From Mimachlamys varia (Eukaryota > Mollusca > Bivalvia > Pectinida > Pectinidae), in contig OX392536.1 of assembly GCA_947623455.1 (NCBI GenBank), positions 34,229,465 to 34,293,464 of the forward strand: a stretch of DNA of 64,000 nt. Reading direction: 5' to 3'. Below, one piece after another: positions 1 to 64,000 of the stretch. A program made the translations under genes and the position numbers. Below the pieces are notes generated by a model. The model saw only the letters and a program-made list of their open reading frames with translations, searched no databases and was not told the DNA's origin. The first letter of the stretch is position 1. Each line of letters begins with the position of its first letter.

Positions 1-80
1 ATGTTAACACCACAGAGCGGAGAAGCATGGATGTTATTATCAAGAAAGGGAAAGTTCACGATCCGAATGTACAGATCGAG
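1..80 (+). CDS. Partial coding exon, 3' end, cut by window edge
   Basis: An open stretch ends at a strong 5' splice site (ATCGAG|GTAAGC, intron from 81). Reading from base 3 gives 26 codons ending in phase 0, with a charged, protein-like ending (RRSMDVIIKKGKVHDPNVQIE without its first residue). Reading from base 1 is also open (MLTPQSGEAW...) but ends in phase 2 and looks less protein-like. I do not recognise the product. The exon may be internal to a gene starting upstream of the window, or an upstream exon of the gene at 12-23 kb, whose next exon is also entered in phase 0. No acceptor joins the two convincingly. Confidence 0.4.
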
Positions 81-721
81 GTAAGCAGCTATGTAAAATC
101 GTATGTTATGTATAGTAGCAGTATTTGCTTACATTTTGTTTGCATACGAATATAGTTTCATTATAACATACCACCTTGGTAAAAAATCGGATGATTGATC
201 CTCGATTTTGCTTTAGATATTTAGAAACTTTAAGTAACAATTGATTTGCATATTGATACCAGGTAATTGAAAAATATGATAACAATTAAAGGTCATGAAT
301 TTGATGCACTTACACACTTGATTAAGATCACCAAGTATAGGCAAATCACTGAAACACAGGTTTACATGACATCGTTGTATACAATAGAACTTACAATAGT
401 TATTTCTAATGGTATCGATTTCTGCACCGTGATACGACTCATCGGCAGTTCGAGTAATTATTGGCGAAAGGAAAAGAAGATTAAAGAATAAAAGGGTCAC
501 GTTGAGACAGAGGTACTCTGTGTCATATTAAACAATACTAAAATGTTCTTACTTTATACTGTAGTTGTTTGCAGGTGTAAAGTATCATGATTTCGTTTCT
601 GAACCGTATTCGCGGGGGTTTTAATATCGCGGATCACAAAGTAATTATGAAACCTGGATTATATGGCAATCATATGCAATATTTTCCTAGGTGTTACATT
701 TCACGAATGTTTTCGTGAAAT
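81..721. other. Non-coding, nothing recognised
   Basis: AT-rich sequence after the donor at 80. The short open frames on both strands overlap each other and show no family resemblance or splice signals. Confidence 0.5.
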
Positions 722-990
722 GAAGATGGACGTTTTTGAGTATGCTCATTGGTGTGCTTACTTGTGATTGACAATGATGACTCGGTTCTCATTTTGAGGA
801 CATGATGTTTACCTGGAAGTGCCAAGATTTACATGACGGGTCTCGTCGATGAAGCAGAAGACGCTTACCCTTCCTAAATACCTGGTCCTAGGGGTTCCAA
901 GTAAATATTTCTTTTTTCATATTTTGACCCTAGTTTAATCGATTTTGAGTTCTGATTAGGGTTTTGTTGGCGCTTTGGTATTGTAATCTG
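722..990 (+). repeat. Dispersed repeat family A, copy 1
   Basis: About 250 bp sharing, in order, blocks resembling 'gtgtcgtcgatgaagcagaa', 'gacgcttactcttcc', 'ggtctccatgtaaat', 'atattttgcccctagtttaa' and 'gacgctttggtattctc' with copies elsewhere in the window. It has no terminal inverted repeats and no coding capacity, and its class is unknown. Best copies are at 722, 1960, 7331 (minus), 8951, 11039 (minus), 13245, 23507 and 57880. Confidence 0.7.
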
Positions 991-1959
991 TTCCCCGATA
1001 AGTACAAACAAAACTCTCGTACAACTATATACAGTATTTATGAACGATTCATAAAGTTTTGCCCCGCAGTAGGTATATAAATATAACTACAAGGAATAGT
1101 AATAAGTAATATCATATTCAGTAGTCCTTAACAGCTGACCAGTAGGTACCGTGACCACCCGTCCTGAACTAGATGTGACACATAGATGTAAAGTGAAGTC
1201 GTACATGGTGTGGTTAACAGATTAAGGCTAAGGGTTGGAGATGTGTAAATATGTATAGCCCACCCTTCATACTGTCACACGGCCTAGTTATTTCAACAGT
1301 AGTGCAAGGCAAAGTACAATCACCCAACTCTACTGTATACATGTTGTAAGTAAACGATGACGCCTCTCGACACACAATGGACACCGTGTTGCCGATTATC
1401 AACACGAATTACCGGTACGAGTGTTTTCGTCTGGATTTTCACATTTAATAGGCGGCATTGAATTTCAAATCATAAGTGAATCGCAGGGCTGTTTGGAATT
1501 AATCACACTTTCTCTGGGCAGACCCTAAAGTTCAGATACAACTAAGCCCGTCTAACCACTCCTCCAACACTGTAAGGGAGATTTTCACAAGTCTCGGCCA
1601 CAGAACGTGTTGAAGTACTCTACCTTCTCCCTTTGTCAATATTTATCTCCCAAAATTAATTCATTCAATAAGAAATTAAAAAAGAATAATATTGAACATC
1701 ATTGAGTCATTCAGTCATGTTTGCCCTTCGCACAATGCAAAATGTAATGACAACTGATGACGTCACTCGTCATGTAAATATTGACTGTGAGATCTTAAAC
1801 GAGATGTACTTTAAAAAAAACATCAGATTATGTAACAAGTACATGTATATTGATACAGGCATATTATGCCTGGATGTTCTTGATCTATAACTCCTTTAAG
1901 GGAATACATCATAATATCTCTGATCTTTTTATTGGGGTCTTAATTCCGTATGTGATGTG
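991..1959. other. Non-coding, nothing recognised
   Basis: No convincing exon, RNA gene or repeat. The small open frames at 1214-1405 and 1702-1890 have no recognisable similarity. Confidence 0.5.
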
Positions 1960-2262
1960 AAGATGGACATGTTAGGGTACAGTGTATGCTCATTGGTGTG
2001 CTTTGTTTTGTTGTGATTGATGGTGATGACTTGGGTATCACTTTGATTACTTTACATTTACTTAGATGTGACCAAAATTTACATGGCGAGTGTCGTCAAT
2101 GAAGCAGAATACGCTTACTCTTCCGAAACACATGATCTTATAAGCTTGTACTTTTATGAGGGTTTCCATGTGAATATTTCCTTTTGTTGCTATTTTGCCC
2201 TAGTGCAAACGATTTTGAGTTCAGATTACGGTTTTGTTGACGGTTTGGTATTCTCTGACATT
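1960..2262 (+). repeat. Dispersed repeat family A, copy 2
   Basis: This copy extends further left than most, sharing 'tatgctcattggtgtgct' with copy 1 near 740. The 86-codon open frame across it (2068-2328) is a by-product, because other copies are frameshifted relative to it. Confidence 0.7.
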
Positions 2263-5200
2263 TGTACAATACAATTGTACTTAAAAGTGATATATTACCT
2301 AAATTGTCAAGGCACCAACTCTTCCTGAATTAACAAGAAACGAGACTGGTTCCGTAAGTGGTGCTAGCGAAATTAACCTTCTATAAACGTTTTTTTTTTA
2401 TTTTAATGGTTTATTATGTCTGCTTCTGTGTTATTGTTCAATTCTGGTTTTAATCTGCTAATGAATACATCCTATTCTATACTTATAATACAATTTCTAT
2501 CTACTTTAGTCTAGCTAGCCAAGTTTATAGCCTGTAGTACTCCCAGTACTGCTTTTGATGCTTGTGTACCATTGTGTCTATAATCGTTACGATTAATGTA
2601 AACATGTAATGAAACAGGAATATTTTATATACCTTACGTATGTTACATTTTCAATAATCCAGTGCCATTCACATGCATTTAATACATTTGTAATAAGGAC
2701 AAAACAACAATTGTTAGGAATATACGCATGGCGTATTGGATATTAAAAAGTTAACAACTCTTTTGAGGTTTAATGTATTTTGTTAAAAACATATTTGTAT
2801 GTTTATCAATATAATCGCCAAATCTTTCACCGTAAGTAGGGTTGTACCTTTAAGATTACTGTTTTTAAAGACAAGTATACTTCTGTTTCTAAATAGCAAC
2901 ATGAATGGGTAACCTATTGATTAATGATAACATGTGCATTTAACTTCTGTATATGAGACGAATGCTCCTTCACGAAAAGAAATGTATCAATATGTTCTAT
3001 CCCAACTAAAACGACCTACTCAAAACGGAACAAAAAACGTCTAAGTTATGCTACTGTTTTCTGTGTTTAACGTTTTCTGGAAATGATTGATATTTGTTCA
3101 CGCAATTCTAAGCTCTGATAATGAAATGGCTTATCTGTTTTAGGTTAGTTGTAGTGGGCCTAGTTAAATTTTGTTAATGGTTTTAAATCAAACAGTTTGT
3201 GAAATTTGCCGGAAGATGTTAATATATTTCATCATCTTATATATCTACAGCAAAGACAGCGCATTTTGAATGTATCTTGAAATTTAAAACTACTTTTCAA
3301 CTTCACATTAAACGTAAGCTGATAAATGTGTTAACAGATTGATTATAAATCCATGTTCGTAAAGGACATAGCGGAAGTTGAATCATCCGAATATGCCCAA
3401 ATTATTATAAAAGGACCATCTAACACATCTATAGTTTGTAATATGACAATCTTAGCGCGAAAAAATAATCAATTAGGCAATCAAGCATGGAATCGCCATA
3501 ATACTGGATATGATGACGTCATTTCCTGTCGTTTATTTCTTGATTAATGGTGTGATATCCCATATATTCATTTCGTCTATGTTACATTATTAATCACGTA
3601 TATCCGTTAATGCATGTCTAACAAAAATAGTATCACTTTTATTTGTGCGAGGTATTGATATTCATTTTTGCCTAAACCCATAAGACAAATGTATTTGTAA
3701 ATGATATGTTATTTACTATGTTATATATTTACTGTTTGCCTACCGCTACATTGCATGCCTATTTCTATGATATACATGTATTTCACTTTTGATGGTATTT
3801 TCAGTCGGTAGACATCCGAGTTAAAACCAAATGGTACATCTTTTCCCGATTACACTCACATTGCTTCGTATGGTATATTTGTGTCCGCCATTATCATATG
3901 GTGGGCTGCTCATGATAAAATCCCCTTGCGTGCGTGGTGCCTCCTTAAACAATTCTTGTTACCAGTATTTCTTTAGAAGTAATATTTTATAATGGAAAAG
4001 ATCGGGAAAAACATGTCTGACAGACACGGCCAAATTAGATTTCGACAAGGAATATTTGTTACCTTTACCTTCAGGTGAAGTGAAATTTAAGTGTGTGTGT
4101 GTGTGTATGGGGGGGGGGGAGAAAATGGAAAAGATTTAAGAATATCATTAATGGTGGGCGCTAAGATCCTTCTAGGATTTCTTGTTTTCTCATGTAGTTA
4201 AAGCTATTGTTTTGTTGACGTTTTGTTATTCTCCTTTTTAGTATGTTTTCAAAGATATATATTAGATGATCTAAACCATACCAACGTCTGGCACTAAACG
4301 TAAAATACATTATCGATAAATTGACACAAGTACGTTTTTCGTCAATTCTGAAACACTGTTTGTACTATTTTAAGCGTCTCTGAGTTAAAGTTTCATCTGT
4401 TTATATTTTACCTATAGTTAAATTAACTCAATTTTGAGTTCGGATTATTTTTAAATTCACGCTTTGGCATTTGTTTCTTTTACTAGATAGAACTGTATGG
4501 GAATCGCTAGTTCACTATCAATTTTCGGCATTATTATCAATAGCCGTTTGGTTTCGTTTATATAACACTGTCTTAAGGAGAGTTCGCGCTTGTTTAGTGT
4601 TTTTATTATATTATGTTTTGATAATGACATTGCTTCAAACGCCAATAAAAGGATTAATTTATTATATTGAATAGAGAATATGAAATTCATCGGACTTTTA
4701 TATCAGTTCCAGGCATTTAAACCAGAAATAACACGTATTTAACGGATGGACATGTCTAATCATGGTTTCGTTACTGTGTTATTGGATTATTTATTGAGCG
4801 AGAAGAAAAATATACGTGCGATATTTAGATAACGATCTCGGTTAGAAGTAGGAGTTAAAGGTTTTTCATGAGAAAGGAGAACATAGTCACGCGAATTATG
4901 ACTCCTCAGACTGACATCACTAGTTCTTGCGCAGAGCATGGTTAGATTCATTACGGTGATAATTTGTCAGAAAACTTGTGATAAATAAGCAGTAAAATGT
5001 TTTAAACATTACAGAAATACTAGCTGTAATCATTTAAAACTTAACGAAAACTTCTTGCGTTACATTTCCTTGTTCAAAGTCTTATTTAATAAAACATCTA
5101 ACTATAAATCAGCTTTTTATTTGTCAGGTGTTGACAAAATGATTTCGAAATGTCATAAATAGATAAATATATATCAACAACACCTGTTTATGATTCTGAA

Positions 5201-5569
5201 TATGAAAACAGTGTCTGCATTTATCAATTTGTCACGTACTAGTGTCATTAAGTATAGAGACAAATCGCTAAACACCAAACAAACTGAAAGGATATTGTCT
5301 GCATCATTCTGTCAATTATCTATCTCAAAATCGTCAATTCATGATTTTAATGACTTTCATTGTACGTTTTACTGAATGTGTATAAACAGACGAAAACATT
5401 GAGAGTATAAAGCCGCCTACTTACAAACACCCCAGTCCTATCTGTCATCTACTATACCCTGGCTATTAATCACCACGGTATACGTACATACCTCAGGTAT
5501 GTATTTAGTACAAACATGACAATATATTTACCCACAAATGGCGACAACGCTTGATAACTGATAAACATA
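2263..5569. other. Non-coding, AT-rich; two short family A fragments
   Basis: Short family A fragments lie at about 4196-4240 and 4428-4480, and a small GT/G run at about 4090-4122. No exon with convincing splice sites was found. Small open frames (3353-3547, 4457-4690, 5190-5375) have no features. Confidence 0.5.
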
Positions 5570-6738
5570 CGAGGGCTGATTGATAGGTTGTGAGCCTCAT
5601 ATTTAAGAGTTTGGATTTTGTCGGACATATTGCATTACTATTCAACACAACCCCCTTCAGTATCTTTTGTCAGCAAAGTTTAAGGGCCTAAATGCAATAC
5701 TTAGAACAGTCCTTTTCTTGATCGTTCGGAAAATCCTCCCCGTTATGTATGACTTCATTATCTGACCGAGAGTGGGTACCGCAAATGATCTTTTTTTATT
5801 TTGGAAATAGATGCAAGTCTGACAGAGGATCTGGCGAATAAGATTGATGCTCAATCAATTAACATTCGTTAAAGGCAGCCATGGCAATGACATATTTGTG
5901 AACAAGGGGATTTTGCTTATTGAACAACACACCTTTACTTAAATTTCATCGTCGCTTGAATTTAATATCGTCTCGACTGCATAAGACGTGATGCATGAAA
6001 TGTGCCATTTATTGTTGTTCCTTACACAGATATCTACCTTCTGAATACCATCAGCATTTCAGAAAACCGAGACCATAACCTTTCCAGCTGATGAGGGTGA
6101 ACCAGAGTGCTCCCATTGGTTAGGATGTTGCTTGGCCTCTGGCATGAAATGATGGACCCACGTTTCATCCATAGTCATAAAACCTCAACGGAAATGTTCA
6201 GAGTAGCAGAAGTCTTAGTACACAATGGGAAGGGAGCGTTCTCATTTCATGATCTTCCGTAAGAATGGAATATACTCTTTCTCATACTGTACACTGTACT
6301 TGCTATACATCTCTCTGTAACACGCCTGTCAGCCATACAATTTCATGTGCTTTATTGATCATTTCTGGGATTGAACAGTGACAGCACTTCCAGGACGGGC
6401 GTCATCCCAAAGACTCTACCTGCCATGGCTTAAATGCCGCCATCCACATTTTCACTGTAACATATAAATGGGCATCATTCCTTAGTGTTGCTACTATATC
6501 AGTATGGATATCCTCAGGTGCTAAACTTTTCTTATGCAAATATTGAATCACTGCTTTTTCAACGGTTTTGTCAAAGTCACTCTGAGAACTCCGAGTTCTA
6601 TCTCTTCCACATAAACTGACCAAATGACCCCAGTCTTCGGACACACATCCTTCAATAGCCAGGAAATAATAGGGCTAAAAAGGGAATTCCTGTGTAACAT
6701 CTTCAGTACAAGTCTAAGAGCTTATCAATCAGCCCTCG
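5570..6738 (-). mobile_element. Mariner-type transposon, inactivated
   Basis: The termini are inverted repeats starting CGAGGGCTGATTGATA, flanked by TA duplications at 5568-5569 and 6739-6740, giving 1,169 bp. On the minus strand the degraded transposase shows a mariner helix-turn-helix region near 6360-6600 (AVIQYLHKKSLAPEDIH, then DARPGSAVTVQSQK after a frameshift). Near 6143-6175 it shows the catalytic signature TMDETWVHHF, matching the conserved mariner DETW block. Frameshifts and stops break the gene, so the copy is dead. Assignment to the mariner superfamily is firm; the subfamily is not resolved. Confidence 0.9.
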
Positions 6739-6957
6739 TACTTCAAATGTGCATTGCTAGTACAACCAATGACAGATAGAGCCGATAAATATTAACAGGT
6801 CGATATAATTATTAGACCATGGCATCGTGACCGACAGATGCCCCTTGTGGCACAGGAAATATTTTCTTACTTTACTCGATATTTCTCTTCCGTTTTTGTA
6901 ACCTAGATCATAAACTATTTAAGACGCTTTTTCCTCCGGAACACCCGGTCTTATTCT

Positions 6958-7045
6958 GTTGTACTTTTATTTGTGCATATTTTCCCACTACTTTAATCGA
7001 ATTCGGATTATAATTTTGTTGACGTTTTGGTATTCTCTTATTTGT
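6958..7045 (+). repeat. Dispersed repeat family A, partial copy
   Basis: Only the right part is present: a 'ttgtacttttatttgtgcat' start, 'aattcggattataattttg' and 'gacgttttggtattctc'. Confidence 0.6.
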
Positions 7046-7330
7046 TTTATTATTCATTGAGTTTACCTTACTTATGTAGGTATTAAACAAAACGTTATTG
7101 TATTTCAGAAAAAAACACTTTATCAAAACAAAGTCCTGTAAATTAAGGAATGTTCGTACTAATGAGTGGAAACAAATAAACGAAGCATTTTCTTATGTTG
7201 TAGATTATATGTATGTCTGCACCACAACAAATGATCTTAGCTCTTGATTAAACCAAACCAAACCAAAACCCATAAGCTTCAAAATAAGGGCTAAATATAT
7301 ATTAATTTAACTTTACGTGAAAAAAAATCA

Positions 7331-7497
7331 GAAAATACCAAAGCGTCAACAAAACCATAATCCGAACTCAAAATCGATTAAACTAGAGGCAAACTGGGAA
7401 CAAAGGAAATATTTACATGGAGACCCTCGTAAAACAACAAAAGAATAAGACCATGTTTTCCTGAAGAGTAAGCGTCTTCTGCTACATTGACGACATC
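7331..7497 (-). repeat. Dispersed repeat family A, inverted copy
   Basis: Reverse-complement copy starting 'gaaaataccaaagcgtcaac' and ending at 'gtcttctgctacattgacga'. Confidence 0.75.
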
Positions 7498-8950
7498 CTT
7501 GGGATTAACATATGTTACACTACTGTACCGTAGATATGTATATATATATACGCTGTACAAGCACTGTATGATCGGTTAACATTTCCCTTTTTAACTGACC
7601 TTGTCAAAATTGTCAAATATTGTTGATAACGAATATCTTGTTCTAAGATTGAAAAGGAAAGCGTTTCGGTTCCGTAATTTTTTAATTTAAACGGTTACTC
7701 ATTTCATTGAATTACGCTTTGAAATTTTGTGAAGTAATCATTCTTTCTTTTGTTAAGTTATTTGATAATTTCTAAAAGCCAATTTGGAAATAATACCTTA
7801 CAAAACCACTTACAGCGGCGTGCCGGAAGGGGGGCAACTATTTTTTTCTATAATCATACTTTTCCCTTTCTGTTTTCATTGTAAAAACTGAAAATGAAAC
7901 AATAGTTCATTCACTGTGGGAATGTGAAAAGTACCAATATTCTTCACAGATTTTGAATCTAGATTTGCTGTTAATCTCTATTGCTCTTGATTAAGAATCT
8001 TTTATCTTTGGATTCTATAATGAAAAACACTATGTAGATACTCTTGTAGTGGCACTGTATGTTACAATTGTACATCAGTTGTGACGTTTTCTTTGAGATA
8101 AATAGTATCTGTAAATCTGTGTGCATTGCTATAAGCTCTATTCTGACCCTGGAAAACAATCTTTACTGACCGTTTATCGGGGTAAAATTATCTTAAAGTG
8201 GACCTGACACTTGACAGTAGACACTAATAGGGCATTTGTCCATGCGGACAATAACATAATTTTCACCCATTGAAATCAGGTTTCAATTATACCACCTTGT
8301 TGTATGTATTTATAAATACTCAGCGATGGTCTACAAACCTACAATGTGGTTTAATCTTTAAACCCCCGGTTCTATTTTACTGAGCAATATAAACGCCTAA
8401 CGAGATCCAAGGTAAGGTTACTTCTACGGCTATTCGGCTAGTGTATCTACAAAAAAATCTGAGATGATATATGGCGGGTAGCAGCGGACCGAGTAGCAAA
8501 CTGTTGCTAATGGAAGGATTCTCCGTTTAACAACACCATAAGACACCGGTAAGTCCCTATATATGTCGTGTATACAAAAGCGTGTTGATGCAGGGTAGTA
8601 TTGACGAGGCGTTATCGATGAACTGGGGTTTTCTAGGGATAAAAAAAGGATGATAGTAAAACGTCGACGCTCTGTATAAGCTATGTCTGATAATTAAGCA
8701 AACACACAGATAACTTTCAGCCATGCCAATGTATTAATGGTTTATTTGAACTTTTGATACCCAATTCGATCAGCGGGAACAGTTTGGTTTTGTGGCTCAC
8801 CTGTTAACCTCTTTAACCATGTATTTAGACACGCGTTTACCGGAATAAGACTCACGGCATATATGATTATTCTACGATAGATAATTAGATATATATATTT
8901 CTAGTTTAATGTTTGCAATATAAAGGCTATTTTCCTATTCAAAATATAAT
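7498..8950. other. Non-coding, nothing recognised
   Basis: No gene, tandem repeat or mobile-element termini were seen. The 62-codon minus frame at 7971-8159 lacks supporting signals. Confidence 0.5.
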
Positions 8951-9128
8951 GGTAATGATTATGGTGGGTGTCGTCGATAACGCAGAAGGCGCTTACTCTT
9001 CCAGAACACCTGGTCTCCATATTTTACCTTTAAGACAGTCTCCATGTAAATCTTTCCTTTTTCATATTTTGCACCTAGATTAATCAATTTTGAGATCGGA
9101 TTATTGTTTTGTTTACGCTTCGGTATGT
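8951..9128 (+). repeat. Dispersed repeat family A, copy
   Basis: Contains 'gtgggtgtcgtcgata', 'ggcgcttactcttcc', 'agtctccatgtaaatctttc' and 'ttacgcttcggtat' in family order. Confidence 0.7.
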
Positions 9129-10103
9129 GTTGTTTTTTTAATCATTATCGAAGGATAACTGTAGTGATATCATTAACTCTCATAGCGTCGCGTCCTTCTT
9201 TTTCTGTCCTACCTAAACTCTTCATGATCCCGAGTTTACCATGTATCAGGCACAGAATGGTACATCAGTAAACCATTGTATAAACAATATCCAATATGTT
9301 TAAACGCCGTCGTTTTCAATTTACAAATGTATTTAACACGTACGTGTGTTTTTGATTGTTTCCCATTCAATAGAAACTGTTTTCAATTTTCAATCACAAC
9401 TACGATAAATTTAGCATGAAATAAATTTAATTACATTCTACAACAGGTATGTCAATAATGGTTGTCGACAAATAGCTAATGTAGGTATTAGATATACGTG
9501 TGTAGTCAGGGATTGACAAGTAAAGCCAGATTCATTGACCCGCGTTATCAGTGTACATTGATACACTGGCGAATCGTCCCCACTATTAACTGTGATATTA
9601 CCGGGTGGCGTACATTTCAAGGAGGTATTTGAAAATGTAATGCCGAACTCTGAGTACAATACAATACACCCCAAGCCCCAATTACGTAAGTAATATCTCC
9701 TGGAACGAAAGTGTGATAACACAAAGTAAATAACAATTACTGCAAGATAATATCAGCTTGTGAACACTCCTCGGGAATTAATACTAAAGATACATGTAGA
9801 ATATACAACGTACGTTTTACAAGCTGTGTTATTTCTATTATACAAAAACTAAATTGAAATGAAATTTCTTTTAACGTTAATATATGGCGATTTATTTTCT
9901 AAAGGTCTTAACTATAATTAACGGATTCAAAATAAATGTTTCCAAAACCCCGCATTCCTGTGAAAGAACTGTAATTACGCATTTCACTGGCATACTCATA
10001 GTTCTGATAAAGCGATTCTGAAAAGAAAATTAATAGTACGAATTTAATAAAGAGAACAGCGGGGATAGGCCGGGAGTCGTACACGGTGAACTCATGTCGT
10101 TAC
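9129..10103. other. Non-coding, nothing recognised
   Basis: AT-rich. A 94-codon minus frame (9438-9722) has cysteines but no recognised domain, no splice context and no neighbours to support it. Confidence 0.45.
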
Positions 10104-10204
10104 ATAGTCCGAGTTTCCTCTAGCCCTGACACAAACAAACCTTGTGATATCTTTCTGTCAAAATGTCTACATTGGAGTCAGGGTCAGAGGACACTCGGAC
10201 TAGT
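10104..10204. repeat. Imperfect inverted repeat
   Basis: The left arm at about 10105-10132 (tagtccgagtttcctctag...) is complementary to the right arm at about 10174-10204 (gggtcagaggacactcggac...), with a ~40 bp loop. It could be a small foldback element. The arms differ at a few positions, so it is not recent. Confidence 0.55.
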
Positions 10205-11038
10205 CGTTTCACTACCGCTCTAACAATTAAGTTATCTGATGATTTGTATCCAAATGAAAATTGTTGTAGCACTTATAATGGTGCTCCTGTCAAACTCACA
10301 AAATGTCATGTCTTATATCAAGGTATTAATTGGAATATCATATGGAGAGATCAATTTGTGATTCCGCACTCTGAAAATAATTAGATGGTTTCTTGGTTCT
10401 GGTGGGTTTTTTTTAGTTTACTGTTGTCGAAACAGAAATGGTCATATTTATTGTTATATGAAAGGATGTCTACAGACACTTCGCAGGAAAGACACCCTAC
10501 AAGATAAGAGAGAATACAGGAATTCGCCAAGACGCACACATTAGTCAACATTCATGATACACGTTGAGTGGCATACACTGGTTCTATTCTTTGATTTTGG
10601 TCAGTGTCCCATAAAAAGAAGACAGGGTAGGCACCATTCATTAAATATTTACATATGACGCAAATTAGTCGCCTCTTAAGATCATGAAGTGATATACTGC
10701 AGGCCTCTTCTTTCCCAAAACCATCACGGACATTTTCGTGTCTGACGTTGCACGAGTGCTTAAGAAATAGCAATAATCTACCGTGCGATTAAATCTTCAC
10801 TGTAATTCAATTCATAAGTAAATCATATCTCTGAAATCACATTTCAATTCCATGGTCCTAAAACGAATTAACATATCATAAAAGAATCTCATTAATATTA
10901 ATATACACGTCGGTTAGAAATTCTGTTGATTTGAATGAATATTTTGAGTGATTTATACTATCTGTTGTAGGAGTTTGTTTATTTGAAAACTTACTGTCGT
11001 TTTCGCTTTTATGGAACCTTTCCTCAGGTTTTATATTA

Positions 11039-11155
11039 AAAAAGAGAATACTAAAGAATCAACAAAAGCATAATCTGAACTCAAAATCGATTAAACTAGA
11101 GGCAAAATATGAACAAAGGATAGATTAGCTTGGAGATCCACGTAAAAGTACAAGA
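11039..11155 (-). repeat. Dispersed repeat family A, inverted partial copy
   Basis: Reverse-complement copy (agagaatactaaagaatcaa, then tcaaaatcgattaaactag). The left end of the family is missing. Confidence 0.65.
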
Positions 11156-12056
11156 AAATACTACTAGAAGTACTAAGTAAAAGTTCAAGAAAATTAACAC
11201 TAGATCTAGTACGTTTCGAACATTTTAAATATCAAATCTTACAACGGATTTACAGATCATAAAATGAAATCTTATCGAAGCACATTATCTTGTCTTTTAA
11301 TGTTTAAACGGGTGTAAAATGGTTTAATGTTTGTTTTGTTGGTGTTTTTGTACCAGTTTCTGTTTCCTTATCTGTCACGTGTGATGTTTGTGGGGGATAT
11401 TTTGTAATTTAAAACATTTTTACAAAGTTTATGATAGCATGTATGTACCAGGATATATAACCGAACCATGTCTCCCTTTCCTTTACAGTACCGATAACAC
11501 CTGGAGGGCTAAGATGTGACGCAAAAGGATTTGCATCGAAAACTGGTTATTTTACAGTGACAGCACCCATCGAACACACACGTGTCATTTAAAGGCCCAC
11601 TCGAGAGATTGTTTGGGGGTTTAAGCGATATCTCCTGCCTCGATAGCATGCTATACCCATGACCTTTTCGTGTGGGAGAATACTGCAAGGAGGTTTTTTC
11701 GTGTTTTAAGGGATATAAACATCACACCTGTTCACGGTATTGACAACGACTTTGGAACTAAGGACGAGCTATTTCGTGTCAACTTTTTAAAGTGTGAAGA
11801 TGTTTACCGAGTGATATGGTGAAACTTGTACTTACACAGGTAGATGAGATACATATGATAGCGCTGAAACTGTTTTTAAAGTTTTAAACGAAGTTGAATT
11901 TAAGAATACAGCAATATTTTGAAACTTTAATTGATGAGATAGTGTAGTTTGTGAGCTTTGCTAGCTACTACATGTTTATGCAATACTTTGTGCTGTTTAC
12001 GGGTAGTTCAACGTGTAAACGTCGCTGTATATTTGATTGAGAGTGTTGAGATCAAC
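11156..12056 (+). other. Upstream flank / possible 5' UTR of the 12-23 kb gene
   Basis: No repeat was recognised. The frame of the gene is closed upstream by a TGA at 11952-11954, and no in-frame ATG occurs before 12057. No TATA box or CpG cluster is convincing, so the transcription start cannot be placed. Confidence 0.35.
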
Positions 12057-12158
12057 ATGCCAGAAAGAGACTTTCTGACGAGATCATGGACCGTGTTGTC
12101 AACCCGGCGGAAGCCAAGGAAAATCCGAATTCCAGAAGTCAACACCTACTCTACACAG
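12057..12158 (+). CDS. Unknown gene, first coding exon
   Basis: 34 codons from the first in-frame ATG to a CAG|GTAATA donor. Lysine/arginine-rich (STRRKPRKIR). The adjoining intron becomes a minisatellite within a few bases of the donor. Confidence 0.5.
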
Positions 12159-15100
12159 GTAATAGTATATACAAAAGTAATGTTCCTATACAAAAGTATT
12201 ATCCCTGTACAAAAGTATTAATCCTATACTAAAGTATTATTTCTATACAAAAGTAATGTTCCTATACAAAAGTAATGCTCCTATGCTAAAGTATCATTCT
12301 GATACAAAAGGTTTATTCATATACGAAAGTATTAATCCTATACAAAAGTTTTATTCCTATACAAAAGTATTATTCCAATACAAAAGTATTATTCCAATAT
12401 AAAAGTAATGTTTACATACGAAAGTATTATTCCTTTACAAATGTAATGCTCCTATGCTAAAGTATTAATCTGATACAAAAGGTTTATTCATATACGAAAG
12501 TATTAATCCTATACAAAAGTTTTATTCCTATACAAAAGTATTATTCCAATACAAAAGTATTATTCCAATACAAAAGTATTATTCTGATACAAAAGGTTTA
12601 TTCATATACGAAAGTATTAATCCTATTCAAAAGTATTATTCCTATACAAAAGTATTATTCCAATACAAAAGTATTATTCCTATACAAAAGGTTTATTCAT
12701 ATACAAAAGTATTAATCCTATACAAAAGTATTATTCCTATACAAAAGTTATGCTCCTATGCTAAAGAGTTATTCTTATACAAAAGTTTTATTCCTATACA
12801 AAAGTATTATTCCAATACAAAAGTATTATTCCAATACAAAAGTAATGTTTACATACGAAAGTATTATTCCTATACAAAAGTAATGTTTACATACGAAAGT
12901 ATCATTCCTATATAAAAGTATTTTTTCTACACTAAAGTATTATTCCTATACAAAAGTAATGTTTACATACGAAAGTATTATTCCTATACAAAAGGTTTAT
13001 TCATATACGAAAGTATTAATCCTATACAAAAGTATTATTCAAATACAAAAGTATTATTCCTATACAAAAGTATTATTCCTATACAAAAGTATTATTCCAA
13101 TACAAAAGTATTATTCCTATACAAAAGTATTATTCCAATACAAAAGTATTATTCCTATACAAAAGTAATGTTTACATACGAAAGTATTATTCCTATATAA
13201 AAGTATTTTTTCTACACTAAAGTATTATTCCTATACAAATACAAACATGTGCTTTTGAGTATGCTTATTAGTCTTACTTTGAGGACTGGATGTTTACGTT
13301 AGGGTGACAAAGATTTACATGTCGTTGATGAAGCAGAATACGCTTATTCTTCTGAGACACATGGTCTTTATCTTTTGTACTTTTTCAAGGGTCTCCATGT
13401 AAAGCTTTCCTTTTTTCATATTTTGCCCCTAGTTTAATCTAATTTGAGTTCGGGTCATGGCTTTGTTGACGCTTCGTTATTCTCTTTTGTCCTCTTTCAG
13501 TAGATTTTCTTTTCTTTGGTTTCAATGATTTTATTGTGTTTTAAGCCGTTTTCGGTATCAATAGTTATCTATGTACGCTCTCTAACTTTATCGATAGTTA
13601 TCTATGTACGCTCTCTAACTTTATCAATAGTTATCAATGTACGCTCTCTAACTTTATCGATAGTTATCAATGTACAATCTCTAACTTTATCGATAGTTAT
13701 CAATGTACGCTCTCTACCTTTATCGAAAGTTATCAATGTACGCTCTCTACCTTTATCGAAAGTTATCAATGTACGCTCTCTAAATTTAACAATATTTATC
13801 AATGTACGCTCTCTAACTTTATCGACAGTTATCAATGTACGCTCTCTAACTTTATCGACAGTTATCAATGTACGCTCTCTACCTTTATCGAAAGTTATCA
13901 ATGTACGCTCTCTAAATTTAACAATATTTATCAATTTACGCTCGCTAACTTTATCAATAGTTATCAATGTACTCTCTCTAACTTTATCAATAGTTATCAA
14001 TGTACGCTCTCTAATTGTATCGAAAGTTATCAATGTACGCTCTCTAACTTTATCAATAGTTATCAATGTACGCTCTCTAACTTAAGCAATAGTTATCAAT
14101 GTACGCTCTCTTACCTTAACACTAGTTATCAATGTACGCTCTCTAACTTTATCAATAGTTATCAATGTACTCTCTCTAACTTTATCAACAGTTATCAATG
14201 TACGCTCTCTAATCTTTGCAATAGTTATCAATGTACTCTCTCTAACTTTATCAATAGTTATCAATGTACGCTCTCTAACTTTATCGATAGTTATCAATGT
14301 ACGCTCTCTAATCTAAGCAATAGTTATCAATGTACGCTCTCTAACTTTATAAATAGTTATCAATGTACGCTCTCTAACCTTAACAATAGTTATCAATGTA
14401 CGCTCTCTAATCTTAGCAATAGTAATCAATGTACGCTCTCTAACTTTATCAATAGTTATCGATGTACGCTCTCTAACTTTATCAATAGTTATCAATGTAC
14501 GCTCTCAAGCTTTATCGATAGTTATCAATGTACGCTCGCTAACTTTATTAATAGTTATTAATGTACGTTCTCTAACTTTATCGATAGTTATCGATGTACG
14601 CTCTCTAACTTTATCAATAGTTATCAATGTACGCTCTCAAGCTTTATCAATAGTTATCAATGTACGCTCTCTAACTTTATCGAAAGTTATCAATGTACGC
14701 TCTCTAAATTTAACAATATTTATCAATGTACGCTCGCTAACTTTATCAATTGTTATCAATGTACTCTCTCTAACTTTATTAATAGTTATCAATGTACGCT
14801 CTCTAACTTTATCGAAAGTTATCAATGTACGCTCTCTAACTTTATCGATAGTTATCAATGTACGCTCTCCAGCTTTATCAACAGTTATCAATGTACGTTC
14901 TCTTACTTTATCAATAGTTATCAATGTACGCTCTCCAGCTTTAACAACAGTTATCAATGTACGCTCTCTTACTTTATCAATAGTTATCAATGTACGCTCT
15001 CTAACTTTATCAATAGTTATCAATGTACGCTCTCTTACTTTATCGATAGTTATCAATGTACGCTCTCTAACTTTATCAATAGTTATCAATGTACGCTCTC

Positions 15101-18100
15101 TAACTTTATCAATAGTTATCAATGTACGCTCTCTTACTTTATCGATAGTTATCAATGTACGCTCTCTACCTTTATCAATAGTTATCAATGTACGCTCTCT
15201 AACTTTATCGAAAGTTATCAATGTACGCTCTCTAACTTTATCAACAGTTATCAATGTACGTTCTCTAACTTTATCAATAGTTATCAATGTACGCTCTCTA
15301 ACTTTATCAACAGTTATCAATGTACGTTCTCTAACTTTATCAACAGTTATCAATGTACGTTCTCTAACTTTATCAATAGTTATCAATGTACGCTCTCTAA
15401 CTTTATCAACAGTTATCAATGTACGTTCTCTAACTTTGTCAATAGTTATCAATGTACTCTCTCTAACTTTATCAATAGTTATCAATGTACGCTCTCTAAC
15501 TTTATCAATAGTTATCAATGTACGTTCTCTAACTTTATCAATAGTTATCAATGTACACTCTCTAACTTTATCAATAGTTATCAATGTACGTTCTCTAACT
15601 TTATCGATAGTTATCAATGTACGATCTGTAACTTTATCAATAGTTATCAATGTACGATCTCTAACTTTATCAATAGTTATCAATGTACGCTCTCTAACTT
15701 TATCAATAGTTATCAATGTACACTCTCTAACTTTATCGAAAGTTATCAATGTACTCTCTCTAACTTTATCAATAGTTATCAATGTACGCTCTCTAACTTT
15801 ATCAATAGTTATCAATGTACACTCTCTAACTTTATCAATAGTTATCAATGTACGCTCTCTAACTTTATCAATAGTTATCAATGTACGCTCTCTAACTTTA
15901 TCAATAGTTATCAATGTACACTCTCTAACTTTATCAATAGTTATCAATGTACGCTCTCTAACTTTATCAATAGTTATCAATGTACACTCTCTAACTTTAT
16001 CGAAAGTTATCAATGTACGCTCTCTAACTTTATCAACAGTTATCAATGTACGTTCTCTAACTTTATCAACAGTTATCAATGTACGTTCTCTAACTTTATC
16101 AATAGTTATCAATGTACGCTCTCTAACTTTATCAACAGTTATCAATGTACGTTCTCTAACTTTATCAACAGTTATCAATGTACGTTCTCTAACTTTATCA
16201 ATAGTTATCAATGTACGCTCTCTAACTTTATCAATAGTTATCAATGTACGTTCTCTAACTTTGTCAATAGTTATCAATGTACTCTCTCTAACTTTATCAA
16301 TAGTTATCAATGTACGCTCTCTAACTTTATCAACAGTTATCAATGTACGTTCTCTAACTTTATCAATAGTTATCAATATACGCTCTCTAACTTTATCAAT
16401 AGTTATCAATGTACGCTCTCTAACCTTATTGATAGTTATCAATGTACGCTCTCTAACTTTATCAATAGTTATCAATGTACGCTCTCTAAATTTAACAATA
16501 TTTATCAATGTACGTTCTCTAACTTTATCAATAGTTATCGGCGTACGCTCTCTAACTTTTTCAATAGTTAGCAATGTACGCTATCTAGCTTTATCAATAG
16601 TTATCAATATACGCTCTCTTACTTTATCAATAGTTATCAATGTACGCTCTCTAACTTTATCGATAGTTATCAATGTACGCTCTCTAACTTTATCAACAGT
16701 TATCAATGTACGCTCTCTTACTTTATCAATAGTTATCAATGTACGCTCTCTAACCTTATTGATAGTTATCAATGTACGTTCTCTAACTTTATCGATAGTT
16801 ATCAATGTTCGCTCTCTAACTTTATCAACAGTTATCAATGTACTCTCTCTAACTTTATCGAAAGTTATCAATGTACGTTCTCTAACTTATCGATAGTTAT
16901 CAATGTACGCTCTCTAACTTTATCAATAGTTATCAATGTACGCTCTCTAACTTTATCAATAGTTATCAATGTACGCTCTCTAACTTTATCAATAGTTATC
17001 AATGTACGCTCTCTAACTTTATCAATAGTTATCAATGTACGCAATCTAATTTTAACAATAGTTATCAATGTACGCTCTCTAACTTTATCGATAGTTATCA
17101 ATGTACGCTCTCTAACTTTATCAATAGTTATCAATGTACGCTCTCTAACTTTATCGATAGTTATCAATGTACTCTCTCTAACTTTATCGATAGTTATCAA
17201 TGTACGCTCTCTAACTTTTACATTGGATAAATTATGACATAACATCTATGTTTGGTCTTCCTCCCAAAACACCGTTCATTTCTTAGTATATCTAAATTAT
17301 AAATGTAAGTTTTGATTGACAGGCATTCGTTCGCTGTAGCAGACATTTGATGTCCTTGATCGAAGGAAAATCACGAACAAACGATCTTTATTCTTCTTTT
17401 AAAATATTTGCTATGTACACTGTATGGTATAGTTTTAATTTCTAACAATCAACCAAGTAGATTGCTCGATATCCTAACACGTTTTCAACTGAATCAAGTT
17501 AATCAACATAGTATTACTGTAGCACGAATAAATCTATTATTCGGCCAATGATGTGCGTATTAAATAGCAAGAATGACGGGCTATTTACTTAAGAAGTTAT
17601 TTCTTTAAACAAATAGACGTGCACCTGATATTAATGATGAGTTTCATCCCATACATTGTGTGTGACTGATAGACTTTCATTTTGCATACATTTGAAATAT
17701 GGAATAAACCATTTCACTGTTTCGACATGCTAGCATATACACGTATTACAATTGGAAATACCTAGTATATTTTATTTGTTAAGTTAGACTGTCAGTACTT
17801 TTGAATGACCCACAGTTCATATATAATTCATTTCCATAACGTAGCGTATTGATCGGTCAGATTCTCGATACTTAAGACGTAAACACGTCCCCACATACTG
17901 TTAGAATCCTAATTGGCCCGTATCCTTTTCAGAATAGATATACAATGACTGTTTGTATTATTTAGTGACGCGATCGAAACAACGTCGCGGAATTCTTCTG
18001 TAGACCGGATACGGAGAGGCTTCCCGACTTTCTACTCACCCGCAGCTTATCGGCTTAGATTATCTATAGGACGAACAATCCGGCGATCCTTAACAAAGTC

Positions 18101-21100
18101 CTTAAGTATTGATTTAAAGACATGCTCTCGACAGTTGAGACAATCAGTCATTTTTGTAAAATTCTGGTAATCTGTTGGGGGTCGGGGTCAGGTTGGGTCT
18201 AGTGTGTGATCGGTATTTATTTTTTAAATAAGATTGTGACCATGGTACCAGTACAGGGGTGTCTACGTGACATAAACCGTGTTAGTCACTTTGGTATGAT
18301 TAACTACATACCCACTTCTGCAACCAAATCACGACAATGGTACAAATTCTGGTATTTCCATGGAACACGAACTAATTACGACTCGTGTATCTCCGGTTTC
18401 CTGTTACGTCACGACATACAGATTTCCTTAATATTTGATTTTCTATTTATTCTATCGGTAAGAGATCAAATTTTGCAGCACATTACTTTTATATTTGTAC
18501 ATACCACGTACATTGCCTTTGTAATTACAAGGCTTCCCAATGGTCGTATGGTTTTATGTCATTGCTCTGATGACACATGATCAACCATCTAATATACGTG
18601 CACCGCTCTTGGCCATGTTTTTAAACCGTATGCAAATAAACTGATTAAAGGGTGTTTATGATTCGAATAATATTACTATTTTGTCCCTGAAATAAACAAA
18701 TGTCGGAAACGTGTTTCAACAAGATAATCTATCTGAACATATCAGCGGTGAAAATGAAATAAGCATTTAAATTTGTAATGACGATATTGAGTTAAAGGCC
18801 CAGTATACGTAACTTTCGGCAAAATTTGAAGCAAAAATCAAGCCTAATAACGTATTATATTTATAGATTTAGTTATGATTGACTGATATCAGCAATATCC
18901 AAGATGAATTTTTACGCGGGTACCGGCACAGCAGCGTTATTTGTTAACACGGGTCCATTTTGAAATTTTGAAAAAGGTGCAGCACATGCATGTGTGTGTT
19001 TCGTAATCTTTAATTATAGGGGGTGGCTGACTCTGCTGGTGGTTTTTTAGTACCCGAGGTTTGCTGGAGCCGCCATAGCCACAGTTAATCTCATTTGAGT
19101 AGTGGCACGGTGCATAATATACACATTTTCGTAGTACACGATTTGAATTATACAGAAATAGTTTCATTTTACTTCTAAATTCATAAATTAAAGTGGTTTA
19201 ACGCACCTGACCCTTCTGCTTCTACAATAGTTTCTCACCATTTGCCTCCTAGCATCACTGAAGAGTCTTAGGAGGACGAAACAGCTGTATAGTGCAGTTT
19301 AATTCATTTTTTCGGCATACTGTATCTATTACTTAATTTAAAAGTCGACTTGTTCTTGAAGTGGGTCACACTTGAATTATTTTCAATTCTTTGGATTTTC
19401 CTGTCCAGAGTTTCTTGTTAGTTACCGCTCATTTTTACTTCGTTTTAGTCTTATTTTTGCAATGATTGTTTTTCATCATTTTTCAGAATCCCGAACAATT
19501 TCTTGAAATTACGTATATTGGGTCTTAAATGGAGATCAGTGTCATGTCAATGGTTCATACATGTACATCCATGGATATCAGGTTAATTATTTTAAAAGAC
19601 CATACCTACCTCGTGCGTACAAGGAAGGGAATCATTCACTTAATTTCTTTCGTGACTTCTGGGAAATGTCTCTCTGGCGGGTCCAATAGAAGAGGTGATG
19701 CGATTAGATGTTGAATGGACCGACTATGTACGGATGAAAGGGATTATAACCACGTCTACAATTGCACATTCAATACCCAGGGCAGTTCAATGCTAAATAT
19801 ATCAAGTGCTTCTTTTTTTACTAGAGAAAAACGACATTGAACCTTATAAAGATAGAATATTGGCAAGCCATATTAACTTTTCCAGTCCTTATGAGTAAGT
19901 GTTAATCAGAGTTGATGACTATAATCATAATAAGACCGGTTGGTAGGCTACTTCCTAACTAGGAACCTATAAGAGGGCCGTCTTGTATCGATTTGCTGAA
20001 AAAAATATTTTCCAGTTTTCGGCTTACATATCAGATCGATTTATAATTACGGTCGTGTCCTTTTTACTTCCTTATCAACAACTTAAGGCCAGTGTTTGAT
20101 TTGACAAAAGAAAGGGCTCGTTTTATCTTGCAAAGCACATTCCAAAATACCTCCATATCCTGTAAATGACGGATATATATATCCTAACGACTCCATTAGC
20201 AAAATCCTTCCGTTTCAAATGAAATGACCGACATGTTTTACTATTCTTTTATGAGAATTATGCCGGAAAATGGTCAAATATGAATTTCTTGTACGTCATT
20301 ATTGTGGCACTGAATCCATGTTGTTTTCCTACTAAGCAACTACACAACAACGCAAGCCAAGTGTGTTCAACATGAAAGGAAAGTAGAGTCTTGTGATGAA
20401 CACACTTGGTTTGTGTACGTTGTGAAGTTGAATAAAGCTTGAAGGTGTTAAAATTTGTAAATCAGATGGCTAATTAATTTTCAAAATATGTAACCGAATG
20501 TAACAAGAAAACGCGCAATTGCCAGATACTGTGTATTGTCAAATTCGAACACGTGCAAATTCAACAGTACTTTTAGAGCAAGTGTTTTTTCAGACAATTG
20601 CTCCGCCTATACATGGGTGTCACGTCTGCGTTAGGATTATGTTCTATATCAAAGTATAGGCGGTGTTAATAAGTCAATGTAAGCCCATGTATCGGTTCCT
20701 TGTTCCGTTGTCTTTTATCGAAAAAGGGCTAATTTGTTGTCCTTTTCCATTGGTCTCGATGAATCATTTTTACTTAGGTAAACGCTAAACAAATATTCAA
20801 TATTGCACCTTTGTGAAGCAGTATGCCAAACAAAGTACATATAATACGACTGCGTTATACACGTTTTGTGGGGGTTAAAAAATCGGAAATTGGTACAAAA
20901 AAATTAAAAAAGATTGAAACGCAAGGGTATGTATGTGTGTGAGGATGATGGTGCGTAAAATAATGATGTATCATTGGATTCGTTTGTATGCAGCTATGTT
21001 AATACCTTCATGAATGTTTAAAAAGATGCATTTCGAAACTTTAATATACACAGACTTGATATTCATGTATCTTCCGTGCGGTTGGCCTTCACTAGTGCAG

Positions 21101-22962
21101 AAAGGATAAATCAAATTTGTTCAGAAGCTTGCCTATCGTTCCCATGTCAACATTGTGACGATATTGCAGTTGTTTCAATGGGAATTGCATGACTTGTGAG
21201 AAATCAAGTTAAGAACGAATCAATCATATTGGTTTTTGTATATTTGTGTCGTGACAAATCCGACTGAAAACATCCAGAGAATACCATGCTCTCTAAGGAG
21301 ATATTATACTTCTTTACTTTCATTTCAGTTGAACAATTTAATCCGATAGAAGTTTTCAATTTCGCGATCATACATTAAAAATATCGTTTTATAAACATGA
21401 TAGGATTAAAGTATTTAAATTACATTACGACACGAATTTGTCGCGGTTAGCCAAAGACAAATTTGCACGGTATGCTTACGTCTGGCCTTCAATTTAGTTA
21501 GCATTGCTAACCGGTGTGCAAGACGCATAGCATTTAAATTAAACATAAAATTTTAAGATACAGTAAATATTAGTTGGTATGTTCTGAGGAAAATAAAGCA
21601 GGAAACACATTTCAAACAATCTGACATTCAACCGGTAATTTTGGGGTTAAAATACTTAATGATTCTGTTTTGATTTAAAGCTTACATGGATGATAGTACG
21701 TATTTTAAAAAGACATAGCCAATGATATGCTTATCCGTTTTACCCAAGCACAGGAAACAGGCACATATGGTATTTCTTAAACACTGTCACAGTATATATT
21801 TCCAGATGACAGAATACGATTACCTACGGTATATGTAGGAGATAAATACATTTAAATATCAAATCCGTGATTGAAAGAGGCGTTGGGATTTAAAGGATCT
21901 ACTGAAACTATTATTGATGGTTTACAACAGAATAAATATATCTTAATGTTTTTTTATTAAAATGTTTAAACAATATCATATGCTACAATGTACTTTAAAT
22001 TAAATCAGTATACAAAGTATTCGTAACCAAAAATGTGAAAAATAAAAAAACAATACACATTTTCAATGATATGTACTTAATATAAAGTAAATATAAATTA
22101 ATATACCGGTATACAAACTTAAATGTAATACAGTTATATACATATACAAGCATGATTGTTGTATTGTATAGGAAAGGTTTTATGCATTATTATACTATTA
22201 TGATTCTTTCAGATTCAGGAATGCAACAGTCTACACTCCCGACTTGGTCTACCTGTGAGAGCGGACGTGGACACAAGGTCATCACACTTTCCGGATATCT
22301 CCACGTTTCCTAGTTTGACATCATCTCCTCATTACGCAAGGTCAGCCCCGCCGATAGCCTTTCGTGGGTTTGCTGGGAGTTCCGGCAATCATCCAACTCG
22401 CTTTGCGTGGCAAAATGATGCATCGAGCCCAGAGATGAAAATAGACAATGGTCATGTTTCTCTTCAAAGTCAAACGTCGGTTGTAACTTCAAACACAGAC
22501 GCTCAACGCGATGATGATCAGGAACAGAAGCAAAAACGCCAAATGACTCCGTTACAGCTTACAGAACATTTACGTCTCCGTGGTTATGGTGAGCCCCGGA
22601 TGTTAACGACGTCCAGTTTCAATCAAAAGTTTAATGGCAAGTCGAGGAGTCTTCCGAAAAATCCATCAAAACGTGAAAAAATCAAAGGAAGAGCAAGACT
22701 TGATTATGAAATGGCAAATATGAGAGCTCTTGCTTTCTGCGAACAACAGACGTCGAAAGTATTCCGAACTGCATCTGCGAACATGCGCAACAGGGACGTC
22801 CAATTTGTTGAGGATGAAATGCGGGAAAATATGTACAAAGAAGACGTGGATACACATGATCAGACTGAAGGTATGGTCGTCATGATTGACAAGGAGGAAC
22901 TCTTTAAACGGGTTAACACTTGGATAGAAGAAGTGGAATGTGCCTGGCAAGAAGTCACGTGA
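12057..22962 (+). CDS. Predicted two-exon gene, ~283 aa, unknown function
   Basis: I join 12057-12158 (34 codons) to 22213-22962. The donor is CTACACAG|GTAATA and the acceptor is TGATTCTTTCAG|ATT, both phase 0. The ATG has A at -3 and an in-frame stop (11952) upstream with no earlier ATG. The protein opens MPERDFLTRSWTVLSTRRKP, has a basic N-terminus and a serine/proline-rich, probably disordered region (about residues 50-130). It then has a charged C-terminal half with a helical-looking stretch (MTPLQLTEHLRLRGYGEP, later an alanine/methionine-rich helix and an acidic tail ending near WIEEVECAWQEVT). No signal peptide, membrane segment or known domain is seen. Two overlapping AATAAA signals follow at 23089-23098. 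I do not recognise the family. Additional exons inside the 10 kb intron cannot be excluded; the terminal exon is the firmest part. Confidence 0.55.
12159..13240 (+). repeat. ~19-20 bp minisatellite beginning at a 5' splice site
   Basis: About 55 imperfect units of the type cctatacaaaagtattatt run from the first bases of the intron. Variants are taatgttcctatac, ggtttattcatatacgaaag and tttttctacactaaag. The exon end plus intron start (ctacacag|gtaatagtatat) resembles the unit (ctatacaaaagtaatg), so the array may derive from the junction; the match is weaker than in the HLCS arrays. The 69-codon frame inside it is not coding. Confidence 0.9.
13245..13485 (+). repeat. Dispersed repeat family A, between two minisatellites
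   Basis: A near full-length family A copy separates the ~19-20 bp array from the 33-bp array inside the same intron. Confidence 0.75.
13553..17219 (+). repeat. 33-bp minisatellite, ~111 units
   Basis: Unit: gttatcaatgtacgctctct followed by aactttatcaata. The unit length is divisible by three and the common variants lack stops, so frames of up to 645 codons open on the minus strand and 486 on the plus strand (11-residue repeats ITIDKVRERTL and LSIVINVRSLT). Unit differences fall on non-synonymous positions as freely as synonymous ones (I/V/F at one residue), which argues against protein function. Marked variants such as the aaatttaacaatatttatc units at about 13782, 13913, 14703 and 16487 recur. 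Blocks near 15210-15490 and 16000-16310 are near copies about 780 bp apart, showing segmental expansion. Confidence 0.95.
17220..18791. other. Intronic, nothing recognised
   Basis: Within the intron of the unknown gene. No repeat family recognised. The 124-codon plus frame at 18206-18580 has no recognised domain and no splice support. Confidence 0.45.
18792..19528. mobile_element. TTAA-flanked MITE, copy 1 (with nested repeat)
   Basis: The left end TTAAAGGCCCAGTATACGTA and right end TACGTATATTGGGTCTTAA are inverted and carry TTAA at each outer edge, as for piggyBac-like insertions. It is longer than the copies at 50.7 and 58.1 kb because family B repeat sequence (about 19200-19350) lies inside. 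Confidence 0.7.
19245..19345 (+). repeat. Dispersed repeat family B, copy 1
   Basis: The block 'catcactgaagagtctta' followed by 'ggaggacgaaacagctgta' and 'cggcatactgtatctattac' recurs nearly unchanged at about 28725-28820. Its class is unknown, possibly a SINE body. Confidence 0.7.
19529..22212. other. Intronic, one foldback, otherwise nothing
   Basis: An inverted repeat at 20338-20431 (caactacacaacaacgcaag against gtgtacgttgtgaagttg). The rest is AT-rich intron leading to the acceptor at 22211-22212. Confidence 0.5.
22213..22962 (+). CDS. Unknown gene, terminal coding exon
   Basis: Open from the acceptor (TGATTCTTTCAG|ATTCAG) to TGA at 22960-22962, 249 codons. A second AG six bases on (ATTCAG|GAA) could serve as a tandem acceptor, removing two residues (IQ) in frame. 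The composition contrasts with the AT-rich surroundings. It begins IQECNSLHSRLGLPVRADVD. The middle is Ser/Thr/Pro-rich; the C-terminal half is highly charged and likely helical. No known domain is recognised. Confidence 0.7.
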   Translation: MQECNSLHSRLGLPVRADVDTRSSHFPDISTFPSLTSSPHYARSAPPIAFRGFAGSSGNHPTRFAWQNDASSPEMKIDNGHVSLQSQTSVVTSNTDAQRDDDQEQKQKRQMTPLQLTEHLRLRGYGEPRMLTTSSFNQKFNGKSRSLPKNPSKREKIKGRARLDYEMANMRALAFCEQQTSKVFRTASANMRNRDVQFVEDEMRENMYKEDVDTHDQTEGMVVMIDKEELFKRVNTWIEEVECAWQEVT

Positions 22963-23088
22963 TAATCGAGAGCGTCTGTAAAACTATTTGTTATATACCG
23001 GAAGTGCAGATAGACCGTGAAAGGAATTTTCGGAAATTCCTATTAATAATGAAATGAAAGATTTTCCTCATATATTAATATGCTGTTT

Positions 23089-23098
23089 AATAAATAAA
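23089..23098 (+). terminator. Overlapping poly(A) signals of the unknown gene
   Basis: AATAAATAAA about 130 bp after the stop, followed 20-40 bp later by a GT-rich tract (cttgtttttgctgtttctg), the usual downstream element. Confidence 0.7.
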
Positions 23099-23506
23099 AT
23101 GAAAAATGCAACTCTTGTTTTTGCTGTTTCTGTTGATAGCATGGCACGATGAATGTTTCCAGAAGTGAAAAGTGGCCTTCATATATTTAGATTTGGTTGG
23201 TAAGTGTTTTAAAACTTACCAAATACGGTCATTTTGAGATGATATATATATTTTGGTGGCAGAAGAAACTGCAGTACTCAGAGAAAAACAGACAGACTCA
23301 CACAAGTACCTAGCGAATACCATTACCTAAAGCAGGTACTTGTAATAAACCCTTGATCCAGTGTTAGCGGACTGTTGATCATATAGATGCCATACGCCTT
23401 TACCCCACTCCCCCCTTATATTGACACAAACAAAATTATGCTAACGTCTACATTTTAAGAGCCTCAACATGTGTACATATGTACAACAGGCCCTGTTCAA
23501 TAAACT

Positions 23507-23850
23507 TCGGTGTCGTCGATGAGCCAGAAGACGCTTACTCTTCCTGAACACCTGGCCCCGGTTTCATCAACGTTCCTTAACTTAAGGAAACCACTTAACT
23601 TAAAAATCTCCATAGGAAAGCATTACAAAATTTAAGGGGGAAATCCTTAGTTAAGGAACTTTCCTTAAATTCTGTCTGAGTTTCCTTAAGTTAAGGAACG
23701 TTGATGAAACCAGGGCCTGGTCTTATTCTCTTGTGCTTTTACGAGAGTCTCCATATAAATATTTCCTTTGTTCCTATTTTGCCCCTAGTTTAATCGTTTT
23801 GAGTTCGGATTATGGTTTTGTTGACGCTTTGGTATTCTCTGATTTGTTTT
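23507..23850 (+). repeat. Dispersed repeat family A, split by a MITE
   Basis: The left half (ggtgtcgtcgatgagccaga ... aacacctgg) and right half (tcttattctcttgtgctttt onward) are continuous with the family consensus once the 160-bp insert at 23556-23715 is removed. Confidence 0.85.
23556..23715. mobile_element. 160-bp MITE with 5-bp target duplication
   Basis: Inverted termini CCCCGGTTTCATCAACG / CCCTGGTTTCATCAACG, continuing into GTTCCTTAACTTAAGGAAAC on both sides. CCTGG is duplicated at 23551-23555 and 23716-23720. The interrupted family A repeat gives the empty-site sequence, which fixes the boundaries. Confidence 0.9.
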
Positions 23851-25221
23851 CTATGCCGTTGCAATGTTCTTGTCACGGTATTCCTAAAACGTCAAATTCT
23901 AGTTTGGACTTGCGACAACAAGGTCTGTTCAATATTAGCTTTCCATACCAGATATCTTCTGTTACATTATCCAACGTTATATGATAAATACGGTTAAGAA
24001 TGACAACATCAAATAACCAATGACAGTGTGGCCGTATATTTCACCAACACGGTTACCTGCATGTCTTTCGCATATTCAAATTACCATAAAGACGTTTACC
24101 ATTTTGTACATTTTATTTCAAAAGAAACGTTAATAATTGCAAACAAGCTTAAATTGGATATATTATATTCGTCACAATCTCTTTAATAAACCAATACTAT
24201 GTTGACATATACATAAATAATCATCATTGTGAGTCACACCAACTTAACTCAACGTGTTTACTCCTCAATAAGTGGCATGAACACTTTTGTATGTCTTTCT
24301 TAATTGCTAGCTTTTTGAAACACAACACTTATATTCAATATTTGAATATTTGAATGCTGATTGAGATTGAGAATGATGCCATCTTTTACCCAATTTAGAT
24401 AATTTGATTAATATTATTTCGACTATGGTATCGTTAAAGCTCCTGTATTCTCTGATTACATAAATAGCTTGCTTCAAATCACAGAAACAATAAACAGCCT
24501 ACTGACTGCTATGATTAACCACTGCACGAACAACTCATAATTGAAGACAAATGTATTCTTTTATCATACCTGAAGAAAATTATATAGCTATAACGTTTAC
24601 AGTCTATTTCCTGTTTTCCATGACCGTAAACATTGATGTTAACATGTAAAGGTTATATACTACAGTGTATACATAAACAGAAACTTGCTCTGAATCTAAT
24701 ATTTTACTCTTTCGTGGTCCCTGTCAGTTACGATCCGTTGAAATATTCAACCCCATATAACTTATGCAAACTCTTCTGTAACAATGGAAGTGTATACAGA
24801 ATGTGAATGAAAATCTGTTCTAAATCTTCAATCGAATTCTTAAAGATTCTCAGATAATGGCATACTCTGTCATCGATTTGCCAATCTATACCATGATGAT
24901 CATTGATGTCGACATCATCTCTGAATTATGTCGACATGAGAAGAGGTCGACATCACACAACAATAAACTAAATAAGTTTATGTCGATATGCTTATTACTT
25001 GCCGAGATAATAAATCCATGATAATTATCTACAAAACTCTAAACCTCTAAAACTTTTAATATGTTTTTTTGTGGTTGGAGATGGCACCATGAAACCACGA
25101 TGTCATGTATTCTGTATCTCCACATTCACACTCCCACCACCCTATCCCGGAAAGATAAAGGATCTCAAAATCTGATCCAGAAAACTAGTCACAAATACAC
25201 ATACAAAATGATTGCAGTAAC
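23851..25221. other. Intergenic, nothing recognised
   Basis: AT-rich. Several gtcgacat repeats at about 24905-24975, but no recognised element or gene. Confidence 0.5.
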
Positions 25222-26006
25222 AAGAGGCCCAGATGGCCTGTATCGCTCACCTGGATACATTGGTATCTAGGTAATCATGGTAAAATATTTTCTGTCTTGT
25301 CGCATCCCTCAGCCCCCTTTGGGGGAGGGGGGGGGGTCAGACCCACCATTAGTACAATTTTGAATCCTGAGCACCTAAAGATGCTTAATTTCTACCAAAT
25401 AAGGCTGATTTCCAATCAGTGAGTTGCTTAAACCAATATAGCTAAATATCCCTTTTTGGCCCCGCCCCGAAGTCCCCTAGGGGGTCAGTTAGTCCCAACA
25501 TTAGTACCATTTTGAATTCTGAGCACCCAAGGATGCTTCCTGCCAAATAGGACTGATTTCAAATCAGTGGTTAAGGGGAAGAAGTCGCTTAAACCATGAT
25601 ATAGCTAAATAACCCTTTTTGACCCCGTCCCTCAGCCCCCTTGGGGGGGGGGGGGTTCAGTCCCACCATTAGTACAATTTTGAATCATGCGCACCTAGGG
25701 ATGCTTCCGGCCAAATAAGGTTGATTTCCATTCAGCGGTTATGGAAAATAAGTCGCTCATATCAATATAGCGAAACCCTTTTTCGGCCCTGCCTCTCAGC
25801 CCCCTAGGGGGTCAGTCCCACCATTAGTATATTTTTGAATCATGGGCACCTAAGGATGCTTCATACCAAATTAGGTTGATTTCCTATCAGTGGTTATGGA
25901 GAAGAAGTCGTTTAAATAATTGTTGACGGACGACGGACGGACGGACGACGGACGCCATGGTATGGCATAAGCTCACCTCAGTCCTTCGGACCAGGTGAGC
26001 TAAAAA
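25222..26006. mobile_element. Dispersed element with four internal tandem units
   Basis: Left end: aagaggcccagatggcctg, then gctcacctgg. Right end: ccttcggaccaggtgagcta. GCTCACCTG and CAGGTGAGC form inverted termini. Inside are four ~165-175 bp repeats, each with ctcagcccc...gggggtcag, ccaccattagtac, tttgaat, gagcacctaaggatgcttc and tgatttcc. A gacggacggacg run precedes the right end. No coding capacity. The architecture is that of a non-autonomous DNA element. Confidence 0.75.
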
Positions 26007-27239
26007 TGATATATGAAATGAATATGTTCACTTTCTTTTGCAACGAAAAAAAAAGAAATATTTGCTGATGTAAATAATGCCTTAGTAGACCATTTGATTA
26101 AAACATTATCAATTGTTATTCTATAAATACATATATTATAAAAATATAATAGGGAATATACATGTATCAGAAATAAATCCGACACAACCTAAAATAGTTA
26201 CATGTGTATAAACAATGTCCAACATTTTCACATTCACATTTGATAATTCAGTGCAAAGGGAGGTAATCCAATTAAATAATAACAAGACTATCTTGGAGCA
26301 AATGTTTATTTACACTAAAGCTTAAACAAAGAGTCGGAATGTAATTATAATAAGGAAGAATAACAGGAGGGAAGACGTAAATTGAGGTAATGCATTCCAA
26401 AAACATGCGAAACTATGTACCGGGTACTTGGAATAATTGCATGTGGCACATCGATTCTGGACATGAGGTTAATATTTTTATTGCACACTATAATCTCTAA
26501 GGTTAAAACTAAGTCTCAGCGACAATCGTGTATGGCTATGTATATTAACCTTAGTAAATTCTGAAAATGTTCACGAGTCAATGAAGCAAACTCCAAAATA
26601 AACTTGTAAATGACTATTTGGTGTGGAAAAGAGAATGCAATGACCACAAACTCGCGATTATCAGGCGGTAAATGTCTGTCGTGATACAGATGACAAAGGA
26701 TATGTAACATTCAAAAGCATAATCGACTATCACAAGTAGATCTTCTGAACGATAATTAAAATTTATTTACTAATATAAAACATATATAAAAGCGGTTTGC
26801 GGTTGTTTTATTTGTATATCCAGAATTCCCTAAAGCATTCGTACAGATACGCCAAAATATTTACCTCTTTGAAAGGGATTGATTTGACAGGTTTCCCTTG
26901 TCTTTATGATGAGTGTTTATAGTCACGAACCACAATTAACTTAATATTCAAATGTATGTATGTGAAAGCTGTGAATAAATGCTGAAGTTAGAAAATGATG
27001 GTACCGCTCATAGAACATAGGACTAGCCGAATATCTCCTTTCAAATGATTTATAAAGTAGGCATCTGTGTAAAAGTTTGAACACAGGGCATTGCTTCTTT
27101 CAGTAAACAAGGACTCTGGATTTTATGAATGCTTGTATGATATTTAAAGATGAAAATAATGTAAATACATTCAATTTAAGCGTAAACCGAATTCCGTCAG
27201 ATAAGCACAATGATGGATTGTCGCACTCATAGAACTATA
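26007..27239. other. Intergenic, nothing recognised
   Basis: AT-rich sequence without tandem repeats, inverted termini or coding signals. Minus frames at 26000-26185 and 26516-26710 are unsupported. Confidence 0.5.
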
Positions 27240-27352
27240 AATCGCAAATTAAGCACACTCTTAATTTAGCACAATCTGGATTTAGCCCAATATTAATTAG
27301 CACAAACTTTATTTAGCACAAACTTTATTTAGCGCAATCTTAATTTAGCGGA
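27240..27352. repeat. Short tandem repeat, ~20-bp units
   Basis: Five or six degenerate units of the type tttagcacaaactttattta; the clearest are at 27300-27350. Confidence 0.7.
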
Positions 27353-28019
27353 ATGCTTTCAGTGCCAAAAACACAAATAAGATTGCAATACACCAAGGAT
27401 CGATGGTCTGGTATTACAATGGTTTCGTTGCTGATTTGGAGGTTTCTTCTCAGAAATTTCATGAAGGGTGCTGTTTGCCTATCATCGATATCTAGAGGTA
27501 ACGCCCGCCTATGCTCTCTACATGCCTGAAGGCTCCGTGTGCGCCACCTTGTGGATGAGGCAAGAAGACTAGTTCGATCTTTTGATGTACATTAAAAGAA
27601 TCTTGCAATACATAACGGCAAAACATTTACAGACTTTGAAGTCGGTATCGGATCCTTTGTAATCTTCAAAGACAAGTATCAGCCTAGCGATTGGTAAAGC
27701 TTTTTTTTACCAAAGACAAATCAAACTGCATATCTAATTCGTGCTTTCAGTTTTGCCCATCGTCGGAGACCCACGGTACACTTCTCTGATGTTTGCCGTG
27801 GGTTTCCGATGCTGAGTTTTGCCATGACATATTGATGAGGCGTAGAGAGCGTAGTAGAGCGAAACCCCTGGATGTCGTGGAGGCTGTTTGCCTTGCTCAT
27901 ATTATTAGTGGTGTGTGTCGTCCACGATATAGGTCTTAAGATGTCTCTAGTCCGAGTTATTTGGTGATGCCTTCAACATGCAATCCGGTGATATAGATGA
28001 TGTTACACTTTTTAGAATG

Positions 28020-28440
28020 GAGAAACGTTCCCCGCTTCTGAAGTTCTACAAGGTCTTTCTGTAGCGTTAGCTATAGACAATCCAGTAGTGATGTCCCTGT
28101 ATCACGGGTATCTCACCTGTAGTAAATCCACTTACAGCGATCCCCGACGCTGATCGTACATTTAGCCCTGATTTATTCCAGTGTCCGGTCCCCTTTGCAA
28201 TAACGGTGTAGTTTGGTCAGTGATCTCTGGTATGGCAGAGTTAAAATCTAGGGTTAAAATCAATTTTCCCCCTCATTGGTCATAAAAGCTTTCTCAAGTC
28301 CATGTGGTCAAAAGCTGTTGCCCATTGTCGAGTGAGTTTATGTACTGTACCAAGGTGAGTAGTTGCGTCTCACAGTTTCCCCTCGATCAAAACACATGCC
28401 GATAGTCTGACAGGATGTTGTACTCCCCCAAGTGCCTCAT
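28020..28440 (-). pseudogene. LINE-type reverse transcriptase remnant
   Basis: Translated on the minus strand with several frameshifts. The first part reads MRHLGEYNILSDYRHVF, then CETQLLTLVQYINSLDNGQQ in another frame, which resembles the region before the first catalytic block of non-LTR reverse transcriptases. The following block, where the first aspartate and SKAFD motif would sit, is eroded. Non-functional. Confidence 0.65.
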
Positions 28441-28724
28441 ATAATTTAAAACCACGGACTTAGATTAGCTATCTAAATCCGTGGTAAAACGTAATACATT
28501 ATAAAGACAATACATGTTAGCGAGACTTGGCGGTATTTACTGGTGTTGAACCGTTTCCCCTTCTTAAAAAAAAGTCTGACGCATTTGCGTTTTTTTTTTA
28601 AATGGCTCCCCTTTTGATTGGATACCACCCTCCTTCAGTGGTGCCACTCCGCTGCTGTCCTGCTCCATGGACCTGATGCTACACAGGGGTAGAATTTAAC
28701 TTTTTGGATTCCTACCTTTTGGCC

Positions 28725-28820
28725 CCTACCATCACTGAAGAGTCCTAGGAGGACGAAACAGCTGTATATTGCAGTTTAATTCATTTTTACGGCATACTGT
28801 ATCTATTACTAAATTTAAGA
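28725..28820 (+). repeat. Dispersed repeat family B, copy 2
   Basis: Shares catcactgaagagtcctag, gaggacgaaacagctgta and cggcatactgtatctattac with 19245-19345. Confidence 0.7.
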
Positions 28821-30195
28821 GGTGCAGTATATGTGTGTGTTACGTGATCTTTTAAATAACTCACACTTTTTGGCGAATTGGTTAAATTTTAACTCGCCAA
28901 ATTAGAAACTTACTTGCCATTTTGAAAATGAAAAAGACGTTCAGTTGAGGTCAAATGCGATTGGAACTATATATCGTTTTAAGATATTTCCAGTGTTTTG
29001 TTGCAAACAATGAATACCGATACTGAAAATTTTTGAAGATAGGTACTATCAGAATAGGAAGAATATTTCATATTTTTATATCCACTTGTTCAGGACAATT
29101 AAAGTTTACATCAGTTTATACCATTATATGTTACAATCAATCCCTATTTTTATTTTTTTTCTTTCTATCAATATAAAAAGTAGGAAGACATTGCTTAATT
29201 ATCGGCAGGTCAAGACCTAAATCGTACTGTAAGCCCATGTCCACTTGCCAAAAAATGCAAGTACAATACTTTTCTACTTCAATTTTGGAAATCAGATCCC
29301 ATTTGGCGAGAATTCAAACCCTGGATGTAGCCTCAGAAGCATTGGTCTTGTAGAAAGGCTATCACCAGCGCATACATAGTCACATCCTCCACATTTTCAA
29401 GTAGGCTTAAAGTATTGCCTTCTGCAGCTCTGCCTTGGTGTTTATGTAGTTTAGTTCTCTGCAAGTTTTATGATGTCATCTTGTCTATTGAAAAGCATAC
29501 TTGCCAACCCTCCCTATTTAGGAGGGAGACTGCCGATTTTGGACCCTAAAATATTGAATTTTCAACTTTGGAATCTGCTTATCTGGTCCTGTTTTTTAAG
29601 ATCTAATGATTTCATCGGAAAGAATAGCTCAAAAGAAGCCATTTAAAAGTGTTATTTTTCCTCTGAATGTACATGTATACATCTTATTTATGTTTTCATT
29701 TCTGAGCACGCGTAATCTCCCCCATGGAAATTTCAAAAAGTTGGCAAGTATGGAAAAGTTTCTTCCGTCTCCGTATGAGTGAACATATCACTTGATTCAA
29801 AAGGTTCTGGTCTTGTTACCGGATATTGTCTTGGCTGGGACAAACTGTTCCCATCCTCGATATCCAGGGGTATACGCCCCCCTACAGTCTCTACACCCCT
29901 GGAATACGTCGTTGCAAAACTGAAGGCTTGAAGATACATGTAGCAGTTTTATTGGCCTAATGTTTAAAACCCTTGACCAATCGCTAGGCTAATACCTGCC
30001 GTTTATAGATTACAAAGGAGCGCCAACCGACTTCAAAACATTTAACTTTTTACCTCAAATGTACATCAAATGGTCGAACTAATTTTCTTGTCTCTTCAAC
30101 AAGGTGGTTAACACAGTGCCTTTAGTTTTACTGCGACATATTCCAGGAGTGTAAAGAGCATAGGTGAGCGTAATCCCTCAATATCAAGGATGAAC

Positions 30196-33100
30196 TTTTC
30201 CATCAGCAGAATCTTCACCTGTCACTGTTATCAGACAAATTAATCCGTGTTTTATTTGAATTGTCTACAAATATATTTCAATTGATAATATATAATGTAA
30301 TTTGAAAATATTAAGACACATCCTAGACCTGTGTAAGCATTATAGAATATTTTCACTGGACAGTTATACAGCAGGAAATCACATACCTGTTTACTTACAT
30401 ATATATGTGACAGAAAAGTAAAACTTCTTGAAATTCAAAACACGTTTATTAATATTTTGTTAGAAAATGTGCACCAACAATCCAATCTGTGTCAAATGAC
30501 TAAGGCAAAATGAACACAATGTTGTATGCTCACTCCTGCAGTATGTACATACATGTATATATATTCTTCCTGTAGTCTAGAAGCACTATCATAAGCCCTG
30601 TATCAGATATTCTCAATTTACCTCAATATATGCCTGCTTAACATCTGGTCAGTGTAAGTTTGTCTCTAATTTAATAGAATTTTTTTCAATTTTTTCAGTT
30701 TTTGGAAATCCTTGTTTTGCCAAGCACATCAGCATCCAAGATATTGAGGTTATCCTTCAGTGAAGATATTTTTTTCTCAAAACGACAATCATTTCCTTAC
30801 ATATTGTATTGCCATTTCACATTATTATTTCATTGATCATGAGTTATAAACCATTAAAAACAAAACCCATTCATATTGTCATGGAACTTTAAATCTGGTA
30901 AGGTTTTCAAAAACCTGTGATAACAGTTAACAGCTAACTTTGTATCAACCACACAATTCTCCTTCTGGAACGAACCAAACAATTCAGAAGAGCAAGATTA
31001 CTTTCAAATTAAATTCTGAATAACAAAACGAAATCAGTAACATATTACAACAATTCAGCATATTTACTTATCACTGTGTCTCTCTACTTAATCTACAACC
31101 TTTTCCAATGTATTACCTGTTATGAAAAGCAAAGAAAAAAACCTGATTACTTGATGTGCATAAGGAAAAGAATAATATGCTTAATTCAAGCAGTATATAT
31201 CTTGAAGCTGGTCAAGTCATCAACAACACACGCATGTTTTCTTCATTCATTGAGAAAATAAGTTGAGGTTTGAAATTTAAGTAACAAGGGAGGAATCAGA
31301 TATACAACTTTGAATTCTATTACAGGAGATTCTTATAAAGAGTAGAAGCGAAAATTATGGTAACCAGTACATTATGACACACTAAAACTAGGATTAACTG
31401 CCAGCATTTAATTTTTAGCCAGGTCCAGATGATGTATCACAGAAGGAACTGTCAGTATTCTGTTAAATTTTATCAAACCCCAATTATCAATGCATTATAT
31501 TATTCAACATTTCATGTTTCCATCATAAACATTAAAATATTGATACACAACATTTTGCCATGTTTCCTTGTCAAATTATGCAAGTTATTTATTAACATTT
31601 TTAGCACTTATAGTAAAAATAAATTTGGGAAAACTTGAAACTGTAAACGTTACGCCATAATATATTATACATATAGCCCATGTTTATTACAATATATAGG
31701 TATAATAAACAAATAACACTAAATTATACCAATAAACAAGTTTGTAATGTGATGTATAATATAACCTTAGTTATCCCTACCATTTAAATATAGGAATATT
31801 TCTACAAATGACTACAGTCAAGATATATTAGCACTTTAATAAGTATCATTAGCACTTCAATTAGTATATAATGGTCATACAGGCCAGCATCCTATATCCC
31901 CACAACAAACATTTTATTTTATGACAATAAATGTTTTCAAGAAAGCAAAATTATATAAAATAAAGCATGATATGAACACACCAATATTGTATATTGTGAC
32001 TAAACAAGGCAAAACTGCAGCAAGAATTCCTTACAGTACACATTTACAAACTTATATGGCAAACAAAGCACTATTAAATAGTATTCATGATACAGTGTAA
32101 CAGTCGGATATGTAGGTACTGACTGAACTATGCTCAAAATCGCAAATCTTTACGTTTTTTGATATTCCTTTTTTTTAACTTAAATAAATTAATGTTTTCT
32201 AATGGAAAAACCTTCAGGAATTCAATAAGGACAATAACATTGTGGTGCCAACTCTAAATGTCAGTACCATATCTAAGCTTTGGACCTTAATGTTTACGAA
32301 CGTGAAGTTTTTCTTTTAACTGTAAAATCTGTAATTGAACATACAAACAAATTTGTATGTCATACACAAACAAAACGATGAATCATTATGCAACAATGAA
32401 TTGGTGTTGAATCACCTCCAATTGGCATTTTCCAAAAGAATTTGTATTGTTATGATTTGGTATAACTTTATAATAGAAATTTTGATTTGTCTTAAAACTT
32501 AAACATAAACAAAATTTAAAAAACCATAATTTGTGGACAGCTATCAAACTTCAATTTTATTTTACCACTGCTTATAAATGTCAACAGAACATAAACAAAT
32601 CAACAAAATATCAGCAATAAAATATTAAACTTACAAAATCAATTAGTCACGGAGAAAAATTAAAGCAGGAGAAATTTAAAATCAGCAGGATATTTTATTT
32701 AGAAATCAGGGCTGGGGTTCTAATTATTATTATTTTTTTTTTGTCTCCAACAAAAATCAACCAAAAGTAAATTTGTAGTTCTTGTAGCATGTGTTACACA
32801 CAAAAAACGTATTTATATAACACACAAGTCTTTTATACATGTAAATGTATCAACTTTACATCAAATAAATGCTGTTTGTGGAAAACTTCAAAAATGAAAT
32901 GCCTGAAAACTTATTTGATCACAGTTTGTAGTCATCAACTATATTATATTACACAAATGAATCAGATGTTCTCCTATTTGATGAATAATTCAAAATTTAT
33001 GTTCTAAGAACTTGTTCATTTTAAGTACATATTTTTGTCAACATAGGACACAGGATCCTCTGATTCATCAAGGACTGCTCCATGATTAATCAGTTGGGGG

Positions 33101-33374
33101 AGGTGGGAGGCACCTGTACTAATATATCATAGGTAGTGGGGTTAAAACCAAACCTGCACACTATTCCTCTAAATCATATTTAATATTTGATGGGTGGTGG
33201 GGTCTATTAAAATGTGCCTCCCATGTGGTTATTAATTGTGGAACAGCCCTAAGAATGTTTAAGAGGCATTGTACGTTACAATGGAGCAATGGTCGGGATA
33301 TGTATTGCTATATTAGTTTTGGCAAGTTATACATGTCTATTGCTTGTTTTAGGGTCATACAAGTCTAATAAAGC
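30196..33374. other. AT-rich region downstream of HLCS, nothing recognised
   Basis: Long A/T-rich sequence without recognised repeats or exons. Several minus-strand AATAAA motifs (plus-strand tttatt, for example near 30445, 31590 and 32695) leave open a much longer HLCS 3' UTR. Short plus frames (31076, 31429, 32789) look random. Confidence 0.5.
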
Positions 33375-33380
33375 TTTATT
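33375..33380 (-). terminator. HLCS: Candidate HLCS poly(A) signal
   Basis: The first minus-strand AATAAA after the HLCS stop codon, about 285 bp downstream. Alternative signals lie further on. Confidence 0.4.
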
Positions 33381-33426
33381 ATCTCTGTACAATATTTAAT
33401 TCATTTACCCCTGAGGACACACAAAA

Positions 33427-33482
33427 GCTCTTCCAATTCAAAGGTTGGAATAGTTCATTATAAATTTCAGGGGTATATGAGT
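33427..33482 (+). repeat. Dispersed repeat family C, in HLCS 3' UTR region
   Basis: gctcttccaattcaaaggt ... aaatttcaggggt is shared with 46672-46732. A short fragment of unknown class. Confidence 0.55.
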
Positions 33483-33660
33483 TGATGTTTCTATCAAACA
33501 CTCCCCTCATTCATGCCACTTTATATACTACAAACACATATTTCAATTGCCCTTTCTTGTCTTGCACCATTTTCGAGATTACTCAATATTCACAACTCTG
33601 TATGAAAATCTATGGGACTCTTGTTGCCATGGTAATGTTTATAAAATTCAGAGGAACTCT

Positions 33661-33829
33661 CTAACGCGTCTTCATGGAGATCAGGTTCCTCATCATGTCG
33701 AAGCTGTTGCCGTCTGGTTGTACCGAGTGCCTCGTTCCGTCGTCGGCCACCACATCCAGATAGCCATACTCATCCAGGCCCTTAATGGTGACATCAACAT
33801 TCTCCTGCTCCAGACGTACCCGGCTTTCA
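33661..33829 (-). CDS. HLCS: HLCS coding exon 11 (821-876) and stop
   Basis: Acceptor GTTGACAG|TGAAAGC, completing the split Ser from exon 10. Encodes ESRVRLEQENVDVTIKGLDE, then YGYLDVVADDGTRHSVQPDG and NSFDMMRNLISMKTR, followed by TAG at 33663-33661. This is the SH3-like C-terminal cap of the ligase. Confidence 0.95.
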
Positions 33830-36800
33830 CTGTCAACGTAATATAACTCAATTACTATAGCTAGCTTTGGTTGGTGAAAATCACAATAAGTTTTGTAATA
33901 AGAGTGTAGCTCTCGGGCGCCCGAACAAAGCTTTTTGAGCGTAAACAGAGTTGTTTCCCCTTGTTACTACCCTTTGCCTTTCATTTTTTTTCAAACCGGA
34001 AACACATCATGCAATGAAGTAACGTCACACTCAGCTTTCATCGGTTATTTCGAGAATGTTAAAAATAATTGATTTACTGATTTAAAAGCTACGCTCTTTT
34101 AAGGCTTTGCCTTTGTCATATTGAATGTTAATATTATGTTATCCATGTGATTAACTTCTCTTATATTCTGTCTCGCTTTTTTTATTATCTTTCCATGTTT
34201 CAAAGGTAGCTACAATTTATCATTTGTATGTTAATCACTGTATCATCATTCCTTTAAAAACATATATAGATTAGCAGTATTGGTAATCGTCCAACCGAGT
34301 ACATACATGTATTGGAGCAGCTAGACTTACCTTATGGTATAAGTTACCCCAGTACATACTCACACTTGAAATAAAAGCTTACTCTACAGACTTACTTGTG
34401 CAGATAACATCATAAGTGTAGACTCAACCCCTTCATATTTAGCCACAGTTAGTGATATACAGATACCTATAATGAAGCTGCCATTGGCACCATACACTTA
34501 TTAATTACATGTTTGGAGTATACTCACCTAAATATGTAGTCACCAATACAGTCTTATACATGTAGCTACCTATGGCCAGTATATAGGTTCAGACTCACCT
34601 GTGTATAGACAGCAATATAGAAGTACTAGTTGTACATTTATCTATAGCCAGTATATAAGTTCAAACTCACCTGTGTGGCCAAAAATGTACTTTTAACTAT
34701 ATATATATATATATATATATATCAAGTATAGGTTCAAACTCACCTATGTTGCCAGTGAAGGATGAAACTCACCTGTGTAGCCAGTATATAGGTACAAACT
34801 CACCTGTGTAGCCAGTATATAGGTACAAACTCACCTGTGTAGCCAGTATATAGGTACAAACTCACCTGTGTAGGTACAAACCCAACAGTATAGGTACAAA
34901 CCCACCAGTATAGGTACAGACTCACCAGTATAGATACAAACTCATCAGTATAGGTACAAACTCATCAGTATAGGTACAAACTCACCAGTAAAGGTACAAA
35001 CTCACCTGTGTATCCAGCGTTGGTGGTACAAACTCACCAGTATAGGTACAAACTCACCAGTAAAGGTACAAACTCACCTGTATAGGTACAAACTCACCTG
35101 TGTAGCCAGCGTTGGAGATACAGCTGTAGGAACTGTTCTCCTTCGTCAGCCTGGAACTGGTTCATTAACTGTTCCATGATGGACACTGTACGGCCTACCA
35201 GCTGTTCCTTACTACACACACCAAGTGTGTCGCCCTTCTCACTGTTGTGGCGCTCGATCAAGTCGTTGATACAAATTGTTGGGTTCTTGTTGCTTACATT
35301 AAATCCACAACCTAAAAAAAAGTAGAATTAACACATTTGTTTTCTTTGTAAATCCTAGAAATAGAATGAAACAGGTTTTACTACTAGTTTCTGTTTATTT
35401 TATTATACGTTACATAAATATTATCTTATATGGAGTGGTCATATAGTTGATAGATTTATTCACTATCAATCTAAACAGATCATCAGCTGAAACTTGAGGA
35501 TTACAAGACCTAAGGAAAAGGCATATATGGGCCACCAGATACTTTTACCTTCGTTCGTGTACTGTAAAGCCAATATATTATTGTGTGGAGTTTTTTGCTT
35601 TATTCAGCCTCCAAACTGATCGCGGAGTGAAACTTTCGTGCTGTTGTCATGCTATTTTGCACATGTATTATATACTGCAGAGTTTGAGTGGTGTTAAATA
35701 TGTTTGTGTGTGTTTATATTTGTGGAGATATAATGCCAGCAAAATAAGTGAAAATTACCACACTGCAAATAATTATATTACATGAATTCCTCAGGGGATT
35801 GAACCTACAGCTGCAAAATCACTGAACATTGATGGAAAAAAATTGTTTTTTCTTCCTTTCTCTTCTCTGAAACCTGTGTTATTTTTGTTATTTTAATTCA
35901 AAAATACTTAAAGACTACTGCATTTATCAGTTAAATATTCTATCCTAGTTGTCTCCCTTTGTACTAATATTTACCAATGTTTGCTTTCAGCGTGCCATCA
36001 ATGATAGTAGACTTGATGACAACTCCTCCAAGCTTCATCTTGTTACTGAAGTAAATATCATTGGGCCACTTCAGTCTCAAGTCAATGTCCTAAAACAGAA
36101 TTTTATCAAATTTGCATAATTACATTCAAATATATTAACATTTTAATTTCCAAACCTAGGTTATAAAATTGTGGCAAACTCATTCTTGTTTTTTCCCCCA
36201 TTTCTGCCTCTTATTAATGAAAAAAGAAGGAATCAAAACATTATCAAATAATAAATAAGAGAGAGCCCCTCTTTACCCTAGGGATGCTCAATTGGACTGA
36301 CATTTGATCAAATCCCTCCATTCAAACTGAAGGAAAATATTTTCAATTATTCTATCACTTAAATTCCCCCCGATAGAGTCTCCCACATTTGTCCTTATAC
36401 AGGCTAGTGATGCTCCAAGTTGATTCAAAATGAAATTGATCCCAACCCTTCCTGAAAGATTATCTGGACGTTTGGGTTTCAAGTGATAGTCCTTTAATGC
36501 TTTGTCTCAAACTCAAGTTGTGAAATGGGTGAAAAAGATGGTACATAGCGTCTTTAAAATAAGTTTGAAAATATACTCAGGAATAATATGAAATTTATAA
36601 TATACTACTGCACATGTAATTATATAATTCAAAGCTAATTATTGAATTGAAAATGATTATGCAGCTGAACATTTTAAACATTTCATACATTTGGGTTGTA
36701 TTTAGTCAAACAAATGTTAAATTGTAAGATCCTTCATTCATAAAAAAAGAGAAATGTATTTCTAAATAAAGGTATAGTGGCAAATGTTCATCTCATTTCC

Positions 36801-39800
36801 AAAATTTAAGTCCACGATGGGGATGACCTTGACCTACCTTGTACCCTGATAGTGAACGCACACTCTCAACGACAGCCAATGAGGTGATGTGCTGGAGGTA
36901 GGACGCGTGTCGGCCGAGGGGACTGTCCATAGGTACACTGACAAGGAGGGAGAACATGGCACAGCCCACCGGACTCAGCCAAGCATTGCCCCCGCGACCT
37001 ACAACACAGTACATCAAACATGTCTACTATTAACGTCAATACATGCATTGTATTGTCAATGCAAAACCATACCAATATACCGTAATTTCCTGTGTATTAA
37101 TTGCCCGTGGGCTATACAATTTTTATATCAGAAGATGTCTAGTGCGGGCTATCTACTGATGCAGACTATCTGTGTTTTTTAAAACCAAATTATTAAATAA
37201 TGCGGGCTTTACGTTGTTAAATGTTTCCACTTTTATCAACATTTAAATCTACACTATTTGTAAACAAAATATAGCATTGATAAGTTTATATAGAGATATA
37301 GTTATACACATAAACATATATAATTATTTACAAAATAAACACAATATTTCCATCATATGTCTCTGATTTCCAACATTCAAAATAATTAATCACATACGAA
37401 GTACACTTGTACTCAGCAAGTATACTTTCCACGTATACTCCGCGGGCAATCTGCACTGCCAGTGCGGGTTAACTGGAATTTATTTTACAAAAATGCCTTA
37501 ATTTACTTCCCGCAGGCTATACCCCGGTGCGGGTAATACACAGGAAATTACGGTAAATACAAAATAACAATCCTTATCAACACTACAATACATTGTCAAC
37601 GTCTATTTGTAAACATTTTCTTCAGGTTGGAAATTATGATTTATGTTAAGATTATTTTACACAATCAATATATGTTTCATGTGACATTTCGATGACTAGT
37701 AAGTTTATATCCTGTCACCTTCATCAGACTAATGACCAACAAAGCGTATGCATACAACAGTTGTAAAATTTGTACGAGTTGGTAAATGACCAATCGAGTC
37801 CAGTTATTGTACCGAAATGAAAAGATTGATCTACACTTTGTTTATGACTTGGTCATAGATGTGCGAGAGTCTGTGGCCCAATCATCCTGATTTGGAACCG
37901 GCCTACTGTGGCGTATCCAGATGGCTTCTTTGATCTGTCGCCTCAGCAGATTTCTCTCTCTGTGTAACACTTTGGAGTTTTCCCAGTCAATCATACGATA
38001 GCTCAGTACGGCATGGTCTGTAATTGCCGATTTATTTATCTGAGACTTTGCCTGCTTATTTTCTGATCTGTTGAATTTCTTTCCTTCTTGAGTGTCAGTA
38101 TCTTTCTTTACTTCACCAAGACAAACACCAAAACATTTTCCGTCTCTCCAATATATGATGCGTTGCAGTTTTGGCATCCGATCTTGTACACGCATTCTGC
38201 AACGTTTTCTTTCAGTGTTTTATCCTTAGGATGTTACGGAGTGTTTTGTGTGGCTTCATGGCTGTTGCTATGCCATGACTGCGATATATCCTCTGGCTGG
38301 TTTCAGATATGCCTTTGATATACAGGATGACCACTTGACCTTTTGTTTTGTTCTTATCCTTAATTAGTCTTTTATTGTTTCCCCCCCTTACTTTGACAGT
38401 GCTGTTCTACTCGTTTTAGGGCCCATTCTGGATATGCACATGTTTTCTTTGCCCTAGCAATGTGTTTCTGCTCTTGCAATTAGTCATGCTGATGACATGC
38501 TGTTTGGTTGTGTAAAATAATCTTTACATAGATGTAAACGTCTGAGGTATAGAGTCAGTCTCCATTGTATTCTACAACAATACAATGCTCTTCCTTTATA
38601 GGGATTTGACAGCTAGACAACACTCTTCACTATAATGTATCAAAGATCAAAACACATTTTCAATATATAAAACTTAACATAATTAGTAACCACAATTTTG
38701 GCTGAATTTTATACGTTCTAAATATCACCTTAGAATGTTTTTTTTGCTGATTTGGTAGAACCTTCGGCGTATTATACGCCTTAATTTTTTTACATGTTTT
38801 ATGTATTCTGTTTATGTGATGTAACGTGTATTTTATGTGTCTTGATAAAGGGGCAGATAGCCTTGAAAATTTGACAATTTAATTGTCTGTACTGTCGCTA
38901 TTACTTCCACGATCATAAACTTAACATGTATAAGATGTGAAGTGGGTTTACACATGTGACTAAGTAATAAGGTACAATGTCGCCTGTGATTTGAAACATT
39001 GTCCAACCTTTTCCACGTGTCTGTTTTCCGGGAATGGCAATCACTCCAACACCACTGGGAACATGGAACTGTAATCTGTAAACACATAAACCTGTACAGG
39101 TGACACACTGGTAAACATGGAACTGTAATCTGTAAACACATAAACCTGTACAGGTGACACACAGGTAAACATGGAACTGTAATCTGTAAACACATAAACC
39201 TGTACAGGTGACACACTGGTAAACATGGAACTGTAATCTGTAAACACATAAACCTGTACAGGTGACACACTGGTAATCATGGAACTGTAATCTGTAAACA
39301 CATAAACCTGTACAGGTGACACACTGGTAAACATGGAACTATAATATGTAAACACATAAACCTGTAAAGGTGACACACCGGTAATCATGGAACTGTAATC
39401 TGTAAACACATAAACCTGTACAGGTGACACACTGGTAAACGTGGAACTGTAATCTGTAAACACATAAACCTGTACAGGTGACACACAGGTAAACGTGGAA
39501 CTGTAATCTGTAAACACATAAACCTGTAAAGGTGACACTGGTAACCATGGAACTGTAATCTGTAAACACATAAACCTGTTCAGGTGACACACTGGTAAAC
39601 ATGGAACTGTAATCTGTAAACACATAAACCTGTACAGGTGACACACTGGTAATCATGGAACTGTAATCTGTAAACACATAAACCTGTACAGGTGACACAC
39701 AGGTAAACGTGGAACTGTAATCTGTAAACACATAAACCTGTAAAGATGACACTGGTAACCATGGAACTGTAATCTGTAATTACATAAACCTGTACAGGTG

Positions 39801-42800
39801 ACACACTGGTAAACATGGAACTGTAATATGTAAACACATAAACCTGTAAAGGTGACACTGGTAACCATGGAACTGTAATCTGTAAGCACATAAACCTGTA
39901 CAGGTGACACACTGGTAAACATGGAATCTATATAAACAGCAATATAACTAATTCAGGTGTCATTTAGGTTATAGAATCTGTTTATAGAATTGGTACACGG
40001 ACAACATGTAAATAACATGTTTAATTCCTATTCAAAGTTGTTTTCAAAAAAATAAAAATAAAGTATATCACTAAGAATACCTGAAGCCTAAAGAAGTTTG
40101 TTTGAGTTGTTAATGTTTTGTCCTGTTTACAGCTAAGGTCATTAAATTCTGATATGCCAGATTTTAGTGGTGGGGAAAAGCCTGAGTTCCTGGAGAAGAC
40201 CACTGACCAACGGCCAGTACCTAGTGACTGCCCCACTTAGGTCTCAAATCTGTGACCCAGAGGTAGACAGCTAGTGATAGCAGAATGCCAGACACCTCAA
40301 CTACTCCCCCACGGCAGCCCCCCTGTGTCTATATCAACAATTAATTCATGTATAACGTGAAAAACTAAAAGTGTCTTTGAGATCAAATTTCTCGAGAATA
40401 CTCAAAATGTGTATACATATTTCAGCTGTAAATGTATCCCAAAACAGTTACCATTGAGTTGTATGGCTAGAGTATGATGTCTCTGAGTGAAACAGACTGA
40501 TAACATGGACTCACTTGTCAAACAAAGACATAGTGGTAGGCAGTCCAGTATTACTTGTCAAACACGGATATAGTGGTAGGCAGTTCAGCATTACTCACTT
40601 GTCAAACAAAGGCATAGTGGTAGGCAGTCCAGTATTACTTAATTGTCAAACAAAGAGATAGTGGTAGGCAGTCCAGTATTACTTACTTGTCAAACAAAGA
40701 GATAGTGGTAGGCAGTCCAGTATTACTTACTTGTCAAACAAAGAGATAGTGGTAGGCAGTCCAGTATTACTCACTTGTCAAACAAAGGCATAGTGGTAGG
40801 AAGTACATCGATCACCATCAGTGTGTTCCCCAGTGTGGTAGAGGTAAGGTTTTTGAAATAAACTTCATCATTGAAGAACTGTAGAACTCCCTGACCAGTG
40901 GTCTGCCCGGTAACCACGGGCAACAGACTGTCGGTGACTGGCCCTTGGCTAGGTGAGTACTCCGGTACAAACTGCAGAGTGACAGTGTTGGACACCAGTT
41001 TACCGTCTGGAGTCAGCTTTGTTCGAAGACTCTCAAGAAACTTGGACTTCATACTCTGTACAACAAAAATAACAAATCCAAACTAAGGAGAATGCTGGTA
41101 TGTAAATATATATATATAAACTGAATGATTTTTGATTACTGATTCTTTTTGACAAATTGAAAATGGAATATTTTCTATCCATTATACAGGATTTATTTAT
41201 TGAAGTATAAACTGTCTTGTATGTATCTGTGCTAGAAGAGGTATTTAATTGCAGTAAAAATTGTAGTCTTTAACTAGTGCTACACACAGATCCTGTTCTG
41301 TTCAATTCTATATGTATTTCATCAGTTCCAGTCAAACTTCCAATTCAATTAACTTGATTTAATTAACTTAATTGTCCCACCAACTTGGACATAACAATGT
41401 TGGACTGTCATTAAAGTTCATATACCAAACATATGTTTGTCCATGCATTAAACAGGAGATACATTGTATTGTAATAAGGCATTATGAATTTTTCATGATC
41501 AAAGTTGAGACAGGAGTTATGATAAGTCATGATATATACACACCTGTGTGTTGGAGAGGAGGTATATTTAGGTACACACCTGTGTGTTGGAGAGGAGCTC
41601 TATTTAGGTACACACCTGTGTGTTGGAGAGGAGGTATATTTAGGTACACACCTGTGTGTTGGAGAGGAGCTATATTTAGGTACACACCTGTGTGTTGGAG
41701 AGGAGCTATATTTAGGTACACACCTGTGTGTTGGAGAGGAGCTATATTTAGGTACACACCTGTGTGTTGGAGGAGAGCTATATTTAGGTACACACCTGTA
41801 TGTTGGAGAGGGGGGGTATTTAAAAGGTACACATCTGTGTGCTGGAGAGGAGGTATATTTAGGTACACACCTGTGTGTTGGAGGGGAGCTATATTTAGGT
41901 ACACACCTGTGTGTTGGGGGGTCATACAGTCAGGTGTAATTAGGTACACACCTGTATGTTGAACGAGAGCTATATTTAGGTACACACCTGTGTGCTGGAG
42001 AGGAGGTATATTTTGGTACACACCTGTGTGTTGGAGAGGAGGTATATTAAGGTACACACCTGTGTGTTGGAGAGGAGCTATATTTAGGTACACACCTGTG
42101 TGTTGGAGAGGAGCTATATTTAGGTACACACCTGTGTGTTGGAGAGGAGGTATATTTAGGTACACACCTGTATGTTGGAGGAGAGCTATATTTAGGTACA
42201 CACCTGTATGTTGGAGAGGGGGGTTATTAAAAAAGTACACATCTGTGTGCTAAAGAGGAGGTATATTTAGGTACACACCTGTGTGTTGGAGGGGAGCTAT
42301 ATTTAGGTACACACCTGTGTGTTGGAGAGGAGCTATATTTAGGTACACACCTGTGTGTTGGAGAGGAGCTATATTTAGCTACACACCTGTATGTTGGAGA
42401 GGAGCTATATTTAGGTACACACCTGTGTGTTAGAGGGGAGCTATATTAGGTACACACCTGTGTGTTGGAGAGGAGGTAACAGGCTGTAAACACTGGTACA
42501 GAACTGGTGTCTGTGTCCACTCCCAGGTCCTGTAATAGTTCTTTTAGCATATCACATCGGTCTTGGTTGGATTGTTTTAGTACCGCAAACATCTCATCCG
42601 TACAGGCATGCTCAGTTGGGTCAATATTGAGTAAAACCTGCAATTATGAAGTACTTGTCAAAAGTTGTTCAGCCATGCATTGGTTTTTAATGAAAAAATA
42701 TTTATCTGCAATCTAGTGTTAAATATAATTATAAAAATATACCTCTGCACATATTTACATTTTATACAAAGAATATTGTTTAAAATGATCTTCCTTCATA

Positions 42801-45800
42801 TTAAATGTGATAATTCTGAAAATTGACTAGGTAATTTATACATTTCTTGAAGCAGTAAATATAAGCCTCTTACCTGAGACATAATGGCATGCCCTGTCTC
42901 TGACCCCTGTGACTTGACATCTATAATTACTGGTTGACCATTGTGGTTTGTCCCCAGTACAGATAACGCGACATTTTCTCCTGTGACTGCTTTAGGATCA
43001 TACCAGTGACTTCCGCTCAGCACCGACACTCCCTTCCATGTACGGAAATCAACTTTGGAAATCCCTACTTGACCCTGTTGCTGAATCTCATGTCTGGCCA
43101 CAAACATGGCATCGAATGGACTACCGAAACTCAGAATGATTCCTCCGCTCTCAAAATACCGGAGGAAAGCATCTCCTACCCCATCATGGAGACTGTCACA
43201 AGACACCACCAGAAGAGCGGAGTTATCTGCCCATGGATCCCTCTTTACTTGATCATGGTTTAAGGCATAAATAACATAACGCTCTAGATTAATACACTGC
43301 TCCAATGTAGCTCTCATACCTGCAAATCTTTTCTCTGTGTCTTTTTTCCCACAATAAACTAGGATGTTTGGGGGTTTCATATTTGCTTGCATCATTCTCA
43401 CACGTTCTACCGATTCTAGGAACTGAGTGTCAAATTCACAGGGCTCTTCACCGCAACCACTCTCTGCCTCGTCCTCCGCAATACTCTCGCTGTATGGTGT
43501 AGGAGTAGTGGAATCCAACAGATTGGAGCTACAGATGCTGGTCCTTGAAGCCAAAGACTCGTTGGACCAGTCACAGGAAACAGTTTCACCTAGGCGGTCC
43601 CGCTGAGCCTTCAGTAGGACGGACTGGATGTCGTTGGCGTGGAGTTCTCCGTGGAGGTTAGGCTCCAGGTCAGTTAAGTCCTCTCCTGCTTGGCACTCCT
43701 CTATCTGTGGGACAAGGTCTGCTGCGGATCCACAAGTCTTCACACCTACAACAAACATGTCTATCATCAAAATATTATCTTCATTATTAGATGCAGTTTG
43801 ACATCAAACACTTCCATGGTTTTTCTTTAATTCCTTCATATTTATGTCCAAACATATCACTCATTTAGGAACTGTTTTTTGAAAAAGGCTAGTATATATA
43901 TGACTATCTGTGAAAATGTATTTCGACCAATCACTTTAAATTTCTGACTAGAATCAAAATGGCAAAAGCTGTTCAACTCCTTTTATGGAATGTTACATAA
44001 TGTACATGCCATTATAGGCAGACTACCCCATACTAGAATACGCATGCACCATGAAGTCTTTACAGTAACAAGATGGCACATAAATTGTGGTATACATACA
44101 TGCAATACAAAGTCTATGATCTAAATAACTATTAACTTTAAATGACTTCTAACTTGAAAACTAATAGATCTTCAAATTTTATTAACGACTATTTCTAGTC
44201 TACCACAATACCCTGTTTTATTTCACTGTCATGATCAGCCCATTGTATAATTTAAACGTGCTTACTGTTGGATAAATATATGCTATATGCTACTTGTGGT
44301 ATATGACCTGCCATACTTTTGATTGGTTGAGAAGTTGAACTTTGACCGAGTGACTGTTAACATCATCACCACTTGGCGGGAATATATATACGGGATGATA
44401 CGTTTTGCGCATATCATAGTCTGCGGTTCACCCCGGCTGGACTGAGATTGTGATTGGAACAGGTCACATGACTTGTAGTTATTGGATATGGAATTCATTT
44501 CAATCCTTGTTTAATGATTTCCTTAAAGTTACAAGACACTTGCTTTAGCTCATGTCTTTTGTAACTCTAGGAAAAGTAATTAACTCATGAAATAAATTCC
44601 ATATCCAATAACCACTCACAGTTTACTTAAATAACCCATTACAGCAATACATAAGACATAACTATATATATCAATGACCTAGAAATTCAGTCAACAAAAT
44701 ATTGATCACATCATCTTTATTTTTTTCGTTCTCTGAATTTTATATGCATCCTGATTACAAGTTTTAGGTTCAATTTTTTTTTCTTTCAATCCCCAACAAC
44801 ATATACAATGTATCACATACATGTACAATTTATCAATGAATTTTTTGAAATGTTAATTTTCTGAGGATAAAATGATCTTTTAAATAACTTCCAGTGGGAA
44901 AGTGGGAAATTAGTGATTCCTAATAAAGTCCACAAATTAAATTAAACCTCCCTGGTATTTAGTTTTTCTTACAAGTCATTATAAGCATTGTACAAGTTAG
45001 AGTGATATTGGAACATGATCAGCCACATGTGCTAGCTGTTTCATATACCTATATAGGATTTGCTACCTGTAGCTGTTTCATATAGCTAAATAGGAGCTGT
45101 TTCATATCCCTAAATAGGATTTACAAAGAAACCTTATGATATTGTATGTATAGTCATGTAATTTTTACCTCATAGTTAATTATTTCAAGTTTAACTGTTG
45201 ATTTATGTACAAATCTAATAGTAGTTTGTCCTGTGTGAGCATGTAGGTCAGCTTTATATAGCTAGCTGCCTTTCCTGATGTGTATATTTTATGTACATGT
45301 ACATTGACAAGATCAAATATTCAATCAGACACACTGCAATATCAACCTTGTGTATCATGTATGGCTTTTTTTGAGGATGAGGCATTTTAATTTTGCACTC
45401 AAATCACAGGGACATGTATAATAAGGCAAATAGGCCTAATTAGCGATAAATACCTTTATAATTATATTGTCAATATACATATATATAGGTATTTTTAGTC
45501 TTAATATACATGACCCTGTGCTCAAAAGGAGTGAATGCTTACCTAACTACTGAATCATGATCATCCTGCTGCATGTTTTATTAATGTAATCACTGAACAT
45601 TTTGTTCTGCTACATAAATTAGCAACCCAGATTGCCAGGTGCAAATGCATATATATATACATGTATATATAACAGTTTATGTCTAGAAGAACACCCGTTG
45701 TAATTTACAAGTCAGGGCAAACAATGATTAAGCAGATCGAGAGATGCCTGGATCTTCTCTTTTCGAAATTCTTGATTAATATTACAGCTTCAAAATGTAA

Positions 45801-48800
45801 ATATTCATGGACATGCAAGTTTGATATCACATATGTGACCACAGGGACATGTAGAGACTTTGATGATGAAAGTAAGTGACAATATATATTGGTATTTATC
45901 ACTAAATTTTATCATTATAATTAAAAGTCTATACATGTCCCTGGGATGTGACTTATAATATATTACATGTATCAAAGATTATAATGTTTGTCGTTAAGGC
46001 CTGATCATGGACCAGCAAGTGTAGGTTTAAATATATCACTGACATTCCAAAACACAGAAAGCTGAAGGTGCAAAAACTCCTGTGTGAAATCAAGAGAGTA
46101 GATTTCTTGAAAAGATCCTGCCATTTCCTGGAACCAGGAGTATCAGCCAGTCCATCTTTCCAGACACTGACAAAAACATCTGATCAGGGAAACTGTTGCC
46201 AGACAGCCAATTAATATACATTTGTACAGCAATAGGACACATCAATAAATGATACCTCTCTGTACAGACATATCCTGAAGTGTCAGTAAACATACAGATT
46301 TATAGTTATGTATGTACAGTTATTGTTAATACACATGTATGGCACCCCTCCAGCTCCCTCAGTCCAGTACACATAATTATATAATCATAGGAAAACAATG
46401 TTGCATAGCACAACAATATAATATGCATGACTAATTACCTACATCATGTAAACATACATAAAACCCAGCAAACCTGTAGTTCCTGAGTCTGCCACGTTTT
46501 ACCTCGTGTTTGTCTGTAGTCACCACCAGTACAACATATCACCTGTACAGCTAATGAGTCATGTAGGATATTCTGTGAAACTGGGTTTTCCCAGCCTATA
46601 TAGAAGTGTGATATCATACGTAGCTTTGAGCTAAATATAGCTACAGCATAGATTCACCATTGAAGTCATATTTGAACTCTTCCAATTCAAAAGGTGGGTT
46701 AGATCATAGTGAAATTTCAGGGGTGAACGTGTGATATATAGTTCTGGCTGCCATTAAATCAATAGTGAAGTGTGTTACAATATAGTCCTTAAATGTCTAT
46801 AAATAATGTATTGAAATATTTACCACCCTTTAAGTATTAATGATAACAGCATGTTTTATGGCAGGCATATATGTACTGAAATACTGAGATCAGGTCATGC
46901 ATGAAATACATATATATCTTGCGAGATTTATTTATCATTTTAATTAATCATTATATTATAGTGACTGTATATTTTTCTATTAATTTTGGATAATTATTTG
47001 AAAGAAAAAAGAGCCAAAATTGGCTAATATTATATATAAACTTGATACTTTATTTAATCTGTACATGTGTTCATTGCACGATTTCATCATTTTGAATCAA
47101 TTCAAAATTTTGTTTCACAAAAAAAAATGATATATAATTATCTGCTTTAAATATGAGTCTACATATAAGCTATATGCATTGCAAAAAAAGCCAATAAAAC
47201 CTATTTAATTCATGTAATTTAAATTACGGTTTCAAATCATTTACACAGTGCTAGGTCACTTTTTTATGTGAATTAAGCCACATTTTATTAAATTACTAAA
47301 GATATTTTCTCAGCAAAACAGAGAATGGCAAACATCAAAATACTACTTTAGGGCAAGATCAAATAAATTTCCAACAGTTGTTTTGAACTTCATCACGTTT
47401 ATATATAATTATATCCATTATTCGTTGAAATTCTGGTTTAACAGTTTGTGATCAAATCAAGAAGAAATAAATATGCCATGCTGAATTCATTTCATTACAT
47501 TTAAAATGCCTTAAAAGGGCATGTTGATTCCTTAAGTCACAAGTTCATATAAATGCCAGAGTTGATAGCATTATCACAATCAGAATCAGTTGTTAAACAC
47601 GAGGATAGATATAAGGGCCCCTGTGACTTTGATCTTTGATGATTACACTAGCGGATCCAAAGGGGGGGGGTCCTAACTCCCAGCCCCCCCCCCCCCCCTC
47701 CTTTTTTGGAGGAGGAAATTTTTTAATAGTCTTAAAAATGGAAATTTTGACCGTTGTATCATTGACATAGCATCAGCTGGACCCCTTCCTTTCGAAAAAT
47801 CCTGTATCCGCGCCTGGATTATAATCCAACAAATGAATTTGTTTTCCTGCAGAGCAGTTCTGGTGTGATAACTGGTATATATATATGCCCATCTATAGGT
47901 ATATAATCTACGAAGAAAAGCATCCGCACAATGATGTTGTACTGGTACAACTATTACTAATTTCAAATTCCCCCCAGCTTATATCAATGCACGCCATTCA
48001 AATGCACACTGAGGCACTACAATAATTTTGTAAGAATTTACCACCACGAATACCCCACCTCCACTTTAACGGCCCTGATCAATATTCAGGAATTAACGAA
48101 GCTTTCAGCGAGATGTCTCACTTTTAGACTGATCCACGCCCCGTCATCACTGTCAATGACAAGCAGAATCAGGATTCAACCACATAAGCAACAGAACATT
48201 GCTTCATTAGGGTTACACTAAATATCCAGTGTGTACAGACCTATACCAATTAAAGCAGTTGATATTGAGACTTCTTAATTGTCAAAGATGTGCCTTTTGT
48301 AAGGGTGCTGCGCTGTTATTTTCATAAGGTTTTGACGAGTTCAGGGCAGAAAGAATCATGACAAATAAAGCAAGCAGTGCTGTTGCAGTCTACCTTTCTG
48401 CTGATTGCTAAATTTGGTGATTGCCTCGCTACAATTTGAGTTAAAGCTATAAATCAACAGGGGAGAGGGGTCAATTGTACACTCTATATACAACATATAA
48501 TATCATCATTTCCATAAGTTCCATATATAGCATCAGTGATATAAGTTCTGTTGATATGTTGATATCCATACATGTAAATAAATATAATATTTTCATTGCA
48601 AAGTATTCAAGAAATAACTGTTTTTAGAAACATTGCGTATATGTATACTGTAGAAGCTCGATGAAATCTGAGACTCCATGGAAAGAGATCCTCAGAATTT
48701 TGGAGAAACTATTACAATTTTGTGATGATTTTTTTATATTATAGTTGAAGCTATCATAAAGGTTGAAATTTGGTTTAATGTTTTGCTTACATGTTAATTG

Positions 48801-51800
48801 AAGGGCGTGTCATGATTTAGAGGAGGATGACTATATACTGCAAAGATTATAGCTTTATAAGATCATTCGCACATAAGTGTTGTTTTGCAGTATATATAGA
48901 GGATGAAAATTTTCATTCTGGACAAAGCAGACATTTATTTCAATCAGTGATAACAATTTAATTATAAACAATTACTACTCAAGATGAGAATATTCTTTCT
49001 GAATGTTTCCTTACACTGTAAAATACCAGGTACTGGTAATATGTACCAGATTATACGGAGATCATGCAGATTTATTATTCATGAAAATTTGTTAAAACCA
49101 TTCCAAGAATCAGAATAGCAGGCAAACTCCTGATATTAGTTTGTTAAAGTTCACCAGATCACACACTTTCTGTTATCAATTTCATGTTGTTTTTGGTTTG
49201 GTTTGTTGTTTGTGCTTTAATCTAAATATCCCCAATTAAAAGCTATATGGTTAATGAAGGACGAGACAGGCAATATGGGTGGAGGCAAACTAGCCACTGT
49301 GACCTGTAGCCAGCACCAACTATAGACTCCCCTACAGAAGGCCCGAACCAGCAACATAATGGTAGACTAGGCCTAAACCAGCAACCCAATGGTAGACTAG
49401 GCCTGAACCAGCAACCCAATGGTAGACTAGGCCCAAACCAGCAACCCAATTGTAGACTAGGCCTGAACCAGCAACCCAATGGTAGACTAGGCCCGAACCA
49501 GCAACCCAATGGTAGACTAGGCCTAAACCAGCAACCCAATGGTAGACTAGGCCTAAACCAGCAACCCAATGGTAGACTAGGCCTAAACCAGCAACCCAAT
49601 GGTAGACTAGGCCTAAACCAGCAACCCAATGGTAGACTAGGCCTAAACCAGCAACCCAATGGTAGACTAGGCCTAAACCAGCAACCCAATGTTAGACTAG
49701 GCCCGAACCAGCAACCCAATGGTAGACTAGGCCTAAATTGTTCGTAGATGGTCAGACACTTTAACAGCTGTAATACATACAGCCTACACAATGCCTACTG
49801 AAACGATTATCTATAAAGAGGTAATCAATACCCTGTGTAATGTAGCAAAATGAACAAATAATAACTTACATGTAATACGAGGCAGAACAGAACCAACTTA
49901 TATCATGTAAAATTGTGGGTATCAATAGAAAGAGGCACTATAAAGATAAACAAAAAAACAAATATTCTGGTAAACATTACAAATTGATCATCAGCTTGGT
50001 TGTTATTGATTAAGGGACAAAGATCAATTTCCAGAGTAAGACAGTCTCAGGTATGAAAGAACTAGAGCTGTCACCTACATGTAAGTGAGGATGGCTAACT
50101 AATTAACCCAACCCCCAACCCCTCCATGTAGATAAAATACTGGTACATGAAAAATAAATAAAAGGTGCAAAACTCTTTCAAAAGTGGTCAAAATGCACAA
50201 GTACCTCAGGGGGGCATATATTGCACTAACCCTTTCCACAAAAGAAATATGTTGAAAACTGAGAGATTGCATAGCCAAACAAAACGGTGTTCATTTAAAG
50301 GGGGATAACTCTTTGTAAAAGGTCGAAAATGGAAAGCTATATCAGGGGGCACATCTCGATATTGTACTGGCTATTCAAACAAAATTCTTAAAAGAACTGT
50401 TGAAAACTGAGCAAATGCATAGCCGATTAGCCAGACAAAGTTGTGTTAACTTTTATATGAAAGGGGTATAACTCTCTGCAAAAGGTTGTAAATGTAAAGT
50501 CACTTCAGGGAGCACATCTCTTATTGTACTGGCTATTCCCACAAATCAAATCAAAGGCTGTTAGGATACAAGATGAATCCAGTAACCCCCCCCCCCCCCC
50601 CACACACACACACACACACACACTTCGTTGAGGGGGTGGGGGTTAAAAAAAAACTCATTGGTAATTTAAAGTATCCACAGTCCCCCACCTGAGTAATTTA
50701 AAGGCCCAATATACGTAACTTCAGGAAATTTTTCGTGATTCTGAAAAATTCTGAAAAAAATCCAGTTGATAACCATGCAAAAATAAGCCTAAAACGAAGG
50801 AAACTTGAGCGGTAACTAACAAGAAACTCTTGACAAAAAAATCCAAAGAATTGAAAATAATTCAGGTGGGGCCCACTTCAACAAAAACCGAAGGTAGAAG
50901 ACAGTTAAAAATGGACGCGTGTTTACAAATACCGTGTTAAAACTGCTGCTGTACGGGTAACCGCTTAAGAATTCATCTTGAATATTGTTGATATCAGTTA
51001 ATCTTAACTAAATCTATGAATATAAAAAGTTATTAGGCTTGATTTTCGCTTCAGGTTTTTCCGAAAGTTACGCATATTGGGCCTTTAACATTAACAAACT
51101 TTTATTTGTATCAGTATACATGGATCAAAGATTAATTACACTGACAAAAGTCCTCAAATACTAAGTAACACATGCTGTATCATTGATACTGGAAAATGAT
51201 GTTTTTTAATGTTTGTAGGGTACAAAATACTTTGAAATTTATATATCGGACAGGGAAGTCATTAAAAAGTATCATGACATTGAAAATCATATTTGTTTAC
51301 ATTGTTATAATTACTTCCTTAATTGTCACATATACTTCAGGTGAAATAGTATGTGTAAAGGGAGGTGCTGGATAAGATCGTTTCAATGGCTCAGGTCAAA
51401 TCAAAGGTCATAGTAACCTACTTTTTACACTTGATACTCTGATATATACTAAAATGTGATTGTGTATACAAAACTTACTGACGATTCTCTGTATGAGTAG
51501 TTCCTCGTCCAGTGTCAAAGCACCCTCACAGAAAGCAAAGCAGAGCGTGACTAGCTCCTCAAGAGAACACCGCATCAGGATCCCAAAAGGAGGCCCTGTC
51601 CTCCAGGCCAAGGCAGTGCCATGACTAGCCACCTACAGACAAAGGTTACAGTGTAGATAATTAGGTACAACTGTCAAATATCTATGTTAATGTTACTCCT
51701 AATCAAATTACAAACATCCTCTACCCCTACCATCACCAAACATTGTATATTATACAGGTTACTTATATCACAATAAAATCTTTTTTAAATGATGTTTGTT

Positions 51801-54626
51801 GTAAACTTATTCAAATAAATTTGTTGAAATCCTGTTTGAAAATTAGGAACATGAAATTTATCATTAGTAGGGACCATCAGAAAGATCTACATTAGGCATT
51901 CATTTTACTGAAGTTTACCATTTTAAAAATATCTGCGTGTTCCAGGTTTCCTGCATAAACAATTTAAAAACATATTATACTGAATCTCTTTGACACATAC
52001 ATGTTTCATGCTACTATATGAGTCATGACTTGAATTTGCCTTTCTCCAGGATTATTTTCCATGAAATATTGATCTTCTGAATTTCATCAAATACTGTATG
52101 TATACATTTTTCCTGTGGTTCTCCCAGAAAATGTCATAGTTACTTACATGTATTTTCTGTGGTTCTGGAACTGAGAACTCCCTGCGGAGGAAGTGCCTGC
52201 GATCTGTAGGTCTGGCTGCCTCCAGTAGTACACTGATGTTCTCTTCCCCACCCTCTGTATGGTAATGCTTCTGCATGGCATAATATGATGTCCAGTCTGC
52301 AAGGCTCACCTCTACCTACATTGTACGTGAATGAATATTGTTAGATTTCAGAGGTGAGAACTGAATACTCGACATTCTACATTCAACCTTGTGACACACT
52401 TTGGAAACTTATCCTGGGGTGGGGCATGTAGGATTGGATCCTGAGGTAGGAGTTTGTTGGATGCATGGGATCACGTAGAGGGGGTAAACATTTATTGGAT
52501 GGGATCACGTAGAGGGGGAAACATTTATTGGATGGGATCACTTAGAGGGGATAAACGTTTATTGGATGGGATCACGTAGAGGGGGTGAACATTTATTGGA
52601 TGGGATCAAGTAGAGGGGGAAACATTTATTGGATAGGATCATGTGGAGGGGGTAAAAATTTATTGGATGGGATCCAGGGGAGGGGCTAAACATTCATTGG
52701 ATGGGATCATGTGGAGGGGATAAACGTTTATTGGATGGGATCATGTGGAGGGGGTAAGCGCTTATTGGATGGGATCATGTGGAGGGGGTAAATGTTTATT
52801 GGATGGGATCATGTGGAGGGGGAAAACGTTTATTGGATGGGATCATGTGGAGGGGTAATCGTTTATTGGATGGGATCATGTGGAGGGGTAATTGTTTATT
52901 GGATGGGATCATGTGGAGGGGTAATTGTTTATTGGATGGGATCATGTGGAGGGGGTAAAAGTTCATTGGATGGGATCATGTGGAGGGGGTAAACGTTTAT
53001 TGGATTTGATCATGTGGAGGGGGTAAAGGTTTATTGGATCGGATCATGTGGAGGGGATAAACGTTTATTGGATGGGATCCCGGGGAGGGGATAAATGTTT
53101 ATTGGATCGGATCATGTGGAGGGGATAAACGTTTATTGGATGGGATCCCGGGGAGGGGCTAAATGTTTATTGGATTGGATCATGTGGAGGGGGTAAACGT
53201 TTATTGGATGGGATCCTGGGGAGGGGGTAAACATTTATTGGATGGGATCACGTAGAGGGGGTAAACGTTTATTGGATGGGATCACGTAGAGGAGGTAAAC
53301 GTTTATTGGATGGGATAACGTAGAGGAGGTAAACGTTTATTGGATGGGATCACGTAGAGGAGGTAAACGTATATTGGATAGGATCATGTGGAGGGGGTAA
53401 AACGTTTATTTGATGGGATCATGTGGAGGGGGTAAATGTTTATTGGATTGGATCATGTGGAGGGGATAAACGTTTATTGGATGGGATCATGTGGAGGGGG
53501 TAAATGTTTATTGGATGGGATCATGTGGAGGGGGTAAAGCGTTTATTGGATGGGATCCCGGGATGGAGGTTTGTTTGATGGGATCCAGGGTTCGGGATAT
53601 GTTGGATTGGATCTTGTGGTTGGGGTTTGTTATAGATATAGAGATAAATATAGTCCTTCCTTCTGTTCACCTGTATACAGGGAGTAGCTTATAAAACTGG
53701 TCAATCGGAATTTAAGTTTATAGAATAAATTTGGTCAATATGAGAGAAGACAGAAGTGTCAAATTTGAAACCGGATTATTTCTTTTTAACAATATCATTC
53801 AAATTCATTATATGTAATCTTGAAAGAGTAATGTTAAAATTCAAATATAACAAAATACAATAACAACTTGGTAATTCATGTACTAGCAACCATGTTAAAT
53901 CAAAGAAATAGTCAAAACAACCTGATTAAAATACAGATCTTCACTATACACTATTTCATAGCATATAGTCACTATCATAGTGACTATAGTGAAGATCTGT
54001 ATCTTAATCGGATTGCAGTCAAAATTGATTTAAATATCTTGGAAAGTGTTTGCCTACTTTCTCTTGCATTTGTATTACTACTATTAATGAATCTTTTCTT
54101 TGGCAAGAATTAGTACTAAAATAAATGTAAGTACAATTGAATTTATTCTTGCCAAAGAGCAAATTTCACTTCTTTTTATAAATAGTTAAAATCTAGGACA
54201 ATTTATAAATAAAAGAGAAGTATTTTTTTATTCGATTACTTTCCCTGGAGGTACAGTACACAAATTAACCTAATTGGTGTTGAAGTTTTAATTTAGTTTT
54301 TTTGTCATATATAATCAATTACGATTATATATATTGTGCAAAAACCATCATTTATTTGCAAGCATTGAAGACCTTACCTGTGGGATCAAGGTTGTCAGCA
54401 CAGCTTTCCTGTTGGGGTTCAGTAGGCATCTGGTTTCCTGTGCTGCAACATCAACATCTAGCGACTTCATCAGGTCATCAAATCCTTGTGGTGACCTCTG
54501 AACCAGGAGACTTAACCCTTGTGACCCTACGACCTTGGAAATGGCTCGTCTGAACATGTTTTTTCTAGTCCACTGTACCAGCCACTGGACCAGGTACAAC
54601 CCTGTATAACCCAGTGATAGAATCAT
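33661..54626 (-). CDS. HLCS: Holocarboxylase synthetase (biotin--protein ligase), 11 coding exons
   Basis: HLCS uses ATP to activate biotin and attach it to lysine in the carrier domains of biotin-dependent carboxylases, in cytosol and mitochondria. Eleven exons joined here at GT-AG sites keep frame throughout and give 876 residues, longer than the 726-residue standard human form. In order: a hydrophobic then basic N-terminus (MILSLGYTGLYLVQWLVQW, then RK/RR), a VSLADWTSYY segment, a central glutamine-amidotransferase-like domain (ILVYCGKKD ... DPWADNSALLVVSCDSL), and the catalytic domain. The latter has KQTRGKGRGGNAWLSPVG (about 652-669, biotinyl-AMP loop), LKWPNDIYF (717-725), the GGVVIKST strand, GCGFNVSNKNPTICINDLIE (750-769) and a C-terminal cap ending DGNSFDMMRNLISMKTR. 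Catalytic motifs are intact. The introns contain four junction-derived minisatellites plus several mobile elements. Identity is certain; the exact splice choice at the weak exon 7 donor is less so. Confidence 0.95.
34570..35097 (-). repeat. 31/20-bp array copying the exon 10 donor junction
   Basis: On the minus strand the long units read CTGGCTACACAG|GTGAGTTTGTACC, identical to the exon 10 end and donor over ~25 bases. One unit near 35000-35030 contains a longer exon copy (ACCAACGCTGGATACACAG). Shorter 20-bp units keep CTG|GTGAGTTTGTACC. About fourteen copies hold an exact GTGAGT; a few are mutated. Confidence 0.93.
34698..34722. repeat. (AT)n microsatellite
   Basis: About 12 AT units inside the exon 10-derived array. 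Confidence 0.9.
35098..35311 (-). CDS. HLCS: HLCS coding exon 10 (750-821)
   Basis: Acceptor CTTTTTTTTAG|GTTGTGG, donor GGCTACACAG|GTGAGT, 214 nt ending in phase 2. Encodes GCGFNVSNKNPTICINDLIE, then VGRTVSIMEQLMNQFQ and LYLQRWLH. Its last bases are copied in the adjacent array. Confidence 0.95.
35975..36089 (-). CDS. HLCS: HLCS coding exon 9 (712-750), KWPND motif
   Basis: Acceptor TCTGTTTTAG|GACATT, donor AACATTG|GTAAAT, ending in phase 1. Encodes DIDLRLKWPNDIYFSNKMKL then GGVVIKSTIIDGTLKANI. KWPND is a hallmark of BirA-type ligases and lines the biotin/ATP pocket. Confidence 0.95.
36838..36998 (-). CDS. HLCS: HLCS coding exon 8 (658-711)
   Basis: Acceptor TGTTGTAG|GTCGCG, donor TACAAG|GTAGGT. 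Encodes RGGNAWLSPVGCAMFSLLVS through QHITSLAVVESVRSLSGYK, the core of the catalytic domain. Confidence 0.95.
37080..37553. mobile_element. 474-bp MITE, TA target duplication
   Basis: Inverted termini CCGTAATTTCCTGTGTATTA, flanked by TA at 37078-37079 and 37554-37555. GC-rich subterminal parts (gcccgtgggctat, tgcgggctatctac, ccccggtgcgggtaa). No coding sequence. A Tc1/mariner-mobilised MITE is likely. It lies in HLCS intron 7. Confidence 0.88.
37842..38400 (-). pseudogene. Penelope-like retroelement remnant (GIY-YIG end)
   Basis: In minus-strand order: VILYIKGISETSQRIYRSHG, MKPHKTLRN, VYKIGCQNCNASYIGET (the GIY-YIG-type start), then after a frameshift FGVCLGEVKKDT, NKSAITDHAVLSYRMIDWEN and REAIWIR-like QIKEAIWIRHSRPV. 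This order matches the reverse-transcriptase tail plus GIY-YIG endonuclease of Penelope-like elements. Frameshifted and truncated, sitting in HLCS intron 7. Confidence 0.85.
39008..39075 (-). CDS. HLCS: HLCS coding exon 7 (635-658), biotin loop
   Basis: 68 nt, acceptor GTTTACAG|ATTACAG, donor GGAAAAG|GTTGGA. Encodes KLQFHVPSGVGVIAIPGKQT then RGKG, the strand and first half of the biotinyl-AMP loop. It restores frame between exon 6 (phase 2) and exon 8 (phase 1). The donor lacks the usual A at +3. The acceptor is one of about sixteen near-identical ones. Confidence 0.85.
39076..39930 (-). repeat. 54-bp array copying the exon 7 acceptor junction
   Basis: About 16 units including the exonic one, a few of them ~50 bp. 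On the minus strand each has TTTATGTGTTTACAG + ATTACAGTTCCATG..., that is, the last intron bases and AG of intron 6 plus the first bases of exon 7. Frames of 110-201 codons open across it because 54 is divisible by three; they are not genes. Confidence 0.95.
40115..40325 (-). mobile_element. tRNA-derived SINE, inside HLCS intron 6
   Basis: On the minus strand a tRNA-like head shows an A-box-like TAGTTGAGGTGTCTGGC and a B-box-like GATTTGAGACC. It is followed by a body with ctggccgttggtcagtggtc and aactcaggcttttcccc, a pattern common in invertebrate SINEs. Boundaries are approximate. Confidence 0.55.
40497..40774 (-). repeat. 44-bp array copying the exon 6 donor junction
   Basis: Six intronic copies after the exonic original. 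Each carries CCTACCACTAT(G/C)(C/T)CTTTGT + TTGACAA followed by a GT site. Donor copies GTGAGT or GTAAGT stand near 40513, 40598, 40684 and 40729. The copy near 40556 reads GTAATA, and the one near 40642 has lost GT. The copy near 40598 matches the exon end and donor over about 32 bases, including the PTTMPLFDK codons. Confidence 0.93.
40775..41055 (-). CDS. HLCS: HLCS coding exon 6 (542-635)
   Basis: Acceptor TTTTTGTTGTACAG|AGTATG, donor TTTGACAA|GTGAGT, 281 nt ending in phase 2. Encodes SMKSKFLESLRTKLTPDGKL to VLPTTMPLFDK. The last ~26 coding bases are reproduced in the downstream intronic array. Confidence 0.93.
41541..42457 (-). repeat. 36-bp array copying the exon 5 donor junction
   Basis: About 25 units in intron 5. 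On the minus strand each is GTGTGTACCTAAATATAG + CTCCTCTCCAACACACAG: half intron start, half exon 5 end. Each therefore recreates CACACAG|GTGTGT. It starts directly at the exon. The 237-codon minus and 196-codon plus frames through it arise from the unit length (12 codons) and are not genes. Confidence 0.95.
42458..42637 (-). CDS. HLCS: HLCS coding exon 5 (482-541)
   Basis: Acceptor AATTGCAG|GTTTTACTC, 180 nt, phase 0. Encodes VLLNIDPTEHACTDEMF ... VPVFTACYLLSNTQ. The last 18 exonic bases (CTCCTCTCCAACACACAG) and the donor GTGTGTACC are the unit repeated through the adjacent array, so the end is set by protein homology (YLLS) and by phase with exon 6. Confidence 0.9.
42874..43745 (-). CDS. 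HLCS: HLCS coding exon 4 (191-481), amidotransferase-like domain
   Basis: The largest exon, 872 nt. Acceptor TGTTTGTTGTAG|GTGTGAAG, donor ATGTCTCAG|GTAAGAG. An acidic, serine-rich linker is followed by the domain typical of eukaryotic HLCS beginning NILVYCGKKD. It includes DPWADNSALLVVSCDSLHDG and GGIILSFGSPFDAMF, and ends GSETGHAIMSQ. Confidence 0.95.
44474..44614. repeat. Foldback element in HLCS intron 3
   Basis: The outer arms gttattggatatggaattca and its complement near 44590-44612, plus an inner complementary pair (aagttacaagacac / gtcttttgtaact), give a ~140-base imperfect hairpin. Confidence 0.7.
45026..45122. repeat. Small tandem repeat, three units
   Basis: Three copies of gctgtttcatat(a/c)(c/g)ct(a)a, each followed by a taggat- or tagga-type spacer. 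Confidence 0.6.
46672..46732 (+). repeat. Dispersed repeat family C, copy 2
   Basis: actcttccaattcaaaaggt ... gtgaaatttcaggggtgaac, matching 33427-33482. Confidence 0.55.
47647..47817. mobile_element. hAT-like MITE
   Basis: The left end ctagcggatccaaagg and right end gtatccgcgcctgg are inverted (CGCGGATNCA core). The flanks tgattaca / ggattata resemble a decayed 8-bp duplication as in hAT elements. Poly-G and poly-C runs lie inside. Confidence 0.45.
49340..49740. repeat. 30-bp minisatellite, ~13 units
   Basis: Unit ggcctaaaccagcaacccaa + tggtagacta, in register with almost no length change and few substitutions. The minus frame of 182 codons (RPSLPLGCWF repeats) results from the 10-codon unit and is not supported as a gene. 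It is not adjacent to an exon. Confidence 0.95.
50161..50560. repeat. Three ~155-bp tandem units
   Basis: Each has aactctttgcaaaaggt, a tcagggggcacatctc block, attgtactggctattc and gttgaaaactgag. Diverged; probably a dispersed element with internal repeats. Confidence 0.65.
50587..50625. repeat. Poly-C / (CA)n microsatellite
   Basis: A C run of about 14 followed by about ten CA units. Confidence 0.9.
50695..51089. mobile_element. TTAA-flanked MITE, copy 2
   Basis: Termini TTAAAGGCCCAATATACGTA and TACGCATATTGGGCCTTTAA, ~390 bp, with TTAA at both edges. The best-preserved of three copies. Confidence 0.85.
51479..51632 (-). CDS. HLCS: HLCS coding exon 3 (140-191)
   Basis: Acceptor TTGTCTGTAG|GTGGCT, donor ATCGTCA|GTAAGT, ending one base into a codon that exon 4 completes to Ser. 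Encodes VASHGTALAWRTGPPFGILM ... LDEELLIQRIV, still in the N-terminal extension. Confidence 0.85.
52148..52315 (-). CDS. HLCS: HLCS coding exon 2 (84-139)
   Basis: Acceptor AATGTAG|GTAGAG, donor ATACAT|GTAAGT, phase 0 at both ends. Encodes VEVSLADWTSYYAMQKHYHT and a basic stretch (RPTDRRHFLRREFSVPEPQK). A second AG (GAG|GTGAGC) six bases into the exon could be a tandem acceptor. Confidence 0.85.
52425..53640. repeat. 33-34 bp minisatellite, ~35 units, HLCS intron 1
   Basis: Unit aacgtttattggatgggatc + atgtggagggggta, with variants (acgtagagg, ccggggagg). It ends ~110 bp from exon 2 but shares no sequence with exon 1 or 2, so it is not of the junction-copy type. Confidence 0.95.
53918..54012. 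repeat. Foldback element in HLCS intron 1
   Basis: Arms gattaaaatacagatcttca and tgaagatctgtatcttaatc, with an inner palindrome tagtcactatcatagtgacta. Confidence 0.8.
54098..54170. repeat. Short inverted repeat
   Basis: tctttggcaagaatta opposite ttattcttgccaaagag, ~40 bp loop. Confidence 0.55.
54378..54626 (-). CDS. HLCS: HLCS coding exon 1 (residues 1-83)
   Basis: Start ATG at 54626-54624. An in-frame TGA (54638-54636) lies just upstream, with only a TTG between, so this is the first usable start. Donor ATCCCACAG|GTAAGG, phase 0. The N-terminus is a ~19-residue hydrophobic stretch followed by basic residues, suitable for a membrane anchor or organelle targeting. Exon sequence continues upstream as 5' UTR to the acceptor at 54883-54882. 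Confidence 0.85.
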
Positions 54627-54881
54627 ACTGTCCAATCACAACGTCAGCTAGGTCCCATCAAATCTAATGTCGCTCCTTAAACATCCCAAAAATACTGAAT
54701 CCTGCACCAATTCCTCCAGGAAGATCACATAACTCCACTGTTTGATTATACTTCTATTGTTGCCTAGCTAATCAATGCCAAATTTAATATTTTTATAAGT
54801 ACATGTAACTCCACTTTTCCATGACGGGCAAGAAGGGAATGATCCACTTCAAATAGGACTTGTAGTACACCTTCAGCTGAG
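54627..54881 (-). promoter_or_regulatory. HLCS: HLCS 5' UTR with upstream ORFs
   Basis: A strong acceptor (T-tract, ATTGCAG at 54883-54882) starts the exon. Before the main ATG there are at least four upstream ATGs with short closed frames: MEKWSYMYL-stop, an ATG directly followed by TGA, MFKERH-stop and MGPS-stop. A further 5' non-coding exon must lie upstream. Confidence 0.55.
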
Positions 54882-56020
54882 CTGCAATAAAAAAAAAAAG
54901 ATTTTAAAATCATCTATAAATTATGATCTTGTGTCATTTCTGAGTTAAAATACCTTCACATTATGTGAAGTCTCGCCATATGATTTCATGCTGTACATAC
55001 ATATATATCTAATAACCTAATTAGGTTCTGATAAACCAGAATGACAGATTCGCATATGTACGTTTTGATATCTGAGCCCCCCATGGGAGTCAATCAGATT
55101 TATACATCCTTACGAACCAGAAATATAAAAAATCCAAATAATGTCAGAGAAACACTGGAGAATAAGAATGCCTGTCTGTACAAGGTTTGGTAAACTATGG
55201 ATCAATAATATAATTCTCTTCCTCTATGTCAGTTCATGGTCCGATGTGATCGCCCTTCCAATATCGTTATATGGCCATATGGCCTGTGTGGTGATAGGTC
55301 AGGAGTAGGGATATACCGGGATAACAGAATTGATCAACTCTTAATCAATATAAAAGGATAACACTTTCCCCAACCAGATTTATCTCCTTGGAACAAATTG
55401 TACATATGATAACATATATCACTTTATATTTACTCAAAAAGGTGCAACAATACTAAAATTTCGGTGAATACACAAACAGTTCTAGATCTGTGAACAGGCA
55501 AGCTTGAGTGAACTTTTATTAATTCACTCTAGGTAAGTGAGCATTTAATCACTATTAGGAATAGTTATTCTATAATGAAAACATAATCTTACATAATAAT
55601 AATAATTAGCTCGTGTTTGGACCAATTTCTAAATGAAATACATTTTCTGAAGGCAAATGTTATTCTAAGAAGGAAAATCAAGGTCTCAGTTTTGTCAATT
55701 AACCGGAAAGTACCTTAAAACAGCATTATTTGCTAAATTTGGTGCTTGTCTGCTCAATTTCGCTGCCGCCATTCGACTATAATTATAGGAATCTCAACAT
55801 GGTACGACATGAAAAAATTTTCTATAATTTTTTTAACCTTAACAGTTTAGATTATCAAACAATAACATATTTATGTAATATCAAGATTTATTACTTAGCA
55901 CATCAGTACCATAGTTATATTTTTATTATCGTTTTCTATGTTAAAAAACATTTCTTATGTTTTCTTGCGAATCGGCACGGAACCAGGAGCAGGATAGTGG
56001 TCACATGATTCGAAAAAAAT
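54882..56020. other. Upstream of HLCS exon 1, nothing recognised
   Basis: Probably HLCS 5' intron. No exon or repeat recognised. The plus frame 55730-56008 (92 codons) is low-complexity and unsupported. Confidence 0.4.
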
Positions 56021-56344
56021 CACGTGATTTCTCGTATAAAAATAGAACGGGAAGTGCAAATGTCAGATAGCCGCCATAAACAAATATTGGCTGACGAAAA
56101 TAGAGTCAAAAGCTAAGACTATATTACAAGAAAGAAGCTGAAAGAGACTATTGAAAGATCGGAACAGATGCATCTGACAAACAAAAAGAAATACGACACT
56201 ATCAAAGAAGACGAAGAGCACGGTTTGACGGACGAAGTGTGGTTGAGTTGACAGTGCTTTCGGAAAACAAAAACGTACAGCTGATACTAGTTGTACGAAA
56301 ATACGTTCTTCATTCACGTACACTGTAAGATTATGTTCAATAAA
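56021..56344 (+). other. Compact candidate transcription unit with TATA and poly(A) signal
   Basis: An E-box CACGTG (56021-56026), TATAAA (56035-56040), an ATG at 56060 and AATAAA at 56339-56344 lie within ~325 bp on the plus strand. The frame from 56060 has 63 codons to TGA at 56249-56251, interrupted once by TAA at 56114-56116. It is lysine/glutamate-rich on both sides (SDSRHKQILADENRVK / YITRKKLKETIERSEQMHLT). Starting 30 bp after TATA, only the later ATG at 56168 (27 codons) would be used. It could be a small gene, a pseudogene or chance. Confidence 0.3.
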
Positions 56345-56769
56345 GCTTGTATAAATAATAATAAACGGCATTTGATATATTAGCCCCTATCTAGCTAACA
56401 TAAGCCACTCTAAAGCGCTTTACAGTACATAGATATACAATTCTTATACCATCAATACAATAAACACATACAGTTCTATCATATACAATTCTGAGGAGTT
56501 CACAGGAGCTGCCATATCAGGCGCTAACTACTTGTCCAATACCACCTGGCTAATAACTCCTGATGTTTATGTATGTATGCATGTATGCTGAAGATGAATT
56601 GTGTTCTGTTTGTAGTGGGACTGTATTTCCAATGGCATCTTTTAGAGTGCCACCTCACTTGAATGCTACAGCAGATACCACAACACTCATCCCAGACCAT
56701 TTTATACTCCACCTCGGTTGTTGGAGTTGTGTGGGAGGAGAAAAACACTTTCTCTGAATAGTCCATGCG

Positions 56770-56842
56770 TACGGTGATTTTTGGGATCGAAACCCCGGCC
56801 GTCTGCGTGGAAGTCCGGAGTGTTTACCACTCGAACAATCTT
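56770..56842 (-). mobile_element. tRNA-like SINE head
   Basis: On the minus strand gttcgagtggtaaacactc resembles an A-box region, and ggggtttcgatccc a B-box with one extra T. It cannot fold as an intact tRNA. The SINE body may run down to about 56390. Confidence 0.4.
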
Positions 56843-57614
56843 ATATATGATCAGTTAATACTCTCAAGCTTATTCTGATCAGCAATTCACAAAATCAATG
56901 AAAATAATCTTGTGTACTGAACAAGATATAATAACATTTATTTCTATGGATACATGTGAGGCAGGATTACCATTGCCTTCTAGCTAGCTTTGAGCTAGTT
57001 GAAATTTCCCTTAAGCTCAGGTAGATTACAACTGACTTATTAACGAAGTAGTAATATGGGATGCTTGGTTAGAAATTTGATGGAAGAACACCTCTTTTTC
57101 TATTGCCATGTAACGTTTTCATCTTTGGAACCACATATTAAAAAATGTTGCTTTAACAAAGTTATGGCTCTCAGTTTCTACAATTGCTTGTTAATCTTTT
57201 AACACATCATGCAATTGGAGAATGTTGAAACGAGGTCAAGGTGATAGACTTTGCCGAAACTTGACCCTTACCAGGTAGAATGTGTGCATCAAACTGTATA
57301 TGTCATTTTGGTCTATTGATTATGAATATTTAGTAAAAAAACATTCAAAATTAACAATGAGAATTATAAATGCCCAATGGGAACTTAAGTTATCGATTGG
57401 AAACCATTGTTTGGACTTCATTTTATTGATAGTCACAGTGACCTTTTAGACTTTGACCTTCAGACCTGAAGAGCAATCCCATGCAAAGGTTTTCAGTGCA
57501 AGGAGGCACTCTATAAAGTTTTATGGTCACCATCTTGGTCTCATTGAGAAACATTCTACATCCTTGCATGATATAAAGATGAACGTTTTTGATATGCATG
57601 TTAAATTAGTATAC

Positions 57615-57856
57615 CTGGGCCCAGTTGTTCAAAGGGTGATTAGCTTAATCACAATTTAGCGACATTTTTCAAACTTCAATAATTCTGTCAATATACAAGG
57701 TAAAATCTTAAAATCTTGCATGTAAATTGACTTGATTAGATATTTGATATCTGCAAAGTTGTAACTAAATCTATGGTTTCATTTCAAAGTTACAGGATAA
57801 TTAAAATTTGAGCTAATCACTGATTAAGCTAATCACCTTTTAAACAACTGGGCCCA
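57615..57856. mobile_element. ~242-bp MITE
   Basis: Inverted termini CTGGGCCCAGTTGTT(C/T)AAA continuing into GGTGATTAGCTTAATCA. No coding content; target duplication unclear. Confidence 0.85.
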
Positions 57857-57879
57857 GATTGTTGTGATTGAGAATTATA

Positions 57880-58043
57880 CCTCAGTTCTCATAATAAGCT
57901 TACTCCTAAACACCTGGTCTTATTCTTTTGTACTTTCACAAGAGTCTCTATGTAAATCTTTCCTTTGTTCATATCTTGCCTCTAGATTAAATTTTGAGTA
58001 GGAATTATGGTTTTGCAGATGCTTTGGTATTCTCTGATATTTT
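57880..58043 (+). repeat. Dispersed repeat family A, partial copy
   Basis: cctaaacacctggtcttatt ... agtctctatgtaaatctttc ... gatgctttggtattctctga. The left end is degraded. It is directly followed by a TTAA MITE. Confidence 0.7.
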
Positions 58044-58065
58044 TTTTTGATAGCTAGCTAGCTAA

Positions 58066-58321
58066 TTAAAGGCTCAAGAGAACAATTTTTGACTTATTTT
58101 TGCATGGTTATCAAATGGATTTTTTTTTCATATTTTTCAGAATTAAATTTCAATAAACAATAAGTTTTATTGTCAAAAAGACAAATGGATCGGGCAGCAG
58201 GCATAGCCTATTTAAGCCCTCTCCAAACAAAATAACGAACAGTATATATATTTATTAAAAGTTACAAATATTTTTCAGAATCCTGTAAAATATCCTGAAG
58301 TTACGCATATTGGGCCTTTAA
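58066..58321. mobile_element. TTAA-flanked MITE, copy 3
   Basis: Left TTAAAGGCTC, right gttacgcatattgggccTTTAA. The interior shares ttatttttgcatggttatca with the copy at 50.7 kb. Confidence 0.7.
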
Positions 58322-59101
58322 TATTACTCCTGTTAATATCACATTCCTCTTTATATCACGTTTTGCCAAAACACCATTTTCCCCGAGCTGGATAATCTAC
58401 ATAATTTTATTTGGTTAATATCAAGTATTTTGGGGTGAATTCCTCTTAATATCAAGTATCAAACACATAAAAAATCCAAAAAAAGATGTCATTTCCATTG
58501 ATTTCAGATACAACTTGTACAAAATATTACATAGAAAATTAAAATAACAATAAACAGATTTTTTAATGAAATAACAAGAAACATCTTCATAATAATAATA
58601 AATTGATTAGCTTAATATTTGTATTTATTGAGATAAAGTGTACTAGAGTAGATTTAATGGAAAAACAGGTTTCTCTTCAATGCCACATATACCTGTACAT
58701 GTTAATATCATGTTTTTGTCTAACAAATGCAACATGATATAACCGTTATGTCCCTTGAGGCATATATAGCATTCAGATTTAAGCATTTCACGCCATCTTG
58801 CAAGACTTGCATGCAAGTCATGCTGCACGAACGATTGAATCAGTCATGGTGCTAGTCACAGCAATTGCAACCGAATGTCACAGGACAAAATTGTTTTGTC
58901 GGATTATACAGGTGTCCAGTTTCTAGAGGTTTGATATGAGTTCATATGGAAATGCTGGGACCAAACTGTATGACCAGAATGGACAGGGATTTGGATTAGA
59001 CAGGCAGGTAAAGACAAGTTATACTGTATATATACATTGACTAATAAACATTCATAATGGTTTCCTTAAGCACCTTTGGACTTGTTAGCTTATATATGTT
59101 T
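58322..59101. other. Non-coding, nothing recognised
   Basis: No element termini, tandem repeats or convincing exon. Confidence 0.5.
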
Positions 59102-59251
59102 AAGGATTAACTTTCTATTTTGTTCAGGTTATTGGGGGATAACTACAATTGAAAACGGGTAAATTCAATAACCGGCGATGTATAATTTACCCGTTTTCCA
59201 TTGTAGTTTATAATCCCCTGATAACCTAAACAAAAAAGAAAGTTTGTCCTT
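59102..59251. repeat. Foldback element 1 of the 59-64 kb cluster
   Basis: Arms aaggattaactttctatttt ... gaaaacgggtaaatt, and the complement with a few differences; loop ~15 bases. Confidence 0.88.
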
Positions 59252-59382
59252 ATATTTACAGTATCAGCTTTCTGTGAAATGTTTGTAACAATTTTGTTCA
59301 TTATATTAAAATTTTTGAACACAGATAAACTTCATTTCAAAACTAATAAACGTGGGAATGGTTCAATAAATGTAACAGCATG

Positions 59383-59514
59383 AAATTTGCAAGCTCCGCC
59401 CACGTTTATTGTTGGTGACGTCGCACAATTGTGTTTCAAACTGTAGGATTTGCATAGCTCCGCCCACATGTATTAATTGTTGTCAACGTCATAGAAATTG
59501 TCACTTGTTTGACT
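59383..59514. promoter_or_regulatory. Duplicated GC-box / CRE-like module
   Basis: Two ~65-bp direct copies, each with tttgca, agctccgcccac (GC-box complement GGGCGG), a tattaattgttg-like spacer and a CRE-like element (GGTGACGTCG in copy 1; CAACGTCATA in copy 2). Confidence 0.35.
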
Positions 59515-59931
59515 ACAGTTATGCGGTGATAATGATAATCTGTACATGTTGAGCAATGGTTATCGAGTGAATGTCAGTGTAGACTGTAAATATAAGATGA
59601 TATCATATAGTATACACACCATATTAGTGCGTCCAGAACCTGTCATGTGGTCTAGTTAGTCTAAGCTTATATTTCAAGTATCAAAGAAAGTTACAAGACT
59701 TTTTAAAAAAAATATTTTTATTGATTAATGGATTGCCCATAAAATGTATGGAAACCGTACGCGTTTAATACTATTAATATAAGAGCAGGATGGGAAAGGA
59801 GCATTTCTAGGGGTTCGAGAAAAGAATAGCAATTTGAAACCCAATCCGCTGCACATGTATGATGTATCGAGGAAATAGCTAATCTAGGCCTAAAGCTTAT
59901 ATGTTACTGTGTGTTAGACTTAATAATTAGA

Positions 59932-60091
59932 TCACAGGTGCTTGGGGTTAGATATTATATATTGTATATATGCTGATATGTACTACATAGCCTCGTATTA
60001 CTGTATAAAATAGAGCTCTATTTTATACAGTAATACGAGGCTATTTAGTACATATATACAATATATAATATCTAACCACAAGCACCTGTGA
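59932..60091. repeat. Foldback element 2: near-perfect palindrome without loop
   Basis: Arms of ~76-84 bases from TCACAGGTGCTTG to the perfect centre AAAATAGAGCTCTATTTT (axis between 60015 and 60016). The arms differ by an 8-base gap and a couple of substitutions. Confidence 0.93.
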
Positions 60092-60289
60092 CTTAGAAGT
60101 TAGATAGGCTAGCTTGCAAGGAAACGGAATGAGGCGACGAGATCAGCTGATGGCAGACTGTTCAAAGCGTGTTCCCAGACCAGTAAATTTGACGGCAGGT
60201 TAAAAACAGACGAAATGTGCCGCAGTACTACACAATTTAATACCCTGGCCTAACACAACATGACATGCAAACTGAGCTTAGTATTTTAC

Positions 60290-60420
60290 CTGTCAACCAC
60301 GCGCGATGCAGCTCGTGTTGTTAACGGCGGATGGTTTCTTCATCAACACCGCCAAGATCCCCGGGTCCGGCCGCTGTAGGCCTAGAGCTAGCTAGCTAGG
60401 CGAATCGAACTTTACATTAT
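60290..60420 (-). promoter_or_regulatory. CpG-rich segment: possible HLCS first non-coding exon/promoter
   Basis: Locally CpG-rich (caaccacgcgcgatgcag, ccccgggtccggccgctg) in an AT-rich region, followed on the minus strand by GGTTGACAG|GTAAAATAC, a plausible donor at 60290/60289. HLCS needs an upstream leader exon because its first coding exon starts with a clear acceptor. The link is inferred. Confidence 0.3.
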
Positions 60421-61577
60421 ATATCCACATGTATTGGATATAAATATACTGTAATAAAGTAGTCGTAAATATAGCGTTGCAATGGTATGGCATTTCAAGT
60501 GTGTCTGCATATGCTTTTGATAAAATACTTCAACGGTACTATTTAAAATGGGGTGGTGTTTTAGTTCCGCATCTACACCGACCGATGCATAACTCCAATC
60601 GGGAACCACCGACACTCTCCGTAAACGAGAAAAAAATTAGCCGGCGGCAGCAATTCGTATAGTCTTGCTTATGCCCGAGGATATGGCTTGTCCCTCAGGA
60701 TATACACGCGTATCATGGTGAATAATGAGCTAATGATCATGAGGTTTCTGCTCCCTGAATAAAATTTGTATGAAGTCGCACCATTAACCGGAGCATTCAA
60801 TTATCATTTAATTATAACCAATAAACGGAAACTAGTTATTTAACAAGTTGAGACTGTAAAAGTCTATTTGGAAGTGTACTTTTCTTAATACAAAGTTTAC
60901 CAAGTCACACACGGCTTGTTTTACTCGTTGAAAACATGCTCTAAATTCCCAGACTCCCCTTTTCCACAACCATATACAGATGAGCACAATAAATTGCTTA
61001 ATTTGACTACATGTACAGTGTTCATAAGATATTCTGAATCAGCTCACTCCATATACGACAGAAAACGTGTCAACATCTGTAATTCAATACCGGTATATGT
61101 TTACACCACAGTGGAATTCTGAATACAAGTTGGACATTGATGAGCCATTAAAAGCCTGCTATAATAAAATTTATTTTATTTTTAGCTAACATTGTCAGGC
61201 TCAGCTATGACTTTGTCAAAATCGCTCGCGACAAGAACCAATAGTTACAACGGAACAATAAGGCACGCTAATGAGCATAACAGAAATAGAATATTCCCTA
61301 TATGGACATGGTATGAGGAGGATCATAAAACTTGACAACGTACTGTTCATCACTACTGCTCTGGGGACCCATCATTCATGGAGACGCACTTGCAATCTTC
61401 AAATCCAAAAGTTGGAATATTTCATCTTGCCCGAATTTCCTCGTGCCCTAACGCCAGACTTGGACATTTTGACAGATAGATGTCGGGGCCAGAGGAAACT
61501 CTAGCTATAGATCATCATCAAGTTTCAATTGTAAGCCGAATTCTACTACTGTACATATTTAACTGTGGCACAGATCT
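60421..61577. other. Non-coding, nothing recognised
   Basis: Short plus frames (60477, 60916, 61271) and a minus frame (60412-60615) lack any support. Confidence 0.45.
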
Positions 61578-61727
61578 AGACCTATGACACCATGAAATAA
61601 TTGTCAGATAATTATTTTACCTCTCGAATATAACCCCTTCCACTACACTATATCTGTAGTAGTGGGAGGGGTTATATTCGAGAGAGGTAAAATAATTATC
61701 TGACAATCATTTCATAGTGTCATAGGT
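61578..61727. repeat. Foldback element 3
   Basis: Arms agacctatgacaccatgaaa ... ataaccccttccactac, complemented on the right, with a ~13-base loop; high identity. Confidence 0.92.
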
Positions 61728-62734
61728 CTTTGCCTAGCCCCTGTGGTTTCAAAGGGCAACGATGCTACTGTAGCAAATGATGATTATCCCGTGACAATAT
61801 AAGCGCTAGTTTTATCAGTAACGTTGTTAAAAAGTAACTGTAGTGCAAATTGAAACTGAAATGATCAGACTCGCTGTGTCGGCATTAATACGTTGTCGAA
61901 AACCGCATCGAAATAGGCCGACCGGTTACAAAGTTACGACAGGTTGAAGTTTGGTTTTTTACCTGTTTTGCCACAATCTGATTAAGCGCACCGCGAACCG
62001 CTAAAATTTGTGGACACGTATTGGTGACGTCACAACGGGAACACAACAAATTGGGTCCTATGTCTCTCTATATAAGAGTAATATGTACGTCTGGTTGATT
62101 AATGATTCAAAATGTATTACACAATGAAATTAAGGGACGTACCATAATATGGGGGTCGGGAGAATAATCGGAAATGGTCATTGAAATAACTTTATTTTGA
62201 ACCTTTCATAAATTTGGTGTTTATTGATTGTGCAAATTCATTTTAATGGACCCATATATATATACATATATATGCGCTACGTACCATATTGTAATACTCT
62301 GTGTCATTTATAATGTCAGTTATACATATCATTTATCCAATGATTCAAGAGTGACTCTTATAATAATACCATTGAATATTGTACATCTCATGTTAGTGTC
62401 CATTATATTACGTAATCGGATTAGCGGGATACTCTACCTGGTCAGTTCGATAACTTCACACGTAACTTGCAATTGTTACTCAAATAGCAAGTAATTAACA
62501 TTGGAGAGGGGGTGGCTATCAAAGTTAACTAACTTGTAATAGTTGAGTATGTTGCGGTTATTATCCCCTTTTTATAACTTTAAAATGTGTACTCTAAATC
62601 TGTAGTTAGTTCTCGACTGGAACATAGACTATCTCCATAACCCACCGTCAACTCACACAGTATATATGACACTTCTTGATTTCGAATTTGACTCTTCTAT
62701 TCAGTAAGAAAAGTTCTGATGAAAACTTGCCTGA
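61728..62734. other. Non-coding, nothing recognised
   Basis: AT-rich. The 88-codon plus frame at 62228-62494 has no recognised features. Confidence 0.45.
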
Positions 62735-62776
62735 TATGTCTCAGGGACGTATATGCACATACGTCCCTGACATGTC
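62735..62776. repeat. Short perfect hairpin
   Basis: tcagggacgtatatg / catacgtccctga, loop of a few bases. Confidence 0.8.
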
Positions 62777-62907
62777 TGTATCACAGGTTTTTTTCATATA
62801 CCTCAACACGATATATATAGCTATATGTATGATAAACTGTGGATAAATCCTTAGACTATTCAATGTTTTATGATTTGAGGGGTAATTTAGAAGCTTACGT
62901 GTTTATT

Positions 62908-62992
62908 TGATCATCCTCGATATCCAGGGGTTAAGATCACCTATGTAATCTACACCAGTGTGCGGATCGTAACCCTTGGCTAGCGAAGATGT
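62908..62992 (+). repeat. Fragment of the 27.5-30.2 kb element
   Basis: atcctcgatatccaggggtt ... ctatgtaatctacaccagtg matches the arms at 27481 and 29845, and is again followed by a minus-strand reverse-transcriptase remnant. Confidence 0.65.
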
Positions 62993-63069
62993 TATTTGAT
63001 ATGCTATGAACATTTACAGTTCGCATATAATAATGAATAGATGTATTTACAGTAATGACAACGAATTCC

Positions 63070-63378
63070 TCATTGGTATTTGAATTTTGAAATACGTAAT
63101 GCTTCTGTTTTCAAAGGATTACGTTTTCCAAGCAAGCTGTTTATCTGACTTTGGTATTTTTCAATGCCACTGTGGTGGTATTGTCCGTGTCTCAATTGCT
63201 GAAAAAGCAGAGACGGAAAGTAAAGAATCATCAGCAAATAGCGGGGTATGTAATTGATACATGCATATCGTAGAAAAAGAAACGGGCATATGACAGAACC
63301 CTGCGTTACAACAGCATCAGTTGTTAAAGGCGGATTGTGGGTAAAAACCTGTTGCTGGTGACTGCTTTCCGTAATCAA
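63070..63378 (-). pseudogene. LINE-type reverse transcriptase remnant
   Basis: 102 open codons containing TQGSVICPFLF, a decayed form of the PQGSVLGPLLF motif of non-LTR reverse transcriptases, then NYIPRYLL and LLGKRNPLKTEALRISK, the usual region after the catalytic YADD. The YADD itself is lost. Neighbouring repeat motifs link it to the debris at 27.5-30.2 kb. Confidence 0.7.
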
Positions 63379-63595
63379 ACAGTTCGATAATTATCATAGC
63401 ATTTTAATCTACGTAAAACACCCGTGGCTTTCGATATTTTGGCACCAGAGTACATATGATGTCTTAGCTTGTGCTCTGTAGATCTCGTTATGGATGTATT
63501 TGGTAACGACTTACCATTTGTGACAGCATTTAAAGATATATGGACCTACAGTATATATAGTTATTGGGACATTGTCCATCACCATTTTATATGAG

Positions 63596-63751
63596 GATTG
63601 AAAGTCATTTCTTTAACTTTCATAGTGCTATGAAAGGTCAGCCGTTACATCCATGGATATTGAATGAAGCCCACTAGGGCTTCATGCCAAATATGGATGT
63701 AACTGCTGACCTTTTATAGCACTATGAAAGTTAAAAAAATAACTTTCAATC
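63596..63751. repeat. Foldback element 4
   Basis: Arms gattgaaagt ... ctttcatagtgctatgaaag ... gaatgaagccc with complement; the loop is about four bases (acta). Arm identity is about 90%. Confidence 0.9.
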
Positions 63752-63872
63752 TATATATTTACATTTTTACTATAGAACAATTGCCATCTTTTCCAATTAA
63801 TAGTTTTTTATCTGCCTTTGTATATGTGTCGTCATTTAAACGACATTGGCGGAACAGCCCAGCTTAAATAAA

Positions 63873-63986
63873 ATTGGCGCCAATGATAATAATTAGTCAT
63901 TTAAGCGTTTGACGCAAGGGCATTCTCCATGTTATTGGAATCGGCACGACAAGACTTTCATTGAACAAGCTTGATCTATGACGTCA
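63873..63986. promoter_or_regulatory. Palindromic E2F-like site and perfect CRE
   Basis: ATTGGCGCCAAT at 63873-63884 is a perfect palindrome containing an E2F-type core. TGACGTCA at 63979-63986 is a perfect cAMP-response element. This may be the promoter of a gene starting beyond the window. Confidence 0.3.
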
Positions 63987-64000
63987 CAATTAAACCACGT

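Follow-up and report, generated by a model that had tools for sequence, protein, structure and literature searches.

Minisatellite arrays at four splice junctions of a holocarboxylase synthetase gene in the scallop Mimachlamys varia

Introduction

Minisatellite-like copies extending across an exon-intron boundary have been described in amphioxus under the name mirages, and the passages available from these papers give Adh3, the globin genes BflGb6 and BflGb9, troponin C and PGBD5 as their hosts (PMC3087553, PMC3902484). According to the same passages, mirages occur at donors or acceptors of several genes, contain splice sites and are said to leave splicing undisturbed, and haplotype length differences as well as RT-PCR of splicing were reported (PMC3087553, PMC3902484). 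For the arrays of the globin genes, a connection with the gain of introns through duplication of AGGT had already been proposed (PMC3087553). Related cases are the potato RdRp case, in which an intron-exon boundary was duplicated together with its splice signals (PMC4974935), and the internal tandem repeats in genes of human segmental duplications, whose minisatellite units average 30 bp, alter the length of exons and introns and may give rise to introns (PMC2812944). An intron minisatellite is also described in abalone, where the excerpted passages do not place the array at a junction.

Results

The window, i.e., the whole 64-kb stretch of DNA that was analyzed, contains a gene for holocarboxylase synthetase (HLCS; Table 1). 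All ten introns of the model have GT-AG borders, and the single open reading frame encodes 833 amino acids with 91% identity to the protein of Mizuhopecten yessoensis (Pectinidae); the product of exons 5-11 shares only 46% identity with a Branchiostoma hybrid protein, and amphioxus was rejected as the source on these grounds. Aligned to the HLCS proteins of two named scallops and two further scallop-like proteins, taken from contigs of which the longest measure 3.7 and 4.5 kb and could not hold the ~21-kb gene, the product is free of gaps at every intron position, and none of these four proteins has an insertion at an array-bearing junction. A comparison of 10 large ORFs with Pfam returned the HLCS N-terminal domain below the cut-off (E 1.2e-4), one DUF likewise below it, and nothing else. 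Six-frame Pfam scanning, which covered 3-12 kb as well as 54.6-64 kb, revealed no further genes in these two stretches.

Table 1. Coordinates of the HLCS gene, its neighbor and the tandem arrays in the window.
Feature	Position	Strand	Remarks
HLCS gene	33661..54626	-	11 coding exons; ~21 kb
HLCS exon 1	54497-54378 (modelled)	-	probable beginning: ATG near 54626
HLCS exon 2	52315-52148	-	
HLCS exon 3	51632-51479	-	
HLCS exon 4	43745-42874	-	
HLCS exon 5	42458..42637	-	3' end at 42458
HLCS exon 6	40775..41055	-	
HLCS exon 7	39008..39075	-	
HLCS exon 8	36998-36838	-	
HLCS exon 9	36089-35975	-	
HLCS exon 10	35098..35311	-	
HLCS exon 11	33829-33661	-	
Exon 5 donor array	41537..42475	-	TRF; 36-bp unit, made up of ~18-20 nt from the end of exon 5 and 16-18 nt from the intron
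Exon 6 donor array	40509..40804	-	TRF; 44-bp unit with ~25-33 nt of exon 6 end
Exon 7 acceptor array	39053..39926	-	TRF; 54-bp unit with ~22-28 nt of exon 7 start
Exon 10 donor array	34527..35122	-	mixed 20/31/32-bp units; ~72-bp spacing at far end
Interior array, HLCS intron 1	52465..53631	-	TRF; 34 bp; not at junction
Interior array, HLCS intron 3	49339..49737	-	TRF; 30 bp; not at junction
Neighboring gene, exon 1	12057-12158	+	
Probable fifth junction array	12168..13239	+	TRF; 19 bp; begins 9 nt past exon-1 donor of neighboring gene
Interior array, exon-1 intron of neighboring gene	13556..17218	+	TRF; 33 bp x 111

Structure of the junction arrays

The preliminary description had reported four arrays, abutting exons 5, 6, 7 and 10, with units of 36, 44, 54 and 31/20 bp and one array at each end of intron 6. 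All of this was confirmed. TRF recovered the arrays, which lie at three donors (exons 5, 6 and 10) and one acceptor (exon 7); the interior arrays of introns 1 and 3 had gone unmentioned. For exon 10, the TRF rows (31, 20 and additionally 92 bp) lie within 34727-35122 and copies were traced by eye to 34527. All four arrays span the exon-intron boundary, with exon 10 as the weakest case; the overlap with the exon is 18 bp at exon 5, 30 bp at exon 6, 23 bp at exon 7 and 25 bp at exon 10.

The splice signal is included in the unit. Counting the real site each time, the exon 5 array has 26 donor sites with CAG|GT kept in 24, and the exon 6 array has 7 sites with GT kept in 6. Inspection by eye gave 16 ATTA(C/T)AG starts in the exon 7 array, 14 of them preceded by AG, and 19 sites in the exon 10 array, of which 15 keep GTGAGT. 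That each unit also holds the edge of its own exon is true for exons 5, 6 and 7 (~20-33 nt of exon), whereas most exon 10 copies hold less: by eye, CTGGCTACACAG is found in 3/18 copies, a longer exon stretch (~18 nt, one mismatch) in only one of the 18, and just the last few exon bases in most others.

The alignment of the units to the exon edges, which had been suggested as a check, gave scores of 43, 54, 40 and 38 for exons 5, 6, 7 and 10, exceeding at every junction the best scores of the control 40-mers (1997-2044 from elsewhere in the exons), which were 22, 24, 34 and 25. At exons 5 and 10 the edge was aligned to the copy variant nearest to the exon, not to the commonest one. The margin is small at exon 7. 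Copies are found at 4 of the 20 HLCS junctions, and at the other 16 no degenerate copies scored above the best of 60 shuffles.

Turnover, flanking repeats and reading frame

Substitutions and small indels distinguish the copies from one another. Beside its 36-bp period, the exon 5 array shows a second peak at a lag of 408 bp (75% identity), i.e., a higher-order repeat. When copies of the most frequent length are compared, the per-site differences in the exon-derived vs. intron-derived parts amount to 0.06 vs. 0.01 for exon 5 (21 copies), 0.04 vs. 0.05 for exon 6 (5 copies) and 0.04 vs. 0.01 for exon 7 (12 copies), which shows that the exon-derived parts are not conserved like coding sequence.

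The exon 5 seed is flanked by the short direct repeats GTGTTTAC/GTGTGTAC at a lag of 36, one unit, with 7/8 positions matching, a level reached in none of 112 control comparisons at seven array-free donors. TGTATC/TGTACC flank the exon 10 seed at a lag of 32, also one unit, the controls covering the exon 5 repeat only. Of the three donors examined (exons 5, 6 and 10), exon 6 has no comparable flanking repeat at its own unit lag.

When translation is continued beyond the donor of exon 5, 6 or 10, a stop codon is reached within 1-3 codons, so that a slipped donor would give a premature stop. The frame of exon 7 is open for 88 codons upstream, into the acceptor array, and a slipped acceptor could therefore alter the protein.

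Relatedness and dispersal of the units

The units had been called unrelated. This holds for 14 of the 15 unit pairs, whose similarity is no better than that of shuffles; the exception is the pair from exons 5 and 10, which has CACAGGTG...TGTACCTA in common (p 0.003-0.009 against shuffles, for a single pair out of the 15 compared). Elsewhere within the 64-kb window, the junction units give only short matches with E 0.19 or worse. Introner-like elements have units carrying splice signals and form dispersed families; one family in many introns, the mark of such dispersal, is not seen within the window.

Placement of the arrays

The window is array-rich, with 19 overlapping TRF rows. Placement was assessed only for arrays with a TRF score of at least 200 inside HLCS and the neighboring gene, leaving out the intergenic array at 25422-25916 and low-scoring rows (25925, 27247-27349, 31827, 34698, 41342, 45071 and others). 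Two rows, starting at 52465 and 53541, were treated as one array, and so were the exon-10 rows, extended by eye to 34527. The HLCS start was taken as 54497 vs. a start nearer 54626, from which little change is expected.

Random placement would put ~1-6% of arrays at junctions. Within HLCS, four out of six are located there (p ~2e-5, range 3e-6 to 4e-5, post hoc), which bears out, for this window, the earlier statement that placement is far from random. Together with the neighboring gene it is five out of eight (p ~8e-6, post hoc), the fifth array being admitted by a 10-nt rule that was fixed after its 9-nt distance was known. This 19-bp array matches the exon of the neighboring gene at 12/15 nt in register with the donor. 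Equally good scores were common among controls: 8000 random 29-mers reached them in 5% and 14% of cases, and 49 AGGTA-centred ones in 10%. The array is therefore counted by its edge position only.

Discussion

With belief and doubt about evenly balanced, the HLCS junction arrays are best explained as mirage-type minisatellites, seeded across the junction, expanded by turnover, tolerated and anchored by the exon. A short tandem duplication straddling a splice junction would arise via slippage or microhomology. We infer that it would be neutral, since the exon-proximal site would still work and all further copies would fall within the intron. Unequal exchange and slippage, i.e., ordinary minisatellite turnover, could then expand it to 7-26 copies. 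Because selection would keep the exonic seed copy intact, a shrunken array could be re-seeded and regrow at the junction while a mid-intron array would decay, so that arrays would accumulate at junctions, leaving lengthened introns filled with decoy splice sites. The exon edge in the units, the signs of turnover, the flanking repeats at two seeds and the premature stops support this reading, as do the lack of coding-like conservation in the exon-derived parts and the absence of insertions from the two named scallop and two scallop-like proteins. The low ~1-6% given by random placement counts against it, since the surplus at junctions would have to come from the putative anchoring step. The missing flanking repeat at exon 6 and the open frame of the exon 7 array also speak against it.

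Both alternatives named in the preliminary description, a mutational process and tolerance by splicing, remain live. It is possible, if on the unlikely side, that a mutational process initiates duplications at splice sites, perhaps ACACAG|GT donors, with R-loops, intermediates of co-transcriptional splicing or a motif prone to breakage as examples of a cause; junction arrays would then owe their number to more frequent birth and not to longer retention. Besides the junction counts (4/6 in HLCS, 5/8 across both genes), arrays at all three HLCS donors beginning with GTG and at none of seven others, the sequence common to the units at exons 5 and 10, and ACACAG|GT at three of four array-bearing donors, including CTACACAG|GTA of the neighbor, would fit such a process. 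However, every motif pattern is post hoc on 11 donors, the GTA of the neighbor breaks the GTG pattern and ACAA|GTG of exon 6 the ACACAG pattern, and one array lies at an acceptor. We know of no mechanism that targets splice sites in DNA, which also counts against it.

It is improbable that these are ordinary minisatellites that landed by chance in a genome full of repeats and were noticed because one gene in a large scan happened to be striking. The window is indeed full of arrays, three of the eight counted intronic ones are interior, the gene was chosen after the pattern was noticed, and the 10-nt rule is post hoc; the p values given above stand against this, as does the same phenomenon in several amphioxus genes, as far as the passages report it (PMC3087553, PMC3902484).

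It is very improbable that the arrays are functional, either because the repeated donors, as decoys or U1 sponges, delay splicing or adjust the HLCS level, or, at exon 7, by permitting in-frame insertions of 18 residues. The splice-site retention at exons 5 and 10 (24/26 and 15/19 sites) and the 88 open codons at exon 7 would agree with a function, but recent homogenisation would yield such retention anyway, and the insertion is absent from the two named scallop and two scallop-like proteins. A mobile element, introner-like or otherwise, can hardly be the source, and neither can an artefact of the assembly, as nothing direct favors such a reading apart from the exon 5-exon 10 similarity, which could be so taken, and against it stand the 14/15 pairs at shuffle level, the lack of unit recurrence in the window beyond E 0.19, the host exon sequence in the units and the variation of copies by substitutions and small indels.

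Beyond this locus, splice sites may be favored starting points of repeat growth well outside amphioxus. It is a doubtful further step that minisatellites of both scallops and amphioxus are born preferentially at splice junctions, above all at donors, through a mutational process general to animals by which introns would grow from their ends and material for new exons and introns would be provided. If such arrays recur in mollusc and cephalochordate, junction minisatellites would be a general route of intron growth and splice-site multiplication and would offer a natural test of spliceosome choice among 26 near-identical donors. Published scallop genomes exist in which junction arrays can be counted.

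Comparison with known systems

The units differ from introner-like elements, with which they share splice signals, in being local and containing host exon sequence. Compared with the duplications represented by the potato RdRp case, the HLCS arrays have many copies inside introns and no new intron is shown (PMC4974935). The human repeats are located in recent paralogues and, unlike in HLCS, junction seeding is absent from their description in the passages (PMC2812944). Among the matches listed, no report of boundary arrays outside cephalochordates was recognised. The earlier view that no known element family explains the arrays was mistaken in kind, since amphioxus mirages are a described kind. 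As far as the passages describe mirages, the HLCS arrays resemble them as tandem repeats across an exon-intron boundary with the splice signal in the unit, and differ in occurring in a bivalve mollusc, four in one gene, here known from one sequence. As a cephalochordate is the only mirage host named in these passages, the scallop widens the host range of mirages, the name being descriptive.

Junction Arrays of the HLCS Gene

Four minisatellites of HLCS (holocarboxylase synthetase), at the donors of exons 5, 6, and 10 and the acceptor of exon 7, were described in the preliminary description as each copying the adjoining exon-intron boundary. This is borne out by TRF, unit-exon matches and a junction scan, with exon 10 being the weakest case, since most copies carry little exon sequence. 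Donor and acceptor sites were counted by eye, for exons 5 and 6 additionally by computed unit analysis. Read on the coding strand, the end of exon 5 is TACCTCCTCTCCAACACACAG and the intron after it begins with GTGTGTACC, with 25 more donors following, mostly 36 nt apart; CAG/GT is kept at 24 of 26 sites. The end of exon 6 (CTTTGTTTGACAA/GTGAGT) is followed by six more copies, mostly at a spacing of 44 nt; GT is retained in five, and the remaining one has TT. Upstream of the start of exon 7 (TTTACAG/ATTACAGTTCCATG) 15 copies are found at a spacing of 52–54 nt, and 14 of the 16 starts are preceded by AG. The end of exon 10 (CTGGCTACACAG/GTGAGT) is followed by 18 sites with mixed spacing (about 20, 31–32, and finally about 72 nt), GTGAGT being kept at 15 of 19 sites; CTGGCTACACAG recurs in three copies and the longer exon stretch in only one.

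Scored against the unit of its own array, the exon edge reached 43 (exon 5), 54 (exon 6), 40 (exon 7), and 38 (exon 10), the highest scores among some 2000 other exonic 40-mers being 22, 24, 34, and 25. At exons 5 and 10, the unit was the variant nearest the exon. In a scan of all 10 HLCS introns, copies were found at the four array junctions only, the other 16 of 20 junctions showing none above the best of 60 shuffles. Units differ from one another by substitutions and small indels, and a second-order repeat at 408 nt is present in the exon 5 array. The copies thus behave as other minisatellites do. Those of exon 5 carry ACACAG, identical to the exon end, whose residues depart from those of the related proteins, and therefore homogenisation of the array may extend into the coding exon.

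Features of HLCS and the neighbouring gene (window coordinates)
Feature	Position	Strand	Unit (bp)
HLCS gene	33661–54626	minus
Exon 10 donor array	34527–35122
Intron 7 inverted pair	37080–37553
Exon 7 acceptor array	39053–39926
Open frame in exon 7 array	39076–39339
Exon 6 donor array	40509–40804		44
Exon 5 donor array	41537–42475		36
End of exon 5	42458–42463
Intron 3 array	49339–49737
Intron 1 array	52465–53631
Neighbouring gene, exon 1	12057–12158	plus
Neighbouring gene, edge array	12168–13239		19
Neighbouring gene, interior array	13556–17218		33
Neighbouring gene, exon 2	from about 22213	plus

Gene Models

The whole window (GC 35.4%) yielded 19 overlapping tandem-repeat rows in TRF, the junction arrays among them. 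The HLCS model comprises 11 coding exons with GT-AG at all 10 introns, and its frame of 834 codons has a single, terminal stop; a start of exon 1 further upstream, near 54626, is suggested by translated comparison with relatives. In the product of exons 5–11, Pfam recognises both the catalytic and the C-terminal domain of biotin ligase. The protein of 833 amino acids is 91% identical to the biotin-protein ligase of Mizuhopecten yessoensis and 85% to that of Ylistrum balloti; two further scallop-like proteins reach 84 and 75%. All intron positions are gap-free in the alignment with these four. Exon 5 ends T-Q, where the four have A, N, or S, then E. Within intron 7, an inverted pair of CCGTAATTTCCTGTGTATTA around about 430 nt was seen by eye, which resembles a MITE or other palindromic element.

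The neighbouring gene is the orthologue of Mizuhopecten LOC110445673, with which it shares 84% identity; for Pecten maximus the value is 78%. Together with the HLCS identities, this marks the host as a scallop. Its intron 1 contains a 3.7-kb interior array of about 111 copies; the unit length is divisible by 3 and long open frames run through the array, coding being only hypothetical.

Splicing and Reading Frame

Reading on to the distal donors of exons 5, 6, and 10 leads to a stop within 1–3 codons. A donor-straddling duplication should be cheap as long as splicing takes the exon-proximal donor, everything beyond it being intron. Exon 7 is different in that its upstream copies (repeat LQFHVYQCVTCTGLCVYR) contain no stop over 88 codons of the exon-7 frame. 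Judged from the sequence, acceptor slippage could therefore lengthen the protein by 18 residues for each unit; this insertion is absent from the two named scallop and two scallop-like HLCS proteins compared.

Placement and Origin of the Arrays

Two more HLCS arrays, in introns 1 and 3, were absent from the preliminary description, and both are interior. Under random placement in the gene, with exon overlap of up to 40 (or 30) nt allowed, at least four of six arrays at junctions has p = 1.7e-5 (3.4e-6 to 4.0e-5 in three settings), a value which, like that for both genes below, is conditional on a gene noticed for its pattern and treats arrays as independent. The 19-bp array of the neighbouring gene, which is unrelated to HLCS, starts nine nt past the exon-1 donor and is probably a fifth junction array, a candidate by edge position in which an exon copy is not proven. 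Among the eight arrays of both genes, five lie at junctions versus 0.37 expected (p = 7.8e-6, with a 10-nt edge rule set after the nine-nt distance was already known).

The seed duplication may have arisen by slippage or microhomology, which fits imperfect direct repeats lying one unit apart across the junction at exon 5 (GTGTTTAC/GTGTGTAC, lag 36) and exon 10 (TGTATC/TGTACC, lag 32). The exon 5 pair was matched by none of 112 controls, a control covering this pair only. Of the junctions of exons 5, 6, and 10 examined, that of exon 6 has no comparable direct repeat one unit apart.

The junction excess might arise if selection keeps the exonic seed, from which junction arrays would be able to regrow, or if duplications begin more often at splice sites; the present data could fit either. 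Preferential starts at splice sites could be the source in that arrays occur at all three HLCS donors beginning GTG and at none of the other seven, a post hoc pattern whose restriction to GTG is contradicted by the array donor of the neighbouring gene, which begins GTA. The units of exons 5 and 10 also share a CACAGGTG...TGTACCTA core (p = 0.003–0.009, post hoc and one of 15 pairs tried). Tolerance alone is insufficient for the excess, because mid-intron arrays should be equally tolerated.

Comparison With Amphioxus Mirages

The original amphioxus Adh paper is reportedly Canestro 2002. Among the literature matches listed for scallops and bivalves, no report of junction arrays was found, which is weak evidence of absence, as subscription journals are little covered. 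The preliminary description had tentatively held that no known element family explains the arrays, but excerpts of two articles describe this kind in amphioxus, where tandem repeats at intron-exon boundaries are named mirages (PMC3087553, PMC3902484). According to the excerpt of the first, they occur in BflGb6 and BflGb9, with Adh3 and other loci cited; unit numbers of 6 and 3 are given for two haplotypes, regular splicing is suggested to be undisturbed, and mirages are proposed as a route to intron gain (PMC3087553). The excerpt of the second adds PGBD5 and cites troponin C (PMC3902484). A literature search on minisatellite mirages yielded, besides two articles on amphioxus, three that to judge by title or opening lines of the abstract concern pines, lodgepole pine and spruce, and fly regulatory sites. 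The HLCS arrays are alike in kind and differ in their mollusc host and unusual density; what is new here is this density and, probably, the host phylum, the kind being already known.
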